Assembly (NCBI GenBank): GCA_021234155.1
Contig: JAJEKV010000010.1
Span: 17,641,418 to 17,705,417 of the forward strand
Length of the DNA: 64,000 bases
Direction: 5' to 3'
Origin: Isoetes taiwanensis
Taxonomy: Eukaryota; Streptophyta; Lycopodiopsida; Isoetales; Isoetaceae
Shown here: one piece after another, positions 1-64,000 of the stretch
How the letters are laid out: the number at the start of each line of letters is the position of its first letter
Position numbering within the stretch: position 1 is the first letter of the stretch
Notes under the pieces: model-generated
Told to the model about the DNA's origin: nothing
The model's input: the letters and a program-made list of their open reading frames with translations, nothing else
Database searches by the model: none
Translations under genes and position numbers: made by a program

Positions 1-383
1 ATTCAGTTTCCTCAACATGTTTCATTCTTGCTTGACTTATTTGCAACACAGCAGTATCCTAACTTACTCTACATAGGCCCCGGAAAAGATAATCATGAGG
101 ATACACGATAGAAGATATATGGATTCCTGGCCAAACATTTTGACTTGCAAACAAGTGTTGCAACATTCTTAGATTATTATGTCGATTTCAATCCTCCTCA
201 TCTTAAAAATGTCTAATAAGTATATTCACCTACATTTTTGTTTGCTATCCTCCTGATATTTAAAAATCTAATCTCCTGATCTTCAAAAATCTAACAGGCA
301 TCTTCACTTGCACTTTTGTTCATTATTTATAGGCATCTCTTTTAACTAGATATTGACCAACATGTATTGCAGCTGGTATCGCC

Positions 384-640
384 CAACATCTACTTGACGC
401 CAGCTTCTACTTGGGGTTGTGGAATGGCTGGCTATTGCATCCAACTGTCTTATATGATGTAAACTTTTAGTTGAAGAATCATAGAGTGAAGAATCACATA
501 TCCCAGTGTGTAATAAGTATCTTAGCATATTGCCTAGCATCTACTTGATGTTGTGGAACGGTGAATTATTGTTTAACTGTCTATCTGATACGAATGTGTT
601 GCAAAGCCAAGTGTGCCCAGCATCTACTTGATGTTGTGGG
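384..640. repeat. Dispersed short repeat, three copies
   Basis: The 21-base string AGCATCTACTTGATGTTGTGG begins near 536 and recurs near 619. A diverged version (ACATCTACTTGACGCC) lies near 385. Spacing is irregular, so this is a small local duplication and not a proper tandem array. No coding potential was seen. The rest of 1-1,048 is AT-rich with no supported gene. Confidence 0.5.
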
Positions 641-1048
641 CAATTTAACTGTTTATGTGATCTAAATGTGTACTTGAAAAATCAATGTCATAGTGTCATA
701 GAACCAAGGTGCAGTTGTGCAATTTCTGAATCTTTTATACGACTATAATTATTGGCACTAGACAAAAGAATAAAAAATGATAAACAACACAAAGAGTTTC
801 CCATTGAAAACCACATCCTATTTATTCTAGGCGTGATTAACAAATACCCATTAGCAATTTTATTTGATCCATGAAATATGGAGGTATATTTTTAGAACAT
901 TTGCAAGCCACAAACATTAATGCAACATATCAAATATATTGCAAACATTAATGCAACATATCAAATATATCAAACCATTTACTCCATTCCACTATATATT
1001 TTAGCAAAAATTGGCCAAAGCCCCATTTCAAATTCATATGGACCTAAA

Positions 1049-1076
1049 GCCCGGCAACGCCGGGCACCATAACTAG
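1049..1076 (+). mobile_element. Helitron 3' terminus (hairpin plus CTAG)
   Basis: A perfect 7-bp stem, GCCCGGC at 1,049-1,055 and GCCGGGC at 1,059-1,065, closes a 3-nt loop. It is followed seven bases later by CTAG (1,073-1,076) and then T. A GC-rich hairpin about 10 nt before a terminal CTRR, inserted before T, is the classic Helitron 3' end. I could not identify the 5' TC end, so the element may be non-autonomous and begin anywhere upstream, including outside the window. No RepHel coding sequence is visible nearby. Confidence 0.6.
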
Positions 1077-2779
1077 TGGTTCTTTAGTTCATGAAAGAGA
1101 AACTACCTTTCCCCATATAAGCCTATAAAATAGTTGAAAATGTGAACATTGACTTATATGGAGATCTCTTATATAGGTTGTATGTCCTTATTGAAAAAAA
1201 ATACAAAGAAAGCTGTTTATTTCTTACTAGCATAAACTTTATATCTGTGTTGCTGCTATAAAGCATTGTCATCTAAGTAGAATAATGTTACATGTAAATT
1301 ATCTTTCATGTATATTATATTTTTCATGGATGCATACCTTTCTTGGCAATATAAATCTCTAGTTGCATGTTAAAGTAGCATGTTATTTCTAAGGTTTTAA
1401 TTTATATAAGCATGCATCACCTCCATGAGACCAATTGTATAGAGCATATATCTCTCACTAGCCTTATCCATTTTGCCCCATAGAATGATACTATGGCTTT
1501 TTAGCTTCGATCACATGATTTTTGAAAGTGTAAGTGGAGGTCCATGTAGGTTCAATTGGTCATAAGTACCTCATAAATTCTCAATCCTTTGTGCTTCAAT
1601 CTTACCCTTAAATTACGCAAGCTCACATAGTCAACTAATTTTCTCCTACAGAGAATCATACAAGTAAACTATATGCGAAAGTTGAGATCAAAATTGATTA
1701 AAGTGATGCCATTATTGATTTTTAAACTTTCAATCATTTGGACCAATGATGGTCTGCAACTGGACTGCAGATAGCAATCTATCTTGATGTTTTATAGAAA
1801 AAGTTTTTCATATTTTTCCTTGGTTCTTTTTGCATTTGTTTCTTGATATGAGATACTTCGACGATGTGATTTTGTAAAGTCACACCTTTAAGGCACAAAT
1901 CTAGAATAAACATGGAAGACATAATATAATTGATGCTATTTATTTTAATACAATCCTCAAGATAATGACCAACAAATATTTTTTGTGAACAAAGTGGTTC
2001 AGAAGCTACTCATGTCCCAAAACTCAACGTGAGATGGACTAACATAAGTATATTATTGATTTTTAAATGGACTATGGACCAGTAATGGGCAGGTACAGAA
2101 ATCATTTTTGATTTTTATTTACCATGTCTTTTACTCTTTTCACGAGCTTGTTTTTGCATTGGTTTCATATTCTTATAAACTTTCATAATGTGATTTTTGG
2201 AGGACAACCTAGAGTCATATGTATCAATGTTACCCATTTGTATAAATTCCCTACAATTAAAATTAGAAGTAAAAGTCAAAACATCAAATTCAAACTCAAC
2301 AAACATTTTTCTAGGATGGAGGACCTCGTGAACTACTTATATGCCAAATTTGAGCTCAAAATTTATCTCCTTCCAAAAGTTGTTGTTTTTATACCACTTG
2401 GGTTTTGCTAGATGTTCTCTATGCATACCAAGTTCTTATAAAACTTTCAACAAAAGAAGTCTTTGAAGAATAATTGACTTCTCAATTGTTTGCTTATGAG
2501 GAAATTTAACACAACACCTGGAATTTATATTGGCAGGAATGAAGAAGTTTGGCATTAGTTGATGGGGTAATTACAATAGTAGGACATTCTAAGAAACAAC
2601 AGAAGCTTGGCATTTGAATTAATGAATTTTGACCTGCTGAGAAACTCTTGGGCAGCTTTAATTCTGCTGAATGACAAAAGACCCACTTAATTCTCGTTTA
2701 TGTTATATTCTATGGTCTAAGAAGACTAGGACAACTGGGAGCCTTGACGACTTGCAAAATGTAATATACAAACTCTAGG
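1077..2779. other. AT-rich non-coding DNA
   Basis: Only short open frames without recognisable domains occur here. A phrase around TTGATTTTTAAA and 'tgatttttggaggacaacct' recurs in diverged form near 1,520 and 2,190, which suggests remnants of an old repeat. No RNA gene, promoter or intact repeat could be supported. Confidence 0.4.
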
Positions 2780-3553
2780 AGATATATTCCTGTCGACTGA
2801 CACCGATCGGACGACCTGTCATTAGCAGTATTGGTGTCTACTAGGGATGCCCTCTCTTCCAACATTGTTTGGCCTCTATATTAACCAATTAGAGGGGTGC
2901 CTTACTGACCATGGGGGTGATGGAGCTCAATTTGTGCACCAGATCATCAGCAGCTATATACACAGATGATGCAAACCTCCTAGACCATACCCCAGAAGCT
3001 ATACAGTAGCATTTACATGCCTTAGATACTTTCTGCCGAGCCACTAGAATGAGGGTCAATTTGGCTAACACTAAGGACTTACTTGTCTCGTCTTCACGCC
3101 AACCAAGGCTTTCCTGCTTCACTTATTGGGGCAAAATGTGGAGGTAGCACACGCCTAGAAGTACCTGAGCATAGAGTTCCCCACTACCACGTAACGGGAC
3201 CCTTCCATTTGGTTATGAATGACCACGGGTTGGAATGCACTCTATCCGATGCAGAACAATAGCTACAAAGCAGAGTTGTATGACTGACTGGCCCATCTGT
3301 CACGATTGTTCAGGGTTTTGGTGGAATCTGTTCTTTTATATGGGGTCCAGGCCTGGGGCTCGGTCATATCCCCGACCACATGGAACGAGCTGAAGCAGGT
3401 ACAGAAAGCCTTTCTGACACAAGCACTTGGGGTGAAATCTGGGGTCCCATATTTGATACTTTTGCAAGAGATAGGTTTCTTGCCTTTTCAGCGGACTGCA
3501 CTTGACCGCCACAATATCTACTTCCAGAAGGTAGCCGGTATGTGCTATGAATA
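2780..3553 (+). pseudogene. Non-LTR retrotransposon RT fragment (copy A)
   Basis: Conceptual translation in shifting frames gives reverse transcriptase pieces. GCPLFPTLFGLYINQLE (about 2,845-2,900) matches the RT motif before the catalytic loop. An eroded YADD region follows (YTDDANLLDH near 2,960). A C-terminal part (FRVLVESVLLYGVQAWG, then TTWNELKQVQKAFL) lies at 3,306-3,553. Stops and frameshifts are frequent. The same family occurs at 7,337-8,015, where the catalytic box reads IYADDVDLLDH. RT in this family copies element RNA at the nicked target. No endonuclease or 3' tail is attached, so this is a dead internal fragment. Confidence 0.7.
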
Positions 3554-3689
3554 ACTGAGTGTAGAGAAGCAAGAGCCAGACTGCCATATAACTGCATCAG
3601 GAAACCCAGTTGGTATAAGAGACTTCTAAGAAGCAAAAAGCAAGCGTTTTTAAGAGCAAGGCAATCTGATTTGAAAGAGCAAATAAAGC

Positions 3690-5672
3690 AAAATGTTTTG
3701 GAACAAATTAAGCAAAAACTCAGGGCAGCCAAATTTAGAGGTAGGCGCTTTGCTAAAGTTAGTGCAAGATATTTATGAGGTGGGCAATCCAGAAGGCATG
3801 CCAATCTTGGCCACTGATGAAGATCTTTTCACTGAAATAGAGGTAAGAGATACGCTATCAGGGATGGAAAATAACAAAGCACAATGATCTGGATGGTCTA
3901 TGTATTGAGCTTTTTAAATGGGGAGGAGATAAAATGCTTTCTATTCTTACAGATTTGCTAAATAAGAGTATCAGACAAGGCCTACCATATAGTTGGAAGT
4001 TAAATAGAGTACACCCAATTCATAAATCAGGGGACAAGAATGTAGTACAGAATTACAGAACCATCCTGATAGGTAACACTTTCGCCAAAATTTTGAGAAG
4101 CTTGCTGGAATACAAGTTGAGCACCTGGGCAGAAGAGAATGGCAAGCGCTCCAATTTTCAAGTGGGCTTTCGGAAAGATTTTAATACGTTATATCATGCA
4201 TTAACACTTAGTGTATTAGTAGAGAAAGCAAAGCACCATCTGCAGCATTGTATATTGCATTTATAGATTTTGCAAAAGCATTTGACACAGTGCAGATGGA
4301 GGAGTTAGGTGACAGAATGGAGCAGCTCGGTCTTCCAGAAAACATAAGAGGAGCTATCTCACAATTGTATGCAGAGGTATTAATCAAATTATTTCGGGAA
4401 GAAATCCTGTGATAAGGAACACTACAGAGGTGCGCCAAGGATGTCCTTTATCTTCTACATTATTCGGCCTCTTTATTGACGAGCTTGAAGAATGGCTACA
4501 TGCATGCTCTTTGGCAGGGACTCAGCTTGGAGCTTACATAGTACAATTATTACTGTATGCTGATGATGTGGTGCTATTGACTTCCAAGAAACATGTGCTA
4601 CAAGAGCATTTGCATAATTTAGCGGCGTTTTGTGTAGCAAGGCAAATGAAAGTAAATGTTGCAAAATCCAAAGTTATAGTGTTCGAGATAAGGGAGAGAC
4701 CAAAGATCATGTATCTAGAGCAGGAAATTGAAACAATGGAGAGTTTTAAGTACCTGGGAATAGATTTCTCCTCAAGATACAACTGGAAGGACTGTGTCAA
4801 AAGGATATCCACAGGCGGGAAAGTGGCGCTCTATGGTATGCTTTCTAAATGTTCTAAACAACATCTCTGCCAAGTTATGGAATCAAATAGAAACAATTTA
4901 GAAGCTATTTTTGAGAAATGTGCTTGGCATAAAAGCTCAGATACCATATACAACTATGCTTGCAGAGGCAGGTATGTTTCCATTAGAATTGAAAGCATTA
5001 TTTCAGACTGTAAATTTCATTCCAAAACGCTTATCCCATCAAAAATGATGGTTTCAGAGCAGCAAGGTTAGATGCATGATTTCAAACCCTGTGCAGGAAA
5101 ATGGGGTCTGAATGATGAAAATTGGCCTAAATGTAAGACAGATGCAAGAGCATTATTAGAAAGACTTACAATGGAATGCTTATGGCAACATCAAGGTAGT
5201 AGAATGCTTCATTATAGAACTCAATGCTTCATTATAGAACTCTGATAAATCACATGGACGAGTATAAGAGCCAAGAGTATTTGTGGTCAGAAATGCCGAC
5301 GCATCTAAAGCATGTCATAGCTCGTTATAGACCAAGCTCGCATAAATTGGGAGTTGAGACGGGCAGATGGTCAAATACTCCACTTGAAGACAGGGTATGC
5401 AGAGCTTGTGATTCTTATAGTGTAGAAGATGAGACACATGTACTGTTGCATTGCACAGCTTACAACGAGATCAGGGAACAATTTGAAATCCAAGCGTCAG
5501 ATCTTCAGTCATTGTTTTCTATCTCTTGTTATGAGTTAGGATTATATTTGAAGGCGGTAAATAGTCATCGTACTTTGATAGTAAAAATATGATGTACTTT
5601 GCTGGTTTTTTAGTGCTCCATGGCCTCTCAAGGCCCTAAGTGAGCAAGACCAAATAAATAAATAAATATTCC
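3690..5672 (+). pseudogene. Non-LTR retrotransposon (LINE) with RT and C-terminal zinc finger (copy B)
   Basis: Reading across frames gives an ordered RT. It has a finger region with SWKLNRVHPIHKSGDK and an NYR motif (about 3,980-4,060), IDFAKAFDTVQ (about 4,265), RQGCPLSSTLFGLFIDELE (4,430-4,490), the catalytic LLLYADDVVLL (about 4,545-4,580) and FKYLGI (about 4,745). The C-terminal part at 5,224-5,592 holds a cysteine-histidine cluster, CRACDSY followed by DETHVLLHC, typical of LINE tails. The element ends in an AATAAATAAATAAAT tail at about 5,655-5,672, which marks the 3' end. No RNase H domain is visible. The exact clade is unclear, Jockey/I-like being my guess. Several frameshifts, including one caused by a 20-bp duplication, make it non-functional. 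Confidence 0.8.
5203..5242. repeat. Perfect 20-bp tandem duplication inside LINE copy B
   Basis: AATGCTTCATTATAGAACTC occurs twice head to tail. Because 20 is not a multiple of three, it shifts the reading frame just upstream of the LINE C-terminal zinc finger. It looks like replication slippage after insertion. Confidence 0.85.
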
Positions 5673-6405
5673 AGTTTTAGGATTTCTATCATGACAATTA
5701 GCATTTAGCCTCAGATGGCATATTCTAGGATAGTCTTGACTCAAAGGGCTAGGATTTAGCCATAAAGCAGGATCTAATCATAAATCTAGACTTGTATAAT
5801 GTGAACCATTGATAAAAGTTAATGGCAATTGCCTATAGATAGATAAATGGCAATGATAATGTTAGTGGTTGTCTCTGTCTCTGTCTCTATATAGCATATA
5901 ATTGTAATGGGATCGATAAAGGGGCAGCTTAAAGGTACCTTATGTAAGATGTTTTCTATGTTTAAGATTGCATACGTGTAAGCACCAAGAAATTTTGGAA
6001 GAATGCAGGTCTTTCTGTTGCAAAGATGTCGGAACGTGCCACTGCTTCTCTTTTAGAGGCATGCTTTGGTTGCATGTTCTTTCGTATAAAAGGAGGAGCA
6101 TGCATAAGTTGAAGTAGTCGCTTATAGTAACATGCGTAGTCTATGGATGGAAGCGGGAGTGGAAGGAGTCGGAAATTGATTACTGGTAGTTATGCGGTAT
6201 CTTCTCGTTTCTTTTGACCTGCAGGGAAGAAGCTTGCTCTTTAGACCAAGTTGTGGTTATACCTTCTTATATAATCTCTCATAAACTTCAAACAACAATA
6301 GGAAAAAAGTCGCAAATTGGATAATATCGTAAGCTCTCAAGGCGACACAACATTTTGAAAAAAATCTAGATAGCACAAAGTGTACAAACAGTTCTTGGCC
6401 AGAAG
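5673..6405. other. Non-coding DNA with a TATA-like site
   Basis: No gene is supported. A (TCTCTG)n stretch lies near 5,873-5,890. A good TATA-box sequence, GTATAAAAGGAGG, occurs near 6,085, but no start codon with coding sequence follows. It could be a relic LTR promoter. Confidence 0.3.
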
Positions 6406-6520
6406 AAAATGTACAAAAGAGAAAAGTAGCTCCACAAGGCTTCAATGAAAATGTACAAAAGAGGGAAGTGACTCCACAAGGCTTCAATGATAATGTACAA
6501 AAGAGGGAAGTGACTCCACA
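6406..6520. repeat. 42-bp tandem repeat, about 2.7 copies
   Basis: The unit starting AAAATGTACAAAAGAG and ending CTTCAATG begins at 6,406, 6,448 and 6,490, the last copy being partial. Because 42 is divisible by three, the reverse strand reads as an open repeat peptide (GVTSLFCTFSLKPC), but nothing else supports a gene. Confidence 0.85.
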
Positions 6521-6656
6521 ATAGGGAAGCTTTTGCACTTAGAGAATCATCGAGGAAGTCTAAACAGAGTTCTCTTTTCTATATTCCTCACCCAAAGACA
6601 AAACAAAGATTGTGGGGATCCCTTTAATGTTTGCTGGATTTGACGATCTTAGAATG

Positions 6657-6938
6657 TTATAGAGCCATTGGGTATAATCTGCCATATGTCTTCCTATTGC
6701 AATTTTGTTTCACACGTAAATTTTGCATAGCACGTTCAAAATTAGAAAGATCTCCAAGACGACAAAAGATAAAATGTGTATCAAGTTTAGTTCGAAGATC
6801 TTGATGAGTTTCTACTTCTAGAGAATCCACTGGGGGCAACTGAAAAAGGATGGCATTTTTGGTGTGAAGCATGTCACATGAACACCTAGACATCCAAAAG
6901 GTGCATTCAAATAATGCTAAGCAAACTAGTGCATACAT
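6657..6938 (-). CDS. Unidentified open frame, doubtful
   Basis: A 93-codon reverse-strand frame contains the phrase KLDTHFIFCRLGDLSNFERA, which has the composition of a real protein and not of AT-rich noise. I do not recognise a family with confidence; it may be an eroded retroelement piece. It has no neighbours on the same strand that extend it, no splice-site support and no start context worth noting. Confidence 0.2.
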   Translation of the reverse strand: MYALVCLALFECTFWMSRCSCDMLHTKNAILFQLPPVDSLEVETHQDLRTKLDTHFIFCRLGDLSNFERAMQNLRVKQNCNRKTYGRLYPMAL

Positions 6939-7336
6939 TCATTTACACTATTGAACATTTCTTTCACTGTGATATTTTCAGATATGTCATCCAGGCAAAA
7001 TAACATGACATAATGGTCTCCATCTTTAACGAATAAGCAGAACAGATATTTGGTCATACTGATAAAATGCCTACAATTCGAAGCACAGCTGATCAAGCAG
7101 CGTACTAAAAAAAGAATCCAAAAATCAATATGGATCCCTCAAGTATTCCACGTCGTCATCGTACAAACTAAGTACATGAATACTAAAAGTAAAAGATTGA
7201 TATTCAAGGAATCAATCCTATTGATTGGTCAACTAAATGCAAGACTTTACTCGACAAAATTGCTAGTCTAAAATCGTCTAAAAATTCTTATAAAGATGTG
7301 TGACATTACATATTATATATTCTACCTACTTGTTTT

Positions 7337-8015
7337 TCATCCGGCAGCTCATCTATGCGGATGATGTCGACCTTCTGGACCACACTTCAGAGGATATGCG
7401 GTCTCATTTAGATGCCCTGGACGCATTCTGTCAGGCCACAGACATGCGCGTCAATCTGGACAAGGATAAGGTGATCCTCATATCATCCTTATGCCACCCC
7501 AGGCCCCCTTTACTAACCTACCAGAGGCAAATTTCGGAGGTGACACCCACCTACAAGTACTTGGATGTTGGGACACATCCATTCGATTGTGTGTGACGAC
7601 AGCCTGGAAAACGCTTTATGCAATGCAGAACAGCAGCCAAAGGGTAGAGTTCTATGATTGGGGCCATCAGTCATATTTGTTCAGGGTACTGATGGAACCC
7701 ATTCTTCTGTACAGGGTCGAGGTCTAGAACCTTGTGGTATCCCTGACGACTTGGAATGACTTAGAGCATGTGCAGAAAGCCTTCTTAACATAGGCATTCA
7801 GGGTGAAACTCACGGTCCCATATCAAATCCTGCTGCAGGAGACAGGATTTTTGCCACTTCAGAGGGCAGACCTTGATAGACACATCGTCAATTTCCAGAA
7901 GGTTCTCAACATGAACAATGCCCGTTTTCTGCACCTGGTTTACACCATAGCAATGGGACCGCAGCGGCTCAAGGCCTGTTGGAAGGACAAGAGAGCTCAG
8001 TGGCTTGCCAGATAG
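7337..8015 (+). pseudogene. Non-LTR retrotransposon RT fragment (copy C)
   Basis: The fragment starts at the RT catalytic motif (LIYADDVDLLDHTSED, about 7,345-7,395). It continues through DMRVNLDKDKVILIS (about 7,440-7,480) and YKYLDVG, and after a frame change through FRVLMEPILLYRVEV (7,680-7,725). A third segment, VPYQILLQETGFLPLQRADL and onward, ends near 8,015. It is collinear with 2,960-3,553 and plainly the same family. The fingers and palm N-terminal half and the endonuclease are absent. At least two frameshifts and an in-frame stop near 7,728 make it a relic. Confidence 0.75.
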
Positions 8016-11000
8016 AATGTGCAGGAGCACAATGGCTGAAGCCCTCCAGGATTAAAATCTGACTACACCAGAAGGCCAAAACAGAAAAGATACTTGGATT
8101 GTCATGGTATGACAACAATAGTTTACTGAAGCAGGAAATGCATTTAAGATTTTCCAGCTATCACATTTGCAATGATACAAATTTGGCATCATAGAAAGGG
8201 CATTGGTCATTCGAACAAAGGGATATTAAGAAAATGCCTTAAGCATACCAGTAAAAAATTGGGTTTCTACAGCTAAAATCGGAAATGCAAACTGCTTATA
8301 CCTGAAGAAAATGTATAGCAAGTCTTGCAGCATCAACATATAGAAGTAGGGGTAACAGTTTAACCCTTTCCCAAGCACGTTTCTCCAAAATTGATTGATC
8401 GCAATAGCTTTCATTTTGATGAGAAAGAAAAACATGATGAAAACTAATCCCCTTGCTTTAGACCGACAAGATCCAGTCTCCAGCAAATGAAGCAGATGCA
8501 CCATGCCCGCATGAGTCCATCACCCAAAACTCCTGATAAAAGTCTCCAAACACCCTAGCTCCAAAAACAAAAGTACGGTGCAATGAAAATCCTATGGCGT
8601 GATACACTGCAATTCAATTAGTTACAAGTAGCAGTAAGGTAGGCTTAAAGGAAGGGATTGGAGAAGTTTGAAGGAAGGAAGAAAATCTGAGAGGGCCAAG
8701 TAGATCTTGTACCCGTTGGGGAAAGAAAAATTGCATGCATAGAACATATTTTGGCAAAAGTTCATTATCTAGTGGAGATTGATGGTGTGTTGTTTGTTCT
8801 CTATGAGGAAATGTTAGCTATGTGGACATTAGACAAGTGTCATCCAAACATAAGGTGGAGCCTTATAACTCTTATCAAAAAGGTATTGGATGAACTGTGG
8901 TTGCTAATGGGATTGGAGTTGTATGCAGTTAGTTGTCGGATGGATTTTCTATTGGTTTATGTGCTCTCCAAGTGAATGCTAGACCTGAGCCATCTGACAT
9001 ATCCATGCACACCGTTTGAAACTCTTCAATGTGCATTGTAAGTACTTGAGAGTATATCCATGCACTCACAATTGGATACGACCAAGAGCATAATGACCTG
9101 ACATGTTTGCATACAAAAATTGAAGATATAGATATAGCCATGTATTTTCTTTTCTCTTGAAACAAAATGCCAACATCATTTTGACGATGACGATGATTTG
9201 TACTATATAGTTGTAGATGGTTATTTGAAATATTAAGACACCAACATGTATGATCTCTTCTTGCTTGGGCTAGTGAACATCCTTAAATGTTCATATTCAT
9301 TCATGCATGAATTTTGTTTGGGCCGTGGGCTTTTGAATGTCTTCATATGTTTCATATATATTTTGGTAAATGGTTTATTGTTCAGGATGATGCATTTTAT
9401 TGGGAAACATGTATTTTTCAAGTCATACATATTACTTGTCGAACAATGGTTAAACATATTCCTAGGAATATGCCAGGATACAATGATCGAGCAACCAAAA
9501 TTTCGAATAGTATTTAGAGCCGTCGATAGTAATCTGACGGCCTTGATTTAGTTGCTCTGTGGCCGTTTTTAACCGTCCCAATACTTTTGTTGATTTTGCA
9601 GAACACTGTCGCTGAAGCAGTCGCTGCTGTGTTTCGGATTTCAGGTGCTGAAGATAACGGTTGTCCAGGTTAGCCTTATCTCATATCTGTCAATCCAGTA
9701 TTATTTGTCCACTACCGAGCTCCTATATGCCCAAGATCATAGAAGAAATAGTTTACCTAGCTTCGGAAGCTTGAAAAATGATCCATTCTTTCATATTCTT
9801 GGCGCTGTTCTAGATAGAAGCATAGCTGTATCTGAACCTCAAAATTAGACCAATGCAGAGCACATCTGTGGAATGAATGTATGTGATGTTTAATTGAATC
9901 AGGACAACATATGCATTTCACTCGGCTGTTCCTTGGTTATTGAAAAAAGTTGTGAGCCTGGACCTCATTATCTTAAGCTTAACTTGAAAAATCTTATTGG
10001 TGAAATGTTCAATTCCTTTTAAACTGACACTTTTTTTTATTTGCTGGTTTTTTTCTACGACATAAGGTTATTGTAGTAACATGTTTGTGATTTTCATTGT
10101 TCATTTGAACTGTACAATTGAACGATACACCTAGCTAAGGCTGTTGCTACTGCTATGACCTGCTTATCACAATGGAAAGTGAAGAAGAGCTTTTTTTCTT
10201 ATCAAATTTCTCTTTTCTTTGCCCATGTATTTTTTAACAAGGCAATATTTTAGTACAGAAGGAGGCTTTAAGCCAAAGGATTAGTATTTGAGAAACCAGT
10301 CTTGCTGGGATTGAAAATTGGGTTAAACTGGTGTTGATAGGATTGAAAAAGAAAGATATAATTAAACTGGTGTTTTGTATTGTGATTTGCTTAGACTATC
10401 TGGACACTTGCCTCTAAATTTGGATTGATCTTTCTTCTATAGGTTTGTGTAATTTGAGTTGAGATTTGACCGCCTGTTTACTTCTAGGAAAACTTCATGT
10501 GTGGTTCATGCTTGCGTGATTGATCAGTTAAATGATTGCAGTTTCTCTTCCATGATGCTGGATTGGCTAACTGATTACCGTTTCTTTTACTTAGTTAAAT
10601 GGTGCATTATTTTTTCTTTTTCTCTTGTACAACCATTTAAGACGGTTGTTTATGATGGAACCTGACAATATAAATGCTTGTCTAAAGTATGCCACATAAC
10701 TGCTTGTCCAAAATATATAACTAAATTGGTCCTAGTAGAATAGCATAGATTTTTTAACGTTCACGGAGACAATAGGCCATGGGCCATGAGGTAGGTACTT
10801 TGTATTTCAATCCATGGGTTGGGCAGCTGTAAATACATACATCTTGTAGAAAGTTGTTGTAAATTATTTGTTAAAACAAGATATGCTTCTTGGATATTGT
10901 ACTTTGGAAGTTTGATGCTGATTAAGGTTTACATTGAAAGGTACTCACAACCACGCAAGTTAACTCGCGTTTCAAACCATTGGTTCATACATGATCATCA

Positions 11001-11166
11001 TTCATCATCATCAACAACATTCAGCAGAATGTTCACTCAAGTCTTACACACTATTAGCGGCTTTGTAACTTCTGACTACCCAAGGTGATAAATTGAACCC
11101 AAAGATCATTTATACTAACATGATTTTTTTTTCCTAATCAGGGTATGTTTGCTTGTTTTGGTGCAG
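8016..11166. other. Non-coding DNA, possibly 5' introns and exons of the next gene
   Basis: No long coding sequence is supported. One short segment, 9,602-9,668, is flanked by a good acceptor (TTGATTTTGCAG) and donor (CAG|GTTAGC). In one frame it reads NTVAEAVAAVFRISGAEDNG, so it could be an upstream exon of the gene at 11,167, but the phase does not join directly. T-rich stretches near 10,030-10,650 look intronic. Confidence 0.3.
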
Positions 11167-12396
11167 ACCTCCTATAAAAGGCGAGCCATCAAAGCGCCTA
11201 ACATGGCGTTTGTGCCTATCAATAATAGCCATTGCAGTCCTAATTTATGCCATGGCTTTAGTATACCAAACTGTGCCTCAATTAGAGACAAGAACAGTGA
11301 GGCATTTTAAAAAGTCATATTTCAATAGGGACTTCACCAACGAGACAAATATCCACTGCCCTTGCAGATTGAAGAACATAAGAATCAGAGATTTCGTTGA
11401 TATTTGGGCCATGAATATAAATGGTTCGGTTATGTTTATAGATGATGCCTTCCGAGCTCCATTTTGTCAACAAGTTTGGAATCCTGACACAGTGGCTGCT
11501 TGCCCTGATACTCTATGGTACTGTTGTGGTATTGATGGTAACTCCGTCCTGCCATCTCCTGCCATGCTTATGCCTGAAGTCTTGGCACGGAATCTATTTG
11601 ACTTCTTGCAAAGTAAGTACTTCTTCAATTCAACTTAACTCAACTCAATTTTTTTCTAGTATTAGTCGTAGTCGTACCTTCATAATCTATGAGTTAATAT
11701 ACTAAATCATTCTTCTTCCTTTGGCCAGAAAGTTGCACAGATCAAGTCAGATTCAATAAGCTCATGCTTTATGCTTTGAACCCTACTAACAGAAATGAAG
11801 AATACCAATCCCAAGACCCATTGGCCCGATCTCTATGGTCTATGATATATGGGTTTATTAGGGACCCTACAAACACTGACGATGGTTACTTTTGGAGTGC
11901 ACCAAAATCCTTTTATTCGTCTGACACACTCACTTTGCTACAAAAGAATTGGGCTTTCAAGATGCAATTGTATTGGAGAACATACATAGACTTATGCGAT
12001 CCGCCCTACTGTGACGAAGTCAACGTGTTGGCTAAGTGGCATAGGTTTTATATCTCCACTGCTCAACTCGGCGGATTGTTTGTTGTCATTCTAATGATTA
12101 TACGTAACATATTCTGGCCAACTCTGGTACTCCTCCTTTCCCTTATTTTATGCTTGGTATTTCATAATGATACAAAAATTTATGGCACGGGGTTTAAGCG
12201 AATGTGAGTTTAATCCATTTTTGTTACAATGCAGGCGAGTTGTCTGCCTCCAGAATCAAACGGAGATACATATCAAACTTCTAGGAGCCAAACACCCAAT
12301 TCTAGGAGCCAAACACCAAATATGACCACAAATCTAACTTATAATACACCGACGGAGGCACAAAGGAAACGTTCAGGCATGTTGGTTGAAGGATAG
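11167..12396 (+). CDS. Spliced gene for a two-pass membrane protein of unknown family
   Basis: Three exons join in frame: 11,167-11,612, 11,729-12,126 and 12,235-12,396 (TAG). The acceptors (TTTTGGTGCAG, TTTGGCCAG, TTACAATGCAG) are good. The first donor (GTAAGT) is strong and the second (CTG|GTACTC) weaker. The 5' exon or exons are not identified, because this exon begins with the last base of a codon. The visible 334 residues have a hydrophobic segment near the N-terminus (LCLSIIAIAVLIYAMALVY) and a cysteine-rich middle (HCPCRLKN, PFCQQVW, LWYCCG, CDPPYCDE). A second hydrophobic segment (LGGLFVVILMIIRNIFW) precedes a short tail with two SRSQTPN repeats. If the second intron is retained, the frame ends at 12,207. 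No lesion is seen and splicing is coherent, so this is the best host-gene candidate. I recognise no family; a membrane channel or receptor-like role would be a guess. Confidence 0.65.
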
Positions 12397-12469
12397 TGGA
12401 TTGTATTTTTATTATGTGATGGTAATGGTGAGGTGATACACCAAAAGAATGGTTCTGGTCTTTGCTCGG

Positions 12470-12655
12470 TTTGGTTTTGTGGCTGGAGCTTTACATGGAT
12501 GAGCGAGTGAGGACCTCCAGTTATTCCTCTTCTCCCAATGGTAGCCAGGTTCTATTCCTGGGGTGCTTATGTTGAGGATACCCTGGTTTTTATTTGGCTG
12601 ATTGGTCCATGTCCAGGTTCAATTCCTGGGTACACAAGCCAAAAAAAAGAGTATT
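12470..12655 (+). repeat. tRNA-derived SINE-like unit with two T-arm motifs
   Basis: Two perfect T-arm-like stem-loops, CCAGGTTCTATTCCTGG (12,545-12,561) and CCAGGTTCAATTCCTGG (12,613-12,629), lie 68 bp apart. The second contains a canonical pol III B box (GGTTCAATTCC). An A-rich tail (CCAAAAAAAAGAG) follows at about 12,638. This suggests a dimeric tRNA-derived SINE. I could not fold a whole tRNA and no target duplication was identified. Confidence 0.4.
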
Positions 12656-12964
12656 ATTAGTTTTTTCCAGTTTTACACTAATCGTTATAACAAACTAACC
12701 ACAATTTGTGGTTAATATGTTGGAATAACCATGACTAGTTACTTACAATACTCTACCTTAGTAGCATTATGTTCATAATATTTGATTTTCAGTTTTACTC
12801 TTTATTGTCTCAAATACCTACTACCTGCTAAAGAATATAGGCTAATTGCTAATGGCTTCTTCATCAAAATAATGAAGGTTTTTCTACATCTTTGACCACT
12901 TTTGTATTGGGTCAAATTAGTGTTGTTTTGTCAAACATGGAAAACATAACTAGAGAAGCATTGT

Positions 12965-12968
<4 letters not shown>

Positions 12969-12997
<29 letters not shown>
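12969..12997. repeat. Poly-T tract (29 T)
   Basis: This is an uninterrupted T run, likely the reverse-strand poly-A of a retrotransposed sequence. Beyond it (12,998 onward) no recognisable retrogene was found, only the duplicated 71-bp unit. Confidence 0.8.
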
Positions 12998-13015
12998 CAT
13001 TGAAGGGTTCTATAT

Positions 13016-13157
13016 CATATCATATATATAGAAACTCATGGGGGTGGTTACAAAATAGCACATTATATATAAATCTTTGATCTTGTCATATCATATATAT
13101 AGAAACTCATGGGGGTGGTTACAAAATAGCACATTATATATAAATCTTTGATCTTGG
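13016..13157. repeat. 71-bp tandem duplication
   Basis: CATATCATATATATAG begins at 13,016 and again at 13,087. The two 71-bp units are essentially identical up to GATCTTG. The near identity implies a recent duplication. Confidence 0.9.
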
Positions 13158-13639
13158 CCCTTGAATAAAAAAAGTTGGTGAGGTGGCGTAGCTTAAGCCC
13201 TTGGATTTTGATGGGGGCATGCATGAGTCATGCATGGGGGCATACACCCCATCTGTGAACCATCGAATCAAAGGGGAAGGCGAAATCATAGCCCTTGATT
13301 TTTGTAAGGAAGGTGCAAGGAAGGTTCCTTGATACTGTTAGATTAAAAGGTGAGCATAAATCCTAACCATTAACTTCTTAATATTAAGTTGATTTTTTTT
13401 TAAAAGGAGATGAGATGGCACTTTCATTAATAAAAAAGGTAATGAGATGGCAAAACATTTATGAATGGACTTTCTAGGAAGCTTTCTTCTGTTTAATCGC
13501 TTTCAAAGGCACGTAGCTTGCAGTAGAGGGGTCGGATGAAGGTGTGATCCACGCCATTGGACTTCTCTCGTCGAGAGCTTTCTAATGAGTGGTGCTTTGC
13601 CACTATTTTGTCGCAGCTGCAGCCAACGTGATCGAACAC
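13158..13639. other. Non-coding DNA
   Basis: No open frame, tRNA or element boundary could be supported here. A direct echo of 'catgcatgagtcatgcatggggg' near 13,210 is a small palindrome-rich patch. Confidence 0.3.
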
Positions 13640-14890
13640 TAAGAATCTTTTTGGAATCTTCGAGACTCAAGGAATCTATAGTAAGTTGAGGGAATCTAGG
13701 AGAATATTTATAGGATCTTAGGGAATCCAGCAGAATATCATAAGAATCTTAGAGAATCTATGGGAATCCCAAGAGAGCATCTCTGAGAATGTAAAGGAAG
13801 GGATCTTGATAAAATCTTTAAGAACCTAGAGGAATCTTGATGGAATCTTGGGAATTCTAGGGGAATCTTCATAGAATCTATGGAAAATAGAGGAATCTCA
13901 GGGGAATCTATAGGAATCTCAAGCGCTTCTTTCGAAATCTAAGGGAATCTTGATAAAATCTTTAAGAAGCTAGAGGAATCTTAATGGAATCTTAGAGAAT
14001 CTAGAAGAATCTAGGAGAATCTTATAGAATCTTGGAGAATCTAGAGGAATCTTGGGGTATTCTTTTGGAATCTTTGGAGAATCTTAGGGAGTCTGAAATG
14101 AATCTTTGGGAATCTAATCTAAAAGGAGTCTTCATAAAATCTTTAAGAATCTATAGGAATCTAGATGAAATTTTGGAGAATCTTAATAAAATCTAGGGGA
14201 ATCTCTGTAGAATCTTAAGAATCTAGCTATGGAAATCTAGGAGAATCTAAGGAAATTGTCATAAAATCTTTAAGAATATATGGGAATTTAGATAGAATCT
14301 TGAAGAATCTAAGGGAATCTTAATAAAATCTAGGGGAATCTCCATAGAATCTTAAGGATCTAGGGTATCTACAGGAATCTTGGTGCAATTTTGGAAAAAT
14401 TTAGGGGAATCTTCATATGATCTTAGAGAATCTGGAGGAATCTCAAGAGAATCTTAGGTACTCTAGGAGAATCTTTATAGAATCTTGGGAAACCTAAGAG
14501 AATCTACATGGTTCAAGAGAGAATCTTTCATGGAATCTTGATAAAATCTTTAAGAACCTAGAGGAATCTAGGGGAATCTTCTTAGGATCTTAGAGAATCT
14601 AGAGGAATCTCAAGAGAATCTTAGGGATTCTAGGGAATCTTTATAGAATTTTGGGAAATCTAAGAGAATCTACATGGAATCTTGAAAAATTCTAGAGGAA
14701 TCTTGGGATAATCTTTGAGAAAATCTAGGGAAAATCTTTGAGAATCCAGAGGAATCTTGATAGAATCTTAGAGAATCTAGGGGAATCTTCGTAGAATCTA
14801 CGAGAATCTAGGAGAATCTACATAGAATATTGCTGAATCTAAAGGGACCTTTGGCTAATCTTCAGAAATCTAGGGGAATCTTTCAGGCTA
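13640..14890. repeat. Degenerate GAATCT minisatellite, about 1.2 kb
   Basis: The hexamer GAATCT recurs every 9-12 bases for over a kilobase, in phrases such as GGAATCTAGGGGAATCTT, TAGAATCTTAGAGAATCTAG and ATAAAATCTTTAAGAA. Higher-order copies are visible: blocks containing ATAAAATCTTTAAGAA recur near 13,808, 13,952, 14,136, 14,262 and 14,545. No coding frame runs through it. It directly abuts the truncated end of an L1 fragment. Confidence 0.85.
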
Positions 14891-15019
14891 GGTGTGTTTC
14901 GAAGGGTCGACATCATGCAGTCCATCATTTACAAACACTTGTATATTTATATAAGTATTTATACAAGGGCTCTTTTTTCAAGGGATGAGAAAACCCTCAA
15001 CTTAAGAGAATCCAAGGCA

Positions 15020-16740
15020 CAGTATACCATAGATTCCCTTTTTCTTTTATTGGACCAAGAATATTTAGAAGTAGAAGAAGGAATATGGATGAAGGAATTA
15101 TCATCAATCAGGTTATGCCAGTTTAATTTTTCTTGCTTCGACATATTAATCTTGTTCCCCAATTTTTTATCCCAATTTGGAGTATTGTTAAAATCCCCAG
15201 CAATGATCCAATCATTTATACATTGATTCTTGATCCAGCTGTTTATGTCTAGCCAGAGAACCTCCCTATCCTTAGGATTAGTAGAATCATAGATATTAAT
15301 GATGCCAATTCTCTTATCATGCAAGTTGAAGATAGCAGCCTGCCACATCTTATTGTGGAAATCTTGACCCAGAATATTGTTCCAGATCATACAACTACCA
15401 CCCGAGGTTCCACATGCTTCAATCCAAATAGAAGAAATACCAGGGATTATCCAATCACCTAGATTAGCACATTCAAATTTATGGAGCTTAAGTTCTTGGA
15501 AAAGGATAATGTCAGCATTATAAGTTTTTAGCTGAGAAATCACTCTCCTTCTTTTCAGAGCACGTTTGATGCCTCAAAGGTTCCAAGAAATGATCTTCAT
15601 TGATGGAAAAGATACAAGGAAAATAGGGAAAGGAAGGAGAAAGGCTAAATAGCTTTGGATTTCTTTCCTCTCTTTTATATTTTTATTTCTATTTCGAGCA
15701 CTACTAGCAGGAGCATTTTTTGGAGCAGAAATAACAGCTTTCTTCTTCCTTTTAGATTTCTTGGAAAAGATATTTGAGTTCATATTGTCTGCTGGATTAT
15801 AGATATTTAAGTGGTATTCATTTTTCCAGTTATTTTTCTTTGTCAGAATCAATTTCATTTTCAGATAAAAAACTACCAGGATAAACTCAAAAAGTTTATT
15901 AATAGGGATAATATTAAAATCCTTATCAGCTGCAGCAATATTAGAATTGGAACTTATATTATTTGTTATAGGATTGAAAACTTGCCTGACAGGTAGCTCC
16001 TCAGCTTTCCTTGGAATGCTCACATTGGTTATGCCTTCAGAGGTCTCTGGTACACATAATCAATTTCATCTGATTGCTGAGTATTTTGCACATGATCTAC
16101 TACAATCATCTTTTCTTTATCAATGTCAACTGTATCTATCTCCTCATCCTGAGCCACTATTACAACACTATTTCCTTTTTGTATATCAAAGTCAATGGAT
16201 GCCATCTGCTGAGCAATTATCATGGAGATGGAAGGGCAACTCTGAGAAAGGTTATCAGAAGATTCAGGGGAGTATAAATCAATAAGATCAATGAAACTGG
16301 AAGCAATAGTTTTTTTAGTTTTAGGAGGGGAGTAGGAAGTAGGCAAATTATTTAAGGAGAGTAATGGTAAGGGTTGAGCTTCATTTTTCGAATGCAAGAA
16401 ATTCATTTGGTATGCATATGTGTTAGCAAGAACAACAAATTGATTAGAGCAAAAAATTACCTCATCGTCATCCTCAGAGGATGATGCTACTTTATCCTTT
16501 TTTGTTGAGACCTTTGGAGTTTCAGAGAGATGGATCTTGTGCTGCTCACTGAAATCTTCTTTGGTATTTTGAGTTGATATTGGAACAACAAAAGTCAGGT
16601 CAGCAACATTCCTTGCAGTATTTTTGCAGTTGATTTCTGTTACTCTGGTAGCCTAGTTAACTTTGCTAGTATTTGGCCCACTGATTTTTAGAGTATATTT
16701 GTTTTGAAATTCCTTAGTTAATGAATCTCTCGCACCTTTG
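15020..16740 (-). pseudogene. L1 retrotransposon fragment: ORF1 C-terminus and ORF2 endonuclease
   Basis: On the reverse strand, ORF1-like sequence runs from about 16,740 to 15,620 (phrases QFVVLANTYAYQ, MASIDFDIQKGN). ORF2 begins with MKIISWNL at about 15,598. It carries an APE-type endonuclease with the catalytic glutamate in ILFQELKL, an INIYDSTNPKDRE block, the DWIIAGDFNNTPNWD motif and YSWSNKRK, and then breaks off at about 15,020. An in-frame TGA follows MKIISWNL. The family is the same as the L1 at 36.7-55.1 kb, which has nearly parallel phrases (LQEVKLPKFE, DWIIGGDFNNTPDWN). The endonuclease would nick the target DNA for RT priming. RT is missing, so the copy is inert. Confidence 0.8.
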
Positions 16741-18430
16741 GTTGGATTCCAAATGGTTTGATTTCAATGGTGGAGCACTTAGATGTTAAGTGGATGATTT
16801 TAAAAGTTTGAAATAATTGAATTTAATATATGTGTGGACCAAACTTTGGCTAATGAGATTCAAAAAAGGTCCACACGTGAAAGAAAAGATTTATTTCTGT
16901 AAGGAAGATTTATATTTTCAAGAATTAAAAAAGAGAGGGGTTATCCTTCAAAATAAAGCTTCTTCAAACATAATGAGATAAGAATTCTTGCATTACATCA
17001 TGTTTCAAAACTAAAAGTTGCATTATCTAGGGAACCAATTAAGACAACATAATAAGAAAAAACCATTTATCGCATGTATTATGGCATGGTTTGAAAGGGA
17101 TGGCTTGGTAGAGGCGCATCTTTAATTACTGATGATCAACACGGCTTCATCTCATGTGCCCTAGGGTAGCGATAGATGTGTTTTATTTGCAATGACATTG
17201 GAGCCATTGTAAGTTGGACGTAACCGTCTAATACCCTGTCTTCGTATTTTTTTAGTATCTTTAATGTACAAGAAATTTATCATGGTGACCAAGGGTCGTG
17301 AACATTTTTATTGTTCGACTCAGCGCAAAAGATACTTCACATAGAAGATAATCGGTGCTAAAGAGAAATAGTGCAATATATATGGACATTTCATGTACAT
17401 TAAATATGTATTAGATCACATACCTTCTTCCTTAATTTTCAAAAAATAGTTAGCAAATGTTAAAATATTCTAGTAGTACAAACTACCTAAGAAATGTGCA
17501 TCTAGTAAGTTACCCAAAGCATGAAATACAATATGTATCATTGAAATCGTCTTCCCTTAATATATCAGGCTTTATTATAAGCATATAGACTAGCCTAAAC
17601 AACATGCTCATAGGAAAACTCCATCATTCACACTAGTCTGTCATGAATAGTTCATCTACAAAGTGCACATCCAAGGAGGTCGCACATCTAATAAAAAGCG
17701 ACACCACAACTAACTCAAATAACTAACTCAACTAAGCATATATATACACATGCAAAGGGCAGTACTCCAGCACAAAGCATCTCTAATGTTGAGCATTTAC
17801 CTATATAACGCCTATTACTGCAATCGAGCTATCTAAGCCTCTCCACATAGCTAGCTTCTTCCACTGCCCCGGCCATGAACATTCTTCTATTCTACACCAA
17901 AACCATAACCTTCTTCTAGTATCCGAAAAAACATTTCAATATTCTTATCTATTCCAGCAGCTTGCAACTGCCTAATTCTTTGAAGTTCCTAGTATGCGTC
18001 GAAGCTCTCAGCTTGTAAACGTACATGCAAGAATATTTTTTACTTTGCAAAAGTTCCATTTGACCATACATTAATGTTTGTAAAGCATGAGTCGATGTAT
18101 ATGGGGAAGCTCATAATCTGAAAAAGGGTACAGGTAAGTTGGAAACCATTGAATATAGCTTTTAAAGCAACAAATGAAAAGCAACATTAGTGGGCACCTA
18201 AGTCTGTTGCTACATACTAGTGAAGAGAAAAACACAAAGACAAAAGCAAGAAAATACCTGAGTTGCCACAACCTTCGACCTTGATTTGCATCTCGTTCAT
18301 TTTTGCAAGAGCTATCTCAACGATTTGGACGGAAATGACGAGTTAGGCGACAAGCAAATGCATTCGGGGACAATAAGGCGACACCACTGATTAAATTTTT
18401 TCAATTTCTTTTTGCCTCCCCCTATCCTTC
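16741..18430. other. AT-rich non-coding DNA
   Basis: No coding sequence, tRNA or element boundary is supported. There are only short frames with no domain content. Confidence 0.3.
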
Positions 18431-18443
18431 CCACCCCAAAAGG
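18431..18443. repeat. Target-site duplication, left copy (13 bp)
   Basis: CCACCCCAAAAGG here is repeated exactly at 20,034-20,046. It flanks a reverse-strand L1 insertion whose poly-A (seen as T15 at 18,444-18,458) starts at the very next base. Confidence 0.85.
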
Positions 18444-20033
18444 TTTTTTTTTTTTTTTGAAGGACGTCAAGCTTTATTCACCAACTAGAAACCAGAGCAA
18501 CATAAATGCAAAGACAGGATTATAACCCCAGTGGACAAACCGATCCAACTGAGCACAACCACCTGCCTATGCAAAAGAATGAATCTGAAGGTAAGTATGC
18601 GGATCGGCACTTTCTTCTCTTGATCAAGAGAAGAACAATTGTAAGCCATAACAATTTTATCTTGCGCCTTCAAGAACAACCTCATCTGCGGATCTATGCC
18701 CTTAAAGATAAACAACCTCCTTCTCTTCCGTTGACCATAAAAGCCACCGCATGCGAGATGAAAAGCTTCGTTTAGTTGTTTGGGCCAAGCATCGGGATAG
18801 ATAGCAAGCAAAATTTGCTGGCTAGATCGAGACGCGCCAAAAAGGGTCAACAACCAAGACCATGCCTGCCAAGCCTCTCACACAAGAAAAACAATGCTCA
18901 ATACTCTCAACCCTTTGTTTGGCATAAAGGGGCGAGCTCAAATCCGATTATCCATTTTATGGACTAACCTTTGTTGACTCGAGGCATCTATGGATCACTT
19001 GCCACCACAAAACTACTACTTTGGGGTGAAGCGACTTATCCCATACCCATATCCAAACACTTTTCCATTGTGGGTGAGGGACTCAAGATGCCATCTATTA
19101 GATGGAGGCAGGATTTCGAGAATGCACAAGCAATTTATACACAGAAGACACAAAACCGCCTGGCCGGATATCCCGATGGCAACCCCATATGACTACCTCA
19201 ATCAGGGACCCGAAATCCCGTGGCAACAATGCGGCAATATGATTCCGTTTACTCGTCCCATCGTACAACAAGAACTTTGTTCTAAATGCTTCCCATGACA
19301 TGAGATGATCGGACTCATACCAAGCTGCAATAGTATTGATACCGGTTGCTACCCATCGTCGTTAAGTCTTTGGATGAACAACCACACTTAGAGGCACATT
19401 CTGCGGGTGTCACGCAAAGGAATCCACCAAAGCATGGAGTGGACAACCGAAGACATGCCTCGGGATTAATATGGAAAAGAGACCGGCAATGTCCCAAGCC
19501 GCAAGCAACCCCTTTAGAAAGGGAGAAGCATTAGGATCTGGGATGCATATGATAAAGCAAAGCCCAAGGAAGGAGGGGCTTAATGGAGGCCTTATGAAAT
19601 GGGAGACAATCTTTGAATCGACCGCACCAACAACCTCGGGCGGAGAATCATCCTTACCAATGAAAATCCTCCAAATGAACTTTGATATCATCACCTTGCT
19701 TTGGAGGTGAAAATCCAACATACCAAGACCACCCGGTACGCCTTTAGGTCTAATGCATTTCGCCCAAGCTACCTTGACCACTTTGCTCCTAACTCATTTC
19801 CACCCCAAATAAAATTTCGACGATCGCAATCTCCTCCCATCATCTTACAACTGCCGAGAGCTAGTAAAGCAGACGCCATGTAGACATGAGTATTACTAAG
19901 AACACATTTAGCCACAGTGATTCTACCGGGCATGGACAGTTTAGCTGTATTCCACCAAAACAAGTGCTTTTGCAACCCACTAATGATTTCATCCCAAGCA
20001 TCTGAAGCAGAGACATGAATTCCAACTGGGATA
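18444..20033 (-). mobile_element. 5'-truncated L1 insertion (RT C-terminus and 3' UTR)
   Basis: The reverse strand starts inside ORF2. LFWWNTAKLSMPGRITVAKC at about 19,975 and NFIWGG match the plant L1 region downstream of the RT palm. WAKCIRPKGVPGGLGMLDF with KFIWR follows at about 19,770-19,660, the conserved 'GGLG' block. Several frameshifts follow, down to about 18,485. The element ends with an AATAAA signal (GAATAAAGC, about 18,475) and a 15-nt poly-A at 18,458-18,444. A 13-bp perfect duplication flanks both ends, as expected for target-primed reverse transcription with 5' truncation. It is a dead-on-arrival copy, later mutated. Confidence 0.85.
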
Positions 20034-20046
20034 CCACCCCAAAAGG
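20034..20046. repeat. Target-site duplication, right copy (13 bp)
   Basis: CCACCCCAAAAGG, identical to 18,431-18,443. It marks the 5' (truncated) end of the reverse-strand L1. Confidence 0.85.
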
Positions 20047-20219
20047 TGTCATATCCTCTTTTTTATTTTGGGATGGGATTGGGATCCGTGCCAGGGAACG
20101 CCGCATGTTACGTCGCATGTGGCATTCCCTTCTCGCAAAATACTATTTGTTTTGCTGTTTGCATTTTTTGGGAGACAAAGAGGGATTTTGAAATGTTCCC
20201 TACAAAACTCTATCGTAGA

Positions 20220-20378
20220 AGCTTGGACCAGGGCTAAACATCTCTGAAAGCCTCTTTTCGGCAGGACATCGAAATGCATCTTTGAAGATTGAAGCTGGAC
20301 CAGGGCTACCTCCAACATCTCTGAACTCTATTAAGCCTCTTTTCGGCAGGGCATCAAAATGCATCTTTGAAGATGGGA
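20220..20378. repeat. Imperfect tandem duplication of about 72-87 bp
   Basis: AGCTTGGACCAGGGCTA...GCCTCTTTTCGGCAGG...AAATGCATCTTTGAAGAT occurs at about 20,220-20,291 and again at 20,292-20,378, the second copy having about 15 extra bases. No coding function was seen. The remaining DNA up to 20,626 has no feature. Confidence 0.75.
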
Positions 20379-20630
20379 AGCAGCTCTGTTTAGAAACGCC
20401 TATACTATTTTTGCATTTTCATATTCTTTAGATGAACGAAGTCAGGCTTGGAGCATACGGACAAGAAGCGATACATGCTTTGTGATAGGTCGAAATGGAG
20501 CCATAGGTCAAGCCATTCTGCATTTGTTAGTATTCTGGTATAAATTCTATTACCATCATTGCTATGTCTTCAAGATTGCAGATCATCGATTAGGTATTGT
20601 CTTTAAGGTTGCTCTTTTACTCTAGCAGAT

Positions 20631-20652
20631 GGGTAAAAGCACGCTGTGGTGT
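20631..20652 (+). repeat. Terminal inverted repeat, left
   Basis: Twenty-two bases, starting GGGTAAAAGCACGCT, match the reverse complement of 30,454-30,475 with one mismatch (G/A at position 16). They are preceded by the target duplicate AGAT. Confidence 0.85.
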
Positions 20653-22038
20653 TCCAATTCGGCTGTCCCCCCTGTCCCCCCAAAATGTGGCATTGCATCC
20701 GCCACTTTTGTGGTATGAAAGTATAATTATGGCACCGCTCAACTGCTGTTATTTAAGAATGGAGTCCCAATTTGTGGGGGAAATTCTAATTTCAAAAACT
20801 AAACTTCAGATTCCTATTCTTTGGCCCCTTCCTGTTCTTTGCCTACGTCCTATTCTTTGGCTCCCTCCCTGCTGCAAGCTCCAATCCATTGTGGATATGG
20901 ATGTCAATGAGGTAATCTGTCCACAAACCGGCATTTCAGACAGGAGAAAACGAAGAAGAACCAAGGAAAAAGAAATGTTGAAGAAAAGACGCCAGAGGAA
21001 AAGAAGAAGAGGAAAAAAATTGGAGCTTGCAGATTTGGCAGAAGGATCCGGTTCATCAAGAAGTGCAAGCAGTAAATGCTGTATTGTCCTTAATTTGCTA
21101 ACTTCCATAAACAGACCAAAAGAATTGAGGATAGCATGAAGAAAGAAATTTTACTTGAGTTTTTGAGGGATAAAACATTGGAAAAATTCATAGGTGAAGA
21201 ATTAAAAGATTTGGAAGCCAAGAGCATCGTTATAAGGAGCCTCTGGGACTCCATGCGGACTGTCAAACTCTCTACCAGCAATGACTGCCTAGCAGCCAAG
21301 AATAGCTGCCTTGCAATGTCTGTACCACGCCGTGCAGATTCTGAAGCAAGTGACAAAATCAGCCAGTGAGATCTTGGAAAGGTATTAGGTGTTCACCCAA
21401 GAAACCTGCAGAAGGCAAAGAAAAAGAGGGAAGAGATCGATTACAATGGTGGGAAATGGGTTTCTTACAAGAGGTCTAAAAGATTCGATGCAATTTCAGA
21501 TGAACATATAGAAAAGATTCAAAATTTTTGGATTGAGAACACCAGAGTGTCTCCTAACACAAAGGATGTTAGAACTAGAAGATTGGAGAGAAATGTAAGA
21601 GAAGAACATGCTGCCCACTATCTGGAGGAATCACAGGTTAGTTTATTTCTGTTATTCATGTTTTCTTAGTTATAGTGCTTAGTGTGGTGGTGCATGTGGT
21701 GGTTATTGTGTTGTACAGTGACTGTGGTGTACTGTCTGCAGCATGTGAATTGTGTGTAGTTGACTCTAGTCTGAAATGCAATATTTAATGTTTGGAATAT
21801 TAGAACATGACAGAATTGAGTATTCCTTTACTGGGTGTGTGTACAGTCTAAAAATATTTGAGAATGATAGATAACTAACTGATCCTAAGTAGTACAAATT
21901 TTTGTTGAATAAAGACAAATTTTTGTCAGATTCAAGCACAGCTCTATTGGAAAGTATAATATATTAAAAAAAGGATCTTACAAAATTTGGCTTTCCATTG
22001 AAAGCTCTGTACCCGAGAACTAAATTTACATGCATTTC

Positions 22039-22563
22039 CTAAGCAGCAGGAAATGCTGGTATGACTGGCTCGAGAACTGGTGCATCCAAAATTATTGTTT
22101 TCTGCACTAAAGCATCTAAGCTTTCTGCAGTCATCCCAGAATTTAACAGGATGAGGTTTGCCAGTGCTTCCTGCATCCCCTGGTGGTAAGAACGCAACCC
22201 TGCCAGTAATTCCCACTGTTGCAGACTCAGAGCGGGCAAGTGACAGAGAACAAATAAACCAGCGGACCTTGCAGTAGCATGTAACATAAGGTCATGGACC
22301 TTGTCTAAGAGCTCACTTTCTGTCAATTTGACCCCAAGCATAGCCATTGAAGGCCCAGCATCCAGTCTGTTGTATGCCTTTAGGTTGGATTCGAAATCAG
22401 CAAAGAAGGTGGATTTACGCATTTCCACCTTCAGAGATTGGTCACGAGCCCTATTTAACATATGCCAAATGCCCTCCTCGCTCACCCGGGGTAGGCTGTA
22501 GTGATCTCTGAACATCCCTACCATTGCCGGAATGAACTTGTTCGATTGAGAATGAAACGCCAA
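22039..22563 (-). CDS. Unidentified ORF inside the transposase intron, opposite strand
   Basis: An open frame of about 174 codons reads, on the reverse strand, phrases such as YSLPRVSEEGIWHMLNRARD, LTESELLDKVHDLML and SLQQWELLAGLRSYHQGM. It ends at a TAA-side stop near 22,039. It is helical and leucine-rich with ordinary protein composition, so probably real. The first ATG in frame is near 22,522 and no convincing splice acceptor precedes it. It lies inside the first large intron of the plus-strand gene, 1.4 kb from the transposon's left end. It could be a third transposon gene or an exon of a nested element. I recognise no family. Confidence 0.4.
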   Translation of the reverse strand: MAFHSQSNKFIPAMVGMFRDHYSLPRVSEEGIWHMLNRARDQSLKVEMRKSTFFADFESNLKAYNRLDAGPSMAMLGVKLTESELLDKVHDLMLHATARSAGLFVLCHLPALSLQQWELLAGLRSYHQGMQEALANLILLNSGMTAESLDALVQKTIILDAPVLEPVIPAFPAA

Positions 22564-22699
22564 AAATCAGACGCAGGAATAGGATTTAGGACCCAGATCC
22601 TTTTCTAATGATTAGAAGAGGAATGTAATTATTATCAGGGTGTACGAATTTCAGAAATATTTATGAGAGCAGGCTAAACAGATTTTTTATGTTAGATGA

Positions 22700-23200
22700 A
22701 ATAGGATAAAAGTGATGTGATGTGATGTGTGGGGTCGTGATGGTGTGGTGCGGTGCGGTGCGGTGTGGTGCGGTGTGGGGTGTGTTATGTCCATGGTGTC
22801 ATGTGGGTGTCTGCATGTTAATGTATGATATGTGTGGATTCAATTTTATTTATTCTCCCCCCTCACCCCACCACACCCCATCATCTATCCCACCACCATA
22901 GACTACCACCATGTACCACACCACACCCCTCCACCACCACCACCACACTCCACCACACCACACCACATCACACCACACCACACCACACCACTCCACCACC
23001 CCCCACCACCACCACCACCCCCCACCACCACTCCACACTCCACCATTTGGTGTATGGTGTATGGTGTGTGGCGAATGGTGTGGTGTGTGGTGGGGTGTAG
23101 TGTGGTGTGTGGTAATGTACACAACACTAAGGTGCTCGTTCTGGTAAATATGATGAGTGTGGGGCATGGTATGGTGCATGGTTTGGTGTGGTATACACAT
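22700..23200. repeat. (CCACCA)n / (GGTGTG)n inverted simple-repeat cluster
   Basis: GTG-rich sequence (GGTGTGGTGCGGTGCGG, about 22,740-22,810) is followed by a C-strand array of CCACCA and CACACC units (22,858-23,040). It then switches to G-strand units (GGTGTATGGTGTGTGG, 23,045-23,115). The adjacent opposite arrays can fold back on each other. The cluster lies inside the intron of the plus-strand gene. A matching cluster occurs in the minus-strand gene at 28,940-29,395. Confidence 0.85.
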
Positions 23201-25454
23201 TCTAACAGTTTAGTGTTCATTTCATGCAGATGCTATTGTTCAAGAGGTTTTACGGACCAACATCCGTAAATTAAGATTAGATCTTCGAGCTTTTGAGAAG
23301 CTAAAACCCTGGTTTGTTGTGAAATTGAAGGACTTCAATAGTTGCTTTTTGCATTCAAAGACGTGAGGATGCAAATGCTAGTGGATGGACTCAATGGAAT
23401 GAGAACCAAACATCCAAGAATTGCACTTGCACCTCGATGTTTGTAGATCACATGAACTTGGTCAATGCGGGGCACACCAAAGATAAAATTGCAAGTCTGA
23501 GGAAGCTTGTGGAGATCTATATTGTGTCCAAAGAGTGAATTAGATGAGTTTCACAAGAAGGCGTGCATCCTTGGAGATTGTGAGCGGTGCGGAATCAAGA
23601 AGTTTCAGACCTGTCCCATGGAAGAAAATGGCGATGAACTAGGAAAGTGAAATGGGAGTACATTGACTATGAAAAAGACAATGTCTCGAGTTACGGTAGG
23701 AGGCCCGACTCATCGGTTACAATGAGACGAGAACCCAAGGAGCTTCTGGATAAACTGAAAGAGCGTCTAAAAATCTTTCCACTGCATAATTTCAGGTACC
23801 AATGGCAGGCAAAACAATTTAAGAAGCTTCTGAAGAATCTCCCAGCAGATGCATGTCTTTCGGTAGTGGATTTTGCAGAGAACTATACATTCAAAGAACA
23901 AGAGGAGGTGCAGTCGATCTTGGGGGTCAATAACCAGATTACCATTTTGGTTCAAATAACATATCGATCTGACTTCGATGGCGGATGAGATTATCAAGGA
24001 AACACATTACTGTGTATCAGATGATAGGGAACATGATACTTTGTTCGTGCAACACTGCTTCATGAAGCACCACAAACATCTGGAGCAGAAAGGAAGGGTG
24101 CCAAAGAGACATTATGTGTTTTCAGATGGTGCAGCATCTCAATTCAAGACTTATAGACCATTTTACTTTGTGGCTAGGTACACAAACGACACTGATGTCT
24201 ATATGATGTGGATCTAACCACGGGAAAGGTGAACACGATGGCAAATCTGATGAGTTGAAGAGATGGTTAAGACAACTGCAATTAAAATACAGCAGCATAT
24301 TAGCTCATGAAGTGGTAGAAGTTGCCGAAGAGATGTTTACTTGTGGAACATCCGAGTGGATGAACACATCTGAAACCAGTAAGAGGAAGAATATGAAAAG
24401 GTTCTTTTGGGAAGTCAAGGTGGAGGATATAGATAGAAAGAAAGCATGGGGTGCAGAAAGGATTTTGGACACTAGGCAGATCCATTGTGTACATGCATTC
24501 AATCCTGAATCTCTGTTGCAGTTGCACACGAGGGAACTTTCATGCTTCTGCAGCTACTGCTTGGATGGCATGTGGGACAGTTGTGTGAACAAGCACTATG
24601 TTGATGATTGGAAACTTCAAGTTATTGTACCATCCTCCAATGTGCATGCTGACATTGAGGACCCTAAATCCAGCAGGTCCTTGTTCTCCTCCAATCCCAC
24701 GATGTTAGCAGAGGCACTTAGAGTTGGTGATAATTTTGCTATCGTTGCTCCGAAAGGGAATGATGAGCGTTCTGAATTTTGGATTCTGATGTGCACAAAA
24801 CCAAAATGGATAGTGGAGAAAGACTTCCAACTCAATGGAACATGGTACCTCGTCGGTGATAGTGTCGTAGAAGGTATGTATTACAAGAAAGGCGCAAGAT
24901 CAACCGTCAGCTATGATCTTTGCAGTAAAGACGCCTTAGTCATAGTATTCACAACACAGATCTGTGCAATCAGACTTCACATGCCACCAACTAAACGTCA
25001 AAACAGGACTGTATATAGGCTGGATCCTTTAGATGAGGAGAAAATTTTACAGAATTTACCCAAAGTTCTTTCTGATGATGATGAAATATAAAATCATTCT
25101 GTAGTTTTCAGAACTCATGTGAAGTTTTGTCCTTCAGCTGTGAAAATAAGTTTGTCTTGATTTCTTTTGAAGATTTGAATTCTTCTGAACACTTGATTCC
25201 TTTGTTTGTGAGATGAATTGAATATGAATTTTCATTCAAATGAATCGAGGTTACAATAACAATTATGTACATAAGAAAGATATACAATGATTTAAAGTAC
25301 GAGGTGACTCATGCACCTACATACTTCCCAATACATATGTTCCTCTCAGTTCCAGCTTTTGTTGCTTCTAATCTTAAAATTTCAAGCATGAACACTCTAA
25401 CGTCAACTAGATCCTGGTCTGAAATGTCCACAACCTGCAGTTAACCACACTTTG

Positions 25455-28400
25455 TCAATAACAGAGTTTGGTTTGTCTGCTGCATTTGAGTTGACTTACT
25501 AGATCAGGCAACAATATATTCACTCTTTTCAAGTACCCCTCACAAATTTGTGCATAAACGAACATACGGCAGGGCCACATGAATGACCATCGGTTTGAAG
25601 AAGGCGTTCTGGAAATTTTCACAACATCTGAGGTTGTAAAGCTGAAATTATTGTGTCCAAGCAATTCCAGGAACTTGCATTCAAAGTTTGTTGTCATTGT
25701 GCCACAACAGCAAAATGCAATGAGCAAGCACTAACCTCTCAATATGGCCGCTTCTGCCATGCAAGCCCGAGCTATCAAAGTGATATATCCCTGGTTTATA
25801 TCTTTGTGCGAGACACGCGTGGCTTACAATCAGAAAACAGGTCTAGTGATGTCCATCACAAGCAGGCAAAAACATGTAATGGCATTTATCCAGATTCACA
25901 TGTTTCCTTATTGTTTTGTAACTATTTGTGTCCTTGGACAATGTCGAGTGAAAAAGAGGGTCAAAGAAATGAAAGGGATGGCTCATTCCTTGGAGCATCA
26001 AGTAGTATTCCATGTATCTGCAAACATATGCATATGATGGCACAATCTCGATGATCACAAACCAGATGAAAGTATTACCTTGAGAAGAGGAGGATCAATC
26101 GATCATTGAACCACTACGTATCAGCTTCCAAAATTTTGATGTCGGTGGAGCTAATCACGACAGTTTCAGTTCCACTCAGCACCACTTCCAAATGTGTATT
26201 TGGCTTTAGATAGACAGGGACTGCCGAAGCTCCATGTAAAGCTGAAATTATTGTGTCCAAGCAATTCCAGGAACTTGCATTCAAAGTTTGTTGTCATTGT
26301 GCCACAACAGCAAAATGCAATGAGCAAGCACTAACCTCTCAATATGTCTGCTTCTGCCATGCAAGCCCGAGCTATCAAAGTGAGATATCCCTGGTTTATA
26401 TCTTTGTGCGAGACATGCGTGGCTTACAATCAGAAAACAGGTCTAGTGATGTCCATCACAAGCAGGCAAAAACATGTAATGGCATTTATCCAGATTCATA
26501 TGTTTCCTTATTGTTTTGTAACTATTTTGTGTCCTTGGACAATGTCGAGTGAAAAAGAGGGTCAAAGAAATGAAAGGGATGGCTCATTCCTTGGAGCATC
26601 AAGTAGTATTCCATGTATCTGCAAACATATGCATATGATGGCACAATCTCGATGATCACAAATCAGATGAAAGTATTACCTTGAGAAGAGGAGGATCAAT
26701 TGATCATTGAACCACTGCATATCAGCTTCCAAATTTTTGATGTCGGTGGAGCTAATCACGACAGTTTCAGTTCCACTCAGCACCACTTCCAAATGTGTAT
26801 TTGGCTTTAGATAGACAGGGACTGCCGAAGCTCCATCATCTCTAGTTCTAAACACATACGAGAACATTTCCTCACAATCCATTCAAATATTTTAAATTGA
26901 AAAAGTACAACACATATCATAGAAAATGTTTTACTTATATTGACATCCAAAGAGTTTTACAAGATTCATTTATGAAAATACTTGTCGAGCATTTTCATGC
27001 TGTTGCGCGACTCTTCAGAATCCCACATGTTCCACATTTGATGTTCCTTCACATAAGCTGGCACACTTTCTGCAGCCAGAAGTCCCTCCAGCCATGGTTT
27101 GAGTTGCTCCAAAAGGAAATTGGAATCCAACCTGTCGGAAGCAAAACTATTTGGACATATCATTGTGTTCGGCTGGTTGGCAGAACCCTTATATCTGCTA
27201 TCATCTATCAACAATGTGTTTTTCACTTGGTATTTCCAGAATTTCTGGTACACTTTGGACAGATCCTTAAGGAAAATTGGCTTATTAACTACTTTTAATT
27301 TTGTGTTGGTGCAGTCATCCTGATTACAAATAAAAAGAAATCTGCCCTTATATTCCTGTAGCAACTTTCTCATCAACAAGTCAATATTACTCTTAGCCAT
27401 GCTGGACTACAATGCAATCTCAAATTTTGATGTACACCATTCTAAGAACTCCTGTAATCCAGGCCTGGAAACTGCTGCCTTTTGAAGGTTCAATTTCTGG
27501 AGGGTCACTTCTGGCTCGGCCGATGCAGGGATCCTCTCTTTCAAGTCATAAAACTTGCCTAAAACCCCATTAAAATCCAGAACAAGGAGAATTTTAGTTA
27601 ACCTCTTGGTTTTTCTTGGTTGAGGTTGTATTGGACTCGTTGAGCAGTCTGCACCTTGTCCAGGATCCAGGGTTTCTTTGTCAACTTCATTACCTGTATC
27701 CGCATTTGGCTCATGTTCAGCATCAAAACTTTTTTTCTGGTGAAGGACCCCATGCAGAATGAATCTCAAGGGAATTAATCCCCCAAAACAGATACACTAG
27801 GAATCTCTTCGTGATGGCTTCCAGTTGCAGTGATCTCTGTAACATAATTGAAATGAGGAAGACCACAGAAAAATACAAAAAAATAAATCATGTATGTGGC
27901 ATCGGTACTTACTTGATACGACTACATTTAGTTCACTATCCAGATTTCGTTTTGGAGTCTCCACGCCGTCAACAGCTGGGATTGACTTAGAAGTATCAAA
28001 TGGGGTGAATTCTAGGTACAACCGGGAGGTATCTTGCAGTCTCATAATTGATTGAGGCGTGGATAACTGTTGGATATCCTTGGTCTCAAATTTCTGCAAT
28101 TCTGCAAACACTAAGTCAGTAGACCTGTGACAACATCAGTAAACATTAGTTAAGGCACTTACTTGTGTCTATTGGTTCTTGTGGTACCACTCGAACACCA
28201 AAAGCCAAAAGCCATGTCTCAGTCATAATCTGGGCACAACTGGAGCTGCAGCAGGTTCTAGAGTGTCTGCAAAACAAATTCAAAATCAATAGAGTCTTTA
28301 GACGAAGGTTAGAGATGATAATATTTACCTCAAATGGTGTGATAGACATGGAATGTGATACTGATGACTGCATTCTGCTATCACAACTGGCAATATTTTA

Positions 28401-28879
28401 CCCTCCCATTTCAGACAACGTCCACAAAATAGACAACCTTCATCACCCTCTTCTTCTGTCTCAGGAAGCATTGGAAGTGCAGGATCTAAAGGAGTGTCAT
28501 GACCACTACGCTCAGAAAAAATCTCAAATCTTTGCATTCGAGGTTGCAGCTCCAGTAGTAATTCTTCACATGCCTTTAGCTCAATTTCAGTTTCTGCTAG
28601 TTCCTTATTTAATTGATTCAGCCCAGGCAACACTGTACCATTTAGCTCTTCATCCTTTAGTTCGCTTACACCCCGAACACCCTCTGCTACTTTCGGATTT
28701 GCTGTCATGATTGATTGCCATCTGTGCAAATTAGCTCTAATTTCTGATGCTTTATGCTCCATCAACAATCTTTCTTTTGATATCATTTTTCTTATCCTCG
28801 TTTGCTTGCAATCGTTGCTTGCATCTATCAAACCTAGCTGATGTTGCAGCCAACCATTCCTTCACAAGTTTGCCATAGT
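25455..28879 (-). pseudogene. Accessory gene: RING-like + HAD/NIF phosphatase-like + Ulp1 (C48) protease-like
   Basis: Exons with good splice sites, in transcript order: 28,879-28,329, 28,266-28,163, 28,101-27,913, 27,836-26,982, about 26,870-26,680, 26,618-about 26,336, then a terminal segment to about 25,500. The first two encode a coiled region and a RING-like cluster (CLFCGRC, then AECSHQYHIPC, then CCSSSC). The 855-bp exon has a HAD/NIF domain: LLVLDFNGVLGKFYDL (motif I), PGLQEFLEWCTSKF, LKDLSK and NTLLIDDSRYKG (motif IV). The second aspartate of the DxD motif is asparagine, so catalysis is doubtful. The last exons resemble Ulp1/SENP cysteine proteases: YMFLPACDGHH, YHFDSSGLHG and QTDGHSCGP supply the His, Asp and Cys. 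TAG replaces the expected Trp at 27,407-27,409 and after GHH. Ulp1 domains are known cargo of plant MULE and CACTA elements; the combination here is unfamiliar to me. Confidence 0.6.
25635..26835. repeat. 600-bp tandem duplication of accessory-gene exons
   Basis: TGTAAAGCTGAAATTATTGT starts at 25,635 and again exactly 600 bp later at 26,235. The copies (25,635-26,234 and 26,235-26,835) differ by about a dozen substitutions and one inserted T near 26,526. Each copy contains the Ulp1-like His/Asp exon and most of the exon before it. The gene therefore has that exon pair in tandem, with intact splice signals in both. Confidence 0.9.
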
Positions 28880-28939
28880 CTGCAAAACAAAACACTACGT
28901 ATATGTCAGCCTCCTAACATAGTAAGCCACGTACTGATA

Positions 28940-29395
28940 GAAAACCACAATCACACACCACACAACATAAGGTACTCTCTACACACCACCACATACCACA
29001 CACCACACCACATATGCTGCACAGTACACACCACACAACACGCTGTGGTGGTAGCAAGGAGTGGTGGGACATTGTGCAGGGTAGTGAAGTGTGGTGGTGG
29101 TGTGTGGTGGTGGTGGGGTTTGGTGGTGGTGGTGGTGGGGTGTGTGGTGGTGGTGGAGTGTGGTGTGGGACATGGTGGAGTGTGGTGGTGGGGTGTGGTG
29201 GTGGGGTGCGGTGTGGTGGTGGTGGAGTGTGGTGGTGGTGGATTGTGGTGTGGGCATGGTGGAGTGTGGTGGTGGTGGTGGTGGAGTATGGTGGTGGTGG
29301 AGTGTGGTGTGGGACATGGTGGAGTGTGGCGGTGGGAGATGGTAGAGTGTAGTGGTGGGAGATGGTGGGGTGTGGTGTGGGACATGGTGGATGCC
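28940..29395. repeat. (CACACCA)n / (GGTGGTGGAGTGTGGTG)n inverted minisatellite
   Basis: A short C-strand part (ACACCACACAACATAAGG..., 28,950-29,040) is followed by about 350 bp of G-strand units built from GGTGGTGG and GTGTGGTGTGGGACATGG, the latter recurring near 29,158, 29,305 and 29,373. It lies in non-coding DNA between the RING exon and the N-terminal exons of the minus-strand gene. It mirrors the cluster in the other gene. Confidence 0.85.
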
Positions 29396-29620
29396 AACAA
29401 CTCACCACTCACCAGACCACACATACCTCATCTATCATTCTGGCATCCATTGCATGAAATGCCCCACAGATGGCATCATAGAGAAACATGATAATACAGC
29501 CAACATGATGCAAAATGGGAGTAGACATACCTGATTCTTGAAGTGGATTTGATGTTACCTTTTCTGTGTTGATAGAAACAATCTAGGTCAAGCTTGAGAT
29601 TTTTTTCTGTTGTAACACAA

Positions 29621-30211
29621 CTAATAATTGAACATATCTGCAATGGCATGTTTTGGTCTCAGAACATTGCTCTGCTTTTCTGTTTTGATTGTGAGTTCAG
29701 ATTGAATGTGTGGTCTAGAGGAACCTGATTTGGTTTTTTCCCTATCATCTTCATCATTCCTGTCACTTTTACTATTTTCCTCCTGGTCAGGTTGGATTTG
29801 CCTATGCTTTCTTTTGGATCTAGAAGAACGGGCATCTGCTTTCTCATTGGGAGTTTTATAATAATCCGAGAAGCTCTTCCAATTAACAGCCCCCCCCTTT
29901 ATATGCAAATAATAAGCCACTGCCCAGGTTCCAGGAGCCATTCCACCCCATGTATGTGGCTTCCCTGTAATTCTTTTGTAAATTTGCATGAACTCTTTGT
30001 ATTGTTCATTGCTCAGATTCTTCAACCTGTACAAGAAAACATATGCCTTAATTTTTCAGTTTGAACAAAAACATTTGGGGGAAAATACCTGTAGCTAGAT
30101 TTTATTTGGAACTCTGTCACCCCAAAGCTTCTTTAGATCTTCATGGGGCACAATCTCTTGTTTGAGGAGAGATTTCATCGTGTAACCAGTGGCATTCAAT
30201 TCTGACTCCAT
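29621..30211 (-). pseudogene. 5' exons of the minus-strand transposon gene
   Basis: Exon 1 (30,211-30,089) starts with ATG and reads MESELNATGYTMKSLLKQEI. It ends at a donor (CTACAG|GTATTT). A 62-bp intron leads to exon 2 (from 30,026; acceptor TTGTACAG), which reads LKNLSNEQYKEFMQIYKRIT, then TWGGMAPGTWAVAYYLHIKG and a very basic and acidic tail (SRSKRKHRQ..., DRNDEDDREK). A one-base frameshift near 30,110 separates the start from the correct frame into exon 2 (EFQIKSSYR). The start lies 264 bp inside the right TIR, as for a transposon gene promoter. Whether these exons splice to the RING-HAD-Ulp1 exons downstream, across the minisatellite, or form a separate gene is unknown. No domain is recognised. 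Confidence 0.5.
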
Positions 30212-30453
30212 TAGGGTTCAATCGGCAAGAAGCGGCAAAAAAACAGAATAGAATAGAATAGAATAGGTTTTTAGCGTCCACGAGAAGAGGTGATTATTTC
30301 TTAATTCAAAATGAGGGACAATAACGTGGTATAAAATTCAAAATAACCGACGCTCATTAATTCGCACTCCCGCAATCTCCGCTTCGGTATGCACCACCCG
30401 ATTCTACCACAAAGGTGGTGCCAAAATGTGGCGTCAAAATTTGCGTTTTTGAT

Positions 30454-30475
30454 ACACCATAGCGTGCTTTTACCC
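30454..30475 (-). repeat. Terminal inverted repeat, right
   Basis: The reverse complement begins GGGTAAAAGCACGCTATGGT and matches the left end with one mismatch in 22 bases. It is followed by the target duplicate AGAT at 30,476-30,479. Confidence 0.85.
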
Positions 30476-30924
30476 AGATGATAAGGCATTCTTGAGTTGC
30501 TTACTCATAATTTTTCCTGTAACTCCAGGTTTGCCTAAGAATGCCATGTTCTGGTTTTTGCAGCCACAGGTGACGAGGCAAGCAGGGAGGAATACCTTAA
30601 AAAATTCTGGCCATTTCCCTATCACTTACAAATGGGTTCTATTTTTGAAGAATATTTATGGATGCATGTTATATCTTGCATCTTGGATAGCATGTTTTGC
30701 ACCTTTAATGTTCTCATGTTGATACAAAATTTGCAATATGTTTACAAATTTATGACCATTTTGCATCTTGGTAGTCCAGTGTGAAGTTCAAAAATTATTT
30801 TGCACTTGCCGGTGATTTACATTATGGTTTGCCTAGGTTTAGATGCATGGTTTGCACGCATATGATTTGATTATTTGCTTGCTTAGAATGGATTGTACAT
30901 CGTTAAAAATCAAATGATGCACCT

Positions 30925-31216
30925 GCAGTTGCTTCTTTGTGGTAAGACGTTAAACTGCCATACCCAAGGTCACGGGTTCAACGCCTCGTCGTGAAAGTGG
31001 CCATGCAATGTAAAGTTAGTGGGGGAAGGACCCACTTCAGCAATGTAAAGTGGTGGGGGCAGGACCCATCTGGGTGTGTTGTAAAGTGTCACATGTCCGA
31101 TAGGACGCTGCCTTGTGGCGTGACGTTAAAATCTCTTCTTCTTCTTCTTCTTCTTCTTCTTCTTCTTCTTCTTCTTCTTCTTCTTCTTCTTCTTCTTCTT
31201 CTTCTTCTTCTTCTTT
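30925..31216 (+). repeat. tRNA-derived SINE with a (TTC)n tail
   Basis: The head has an A-box-like TGGTAAGACG (about 30,941) and a B-box-like GGGTTCAACGCC (about 30,976), spaced as in a tRNA-derived pol III promoter. A body with repeated GTAAAGT and GGACCCA phrases follows. The unit ends ACGTTAAAATC and then about 27 TTC repeats (31,134-31,216). Simple-repeat tails of this kind are usual for plant SINEs. The parent tRNA and the flanking duplication were not determined. Confidence 0.6.
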
Positions 31217-32509
31217 CCGAATCTTTGGGCACAATATGATGTTGTCATATGCATGTGCTTTATATCTTTTTGTCTTTCTATGTTTATTTTATTGACTAAA
31301 AAAAACTATTTCTTACTATTGTTATGCTATTATTGTGTGCAGAATTCTATGCCAGGGTTAGCCATCTTTACGTAATGGTTTCAAGCAGGCTGTGAGCGTA
31401 AGAAAGGTTTCAGCAGGCTATGCCTGACAACCACAATGATTATGCTGAGGGTAATAAAGTGATCAGGCCTTCGGGTAATGATGAAATTGTTTGTTTTGTC
31501 CTCTGTTTTTAATCTCAATTATAATAGATCATTGTGACCATAACTTATCATGGTACATGCAGGGATACATGGTAAAGATGAACTATGTGCCATGTTCAGA
31601 GATACCTGAATGAGCAATAGAGAGCCATCTTCAAAGATACATTTCACCCAGTGCCAATTGCAAGAGACAATTATGGTAAGCTTGATGTTTGGAAAGAATT
31701 TCATTGAGATTGCATGGAAATTTAAGAGTCTAAAATTGTGTTGTAGATTGGACATGGTAAAGTATACACTATCTTTGATGCGCTGCAAGGTTATGCGCTT
31801 CTGCACTGCAAGGTTATGCATTTCATTTCGTATTTTGAGGTTAATTGCTGCTGGCATGGAGTCATTTCACCTAGATTTTCTACATCTTAGGAGTTTTCTA
31901 ATATTAACCTTCATATGTTAATCCTCATAGCAGCATATTTGTATAGCATCAGCAGCTAGAGTATGAAGAAACAAACAGCTAGCACCAATGGAGGTCCATG
32001 AAACAGTAATATTGTGATTACTTGCATCAAAGGGCATGTTTGAGCGCCATCGACCTGCATTGAATTAAATATGAAGCTATTCTAATTATTTATTTCTTAA
32101 AGAGAATGTTTAACCACGGTGAAATTCAAAGTTGGGTTTTGCTTTTTTATTTGTCTATTTGCTAATAGAGATAATTCGCCACATAAGAAGCTATCTTGCA
32201 AGGATTTCTCTGGTATTTCAATGACTTGTGGATTTGTTGTAACTCACGAGGGGATCCCAAACTTCACGGCAAAATTTGAAATTAGGTTTCGCTTCATTTT
32301 TTTTAATTTATTTATTTGTTATGCATTAGAAGCTATCTAGCAAGGACTTCCTTTGGTATTTCAACAGTATTGAAATAGCTATCTAGCAAGGACTTCCTTT
32401 CGTTTTTCAATGGTCCGCTCTTTATTTTATAGCTTATGCCATGAGGACATGCAATTGGGTTCGACTCCTTATAAGTAGAATAAAGGGAACTTGCTAAATG
32501 TACGCCTTC
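31217..32509. other. Non-coding DNA
   Basis: No gene or element boundary is supported. A 30-bp phrase (AGCTATCTAGCAAGGACTTCC...) repeats near 32,332 and 32,370, and in diverged form near 32,189 (AAGCTATCTTGCAAGGA). This suggests small local duplications. Confidence 0.3.
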
Positions 32510-33560
32510 TAGCGTAAATGTGCAAATCAAGAATTTCTTGGGATGGAACCAGAATAAGCCTGGAGGTGCTATGATCCTTTGTAAGGCACTTGGTGGAAGA
32601 AAATTACATTGCTTTGAAGGCATTTTGGGGTATTGCCTAAAGGACATGGCAAGCTGCACTTCAAAGTGCACTTGCATAATGTAACAGCAGAGCAGATCAA
32701 TATGGGAAAAGAATTATATGTTTTGTATGGTGTTGGCGAGGTCAAGCATCTGATTATATTAGATAGTAGAAATCTCTTAGCTATTCCACTTTGTGCTTTA
32801 TCACGCGGCGGGTAGATTTAGAATGGCATCATTCATCCATATCGTGAAGTGCATGCTGCAGACGACCAAATTTAGATTGTGCAGTTCATGGGTTCTTCCT
32901 AGTAATTCAGCCTATGTTTCCTTGGAGAGAGTGCAGGCAACATGGAGAATAATGTCGTGTCATGAGCGTTGCACCTGTAAAGATGTGAGGATGGCGCTAT
33001 TTGGGAGGCAGCTAGGTCACCGGGTGTTGTTCCTGTGCAACATGTAGGAAAGAGGAGAAAGCGGTATTGGGATGCAGCAGGCATCTTTGAGGACGGAAAG
33101 GAGAGTGGAGAGAGAGGAAGCAGTGTTGATGACTTTGTGTTTGCAAGTGATAAAATGCATCCCTCGCCTCCAAGAATCCCCGATCCGAATGCCCCTTTCA
33201 TTCCACTAGACATACATGATGATACTTTTGATGCTTTGTGATGTAGTTGCCTGATCTATTTGTATTCAATTTGGTTTAAAGAGTATGTCTAATGCATGTT
33301 TGATATTGATACTGGAGAAATTGACGGTGGAGGTCAAGAGAGGAAGGAGCGAGAAGTGATAGTTATTAATGATAGCTCTCAGAAGTTTGAGTCCAAAGAA
33401 GTCTGCTGTGGAATGTGAGGAGATAAAAGGAAAGATAAATTCTATGTTGGCTTTGGGAGAGCCAAAGGAGGCCGTGAGGGACGTCTGTATGACCATTCAA
33501 GAACTGCATGAAGTGCTATCCCACACACTGGACCACATAGAGAATGCTTTGGATACCTAG
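32510..33560 (+). pseudogene. Unidentified mobile-element-like gene, plus-strand copy
   Basis: Across frames this reads a set of phrases shared with the reverse-strand copy at 34.6-36.1 kb: ILCKALGGRKLHCFEG (about 32,570), GYCLKDM (about 32,625), HFKVHLHNVTAEQ, CMLQTTKFRLCSSWVLPSNS (about 32,850), then ERVQATWRIM, ALFGRQLGH and an acidic C-terminus ending SPPRIPDPNAPFIPLD (about 33,180). A helical tail lies at 33,369-33,560. The GYCxKD and HxH-type motifs recall HUH replication endonucleases (motif YxxK), such as those of Replitrons, but the spacing is unusual and I cannot confirm it. The frame breaks about four times. No RT or DDE signature is visible. Confidence 0.4.
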
Positions 33561-34602
33561 CTTCATGGAATGATTGAGAAGGGCGCTCCCCGCTCTCACC
33601 TCAACTTGTGTCGAGCGCCCCTCTTGAAGGAGCTCCACGAGCTGGAGGTTACACGTCGCCTTCACGATCCTGCCATGGCTTCTTGCAGCAAAAGAAAGGC
33701 GCAGCAATAGATAGGATTTTTTGTGGTTTCTTTGTGTCTGAATTGATGTACAGACTTGCGTGTGAATGGATGTACAGACTTTTGCATTATAGAAACCATA
33801 TATTATAGCTAAAAGCGTGTATTATGTCTTCTGGGCCCTCAGATCTTGGCACAATGCACATGACATTCTCTCTACGCACATCCTGCATGCACATTGAAGG
33901 TCTTCGTGGGGTCAAATTGACCCGCTTTTAAAGGGGCGCCTCTTGACCCAACACCATGGCTTAAAACGGTATTTAAGCAAAACTGGATCCCATACAATAC
34001 AACAACATACAAACAGTAGTCTAAGACAAGGCATAACACAAACAGAAGAGCATCAATCAAAGACGAGATGAGCCTGAGGAATCGAGCCCCAGTTTGAATC
34101 CAATGCTCATAACTCACCTGCCTATGTATGCAATAAGTCTGTGCATCCATATTCACAATAAACATATGTATAGGGATGATCAGGCCAGGCCACTGAATGC
34201 TACTGCAAGTTGCAACAAGCAATGACATGCATTCGATGTCTCTATACATAGTGCTCACCTAGACAAACGAGAAGAGCTACAATGCAACAGACAAAGGCCA
34301 TCATTGAGCCCGGGAAAGACGCAATGCCAATGCTCATCTAAGCATAAGACAGATCCCTCAATAGTGGATTAACCTTATGCCTAGGGGCCGAAGCTCGCTA
34401 AAAGCCTAAGAGTGTTAGCAACCATGGCAATAAATGCACGACAAAATGATGTCTCTAAAACCATAGACCAACACAAGGAAGACAACAAGGCATGAGCATA
34501 AAAAGCATTGCATGTTCATGGACTCTAAAAATGTAAACCTGGCCACAACACCAGCAACATGATTAAACAACAACAGCAAAAAAACAGAATGGCCTAGTTC
34601 AT
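33561..34602. other. Non-coding DNA between inverted copies
   Basis: No gene is supported between the two inverted copies of the unidentified family. Confidence 0.3.
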
Positions 34603-36274
34603 GGGCTCCCTAGATGTGGCCCGCCTGATGATGGCATCAAGCTGGCAGATCTCCTGGGCCAGAAGAGTCCTGACAAGACTCATGTATGATCTAAGTGCAT
34701 GTAGCTCAGACATTGGAGCACCAAGTTGCTCCCGAGCAACACTAGAGATTGCCGAGTCAATTGCGCATAGAAATCTGTCAAATGTGTCTCCTCAAGATCC
34801 TAAGTAAGGTGCAATCCTGTGGGCCTCCGTACCACTTGGATAAGGCTAGATATGAACTCATCTGCATTGAAAACTTGCTCAGCCTCTGGAGGATAAACCT
34901 GGGAACTAGGCTGTGATGCATCAATTGTAGAATTAATAAGAGAGGGATCCAAGCTCACAACTGAATGGCCCATCTCACCCACGATATTCCCATCGTCTTC
35001 CATTCCAATCCTGCAAGAACGTGTCACCACCACAATCTTTGCTGAACAAAAAGAAAAACAAACACACAACTGGAGTTGTACAAGCAAGCAAATCACACAA
35101 GGAATCACCCAACAGCCATGGTGTGGTTCCCAGTGTGAATGGGGATGTAATCTACACCATGATCTCGAATATCTACTTCAAGACTACAGGATGGATCACC
35201 GAGATCCTCAATGTTACAGTCTCTCTCATTTGGTGGCACAGAGTCATCCCAGTACCTCTGGCGCCCAGGACCATTCCGTTCCACCACCACATACCCTGCA
35301 GGCAAACCAAAAAGGATGGTCGTCACATCAGGTGGCATGCAATAGGCGGGGTTCAGCAGAACCCTCCATGCAGCATGAACCCTGTGCTCATTGACATGAG
35401 CACTATTGGAGGGAATGATCCAACTACTGCTCAAAGTGTACTTCCCACTCCTCAGCATCCTGTAAATAGTAAAGGTTAAGCTAGGAGTGAGTCTCCAACC
35501 TCCATGATAAAACACAAAGTAAGCTGCCTTATTCAACAGATTCCTGTTGTCCAAGACACATAAACCTTTGGCGTCCCCGGCGCCACCTCAGATACAAGTC
35601 CTTCCCCTTCGAAATCATGGATTCAGAGATGTTACAGAGATGACAAGAATAGTGAACCTTACTTACATCCTTCATACAACACTCGAGCATCCCTCAAAGC
35701 AGTGCAATCTATTGTTCTTGAGCACTTTGCACACTAGAACAATACTATCTGGTTTGGAGGCCCAATTGAAATCTTTTTTTATAGCCTCATCAAAGGCCCT
35801 AGGTGTCTTGTACTGTGCTCTTAGCACATATTAGACATAAAGGTGGTCTGCAAAAGGCCCCCTCTCCAAGGCAACTGCACTAGCAATACATCTTCTATCA
35901 CAGAAGGAATAGAGGGCATCAAAGAAACTAAGGGGAACATTTGCCCAGACAATTCCAGCGTTACAGAGACATCAATTGCCTCCCAGTTCTGTGCAAGGTT
36001 AGGCATGGCTGGACTTGGCATGGCAGAGGAAGTATCATTCTGCACAGAACCTGAATTCGAATCGGCCTGGGTAGCAGGAGCTTTGCCCTTTCTAGCTGCT
36101 CTCCTCATGGACATGATCACAAAAAACTGGAATCAGGAAGACGCTCACCTATTTTATGTAGGCTGTTGCTGGTTCTTGCTTGCCGAAATGGATAGGGGCG
36201 GCCTCAATTTCAACCGCAGGAGGCTGTCGACACTTGCAGCGACCAAAATTAGAAGGCCCTGGGTTTATCGCCAT
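34603..36274 (-). pseudogene. Unidentified mobile-element-like gene, minus-strand copy
   Basis: In transcript order: a short N-terminal frame from ATG at 36,274 (MAINPGPSNFGRCKCRQPPA); a frame at 36,120-35,821 starting MSMRRAARKGKAPATQ; then AFDEAIKKDFNWASKPDSIV and KNNRLHCFEG (about 35,770-35,690). A 149-codon frame (35,554-35,105) follows with RMLRSGKYTLSSSWIIPSNS, HRVHAAWRVL and ILFGLPAGYVV, collinear with the plus-strand copy. After a probable intron (acceptor TTCTTGCAG near 35,012) come an acidic segment and a helical tail (REQLGAPMSELHALRSY, about 34,720). Similarity between copies is clear at protein level but both are decayed. Its nature is the same open question as the other copy. 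Confidence 0.4.
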
Positions 36275-36731
36275 CTAAGGCTTCAGCATGGGCTGCCCTC
36301 TCCGCTCCACCTTTGCCAAAACACATAATAAACCTCCTTCCCAAAAGCCGGATGCCACCACACCTTTATATGTATTTGCATACCAATACCCCCTTTAACC
36401 TTCACAAATCTTATGTTCTAAACATACGGTTCTTGATGGGGCAAACATTATTGTGAACACGTTCCTTTTGGCTCTTTTTAGGAATTAAGTTAAGAATTTA
36501 TTTTGTTGTGTTAAATTTTCCTATTTCGGAATAGGTTGTTCTTATGAGGCGGAGGCGGATACGTCAGCAATGTGCGCCAATTTTCTTGATTCCTTTGTCC
36601 TATTTGATTCAAACCAAATTCTTGACCCTTCTGTACTAATTTCTGCTACTTTTTGAAGAAATTCAAGGATTCAGTGTGCCAGCCTTGTAAGGGCTAGCAA
36701 TTCACATGATTCCCCTCATTTTTTCCTACTG
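36275..36731. other. Non-coding DNA, probable L1 5' flank or 5' UTR
   Basis: No gene is supported. The L1 5' end presumably lies here or just downstream, but no boundary was recognised. Confidence 0.3.
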
Positions 36732-39681
36732 ATGGACATCAATATCTTCACAATTATCAACCAGAATGACAGATTAACCTGTGGTTTTTTGAAGGGGTCT
36801 CCTGTGGATCTTTGGAATTCTCTAGTCTCAAATCAGTACTTCCCTGAAGAGCTCTTTGTTCCTGAATACTCTTTTGTTCCAAGCTTGGTCAATTTCGAAG
36901 TTGAAATTGTAGTTTCCTGGCTACAAGAATTCATAGACAGAAAAGAAGTTTCGGCTTCAGGCATCTTTCATGTGCATTGTGGTTGGAGCGACTCCAAAAT
37001 TGTGGTAAAGGTGTTTTCTGAGCAATGATTCATTCTCTTGTGTCGGTTTCCTTACATTTTGGCTTTGAGTTTGGCTCTCCAGCTTCCTAATTTTGATTTT
37101 TCTCGCCCCCTGTTTTTCTTCTTGCCCTTTATTTTCCCCTCCTGCTATTTCGCACATTTTCAATCTGCTTTTGTAGTTTTCACCTGATTCTTTCTGGATG
37201 GATCTTATAAACAAAAATTACCCTAAATTTCTTTCCATCCTTCACGCATTTGCTGATCTCGAGCCCTCTGATCGCGCCGACCTCCTCAAGCAGCTAAGGT
37301 CCTTTCAAGAAAATCCAAAAAAAATCATTTTCTTTGGTGACTTTGCTAACTCTTTCTCTGGACAGTCAGTCAAATCGATGGATCCCCTTTCTTTCAAGGT
37401 ACCATGCTGGGACAATTTGTCTAAGGACCCTGATTTCAGAGGCCAACTGCCATGCGTGGACCCGGATCTCCAAATTCCCATTGCCTATGGAGAAAAAAGG
37501 CCAGAACAACAGAAATTCTCGGATGCATCTCTCAAGAATGCTCTTGGAACAATTCGATCATTCAATCCTCCTGGATCTTCCTTCTGTTCATGCAAAGTTG
37601 AATTCTTTTCATGATTCGGCTGTCATTGTAAAAGTCAATAAACATGGCATCAAGCTAGATAAATTATGGGCTTTCTGCATGAATCTTCACAAAGGAATTT
37701 TATTAATGCTGTCTACTGGCTTCAATCCCCTTATATCATGATTGAGTGTGGTAATAGACGAACTGCAAATCTTCTGCTCAATCATGATCCCTTGGCTTTT
37801 GAATCCTTCCAACTCACATTCCTCAAATGGGATCCTAAATTTGAAGTCACCAACTTGGATAAGCTGTGTGTGGCTTCGACAACTCTTCATGGCTTGAATC
37901 CTATATATTGGAATGAAGACTGTCTTAAATTGCTTTTTGGGTCAATTGGTTCATACATATGCACGGAATATTCTCCCTATAAACCCCCAAGATCAATTGT
38001 CCAGATTGATACCTCCAAGGAAGTCCCAATCCAAATCCCTTTCCTTGATGTCTTTGGCCAAAAAACCTCCCTTCCCTTAAGGTGGTCTGGTCTGCCACCT
38101 CATTGTCAAAATTGCAGGGTCAGACACTTTTGGTATGAATCTTGCAAAGAATTATCACCTTCTTCTGCTATGAATGACAGTTCTATGACCAAGTTGACTG
38201 ACAACAAAGAAGTCAATCAGAAAGTCAATCTGGTGGTCAACAACAGTATGGGAGTCAATGAACAGCAAAAAGGGCAAAATTCCAGGGAGCATGCCTCTCA
38301 TTTTGATGTTTCAGACAAAATTGGTGATATTGGATGTCCAAGTATTATCTCAAAAGACAATAAATTTCAGTGGACCAAGGTCAATGGAAGTTATAAAAGA
38401 ATTCTAAGAAAGAAGAAGCTGAAAGAATCTCAGGCTTACAATGCTGCTGATGTAAGTAAAATAAAGAACCATTCCTCCTTTATTGAAAAAGGTTCTTCAC
38501 AGCAAGTTAAGGTGTTACATAATGCTATAATTGTGGCTAAAAAAACAGACAAGGTCAGCAGCCTTCATGACACCTTAGATAAGATTATTTTGGATGCCAA
38601 ATCTTCTGGCAAAAATAAAGAGATCTCTCCCTCATCTGACAAGAGTAAGAGTGGTCCATTAAACAAGAAAAGCAAACATGGCAAGGTCTTGGAACTGAAT
38701 TGTACAAATAGTGACCAGCTACTAAGTGATGAAATTGATCCTAGAGACACTCTAGTGGAAGCTGTTCCTGCTCCAGCCCCAACTTTGGAAAATGATTGCA
38801 ATCATCTCAAGTCAGCTGAAATGGTGGAGGCTTCATTTAATCCTCCTCAAGTTCACTCAAAGGACTGCTCCAATCAAATAAATGGTAATACCAACCAATT
38901 TCAGGTATTAGCTAACCTTAATTCTGCGTTGGATTTGGATGTAATTTTGAGCAATTCTCTTGATGATACAAACAAAAATTGTCAATCCCCCATTATTGAT
39001 CTTTCTCCAGCCTCTGATCCCTTTCTTCCTCCACACTCCACTATAGCTAATGACATTGCTGAGCAATTAGCTTCCTTGCAAGAGGGTCTCAGCTCTCAAT
39101 CTCAGCAAGCCTGCTTTTGGAATTTGATGGATGAGGAAATTGTGCAAGATACTCCAGATAGGGAGATGATCTCTCAAGATTTGGGCCAGGATCTTCATGA
39201 AAAGACTACTGAGGTGAAGATAATGGCACTTTGAAGTCTCAAGAAATGGTTACTGCTATGTCAGGTCAGATTTCTTCACCTCATGCTTGTTTTTTGGATA
39301 AACCTGTTAATAATTTGAGTCATTCTCCTATCATAAATAAAATGTTTGAATTCATCCCTGGGGGAGTCTCTGAAGCTAGTGATGATGATATGGATAAGGA
39401 GAATTGGGAAGGTGATAAGTTTCTTATAGATTGCCCTCCTATTGAGGTTATTTCTAAACCTACTTCATAAGTCCAAAAAATATGACACCCCCCTTGCTGA
39501 GCTAATTAATCTGCACAATACCCCAGCTGCCAATACTAGGAGTAAGGCCAAAAAGGGAAAAGGGAAAAAGAAACCTCACAGATTCTGATTCCTTGTTGTG
39601 TCCACTTCACTCTGATTCTCTTAGATTTCTCTATGAAGATTCTTTCTTGGAATGTAAGGGGAATCAAGGGCCCTATCAAAA
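36732..39681 (+). pseudogene. L1 retrotransposon: ORF1 and first codons of ORF2
   Basis: A 98-codon frame (36,732-37,028) precedes ORF1, which starts at 37,198 (MDLINKNYPKFLSILHAFAD) and after a frameshift near 37,580 continues to 39,234. It resembles plant L1 ORF1 proteins (RNA-binding, DUF4283-like): FINAVYWLQSPYIMIECGN, then WDPKFEV. A zinc-knuckle-like CQNCRVRHFWYESC (about 38,105) follows, with histidine one place early against CX2CX4HX4C, and then a long polar tail with PII-DLSP-type repeats. A further 79-codon frame runs to 39,470. ORF2 starts at 39,634 with MKILSWNVRGIKGPIK and is cut at 39,681 by an LTR retrotransposon. The rest of ORF2 resumes at 53,443. Confidence 0.85.
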
Positions 39682-41329
39682 TGTGACGGTCCAGGGGAAT
39701 ATACGCCATAAATACGTATATTCCTGGATCCATCACCATACAAGTCTATCTTCATAGCCTTGTATACCATAGATTGTGGCACTAGGGGGCATGGCTAAGT
39801 TATTCTCATAACTTAGCCAACCATAGGTTAAGCCATTATCCACGTGGCCTTAACCTATTGGGGCACCGCCACACAGGACTCACCCGATTGGTGCCACGTG
39901 GCATCCTAGGTGGACCTAACTCATATAGGCATAAACCCTAACCCTAGACCTCTTTCCAGCCCTAGCACCCAGAGACTCACCTACTCGTTCGAAACCCCGT
40001 TTCGAACATCGTTTGCTGTGGCATAGACTGGTGCAGCAGCCCCAGCAGGGTAGACTCGTTCTTGGAGTAGGAGCGGCATCTCGTGAGTCGGAGACCATGG
40101 AGGCACACGGATCTGGAGGGAGAGCTTCAGGAGCAGGTATGTAGGATAGTGGTTGTGATAGCTCATCTGGAAATTAGCATTCCAGATATGCTAGTATTTG
40201 TATCTAGAGTAGAGCCATCCTAGAACCCATATTCAACATCTTGAACCCTAATCAAGGAACCCTAACTATTAGTTAGATTTGTATGATTAGGTTAAGATGT
40301 TCTTCTTATGATTATTCTCATGATGTGATGATTATGTGATGATGGTTGATCATGTTTGCTCCTCTTGTATTGGGAAGGGGGGTAGAGACCTAGAGCCATA
40401 TGTAGTATGCTCCTAGAGTAGATCCCTTAGTTCCTATTAGTTGCGGCCTGTGCATAGGAGCCCACCCGTGGCTATTGAGGCTATGATATGACTCAAAGAC
40501 CATATAACGGGGGCTAGAGGGAGGCGGAGGGAGGATCCCCGCCGAGTGGGGGCCGGGGGATCCCATAGTGGGCTAGGCTTATGGTGGTCACTTAGGTGTG
40601 GGCCGAGCATGGGTCCGACACCTCCTGGGGCAATGGTGTCGCCCTGCCTCTCGAGAGCTGCAAGTGTTGGCTTGGCTCTCGTTTTGGGGGGTTAAGTCGG
40701 GTACGAATCGTGTGTCGCCACGATTCTCTAGCCGCCCACGGAACCTCTAGACCACAGGAAGGGAGATGCAACCCTTCCCCGCCTCATCGGACGAGGGAGA
40801 TGCAACACGGAGTAGTCCCGATGGGTGATGCCATGGGATTGCGTATCCGGAAGGCTAGAGTCATGCCAGAGCCTGATTTAGCCCATCTGCAAAGTATGCA
40901 CAGGAGGGGCGGATGGAGTGGTCAACCCTAGCCATTGTTCTATGCCAGCCCTCGCCATTGCCATGACTCGGTGCCTCTCTATCTTGAGGCCCTAGCCGGT
41001 CGGTCATCCTCCTTACAGTCCGAGCGGGGTAGGAGCTCTCATGTTTTATGGTTCGTGATTATCATCTTTGCCTTGGTTTATGAGTGATGCACTACCCTTC
41101 GAGGTAGTATTTGTATATGTTGATGCTAGTTCTGACGTGTTATCGCTTCCGCTGTTATAGGAGCCCATAGGGGAAGGGCGCGCAAGACACCTTCGTGTTC
41201 CCTTCCCGCACTAAGAGTCACCTCGAGTCGCGGGGGTAGACAGGCAGGGCCCATCGCGGTTCTTGAGCCGATGGGGATTTCTGCCGAGTGTCACGGCCGG
41301 CCGCGTCGCGTTTAGCAGGGAGCGTCACA
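39682..41329 (+). repeat. Element 1, 5' LTR (1,648 bp)
   Basis: It starts TGTGACGGTCC and ends GGGAGCGTCACA, and matches 51,799-53,437. It contains a double telo-box AAACCCTAACCCTA at 39,933-39,946, downstream of TCATATAGG. Differences from the 3' LTR cluster at CCWGG and CAG/CTG sites; elsewhere long stretches are identical, which suggests a young insertion. Parts (for example GTATTGGGAAGGGGGGTAGA and CACAGGAGGGGCGGATGGAG) are shared with the LTR of element 2. Confidence 0.92.
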
Positions 41330-41330
41330 A

Positions 41331-41342
41331 TGGTATCAGAGC
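41331..41342 (+). other. Primer-binding site, initiator tRNA-Met type (element 1)
   Basis: TGGTATCAGAGC starts two bases after the 5' LTR end. It is the standard complement of the 3' end of plant initiator tRNA-Met used to prime minus-strand synthesis. From 41,343 to 41,902 there is non-coding leader. A TATA-like TTTAAATA lies at 41,808-41,815, about 90 bp before the first accessory start codon. Confidence 0.92.
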
Positions 41343-41902
41343 GATGTTCTTGGTTGACCAAGAACTAGCACTGACCATAACCATGAAGTAGTCTAACAGG
41401 CCTATAGGGGTGTGAAATAAACATTTCCACCATTGAACCGCGAAAATGGGGGAAAAATTTTTTCTCCTAGGTAGTGGGTCAGGAATTAGGCTAAGTGTTA
41501 GACGAAGATTTGAGTGAGTCAAACGAACCTTCTAGTAAATTTGGAGTGAAAATTATGCATCTGCATCAAATTTCACCTAAAATGGGTCGAAGAATCATGC
41601 CAATCGGAGACCCAGGTGAAAAATGGCGCAAATTCATAAATTGCACTTCGAACCATTAGGAAAATTCGAAAATTTAAGATAATATCAATTAATATAGGTT
41701 AATATATACATCAATAGTTAAATAATTATTAAATATCTTGTAATTAATAAGGGGGGCTAATAAATAGGGGTAATTATGGTAGGAGAATATTCCCAGGGAC
41801 CCTCCTTTTTAAATATCTGACACCTCATTTTCTCTCTCCAACCCTTCACCTCCAACTCTCTCTTGCTCAGCCTTTCGTCACCCATTTTCTGATCCATAAG
41901 AT

Positions 41903-42985
41903 ATGGCTCGCACCAAACAAACCTACAGGAAGTCTGGACCAAGACCTACCCTCTCCATGGCGCAGGCAGCAGGGCGACATGTGAAGAAGATCCCGGAGCA
42001 CCTCCGACCCAAGAAAGGGGAAGAGGAGCTTCCCCCCAGCAGCAGCAGCGGCGGCGATACGTATCATGATGCCGAGGAGAGCCCCAGCAGCAGCTCGTCA
42101 TCGGGAGGCACACAGAGAACAGATGAGTCTCGCCACTTTGGGGCCACAGACACCGAGGTGGAACAAGAGGTGGAAGAGCAGGTGCAGCAGCAGGTGGAGG
42201 AAGCGGGGCCTTCAGTGCCCAAAAAGAAGGGAAAGGAAAAAGTAGCAGAGTGGCCGGAGGAGAGGGCCGCTAGGAAGAAAAGGGAGAGAGAGAGGGAGCT
42301 GAGGGAGCAAGAGCGACGGACGAAGAAGAGGAACGATGGCCCTCGCCGGACCATCGTTATTGATGAGCCTCCCGGGGAGGAAGAGGAGCAGAGGGCGGGA
42401 TGAAGAAGAGGAGGAGGAGGGGCAAACAGGACCCGGACGCTTAGGCCACCCTACCCCCAGTGGCGGAACCACCTAAGGTGGTGAAGAAGCAAAAAGGTAG
42501 GGAAAGCGGGCATTCAGCCCAGCAGGACCGCGAAGTTTAAAGGGAAGATGGTGGCATACAAAGAGTACCTTCGTCGTTGGACGAGGTACAATGAGTGGTA
42601 TTGCCGCCCGAGGTGTGCAACCGTCAGGGTGGGCGCAGCAGTCAAGAAGAACTAGCCCAAGCCACCCCCACCCAGGGCGGAAAAACCCAAGAGGGTTCAC
42701 CACGGGCTAACAAACGCATCGCTTTGGTGTTTAGGAGATTGGCACTTCGGATGTGCACGAATCTCCCGATAAGGAAGGCGCCCTTGGCGTCTCCTTAGAG
42801 GTGTTGCAGCGATTCGGACCCGATTATAGGGTTACCCCTCTAATGACCCGGGCCCCGCAAGAGGCTTCGAAGCGAGCTGGTCCAGCTCTTGAGGAGGGAA
42901 ACCTCTAGCTATCCATGCTAAGCGGGTAACCCTTATGCCCAAGGATATTCACTTAGCACGGGAGGATCCCAGGGGAGAGGCCCCT
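41903..42985 (+). pseudogene. Element 1 histone H3-like accessory gene
   Basis: The ATG at 41,903 opens with MARTKQTYRKSGPRP, matching the histone H3 tail (ARTKQTARKS). It continues with GRHVKK and HLRPKKG where H3 has GVKKPHRFRPG. The 166-codon frame then becomes a Ser/Glu-rich and basic linker and stops at 42,403. Further frames carry the histone-fold half: LPIRKAPL (about 42,765; H3 has LLIRKLPF) and AIHAKRVTLMPKDIHLAR (42,908-42,961), which differs from canonical H3 at two of 18 residues. At least three frameshifts separate these parts. In effect the H3 tail and H3 fold are separated by a linker of a few hundred residues. In the cell such a protein could enter nucleosomes or mimic the tail for chromatin readers; neither is shown. 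Confidence 0.8.
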
Positions 42986-43793
42986 AGGCCTCAAATTTTG
43001 TAAATTTTGTAGAAAAATTAAAATTTTCATGTAATTGTGTTTCTTATTAATATAAAAGTCATTTTCCCTCTGTAAATTAGAAAAATGTTGTACGCTTGAA
43101 ATGTAGGAAATAGAACCCAATTGTGGTAGAATTCTTCATAGCATGTCTAGAAACACCCTAGAAATCATGACTACAACAAAATTTTGGCAAAAAAATCATC
43201 AAAAATGCCAAAAATTGGGCCAACCGGTGAGACCGCTGGCGGATGGCCTCTGCGTCCATGACAATGGCGTTCGTTGTTCATTCACCCGCCTACCCCCAAA
43301 AACATGCTTTTTGGTGTCAGTTTTGCTCAAAATAAGTTGCTAGTTAGGTTAGAATCGGCCCAATTAGCCATATTAGCATCTTCAAATTCCCTAAATTGAC
43401 CAAAAATTGGCCCAAAACAGGCCAACCGGGTGAGACCGCGCCAAATGCGTCTGCGTCCGCGACGCGGAGGCCATCCGCGCGGATTCACCCGGGTCAGGCC
43501 ATCTTTGAGCCAAATTAGCCAAATTTGATCCAACAAATTGCCATGTAGTGTTTCTTGCTTTGTTTTGCTTAAGTTTGCACTTCATGGTAGTTCATTTGGA
43601 CACCCAGAGCCATAGAACCAAGGTCCTCTTAAGTAAGCACCTTTTTGCACGAACCCCGAGGTCACCCATAGTCTATAAAAATAGGTCTCATTTGCCATTT
43701 TTCATTCTACTGAATCTGCTCCCCCCCCTTAGGGCGATTTTTTCGATCCTCCACGATCTTTGCAAGCCATTTTCTACACCCTTTCACCTTTCA
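42986..43793 (+). promoter_or_regulatory. Element 1 intergenic control region with two hairpins and a TATA box
   Basis: Two 67-bp inverted-repeat units lie at 43,224-43,290 and 43,426-43,492, 202 bp apart. The second is bounded by CCGGGTGA and TCACCCGG. TATAAAAATA (43,674-43,683) follows, 111 bp before the next start codon at 43,794. The layout matches the hairpin pair and TATA box before the second accessory gene of element 2, although the hairpin sequence differs. No coding sequence was seen here. Confidence 0.6.
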
Positions 43794-45334
43794 ATGGCCC
43801 GGCAACTTTGAGAGATGGTACAATCTTTGCCCGCCATATCCATCAGCTTCCAGTAGATCAAGCCTTCTCTGTGTTTGATCACTTGTTTGATCTTCACGCA
43901 ACTTTGACTAGAACACCCTACTACACGGACATTATGTGCCAATATGACCAGCAGGTCCTGCCTTGGGAAGTTAGACTGCCTCCTAGGGGAGGGAATTGGG
44001 TTTCTCTTGAGACACTTACCCAAGCCTTAGGTCGAGAGTTGGCGGGGATCCAAAGGCAAGAAGCGACTATGGGATAGGACTAGGACCATGCCCGATTACA
44101 TGACCCTGGAGACATAATAGGCATAGGTACCTTTCAAAGCGAGCGACCCTTGCCCTCTTCATGCACTATAAGTCAATCAACAAAGTAGGGGAACCCTCTG
44201 TTCAGCCCTTAGACTTAGCGCCACTTGATACCCGTAGAGCCCAGGATCAAATCCTGAATATAGAGTCCTCCGCCTACGAATACTATGGCACGACGTCAGG
44301 AGCACCATCTCTACAGATCCATGAAGACTACGAGCAGCTAGGGGAGCGGGGAACCCAAAATGGGAGAGCGAGGAGGCAACAAGAATGCGGAGGTATGCGT
44401 TGAGGCATGACGACGGCGTGAAACGACTCTGGAAGCCCACCGGTCGGCATCACAAATTTTGTCACCGATAGTCATCGGCCGGGGAGGAGTACATTTTTGC
44501 GAATGACATCCTCAACTTGTCCCATCTTGTCGAGAACAGGGTCTCCTGGATCGATGAGCTCTTGGGCATGATAGCACACCGGAAAAGCACTGAGACCTCA
44601 TCGACTACTCATACCAGAGATCCCAAAGGAGTCGGAGAGACACTCTTATCTTTGGGGAGACAATGTCCGGATATAGCAGCCTATCGCCAGATAAGGGAGA
44701 TCTATCGGCCAGCTAGGAACCTATCATCTCGAGAGGAGGAGTTCCAGCAGATCTGAGCACACTCTACAAACCCGGGGGAAGGGCCCAAGCTCAAGCCGAC
44801 CCGGTCGAGCCAGGAGCATGAGGAAGGGTCCAGCAGGCATCAACTTGGACAATGCAACCAAAGATGTGGAGGGATCATGAAGACCGATGGCGGTGGATGC
44901 CTACGGTGAAGCGGCTTCGGCCGGAAGGGCACCTTTGATCGCGGCGTAGGGAAGGGCCGCGACGCCGCTACTATCTTCCAGACCCTCGGCCAAGGGCAAA
45001 TGATAGTCTTCCACAAGGAGTTCAGCCCAAGGGGAAGAATCCGTGGCACTTCTCATAGCACTTTCGGGCCGGGCAGCACTTTTCGAAGATATCGCCCATG
45101 CCGATCACATCATTCTTTTCAACAGGCGTCGCTCCATTGCCTCGACTTTTCGCGAGAGGGCACCTTAGGGGCGCAACACTTTCGGTGGTAGCGAATGCAA
45201 CGACGAACTTCCGAACCGGAGATGGCAGAGCACTTGAAGGAAGATCGACGAGGAACATCTTGCGCAACCTCGGCAAAGGCCTCCGATTCGGGGATGTCAA
45301 GAACTTCTTGGGGCTTTTCGGAGGCCATCAATAA
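43794..45334 (+). pseudogene. Element 1 second accessory gene (ORFb), decayed
   Basis: It starts ATGGCCCGGCAACTT at 43,794. Shifted frames give QAFSVFDHLFDLHATLTRTP (about 43,860), then VLPWEVRLPP, then near the end KEFSPRG (about 45,005) and LRNLGKGLRFGDVKNFLG (about 45,265-45,320). These align in order with ORFb of element 2 (NHIFRLFRKEIDVQATLNATP, RKFSPRGEEGVFM, VLRNLGHSVGTAQVKKFL). Many small indels break the frame. I recognise no domain, and its role in the element is unknown. Confidence 0.6.
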
Positions 45335-45553
45335 TTGTGAAATTTTCTTAAGTTTTGTGCTAAATGTTTAGGTGTACCCATTATGCTAAGATATATCTAC
45401 CTTATCATGTAATCCTTATGTATTAATGACTATTAACCTGTTTTGTCAATGTAAGGCTTTGTATGATTTCTTATAACTAAAGATAATTCAATTGCAAGTA
45501 AAATTGATCAACATCTAACCCAAATAAAATGTATTGATGATCAATCCTTGCAG
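45335..45553 (+). promoter_or_regulatory. Element 1 intron-like stretch ending in a splice-acceptor-like site before gag
   Basis: An AT-rich stretch follows ORFb and ends AATCCTTGCAG at 45,553, immediately before gag-like coding sequence that has no nearby in-frame ATG. Element 2 has the same arrangement (TTGTGTATGCAG at 61,471). This suggests that gag is translated from spliced RNA. Confidence 0.45.
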
Positions 45554-46900
45554 CAAGGGAACTCAAGTCACGGGGATCTCAAGATCAGCACCGACCACGC
45601 AATTGGGTACCAAGGAACTTGTTTGGCGGAGAACGGGGAAGACTTTGAGCGGATATGTCACGAGGCTCAGTCCAACGCAAGGTTGGTGCGGATGAGGAAC
45701 CGTGATGCAACACCTCATGAACTGGGCGACACCTCTCATGAATGCACAGGAAGATGGTCCTCCACCTCCACCTTGTTTTCCGGGTGGTGACGAAGTCCCT
45801 CAGCAGGAAGGGGAGGGCAACCAGGGGAACGTCAGGGATAGGAGAAGGAAGAGGAGAACCAGGAGTCCATCATCATCTAGCTCCAGCTCATCAGATAGCT
45901 CTTCCAGTGAGGACAGCTCGCTCCGGCGGTCGGTCGGGCACACCTAAAAGCAAGGAAAAAGAGCAAGAAAGACGGATGACTATCGAGAAAAAAGGTGGAT
46001 AGTGCTATGAGCAATGTATGGAAGACAAGGAAGCTCGGCCGGTTTTGGGGAAAGACAGTCGGGCATGGAGGTCGAAGCATGGCTTGATGAAATGGAAGAA
46101 TTTGGCAACTCATACGGTATGAAAGACAAGGACATAGGGAAAGTTGCTACAGCTAACCTTATTGGACCGGCAAGGATCTGGTGGAAGGGATATGCTAAAT
46201 CCAACAAGCTGAAGAGGAACAATTGCAGGTTTAAGACCTTCAGCAAGGCTTTCCGCCAAGCACTATGTGCCAAGGTCTCATACTAGTAGGCGGTTCAAAG
46301 CAGTTTTCTGAGTTGAATCGGGGTAGCTTATCGGTGGCTAAGTATACCAGAAGAATTTATGAGGCTCAGACTGCATGTTCCTGAAGTCTCAGAGAGGCGA
46401 GCCGTGGATACTTACATTGAGGGGTTGAACATCAATATCAAGAGGCTTGTTAGAGCAATCAACCCGAAGTCAGGTTACTGGTAGAAAGATAAAGCTATAA
46501 GTTTAGAAGAGGCACCGGCAACTCCAGCGAGAGAAGCGATCAACCTTCCGGGGGTAAGAGTTCAGGCGTGCTCGGGGACAATATCGGGGGTAAGCAATCA
46601 GCAGCTACACCATCAGGGAGTCAGCAGCAAGGTAAGGGTCAGAGCAAAGCTTTTGGGGACCGTAAGCCACAGAATGCATCAGGGGGCAGCGCTCTTAAGC
46701 ATCTCCTAGACAGGCATGCGAAAGGAAAAGAGACAGAATGCATTGAGAAAAAGCTATGTTTCAGTGCTTCCAGCCGAGGGCACGAACACCACGATTGTCC
46801 ATTAAGTCATGCGGTCGACCTTGGCGAAACTCTTGGATTGGGACTCCCCAAATGAAGCGGGCGAGGGCGGCGACCCGGCGGGGAGGGCGAGGACTTCATA
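45554..46900 (+). pseudogene. Element 1 gag
   Basis: Capsid-like sequence: an N-terminal segment with an Arg-rich and Ser-rich patch (RRKRRTRSPSSSSSSSSDSS, about 45,840-45,900); the capsid core MEVEAWLDEMEEFGNSYGMK (about 46,060) and ARIWWKGYAKS (about 46,165), the retrotransposon gag signature; and the nucleocapsid zinc knuckle near 46,757-46,800 (CF...GHEHHDC). The knuckle is broken by paired lesions: TTCAGTGC where element 2 has TTCAGGTGC, and CAGCCGAGGGC where CAGCCAGGGC is expected. Gag packages the element RNA. It is interrupted by frameshifts, some probably consensus errors. Confidence 0.75.
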
Positions 46901-48860
46901 GATGGTGAGTGCCACATATGTGCAAACATTGAGACGGTGATATAGAGAATCGATCAAGCTGTCATCGGCTGCGAGACGGGGATCATAGATAGTAATCCTT
47001 ATGTAGTCCTCATAGATACAGTAGCTCTCATAATTTTGCATCTCCTAGATTGGCTGCTCTAATGAAGAACAAGGTATTGAAGTCTAAGCCAAGGCCAATA
47101 GCTATGGCAAATGGCCCATTCGCACACACTAAGGGAGGAGGATCACCTTTGATATAGACCTTAGTGGGGCTAAGTGGTGTCGATGGGAGCAGAAGTCATG
47201 GACATCGGGAAGATATGATCCGATAGTGGGGATGGAATTTTTGAAGCCAACAAAGCCATGATTGATTGCGCGACGGAATGAAGTCACCATGACGGCACCG
47301 GATGGCGACAAGTTGATAGTGAAAGGTAAGAAGCTAGATTCTCCCTATGCGGTGCATTTCTTTGAAGCGACTAAGGAAGAGTATAGAAAGGAATAAGGTG
47401 GATTACATCTTGAGGATGGAATCGGTTGAGCCGAACAAGCGGGATGGAAGTGACCCAAAGAGAAATCAGTTGCCCGAGCGGATAGCAAGGCTTATTTCAG
47501 AGTTCAAGGATGTATTTCGGATGAAATCCGGCAGCTACCAATATAGGGATGTGGAATGTGAGATCACATTGGCTCGGGATCTTGAAACCTACCAAAGAAG
47601 GCGCATATAGAATGAGCACCCGAAATTGATTGAGCTCAAGAAGCGGCTTCGGGAATTGCTCGAGCTTGGATTTATAAGAGCAAGTGTGTCTCCTTTCCGA
47701 ACACCTATACTCTTTGTGAAGAAGAAAGATGGGAGCTTAAGAATGTGCTATAGACTATCGCCCGGCTTAATAAGCGCACGATAAAGAACAAGTATGCATT
47801 GCCAAGGGCGATGATCTAATGGACCGATTACAAGGAGCAAAGGTATTCTCTAAAATTGATTTGAGGTCGATACCATCGGATAAGAATAAAAGAAGAGGAT
47901 ATCCACAAGACCGCTTTCAGAACGCGGTATGGTCATTTTGAGTTTACAGTAATGCCCTTTGGACTATCGAATGCTCCAGCAACGTTTATGCGCCTCATTA
48001 ACGACATCTTCAGAGACTTCTTGGATGAGTTTGTTATTGTCTTCTTCGACGACATCCTAATCTACAGCAAGTCCCTTGAGGAGCATTGTCAGCATCTCAG
48101 GAAAGTGTTGGAGAAGTTGAGACGTCATCGGTTGTATGGGAAGCTCTCTAAGTGCCACTTTGCAACATGCCGAGTGGAGTATTTGGGGCATGTAGTAACG
48201 TCCGAGGGAATCTCCACAGATCCATCTAAGATTGAGGTAATAGTTGATTGGCCAGCTCCAAGGAATGTGGCAGAAGTAAGAAGCTTTCTCGGGTTGGCGG
48301 GATATTACAGAAAGTTCGTGAAGGACTTTGCTAAGTGGGCGTCCCCTCTGTCGGACCTCACTAAGGCCAAGAAGATTAAGGATTGGGCTAGCCATTGGTT
48401 AGAGAAAGTCCAAGCTTCTTTTGAGAAGCTTAAAGAGGCCTTAACAACAGCACCAGTGCTTGTTCTCCCGGATCCGAGTAAAGATAAGTTGGTAGCAACA
48501 GATGCAAGCAAGATAGCAACAGGGGCAGTCTTGATGCAAGAAGGAAGGGTAGTCGCCTACGACTCGAAGAAGATGAACGACGCCGAGCAACGCTACCCAA
48601 CCCATGATCAGGAGCTGCTAGCCATTGTCAGGGCATTGAGGATATGGAGGCATTATCTGCTGGGAAGGAAGTTTCAGTTGGATACTGATCACGAGCCTTG
48701 AAAGATCTTTTCACCCAGCCCCTCCTCAACTTAAGGCAAAGGAGGTGGATGGAATTCCTTGAGGAGTATGATTTTGATATTATATATAAGCCTGTAAGCT
48801 TAATGTTGTAGCGATGCCCTCTCGGGAGACCATTTCGGACAAGGGCGCATTGTAATGTCG
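46901..48860 (+). pseudogene. Element 1 pol: protease, reverse transcriptase, RNase H
   Basis: A protease remnant (VLIDT near 47,005, followed by a lost base in CAGG) leads into the RT. It shows [12 protein letters not shown] (about 47,710), an eroded FSKIDLRS (about 47,850), [20 protein letters not shown] (about 47,910-47,960) and the catalytic [13 protein letters not shown] (about 48,030-48,065). [18 protein letters not shown] and the connection follow, then RNase H with [16 protein letters not shown] (about 48,490), [14 protein letters not shown] and LDTDHEPLK (about 48,680). The frame from 47,952 to 48,701 is uninterrupted. RT and RNase H copy genomic RNA into cDNA in the particle. Upstream frameshifts near 47,745-47,880 coincide with CAG motifs changed to CG or CGG. 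Confidence 0.88.
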
Positions 48861-50353
48861 ATTTCTACTCTTCGAGTGAGTTTGGCAAGAAGATTGAGGA
48901 GTCCTTGCCAACGGATGTGGACTTCAAGGAGGTATGGGAAAGTCTTTCCAAGGAAGCGAGCAGCAGATAAGGAGCGGGAAGCCTTCAAGCATTATAAGAA
49001 GGAAGGCAACTGTTGTATCACAAGCATAAGTTATGTGTGCCCGAATCATCGGGGGTAAGGAAGCTAATTCTTCATGACACACATAAGACCCAATAGCGGG
49101 GGCATCTTGGCTTCATGAAGACCTATTTCAAGATTCAAGTAGCTACTTACGGCCGAGAATGAAGAGGCGGATAGCTGCATATACTCGAGATTGCCCGGTT
49201 ATGTCCAGCGAGACCAAAGCGGAGCAACCGGTTCAGTGTGCTCTTGAGCCATTGGGGTGCCAAATGCAAAGTGGGAGGTCATAAGCATGGATTTCATCAC
49301 GGGTCTCCCTAGAACTCTTGAGGCAAGGATGCATTGATGGTTGTCGTGATAAGTTATCTAAGATGGCACATTTTGTGCCTTGCAAGACTCTTGACACCGC
49401 ATTAGATCTTTGCCAAGTTATTTGTAAGGGAGATTTTCAGACTCCATGGCATGCCTCGGGAGATAATATCGATAGGGATTCCAAGTTTATGAGTGCCTTA
49501 CGGCAGGACCTCTTCAGCACCATTAGGGACCGAAGCTCTCCATGAGCCGCGGCATATCATCCCCAACGGATGGCCAAGCGGAAAGGGCGAATCGGATCAT
49601 TGAAGACATGCTTGAAGCTATGTGTGGAATAAGCGGTCCAAGTGGGATGAGTACATCCACTTGGTGGAATTCGCCTACAACAAGATTACAAGCGAGGAGT
49701 CATCTCGGATGTCTCCTTTCATGGTAAATTACGAGTACCGATTGCTTAACCCGGATACACAGCACAATCCGTGTCCAAGGTAGAAGTATCCCAAAGAGAT
49801 GTTAGGGGATATGCAGCAGCTAGTGGAAGAAGTAAGGGGTTATTTATTGGCGCAAGAAGTCGGCAGAAGAGTGTAGCCGACAAGCCTGGGGGACCGTAAG
49901 AGAATTCAAGGTAGGCGATAGCGTCCGGTTGAAGATAAAGGTGAAGCAAGCCAAGGCTGCGGATTGGGAGCTGCAAGAAGCTTGCCCCTAGGTGGGCTGG
50001 TCCGTTCAAGATTTTGGAGAGAGTGGGCTCTCAAACCTACAAGTTGGATCTTCCAGCCCATCTCAAGGTTCACAAGGTCTTCCACGTAAGTTTATTAAAA
50101 GGCACAATCCTAACCCCGAGGAGGTTTTGGATACTCCAACCTTGTTGGAAATGACCTGAGGAGCAAGTAGAAATAGTGCACTGAATTGCTTCTTGATAAG
50201 TCATTCAAGAAGACTAGGAGGTCTCAGTTCCTCCAATATTTGGTTAAGTGGAAGCACTTACCCGTGGAAGATCACGACATGGGTATTGAAGCAAGACTTG
50301 GAGAAGCAATACCCGAGTTTATGAAGCGGTTTGATGGGCGAAGCGTCTCCTAA
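48861..50353 (+). pseudogene. Element 1 pol: integrase and chromodomain
   Basis: In shifting frames: the zinc-binding region with RKLILHDTH and MKTYFKIQ (about 49,055-49,140) and CPVMSSETK, where CPVCQR-type sequence is expected; the catalytic core with MDFITGLPRT (about 49,290), DRDSKFMSALRQDLF (about 49,465-49,510, second Asp) and TDGQAERANRIIEDMLEA (about 49,570, catalytic Glu); the GPF-like region (RWAGPFKIL, about 50,000). Finally YLVKWKHLP at about 50,230, with TTWVLKQDLEKQYP and FMKRFDGRSVS, forms a chromodomain ending at TAA 50,351. Chromodomains in this branch bind methylated H3 and steer integration toward heterochromatin. The sequence is heavily indel-marked. Confidence 0.82.
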
Positions 50354-51788
50354 TTTGGTGGACCCCACTTTACCGGTGGTTAGCTAGTATGTTGTTAGTT
50401 AGCCTTAAGCCTGGCGCATGCATTCTAGTTACTAGGGTGCATGTGCCAGAACCTTGGATCGTGTGGGCGATGATGGGATACGCCTTTAGGGCATTCTCTA
50501 GGCCACACGCACCAAGAGGTGCGCATGACCATTAGGGTCATGTGAGTGAGGAATGAGGCATGGTGGGCGATGACATTAGAGGAAATTTGAGATCTCATTT
50601 TATCCCCATAAGAATCTTCCAATGGAATGGCTACCCTCTATTAACTGCAATTAATGCAGCACCAACAACTTTATTGCTGTTGTTTTTCCCCTATAACTTT
50701 TGATCCGCTTGTCAAAATGTTGCGGCGTTTGTTGCATTAGATGCGGAATGAAAAGATCTTTCCAATGATACATGGTTATGATGTATTTCAATATGGTCAT
50801 ATGCATTAACCTTAAAAAACTATGATTTTTGGCTTATTTCTTATATATTTATATCGTAAAAGCTGTATGAATGGGTTATCACTAGATAGATCTTGTGAAG
50901 ACGAATCCATTGCTACAAAAAGTTTTTGAATCGGAGTTCTGGATCAAAAGTTATAATGAAAAAATGATACTACAGAAGTTAGTTGCAGCTGCATTAATTA
51001 CAGGCTGCCACATAATACTGGAATGAGATATACTAGAGCTCTTCTCTTATTGGACAGTTTAAAAAGCTGACATGGCATTTTAAGCATCCCTTAATGGGAC
51101 AAAATTTGATCTCATTTTTCCTCTAATGTGGGACATCGATCGGATGATCTCTATGCCACGATGCGGGGTACGCACACCTGGCCGTAGGAGGGTCATGGTG
51201 AAGGTTAAAGTGATCATGCGCGATGATGGGATCGTGAGACGTTCCCTAGCTTCAAACCCGTGGGGCATGATGCACTAGGGGTACTCGGCACCGGGTAATC
51301 GAGTACAAGGTAGCACTCGATCATGGGCGATGATGGGAGCATCTTAAATGATCCTTAAGCTCAAATCCGAAAGGGCCATGATCTTGGGCAAGGTAGTAGG
51401 ACAACCTTGAGTCAGTAGTTCGGCTCAAGGAGGTAAGGGGGGTGGTCCCCTAAAACCACAAATTATTAACTAAACTAACGTAATGTGCTCCTTTGCGGGC
51501 AAGTAGAAGGTGGACTTCAACGAGGAGGCGCATTACGAGAAGATAGGGGAGCCATAATTTAGATTATGAACCCTAATAACTCTTACAATAATGTTTTGAA
51601 TTATCGTAAGAAATAACCGTGTTAAGGCTATATAATTTTGTATAAGTACAAATATAGCCTAAATTTTTTGACTTGAACTAATAAAACTTGATTACTATAA
51701 TAAACTAAAGGTTATGACATGTTGTTGCTTGTGCGGGCATAAGGTAGATTCGTCACCTTAGCGCAATGCCGGGGGCAAAGATTGTCCT
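50354..51788. other. Element 1 3' non-coding region with a MITE-like inverted repeat
   Basis: No coding sequence. An inverted repeat of about 34 bp (ACATTAGAGGAAATTTGAGA near 50,573 and its complement ending at 51,129) encloses 557 bp, resembling a small non-autonomous DNA transposon. A phrase GCGATGATGGGA occurs near 50,468, 51,219 and 51,327 outside it. The target duplication is unclear. Confidence 0.5.
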
Positions 51789-51798
51789 AAGGGGAGAA
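51789..51798 (+). other. Polypurine tract (element 1)
   Basis: AAGGGGAGAA directly precedes the 3' LTR start TGTGACGG at 51,799. It is the usual primer for plus-strand DNA synthesis. Confidence 0.85.
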
Positions 51799-53437
51799 TG
51801 TGACGGTCCAGGGAATATCGCCATAAATACGTTATATTCCCTCGATCCGTCACCATACAAGTCTATCTTCATAGCCTTGTATACCATAGATTGTGGCACT
51901 AGGGGCATGGCTAAGTTATTCTCATAACTTAGCCAACCATAGGTTAAGCCATTATCCACGTGGCCTTAACCTATTGGGGCACCGCCACACAAGGACTCAC
52001 CCGATTGGTGCCAATGTGGCATCCTAGGTGGACCTAACTCATATAGGCATAAACCCTAACCCTAGACCTCTTTCCAGCCCTAGCACCCGTGAGACTCACC
52101 TACTGCTTCGAAACCCCGCTTCAACATCGCTTGTTGTGGCATAGACCGGTGCAGCAGCCCCGCCCAGGTAGACTCGTTCTTGGAGTAGGAGCGCATCTCG
52201 TGAGCTCCGGAGACCATGGAGGCACACCTGGATCCGGAGGGAGAGCTTCAGAGCGGTATGTAGGATAGTGGTTGTGATAGCTCATCCGAAATTAGCATTC
52301 CGATATGCTAGTATTTGTATCTAGAGTAGAGCCATCCTAGAACCCATATTCAACATCTTGAACCCTAATCAAGGAACCCTAACTATTAGTTAGATTTGTA
52401 TGATTAGGTTAAGATGTTCTTCTTATGATTATTCTCATGATGTGATGATTATGTGATGATGGTTGATCATGTTTGCTCCTCTTGTATTGGGAAGGGGGGT
52501 AGAGACCTAGAGCCATATGTAGTATGCTCCTAGAGTAGATCCCTTAGTTCCTATTAGTTGCGGCTTTGTGCATAGGAGCCCACCGGGCTATTGAGGCTAT
52601 GATATGACTCAGCACCATATAACGGGCTAGAGGGAGAGCGGAGGGAGGATCCCCCCCGAGGGGGCTTCGGGGGATCCCATAGTGGGCTAGGCTTATGGTC
52701 GGTCACTTCGTGTAGGCCGAGAATGGGTCCGACACCTCCTGGGGCAATGGTGTCGCCCTGCCTCTCGAGAGCTGCAAGTGTTGGCTTGGCTCTCGTTTTG
52801 GGGGGTTAAGTCGGGTACGAATCGTGTGTCGCCACGATTCTCTAGCCGCCCACGGAACCTCTAGACCCTGGGAAGGGGAGATGCAACCCTTCCTGCCTCA
52901 TCGGACCAGGGAGATGCAACCTGGAGTAGTCCCGATGGGTGATGCCATGGGATTGCGTATCCGGAAGGCTAGAGTCATGCCAGAGCCTGATTTAGCCCAT
53001 CTGCAAAGTATGCACAGGAGGGGCGGATGGAGTGGTCAACCCTAGCCATTGTTCTATGCCAGCCCTCGCCATTGCCATGACTCGGTCTGCTCTATCTTGA
53101 GGCCTAGCCGGTCAGTCATCCTCCTTACGAGTCTGAGCCGGGGTAGGAGCTCTCATGTTTTATGGTTCGTGATTATCATCTTTGCCTTGATTTATGAGTG
53201 ATGCACTACCCTTCGAGGTAGTATTTGTATATGTTGATGCTAGTTCTGACGTGTTATCGCTTCCGCTGTTATAGGAGCCCATAGGGGAAGGGCGCGCAAG
53301 ACACCTTCATGTTCCCTTCCCGCACTAAGAGTCACCTCAGAGTGCGGGGTAGACGAAGGGCCCATGCGGTTGCTGAGCCGGATGGGGGATTGTCGAGTGT
53401 ACGGCCGGGCGCCGTACGTTTAGCAGGGAGCGTCACA
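51799..53437 (+). repeat. Element 1, 3' LTR (1,639 bp)
   Basis: It starts TGTGACGGTCC and ends GCGTCACA, followed by the target duplicate CAAAA. It is collinear with the 5' LTR. Telo-box AAACCCTAACCCTA at 52,051-52,064. Typical differences are CATCTGGAAATT (5') versus CATCCGAAATT (3'), and TTCCAGATA versus TTCCGATA. Confidence 0.92.
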
Positions 53438-53442
53438 CAAAA

Positions 53443-55139
53443 GGAGAAGAGCCATCTCCCAACTTAGGAATTACAATGCTGATATTATTATGCTACAGGA
53501 AGTTAAGCTTCCTAAATTTGAGATCTCCAATCTTGGAGACTGGATTTTCCCTGGTGCTTTTTCCACTTGGATTGAAGCCTCTGGAAGAAGTGGAGATATT
53601 ATCATGATTTGGAGAAACCTGAAACATCTCTCCTTCTATAATTCCCCTTCTAAAATGTGGCAAGCTGTTACCTTTCAATTTCAGGACTCGATTTTTGGAG
53701 TAATTAATATTTATGCCTCCACTAATCCAAAAGATAGGGAATTACTTTGGACTGAAATCAACCTTTGGATGCATAATAATTCTATATCTGATTGGATTAT
53801 TGGGGGTGATTTTAATAACACTCCTGACTGGAACATGAAGCTTGGCAATAAAATTAGCATGTCCATTCCTGAGAGGAATAATTGGGAGGCATTTATTTCT
53901 GATAGTGCTTTGGTTTATGTTCCCTCTTCTACTGCTTCATATACATGGTCCAATAAACAGAAGGGTGACAAAAGAGTTTATTGTGCTCTTGATAGATATT
54001 ATGTCTGTAGCCCTAATTCCTCTCTTTGTGACAATTGTTTTGTCACTAGTGATGAAGGCAACATTATCTCAGACCATCAGCCCCAATTCCTTTGCACTAA
54101 ACAGTTAACTAAAATTCCTAGAGATGGTAATGTCTCCTACAAGTTTAACTGTGCTCTTCTTGAGAGTGAATCCTTTGTAAAGGACTTCAAGGATTTCTAT
54201 CTTCACATTTCAGAAGAAAGTAATCAGCATTCCATGAAAAGATTTTATGGCAGAATTAAAAAGGTCAAAAGTTGGATTAAGGAATGGTAAAAAAGCAGGC
54301 ACATGTCAAAAATCAAAGAGAAGGAGCAGCTGCTTTCCAAAATGAGAGATATTAGATCTCTTCTTCAAGATGATCCATATAACTTAAATCTGCAGCTGGG
54401 TGAAGAGCTCCTTGAAAACTATCTGAAGAGTATAGAAGAAGTGGAAGCCAAGAGTTCTTCAATAAAGACATGGACTGTGGCAGCTCTAGATTTTTCTTTA
54501 AAGTGGCTAAAGTCAGGCTCCTAAGGAATTCTATCACTCAAGTAAGAACTGATACAGGGTTGTCTTTAGAAGATCCCAAGCTGATCAAAACCTTCTTCCA
54601 GGATAGCTATGCTTCCCTTTTCTCCAAACTTCCTGCTCATCTCATTGACTCAGTCAAAGAAAAGGATTTCTTGGACTTGCTGGACAAGGTAATTCCTTCT
54701 CCCATTGATAACATGGATGATTCCTTTGTGGCCCTTCCAGATGAGGTTGAGATCTATAAGGTTCTAAGTTCTTTTGGTAAGAATAAATCTCCAGGGCCAG
54801 ATGGTCTTCCAAGTGAATTTTTTGTTCACTTCTGGGATGTTCTCAAGCCTGACATCATTTCTATGATCAAAGGTTTTTGGGAGGCCAATTATCTGCATCC
54901 TTCCATATCAGCTGGCTTTATTTCTCTTATTCCCAAAGTTGACAATCCGCCTACTTTCTCTGACTGGAGGCCCATCTCCCTGACCAACACCTCCTACAAG
55001 ATCTGTGCCAAAATCATTGCAAATAGAATCAAAGCTTATCTGCAGAAAAATATCTCTCTTCATCAGTCTGCTTTTTTGTCTAACAGGTTTATTTTGGATA
55101 ACTACATCACGGCTATGGAAGGTCTTCATTGGAATAGAG
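53443..55139 (+). pseudogene. L1 ORF2 continuation: APE endonuclease and N-terminal RT
   Basis: This resumes in the same frame as the piece ending at 39,681 if the intervening element and one 5-bp duplicate are ignored. The endonuclease shows LQEVKLPKFE (catalytic Glu), INIYASTNPKDRELLW, DWIIGGDFNNTPDW and SDHQPQF (catalytic Asp-His). A stop lies at 54,288 (TAA). After frame changes the RT begins: FGKNKSPGPDGLPSEFF (about 54,775), ISLIPKVDNPPTFSDWRPIS (about 54,925), then FLSNRFILDNYITAMEG. It ends at 55,139 where a second LTR retrotransposon is inserted, so the YADD box and 3' end lie outside the window. The endonuclease would nick the target and RT would prime from the nick; this copy is dead. 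Confidence 0.88.
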
Positions 55140-56721
55140 TGTGACGTTCCAGCACAGTATACGGTCCCAGGACGTATACTGTACTGCCTCGTCACGCGTA
55201 CACGCCACCCCGACTGACGTGTACGCCGACGTGTAGCCAGGTGGGTAGCCCCTAGGGGGCAACTTGCCAGGTGTGTGCATTTATTATTAATGTGCACATT
55301 TACCAATGTGCACATTTATTAAGGTGCACACCTTTCCATGTGGGCACATTTTGCCACATAGCCATTAAAGGTAAGTGGGCCCATTCCCAATTATCCCACA
55401 TGCCTAAAGGGGATAATTGGAAACCCTAGCTTACCCCCTTGTCTATTTAGGAGGGGAAACCCTAACTTGCCCATTTTTCGTTTCTAGGGTTTTAGAGCTC
55501 TGTTTTGGCTGCTCCAAGAGCCAAAACAGCCTCCCAGACTCTGTCTGAGAGAATTGCACCATTAGTTTCCCTTGATTCGAGCATTTTAGCAGGATGGTCG
55601 AACTCAGGACAGGAGGAGGAACTCAAGGATCAGGTATTTCGCCAATTTAATAGCCTAAACCATCATCTAGTCATTGAATCAGTAGGTTTAGCCTATTAAA
55701 TTGCCCATAGCAGCCCTCTAGATCTCTAGATATCAGACTCTAACTAAAGAACCTAACTCTATGATATAGATTAGATATAGTTCTTTAGTTCTTCTGTGAT
55801 GTATATGGATGATGTGCCTCTATGAACTCCTTGTATTGGGAAGGGGGGTAGAGACCTAAAGCTTGGTAGTAGATGCTCCTAGATTAGCCTCTCTAGCACA
55901 CTATAGATTCGGCCTGTGCACAAGAACCATACCTGGTTGTGGGTGAAGGGGCCAGACTGGCTTATAAGGAGGTTCGTGTTCTGACTCTTGAACGATCCCT
56001 CTGGTGTGTAAGGCCTACCGGGGATCATTGTAGACTAGGTCTAATGGTTTGCCACTGAGTGTGGGCAAGGCATGGGCTCGACACCCGTGGGGTGATGCGT
56101 CACCCTCCATTGGGTTCAAGTCGAATACGGGCAGTGGCCCTCTAGTCACCTTGAGTCAGCATGTAGATCTCTGGAGGGAGTGATCCCTACCTGCCCCATC
56201 GGGACTGGGGAGATGCAACCCAGGAATAGCCCCTTTGGCTATGCACCCGGCGGGCTATAGTCAGGTCCCAACACTTTTCAGCCTACTCTACAAAGTGTGC
56301 ACAGGAGGGGCGGATGGAGTGGACAACCCCAAGCCATGTTCTTATGCCAGCCAAATCCATTGCCATGAATTCTGTCTGCAATGAACTCTGGAGACCCAAG
56401 CCGTCAGTCACCCCTTTGAGTCTGAGCCTTGGGTAGGATTTTCCATATGTATTATGCTGATCTTTGCCTATGCAGATGTGATGGACCACCCTTCGAGGTG
56501 GATATGTGATTGTGTTGTATACTGACATGTATGTCTACGCTTCTGCAGCTAGGTAGACCCTGAGGGAGACGGGGTAAAATGGCCCCTTCATTCTTCCCAC
56601 TGGGGACCCAGTACGGTCTCAGTGATATATGGAGGGCCCTGTATCAGTGTGGAGCTGGTATGGGGGATGAACTCCTGTTTGTATACGGTGCGGGCATCGT
56701 ATACGAGTAGGGGACGTCCCA
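55140..56721 (+). repeat. Element 2, 5' LTR (1,582 bp)
   Basis: It starts TGTGACGTTCC and ends GGGACGTCCCA, directly followed by the PBS. AAACCCTAG and AAACCCTAA telo-box motifs lie at 55,421 and 55,457. A TATTTAGG stretch near 55,444 could serve as the TATA region. There is no second copy in the window, so the boundary rests on the TG...CA ends and the PBS. Confidence 0.85.
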
Positions 56722-56722
56722 G

Positions 56723-56734
56723 TGGTATCAGAGC
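56723..56734 (+). other. Primer-binding site, initiator tRNA-Met type (element 2)
   Basis: TGGTATCAGAGC starts two bases after the LTR end, the same primer as element 1. Confidence 0.92.
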
Positions 56735-56921
56735 AATGTTCTTGGAGACCAAGAGCAAAGCACTGGCCATGCTCCCAGTAGTACTAACTTGATAGGATCC
56801 TTAAACCTCGAAAAATGGGAATTTTTTTTCCCATTTTTGTAGTTTATGCTAAGCTAACAGTTAAAATGAATGAAAACATAAAAAGACTAAAATTGGTGAG
56901 CCAACCTTCAAAAATAGGGTG

Positions 56922-56988
56922 GTCTCACACGTCGCGCCAGGACAGATAATGAGAATCTCATTTTCGGGCTGGGCGCAACGTGTGAGAC
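56922..56988. repeat. 67-bp hairpin, copy 1 (element 2)
   Basis: Bounded by GTCTCACACGT and its complement ACGTGTGAGAC, with a further GC-rich stem (CGCGCCAGG against CTGGGCGCA) and a short AT-rich centre. Copy 1 of 4. Confidence 0.88.
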
Positions 56989-57135
56989 ATTCAGCTTGAA
57001 ACACACTAAAAAGTCATGAATTTCAGCAAAGTAACTTGATAATTCAGATTTTAAGCTAGGATTAGCTAGAATTAGTATGTTACATTTCTAAAAACATACT
57101 TAGAAAGTATAAAATTTAGCAGCGGGACCCACCAT

Positions 57136-57202
57136 GTCTCACACGTCGCGCCAGGACAGAAAATGAACTTTTCATTATCGGTCTGGGCGCAACGTGTGAG
57201 AC
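57136..57202. repeat. 67-bp hairpin, copy 2 (element 2)
   Basis: Same ends and stem as copy 1, starting 214 bp downstream of it and 78 bp before a TATA box. Confidence 0.88.
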
Positions 57203-57279
57203 CATGCTTGAATTTAGGTGTTCTAGGTGTTCCAGATGACCCAAAAAGGTAGTTTGAAATTTGACCTAAAATCGACCCC

Positions 57280-57287
57280 TATAAATA
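57280..57287 (+). promoter_or_regulatory. TATA box before the element 2 H3-like gene
   Basis: TATAAATA lies 106 bp before the ATG at 57,393. The leader between them contains GCTCTCGTTTGCCAAGGCG and GATCTTCTGG. A similar leader (GCTCTCGACTGCTTAGGCG, GATCTTCTAG) follows the TATA box at 59,247, so the two accessory genes share a promoter-leader design. Confidence 0.6.
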
Positions 57288-57392
57288 GATCTAGCCCTCC
57301 CTCCCCATTTCCGCGTCCCTTCCTTAGAAAATCCGCTCTCGTTTGCCAAGGCGATCTTCTGGCACATAGCTCGGATCGGCGAACCGTCGAAT

Positions 57393-58645
57393 ATGGCCCG
57401 GACAAAGCAGACTGCTAGGAAGCCCCGCCGACGCGAATCTTCCAGCGCCAGTGACCCCGCCCTTTCAGAGGATACTCCAAGAACGCCTTTTCCAGCAAGG
57501 CGAATCTTCATCCAGTGAGGAGGCAGACTCGGACCAGAGCAACAGGACAGAGGTCATAGGAGAGGAGCAGCCGGATGTCATGCACCAGATCCTCGAAGAA
57601 ATCGCCGAGGAGGAAAGGAGGAGCAAGGAGGAACGGGAGCAGAAGGGACAGCCGACCGTCGAGGAACAACTCGAAGCTTGGGTCCGTCTGCAAGAAGCTG
57701 AGGAGAGGGAGGAGCAGCGGCAGCCGAAGCTTAGCCCCGCTGATGAAGAAGACCTCGCGGCGTTCATCAGCAAGTATGAAGCCAAAGAGCGCCGCCGAGA
57801 GAGGAGGACAAAGAGACGGGAGGACGAGCCAACCACAGCCGGCGAGCCGAAGAAGAGGAAGGCCAAAGGCATTAAGGCGGGCAAGAGAAAAGTTGTGATG
57901 GTTGGTAAGCGAGCGAAGGGTCCCGTCATCAATGAGCCATCAGGCGAGCAGACCCCGCCTTCTACCGATGACTCGGACGAAGATTACGGTCCCCAACACT
58001 GAGGGGACGAGCTCTTCGAAACCCCCGGTCATGGAGAAGGAAGTACCTGAGCAGGTGGCACCTGAGCAGCAGCCGCCCGGGCAGGCGCCGAAGCCCCCAC
58101 CGTTCCCGACGTGGGATAGGGTTAAAGCCCCGCAGCCACAACGAGAGGCATACGTGATAGACCCCGTCAAGGTCTATCAGAAGAAGATCAGGGAGCACAA
58201 CGCCTACATGGCGAAGTGGGAGGCATACAACGCTTACTACCAGGAGCACAGGGTGAGAACAATTGAAGGTGGACATCCGACAAAAAGCCAGACCCTGAGG
58301 CCGCCGCCACCCAGGCCCAAGCCCCCTAGAGCACTAGGGAAGAAGCGAACCGGCAGGAAGCAGATGGAGCAGAGAGCCCTCAAGGAAATCCGGCACTTCC
58401 AGCGAAGTTATGGATTACTAATTCCCCGTGCACCCTTCCAGCGCCTAGTCCGAGAAGCCATGCAGGAGTACAACACAGATATGAGGGTGGCCGACGAAAT
58501 GTTGCTGTGCCTACAGGAGGCAGCAGAGGCAAAACTAGTGCAGCACTTTGAAGATTCGACGGCCTGCACAGTTCACGCGAAGAGGGTCACGCTCATGAGA
58601 CAGGATATGCATTTGGCTAGACACATCAAGGGAGAATGCCCTTGA
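57393..58645 (+). CDS. Element 2 histone H3-like accessory gene (H3 tail, long linker, H3 fold)
   Basis: ATG 57,393 starts MARTKQTARKPRRRESSSAS, identical to the H3 tail through K9. A one-base shift near 57,450 moves into the linker frame (57,451-58,002), with acidic, Gln-rich and KKRKAKGIKAGKRK-type basic parts. A second shift near 57,980 leads to a Pro-rich segment and the H3 fold (about 58,366-58,642). The fold shows RALKEIRHFQRSYGLLIP (H3: VALREIRKYQKSTELLIR), FQRLVREAMQEYNTDMR, LLCLQEAAEAKLVQHFED and VHAKRVTLMRQDMHLARHIK. About 417 codons in all if the two shifts are errors; canonical H3 has 136. TATA box upstream and TGA at 58,643. Likely nuclear. It could replace H3 in nucleosomes or decoy H3K4/K9 readers; both are inference. 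A CenH3 origin is less likely, because the tail matches canonical H3. Confidence 0.85.
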
Positions 58646-59368
58646 ACTTCTTGTAAATAATGGAAATTTTTGTTAATATAAAGAAATTTTGAGTAAATAA
58701 TATGTTTAATCTTGCTTAATTAGGTTAAGATATCGATTTCTGGCTTTTGTTTTGGTCAAATTGGACATTTTGAGCAAAATTGAGACGATGTCTCACACGT
58801 CGCGCCAGGACAGAAAATGAACTTTTCATTTTCGGGCTGGGCGCAACGTGTGAGACCATGGCCCAAAAATGCCCAAAACAGCTCCAAATCAACCAAATAA
58901 GGGGTCAATTCTGCCTATCTCGACGAGTCCAATAGGATTAGACCCTTAGATCACTTAAATTGATCAAGTTTAGCCCATTTAGAGCCCATGTCTCACACGT
59001 CGCGCCAGGGCAGAAAATGAACTTTTCATTATCGGTCTGGGCGCAACGTGTGAGACCTCTAAGCATTTTCTTCACCATGCCATATCCAAATGATCTCCAG
59101 TTTGTGCAAGAGGTTCATTAGTTGTTCTTAGCATGCTCAAACCCTAAAAGTAGTCTTCAAATTCTCAATTACACCTCTTAACAGATCAGAATCGCCCAAT
59201 CCTAGTAAATTCTAGGTCATCCAAAAATTAGGGTTTTCCCCTTTTCTATAAATAGGCCCTCCATTTCTCATTTAGCCCCCTACAAATTTGCTCTCGACTG
59301 CTTAGGCGATCTTCTAGCTCCCTGAGGCGCTTCTGCTTCTGTTTGATAGTCTCTTCTCCGCTAGTTCA
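58646..59368 (+). promoter_or_regulatory. Element 2 control region before ORFb: hairpins 3 and 4 plus a TATA box
   Basis: Hairpin copies lie at 58,790-58,856 and 58,990-59,056, exactly 200 bp apart and each 67 bp with ends GTCTCACACGT / ACGTGTGAGAC. TATAAATA at 59,247-59,254 precedes the ATG at 59,369 by 115 bp. An AAATTAGGGTTTTCC telo-box-like site (reverse AAACCCTAA) lies just before the TATA box. An AT-rich stretch after 58,646 may hold the end of the H3-like transcript (AATATAAAG...AATAATATG). Confidence 0.7.
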
Positions 59369-60905
59369 ATGGCCACTGCTGACTTCAGGCGATGGTACAG
59401 CGCCAGCGCCCATGCTGCCGAGGCCGATGTCAATCACATCTTCCGACTCTTCCGCAAGGAAATAGATGTCCAAGCCACTTTGAATGCAACCCCAGCATAC
59501 AGGCAAGTTTTAGCAGAATTCCAAGCTAGGCTAGGACCCTCCCTAGTCCAGCTCCCCCCTTGCATAGGCTATTTTGTCCCCCGCCCATCCCATCAAGCAG
59601 CCTTGGGCGATGTCCCGAACATCGCCAAGTACTTAACTAACAAGGCGCAGAGGCTGCCAGATTACATGGTCCTGACAGTTGACAGGACCAAGTACTTCTC
59701 CTACACCGCCGCTTTAGCCATTTTCCTTTCCCACCGCGCCGAAAACCCAATGGGGGCAACCTCTATTTCTCCCATGGAGGTGGACCCCATAGCAGTCCGA
59801 GCAGAAGAGCAGATGCTTTTGCAGTACGAGCAAGAGCAAGAAGGAAGAGAAGAAGATGAGGAGTGGGACGACGAAGAGTACACCGAGCTAGACTCAGAGG
59901 AGGAACGACGACAAGCAGAAGAGGAGCTGGTAAACTTCGAGCAGAGCCGGCAGAACATCAGAGTTGCTCCCCCACTTGGGCTAGGCATCACAAGCCTAGC
60001 CCCTATCATCATTGACGGAGAGGAGTCTCCCCGAATGCAGAACCTCAGCGACACCCAGAACCTCCCCGAATGCAGGGAGAGGGAGCTCCGATTGGATGAA
60101 CTGCTCCACCAACTACGACAGTCCGACTTGGACGACTTCATCGTCCGGGGAGTCTCAGACTTTCCGCTTCAAGTCAGGGAAGCCGACACCTATACAGGGG
60201 AGTCGACTTCCCGGAGCATCCGTGCCCTACGACAACATCAGGCAAATGATGGAAGCGCGTGAGCTGCCAACGGAGGAGGAGTTCCTCGCCCTCCAGGAAC
60301 AGATGGGGATCCGTGGAAAGACCACGAGCATCTTAATGCCGAGGCCTTCGACACCACCTCCAGCAAGAGGAGCAGGAATCGACCTCAGGCGAGTCGACTC
60401 CACAATTGAAGACTACCGGGAACTCACTGAGGTAGAAGTCGACGAATACGCCGGGCGACATAGAGCTGGAGGCCAAGCAAGTGGAGAATCTTCAGTGACG
60501 CACAATGACAGGTCACTGAGGTACTACCTGCCCCTGCTGCTGGACGGGAGAATAGCGGTAATACACCGCAAATTCAGCCCCCGGGGTGAAGAGGGAGTGT
60601 TCATGCTTATTGCACTCTCAGGCTTTGGCAGGCATGCTCGAATGGCAGCAAATGTCGACTATGCTGTCCTAGTCAAGAGGGCAATGGCACTTGACCTCTT
60701 CGACTTCGCCGTGCCTCATCGACGGCAGGGAAGATTGGCGGTGACCGCAGCCTACACATCCGACCGTAGAGTGGAAGAGTTGGCGAGAGCCTTGCAAAGC
60801 GGCTCGTCAGCAAACGTCCTCAGGAACTTGGGACATTCGGTAGGAACGGCCCAAGTTAAGAAGTTCCTTGAGGACAACCCATCTTACCGGCGATTTCAAG
60901 ATTAG
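59369..60905 (+). CDS. Element 2 second accessory gene (ORFb), unknown function
   Basis: The first frame (59,369-60,262) starts MATADFRRWYSASAHAAEAD and includes a very acidic stretch (EEDEEWDDEEYTELDSEEE, about 59,850). A frame change near 60,200 leads into the second part, ending at TAG 60,905: MEARELPTEEEFLAL, RYYLPLLLDGRIAVIHRKFS, GVFMLIALSGFGRHARMAAN, VLRNLGHSVGTAQVKKFLED. The total is about 510 codons if the shift is an error. No signal peptide, membrane segment or known domain was recognised. The C-terminal 150 residues look globular and are the part best shared with element 1. It has its own TATA box and leader, so it is likely expressed separately from gag-pol. Confidence 0.7.
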
Positions 60906-61009
60906 TTAGACTCTTGATTCCGGAGACTTTTGTACTAAAATATTATATAATATAAATACAATTTCTTTTGCACTTTAAATGTTTTGTTGATGTATTTTGT
61001 CTCACAACT

Positions 61010-61757
61010 ATACCAACAAACATAAATAATGCAAGAGAACAAGCTAAAACTAACCATATAGCCATGAATTACTTGTGTATGCAGCTAGAGGCCTAGGCTC
61101 AGGGGAACGACAACGCCGAGACAATATGGAAGAACAGAGTCCGCCCAGGCCACCCCCGGCAAGGAACCTGTTTGAGGAATTTGGACCCATGACCCCAGAA
61201 GAGGAAATTCACAGATGAGAACGGACCTTGAGCAGATAAAGGCCCTGCTGGCCGCACAAGCAGGAGCGGGTTCAAGGGGCAACGCTCAGTTGCCTCAAGC
61301 ATCAGCTCGGAAAACAGGAAGGGACAAGAAGAGGAGCAAGAGAAGGAGGTCCTCCAGCTCGGAATCCTCCGACTCAAGCTAACAATTATACAATTATACC
61401 AACAAACATAAATAATACAAGAGAACAAGAAAAAAACTAACCATATAGCCATGAATTACTTGTGTATGCAGCTAGAGGCCTAGGCTCAGGGGAACGACAA
61501 CGCCAAGACCTTAGGGAAGAACAGACCCCGCCCAGACCACCTCTGGCAAGGAACCTATTTGAGGAAGTTGGACCCATGACCCCAGAAGAGGAAATATCAC
61601 AGATGAGGACGGACCTTGAGCAGATAAAGGCCCTCCTGGCAGCACAATCGGAGGGCAACGCTCAGTTGCCACAGGCATCAACTCGGAAAATAGGAAGGGA
61701 CAAGAGGAGAAGCAAGAGAAGGAGGTCCCCCTGCTCGGACTCCTCCGACTCAAGCTC
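61010..61757 (+). repeat. 377-bp tandem duplication across the gag 5' end (element 2)
   Basis: GCCATGAATTACTTGTGTAT occurs at 61,071 and again at 61,448, period 377. Copy 1 (about 61,010-61,386) carries a short deletion (GAAATTCACAG instead of GAAATATCACAG) that breaks its frame. Copy 2 leads into the intact gag. Copies have diverged by several percent. Confidence 0.85.
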
Positions 61758-62451
61758 AGATTCAGACTCCGACTCTGAGGAAGAGGGAGACCAATCCCAA
61801 GACCGAACAGATGGAAGGCAGAGGAACAACACTGATGGAAGGCAGAGGGATACCACAGATGGACGACAAAGGGACACCAGAGCCTCTGACTACCAGAAGA
61901 AGGTAGACTCTACATTGGAAAATGTTTGGAAGGCCAGGAAGCTCGAGCAATTCTCAGGCGAGAACAGGTCAGGCATGGAGGCAGAGGCTTGGCTCGATGA
62001 GATGAGCGAATATGGCAACGCTTATGGTATGAAAGACAAGGATAAAGGCAGAGTGGCAACAGCCAACCTGAAGGGAGCAGCACGCATTTGGTGGAAGGGG
62101 TATGCCAAGGCTCATGGCTTAAGCAGGGATGCTTGCAGGTTCAAGAAGTTCGCTAAAGCTTTCAAGCGCCACTACGTCCCAAGAGAGCACAAGTCCAGCA
62201 TGATGCAGCAGTTCTACAGGTTGCAGCAAGGCAACAAATCAGTCCAGCAATATACAGAGGAATTCATGAGGCTAAGGCTTTATGTGCCAAAGTTGGGTGA
62301 GAAGCATGCAGTGGAAAGCTATATTGAGGGGCTGAATGAGGAGATCCGCAAGCTTGTGAGGGCAATAAACCCTAAGACAGTATCAGAAGCAGAGTCCAAG
62401 GCAATAAGCTTTCAAGGGACGGGACCTCAGAATAGCGGGCAGAGGCAGTAG
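61462..62451 (+). CDS. Element 2 gag, capsid part
   Basis: The open frame runs through a leader ending TTGTGTATGCAG at 61,471 without a nearby in-frame ATG; the first in-frame methionine is at about 61,576. It has an Arg/Ser-rich and DSDSDSEEE patch with three TDGRQR repeats (about 61,805-61,870). The capsid core follows: MEAEAWLDEMSEYGNAYGMK (about 61,975), ARIWWKGYAKAH (about 62,080), FKRHYVP and YTEEFMRLRLYVPKLGE (the retrotransposon gag family). It ends in TAG at 62,449, and the same frame continues directly into the zinc knuckle and protease. It assembles the particle around the RNA. The TAG follows CAG and fits a C-to-T change in CAG, or a readthrough site. Confidence 0.85.
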   Translation: MYAARGLGSGERQRQDLREEQTPPRPPLARNLFEEVGPMTPEEEISQMRTDLEQIKALLAAQSEGNAQLPQASTRKIGRDKRRSKRRRSPCSDSSDSSSDSDSDSEEEGDQSQDRTDGRQRNNTDGRQRDTTDGRQRDTRASDYQKKVDSTLENVWKARKLEQFSGENRSGMEAEAWLDEMSEYGNAYGMKDKDKGRVATANLKGAARIWWKGYAKAHGLSRDACRFKKFAKAFKRHYVPREHKSSMMQQFYRLQQGNKSVQQYTEEFMRLRLYVPKLGEKHAVESYIEGLNEEIRKLVRAINPKTVSEAESKAISFQGTGPQNSGQRQ

Positions 62452-63852
62452 TACTTCCAGGATAAAGGCAAGGCAACAGGAAGTTATAGCCCCAGGGCAG
62501 CCAGTCCAGGCCCAGCTAGAGCCCCATATGGTGGCAACCAAGGGAAGCAGCAGGAGAAGAAGCAGGTGTCCTTCAAGGACAAGCAGGAGGGGTCAAACTA
62601 CTCCAAAACAGTGCGATCCTTTTTGCAGGCTATGCCCAAGGAAAAGAGGCAAGAGTGCATAGAAAAGCAGCTTTGCTTCAGGTGCTTCCAGCCAGGCCAT
62701 AGAACAGCCAACTGCCCCTACGTCATGAGTGCAGCGCCAGCAGAGTTGGGAGATTGGGACACTCTATCTGACGACGACGGCGAGGCAGCCCACGACTACA
62801 TCCAGGGTGAGTGTCATATCTTTGCCGCAATAGATACAGAACAAGCAGAGAGCCAGTATAAGGTAATTTCTACAGTAGGGAAGGCCAAAGCCAAGTCATT
62901 TATAGTCCTGATAGACTCGGAAAGTAGCCATAACTTTGCATCACCCAGAATGGTTGAGATGTTGAAGTTGAAACCACTGAAGTCGAAGCCGAGGCCTGTT
63001 GTTTTAGCAAGTGGGGCAGTAAGGCAGACGGCAGGCAAGAGGATCAACTTCGACATCGACTTGCCAGGGATTAATATCAAAATGGGGGCAGAAGTAATGG
63101 GCATTGGCAAATATGACATGATCATAGGAATGGAGTACCTTGGACCAGCAGGGTCCATCATTGATTGTGGAAAGCGGAAGGTGACCTTCCCAACGCCCGA
63201 CGGCAAGATCATTGAGATCACAGGTAAAGGAGTTGTTCCCATCATGCAGTTGTCTTCTAAGCGGCTGTTCAAGTGCATCAAGAGCGAGCAGGTAGCATAC
63301 ATCTTCAAGCTTGAAATTGAAGAGCCGGAGTCAGAAGAAAGCAAAGAAGACAAGGTGCTCAGCAAGTTGCCGAAGCAAATAGCCCAGTTGATCACGGAAT
63401 TCCACGATCTCTTTCCTGACGAGATCGAGCACCTCCCTCCTTACAGGGGAGTCGAGTGTGAGATAGCACTCGAACCGGGAACGAAGCCGACAAGTAAGGC
63501 TCCATACAGAATGACGACGCAGGAGTTGACGGAGCTAAAGAAGCAATTGCAGGAGATGCTCGACCTAGGCTTCATTAGACCTAGCGTCTCGCCATTTGGA
63601 GCGCCCATTCTTTTTGTTAAGAAGAAGGATGGCAGTTTGAGGATGTGCATAGACTATAGGCAGTTGAACAAGCACACCATCAAGAACAAGTACGCGCTTC
63701 CCAGATCGGATGATTTGATGGATCAGCTTCAAGGAGCAAAGGTCTTCTCCAAAATCGACTTAAGGTCAGGCTATCATCAGATCCGGATAAAGGAAGAAGA
63801 TATTCATAAAACCGCTTTCAGAACGTGGTATGGGCACTATGAATTCACGTAA
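62452..63852 (+). pseudogene. Element 2 pol: zinc knuckle, protease and N-terminal reverse transcriptase
   Basis: In the gag frame after the TAG: nucleocapsid knuckle [14 protein letters not shown] (about 62,674-62,715; perfect CX2CX4HX4C). Protease with [15 protein letters not shown] at about 62,905, where the catalytic D-S-G has Glu for Gly (GAA at 62,920-62,922), probably inactivating. RT fingers follow, with [36 protein letters not shown] and [20 protein letters not shown], and [15 protein letters not shown] (first catalytic Asp, about 63,755). A missing base at about 63,853 (ACGTAATG against ACAGTAATG in element 1) ends the frame. The next frame resumes [13 protein letters not shown] and [13 protein letters not shown] (about 63,935-63,965), up to the window end. 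Integrase lies beyond. Confidence 0.85.
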
Positions 63853-64000
63853 TGCCTTTCGGCTTATCGAACGCCCCCGCGACGTTCATGAGGCTCATGA
63901 ACGACATCTTCAGGGAGTTCTTAGACACCTTTGTGATCGTATTCTTTGATGACATTTTGGTGTATAGCAGATCCCTTGAGGAGCACGTACAACACTTGAG

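Follow-up and report, generated by a model that had tools for sequence, protein, structure and literature searches.

A Ty3-type, chromodomain-bearing LTR retrotransposon family carrying a histone H3-derived gene in Isoetes taiwanensis

Core histones normally belong to the host, and transposons are what they package. Among mobile genomes, core histones are encoded by Marseilleviridae and Medusavirus, and H4 by bracovirus. The influenza NS1 tail and mammalian EZHIP contain short H3-like peptides through which they interact with readers or writers of H3; to our knowledge, viral histone mimics such as the NS1 tail, and EZHIP, have no histone fold. The elements described here likewise carry a core histone in a mobile genome, but, unlike those large DNA viruses, they are retrotransposons in which only H3 was seen, and, unlike the NS1 tail and EZHIP, their cargo contains a full H3 core.

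Plant LTR retrotransposons with additional ORFs have been reviewed, and capture of host genes in the sense direction is described there (PMC7264820). The present elements resemble them in having an extra ORF beside gag and pol, whereas the cargo here is a core histone with a constraint like that on reverse transcriptase (RT), and the available main text of the review does not contain the word histone. A parallel case is described, in the text available, from orchids, whose Ty3/Gypsy elements have captured and retained a conserved domain, theirs being an m6A RNA demethylase and ours a histone (PMC9289625). Tcn1-like and other chromoviruses from fungi and non-seed plants, some with dUTPase and unknown additional ORFs, share with our elements the Ty3/Gypsy type and the chromodomain, but in the available part of that report histone is mentioned once, for the marks read by chromodomains, and not as cargo (PMC2864245). 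No precedent for an H3-carrying LTR retrotransposon was found in the literature among the matches listed.

We analysed a 64,000-nucleotide stretch of the I. taiwanensis genome (the window), for which a sequence-only reading had proposed a chromovirus-type LTR element whose cargo is an H3 gene in which a long linker separates tail and fold. We are highly confident that the H3 elements of the window and their relatives represent a Ty3-type, chromodomain-bearing LTR retrotransposon family with an H3-derived gene between the PBS and gag, kept by selection on the elements.

Two H3 elements in the window

Besides the copy that had been noticed (element 2), the window holds a second H3 element, element 1, which is fully bounded at 39682-53437 (Table 1). 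It has a TG...CA LTR pair, a target duplication, a PBS, a PPT and an H3 ORF, and its LTRs have diverged by a K2P distance of 0.067. The H3 ORF starts with MARTKQTYRK, and the decayed pol region aligns, at window positions 50183-50350, to the chromodomain of L011, a copy from elsewhere in the genome. In RT, element 1 is 66% identical to L011 over the longest late piece.

Table 1. Features of the two H3 elements, in window coordinates
Feature	Position	Strand	Evidence or remark
Element 1 5' LTR (TG...CA)	39682..41329	+	target duplication CAAAA directly before
Element 1 PBS TGGTATCAGAGC	41331..41342	+	
Element 1 H3 ORF, tail and linker (MARTKQTYRKSG...)	41903..42403	+	broken after 166 codons
Element 1 H3 fold remnant (HAKRVTLMPKDIHLAR)	42908..42985	+	tblastn with host H3, E 3.7e-6
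Element 1 ORF2 remnants	43835..45310	+	weak tblastn, 1.1e-5 and 1.9e-7
Element 1 gag, PR, RT, RH, IN and chromodomain region, decayed	46047..50350	+	tblastn with L011 gag-pol
Element 1 3' LTR (TG...CA)	51799..53437	+	purine tract AAGGGGAGAA before, target duplication CAAAA after
Element 2 LTR-like region, ending just 5' of PBS	55830..56721	+	blastn pieces to element 1 LTRs, 40364-41122 and 52481-53236
Element 2 PBS TGGTATCAGAGC	56723..56734	+	exact match
Palindromic hairpin 1, 5' of H3 ORF	56920..56990	.	DNA fold -24.3 kcal/mol, z -7.5
Palindromic hairpin 2, 5' of H3 ORF	57134..57204	.	DNA fold -25.8 kcal/mol, z -8.1
TATA-like TATAAATA, ~110 bp 5' of H3 ATG	57280..57287	+	
H3 gene piece 1, MARTKQTARK tail and linker start	57393..57515	+	stop at 57516-57518
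H3 gene piece 2, acidic/basic linker, second frame	57451..58002	+	
Linker part common to copies (Y...W.AY..YYQ.HRVR.IEGG.P)	58142..58375	+	tblastn; aligned with L040
H3 gene piece 3, complete H3 fold from alpha-N to C-terminus, third frame	58376..58642	+	Pfam PF00125 8.6e-26; gapless to H3
Palindromic hairpin 3, 5' of ORF2	58788..58860	.	DNA fold -27.2, z -8.7
Palindromic hairpin 4, 5' of ORF2	58988..59058	.	DNA fold -24.3, z -7.9
TATA-like TATAAATA, ~120 bp 5' of ORF2 ATG	59247..59254	+	
Element 2 ORF2, two frames (59369-60262, 60012-60905)	59369..60905	+	clear matches to L049, L050 and L051
Element 2 gag	61462..62451	+	PF03732 2.9e-18, PF19259 2.9e-16
Element 2 zinc knuckle, protease and RT start	62566..63852	+	PF00078 6e-12, PF08284 7.5e-8; pol goes on in L009

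For element 2, the evidence for LTR retrotransposon ends consists of the PBS and the 5' LTR similarity only; we take this PBS to be of the initiator-Met tRNA type. The start at 57393 indeed reads MARTKQTARK in the window sequence, and a Pfam search, which the sequence-only reading had asked for as a check, identified the C-terminal H3 fold at 58376-58642 (PF00125, E 8.6e-26). The single ORF from tail to fold that had been proposed does not hold for this copy, where the gene lies in three frames with a stop at 57516-57518 and where the third open frame (57902-58645) comprises a Pro-rich stretch and the fold, but it does hold for another copy of the family, L040, with 388 aa.

The locus L009, whose position 1 corresponds to window position 63583, continues element 2 beyond the window. 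It contains an integrase and a shortened chromodomain match (E 0.00046) that, at 20.5 bits, is below the Pfam cut-off of 25.1 bits. The 5' end of element 2 found no match in L009, and we thus claim no 3' LTR for this element. At L009 4000-4850, the expected place of its 3' end, the sequence resembles, by eye, an antisense copia-type polyprotein. The start of the element 2 gag is duplicated in tandem (61075-61334 and 61462-61710), so that gag residues 1-83 recur upstream with 74-87% identity. Elsewhere in the window, ORFs at 53490-55144 and 14959-15543 resemble, by eye, pieces of LINE endonuclease and reverse transcriptase, and 28841-29491 is a repeat-rich, low-complexity stretch with spurious-looking ORFs.

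Cargo types and element organization across the genome

We searched the plant's own assembly (1.658 Gb), whose H3 we judge to be plant-like, with the exact MARTKQTARK pattern, permitting Ser at the two Arg codons. This gave 1051 matches, host H3 genes among them, and none for the reversed pattern. Three matches lie 5.8 kb apart on one strand of contig C217 (120970, 126779 and 132560) and represent a tandem array, either of host H3 genes or of elements. From 100 listed places, we took 20 tail-chosen copies, excluding any place that fell on host H3. An H3 fold followed the tail at E <= 1e-5 in 18 of the 20; L038 and L048 had no downstream fold at this threshold, L038 having a short motif. The linker motif in Table 1 was found just before the fold in 14 of the 20 (tblastn, E <= 0.01). 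These copies define the type A protein, consisting of H3 residues 1-9, then ~280-320 new residues, and then the H3 core. It is encoded as an uninterrupted single protein of 388 aa in just one of the 20 copies, L040 (histone fold, Pfam 2.4e-21), the other 19 being broken.

Because these copies had been chosen by their tails, a second sampling was made from the fold side. The fold motif VTLMRQDM, not present in the host H3 sequences examined, gave 1047 genome matches and none when reversed. Among the first 100 listed, on contigs where the tail list was also complete, 24 were preceded on the same strand, at a distance of 1147-1438 bp, by an exact tail, against 0 in the wrong orientations that served as control. 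When 20 of the other 76 were sampled, 12 proved to have a decayed tail with 6 to 9 of the 10 residues, and each of these outscored all of its 20 shuffles; among the remaining 8, 4 look frameshifted by eye and 4 showed nothing in the 341 bp fetched. The narrow tail-to-fold spacing, with a control of 0, led us to reject a chance association or separate pseudogenes. The same spacing and L040 contradict separately inserted processed pseudogenes, which the sequence-only reading had named as the outcome that would speak against its proposal. In L017, positions 188-946 contain a second, internally deleted type A element with an element 2-like 5' end and an H3 fold remnant, the tail between them being absent.

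A histone profile search of the genome returned 8704 first-look candidates. The best 150 were scored and were all over the cut-off, and the top 15 of these cover nearly the whole profile, like ordinary H3. From those with long open frames among the 150 scored we took 19 loci, which constitute our type B sample (for example, L026:4494-5843 on the minus strand, L011 and L020). Their stop-to-stop frames of 444-494 codons encode a new N-terminal region, in which three subtypes can be told apart by eye, then a basic stretch and, from about HRYRPGTVALREI onward, H3; the H3 tail is absent and is replaced by some 300-350 new residues. No relative of the N-terminal region was found among the candidates scored. 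About 0.5-0.7 kb 5' of the type B frame, the PBS was exact in 12 of the 19 loci and had one mismatch in another, while none was found in 6.

The order of parts in the family is PBS, H3 ORF, ORF2, gag, and pol with a chromodomain. Eleven loci were tested for gag and pol, six of type B and five of type A (the two window elements, L049, L050 and L051); gag lies 3' of the cargo in all 11 and pol in 10, the loci being cut. The Ty3/Gypsy order of Ty3_capsid, RVP_2 and RVT_1, followed by RNaseH, H2C2 and rve, was found in L011, and a Ty3/Gypsy order also in element 2 with L009. The type B locus L011 encodes a chromodomain over the cut-off (PF00385, E 6.6e-8), as expected of a chromovirus. RT identity to L011 is 86% for L049, 91% and then 40% for L051, 48-55% for L050, and 94% and then 73% for L009. 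The proposal of a chromovirus-type element whose H3 cargo contains a long linker is thus supported by the bounded element 1, the gag and pol counts, the intact L040, and the genome-wide co-occurrence of tail and fold.

ORF2, of 440-500 aa, lies next to the H3 gene (e.g., L014, L023, L025 and L026). One kind is found 3' of the type B frame in 18 of the 19 loci, L011 being without it. The link between the ORF2s of types A and B is weak, with matches of about 1e-6 in two of the six type B loci tried (L023 and L026), and the ORF2 of element 2 likewise matches that of element 1 weakly. A known family for ORF2 was sought and rejected: the five ORF2s tried gave no Pfam match over the cut-off, and a PDB sequence search gave no match at E <= 1. 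A model, of poor quality, weakly suggests a winged-helix part. Two ENA proteins are 38-40% identical to the type B ORF2, indicating that the partner gene also occurs outside this data set.

In element 2 and L051, the H3 ORF and ORF2 each have two 70-bp near-perfect palindromes ~200 bp apart and TATAAATA 110-122 bp before the ATG. The stretches upstream of the two ORFs are alike (~60% in global alignment; 72% over 285 bp), and the four palindromes of element 2 fold much more stably than shuffled sequences (z -7.5 to -8.7). L050 has the palindromes and TATAAATA before ORF2 only, and neither L049 nor element 1 showed the exact motifs. None of the 19 type B loci has TATAAATA 5' of its H3 frame; two of them (L016 and L023) have one just after the frame. 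The palindromes are possible promoter or binding elements, and the arrangement suggests that, in one group of type A elements, a promoter was duplicated and each cargo gene has its own.

Identity and conservation of the H3 core

The fold of the window copy matches H3.3 best in the PDB (E 3.6e-27). It aligns without gaps to H3 from alpha-N through alpha-3, with complete alpha-N, alpha-1, L1, alpha-2, L2 and alpha-3 and with H3 loop lengths. R69, R72, R83, C110, H113, R116 and D123, which we take to be H3-H3 and DNA contacts, were all found in it. The cargo thus has an H3 fold and lacks the normal 36-residue tail, in which K4, K9, K14, K27 and K36 adjoin alpha-N; tail residues are kept only at 1-9 in type A, and none in type B. 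AlphaFold models were poor, with mean pLDDT values of 53.5 and 41.5, and support nothing.

Like host CENH3/CENP-A, the cargo has a long divergent N-terminus, and its residues KEIRHF, LLIP.AP and VTLMR.D presumably resemble plant CENH3, but it is without the longer loop 1 of CENH3. An assignment of type A as CENH3 was rejected, since the loop-1 insertion is absent (the alignment is gapless in L1) and no CENP-A occurs in the best 60 PDB matches, which are all H3, including one H3.Y for L040. In a tree of 86 core positions, with three outgroup sequences, type B formed one group (89/82) beside host H3, and type A formed a weak group (74/53) away from it. Given this weak support, type A may have a CENH3 origin, and there may have been one or two H3 captures. 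When the 388-aa protein was searched against other organisms, 2104 proteins were returned; none of the 12 examined from the best 120 was cargo-like, all being gene models that contain at least two stretches of ordinary H3 and, in one case, H2A. Scans of viral contigs found no cargo relatives.

Selection was assessed by Nei-Gojobori estimates. In type B, the median dN/dS of the H3 core was 0.030 (77 usable of 171 pairs, median dS 0.73), compared with 0.038 for RT (11 of 28 pairs), 0.122 for ORF2 (65 of 153 pairs), 0.131 for the basic stretch (84 of 171 pairs), and 0.142 for the N-terminal domain (58 of 171 pairs); many of the dropped pairs were saturated and others too close, and a sample of best histone scores and long frames favours conserved cores. 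Pooled dN/dS from pairs with dS 0.02-0.4 was 0.066 for the core (13 pairs), 0.181 for the basic stretch (11), and 0.235 for the N-terminal domain (3). Retaining all pairs gave pN/pS values of 0.106 (type B core), 0.127 (RT) and 0.452 (ORF2). Over 86 core codons, median pS was 0.87 within type A, 0.76 within type B and 0.90 between type B and host, with pN values of 0.196, 0.086 and 0.104, respectively. The H3 cargo thus appears to be preserved about as strictly as reverse transcriptase, and hence probably serves a genuine purpose for the element. For type A, most copies of which are decayed, 21 tails encode one decapeptide in 21 distinct DNA spellings (crude median pairwise pS 0.73), these tails being sequence-chosen. 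About 31% of nonsynonymous sites differ between type A and host H3, so that entry of type A into the host nucleosome is not assured.

Possible roles of the cargo

Strong constraint on the entire H3 core suggests that all of its surfaces are used, that is, pairing with H4 and with DNA. The sequence-only reading had offered nucleosome loading, H3-tail mimicry and guidance of integration as options, and conservation of this whole core, and not of the tail alone, favours nucleosome entry and assembly. On the likeliest reading, to which we give an even chance, the element H3 protein would pair with host H4, and H3-H4 with the element protein would enter nucleosomes on the element's own DNA. The N-terminus displayed there would be made by the element and would be without H3 residues 10-36, and hence without K27 or K36; this replaced tail might change the silencing marks or act as a tether for the integrase complex. 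The chromodomain of related elements reads H3 tails, and the exact H3 residues 1-9 of type A also point to engagement of tail readers or writers. More tentatively, the family might build its own chromatin: its insertions would have nucleosomes of replacement H3, with an element-made N-terminus, and host H4. Host silencing could not place its normal marks on these nucleosomes, and they may be recognised by the chromodomain integrase of the family. An H3 core about as strictly conserved as RT suggests an advantage for a selfish element in providing a nucleosome part of its own. This opens tests of how transposons escape or steer H3K9/H3K27 silencing, of the origin of H3 variants, and of whether chromodomain elements that read histone tails also make their own.

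We regard it as rather unlikely that the cargo acts chiefly as a decoy, in which the free ARTKQTARK end of type A would bind H3K4/K9 readers or writers and draw them from or to the element, with the fold as a chromatin anchor. The nine tail residues are exact across copies with different linkers and widely different codons, as such a role would predict. S10 phosphorylation is the usual switch of the H3 tail, and all 20 tail-chosen copies have a residue other than Ser at position 10 and have therefore lost this switch. However, those 20 tails were picked by the exact-tail pattern, element 1 has Ser at position 10, and type B is without such a tail, yet its H3 core is even more conserved.

A role in targeting seems unlikely as well. 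Here, host chaperones would load H3-H4 dimers containing the element protein, and its N-terminus would recruit the integration complex to newly assembled chromatin, in keeping with a family that encodes a chromodomain (in L011, and shortened in L009) along with the type A H3 tail. Very unlikely, in our view, is a function outside nucleosomes, in which the basic H3 fusion would condense nucleic acid, either cDNA or RNA, inside the virus-like particle, or help nuclear import: the cargo ORF does lie on the gag side of the element and a basic region precedes the fold in type B, but such a function has no obvious need for strong constraint across the histone-histone and histone-DNA surface. That captured H3 fragments are carried as passengers without function is hardly credible, for, although most copies examined are broken, as old insertions would be, both types keep a conserved core despite near-saturated synonymous sites, the copy number is large, and the core dN/dS is comparable to that of RT.
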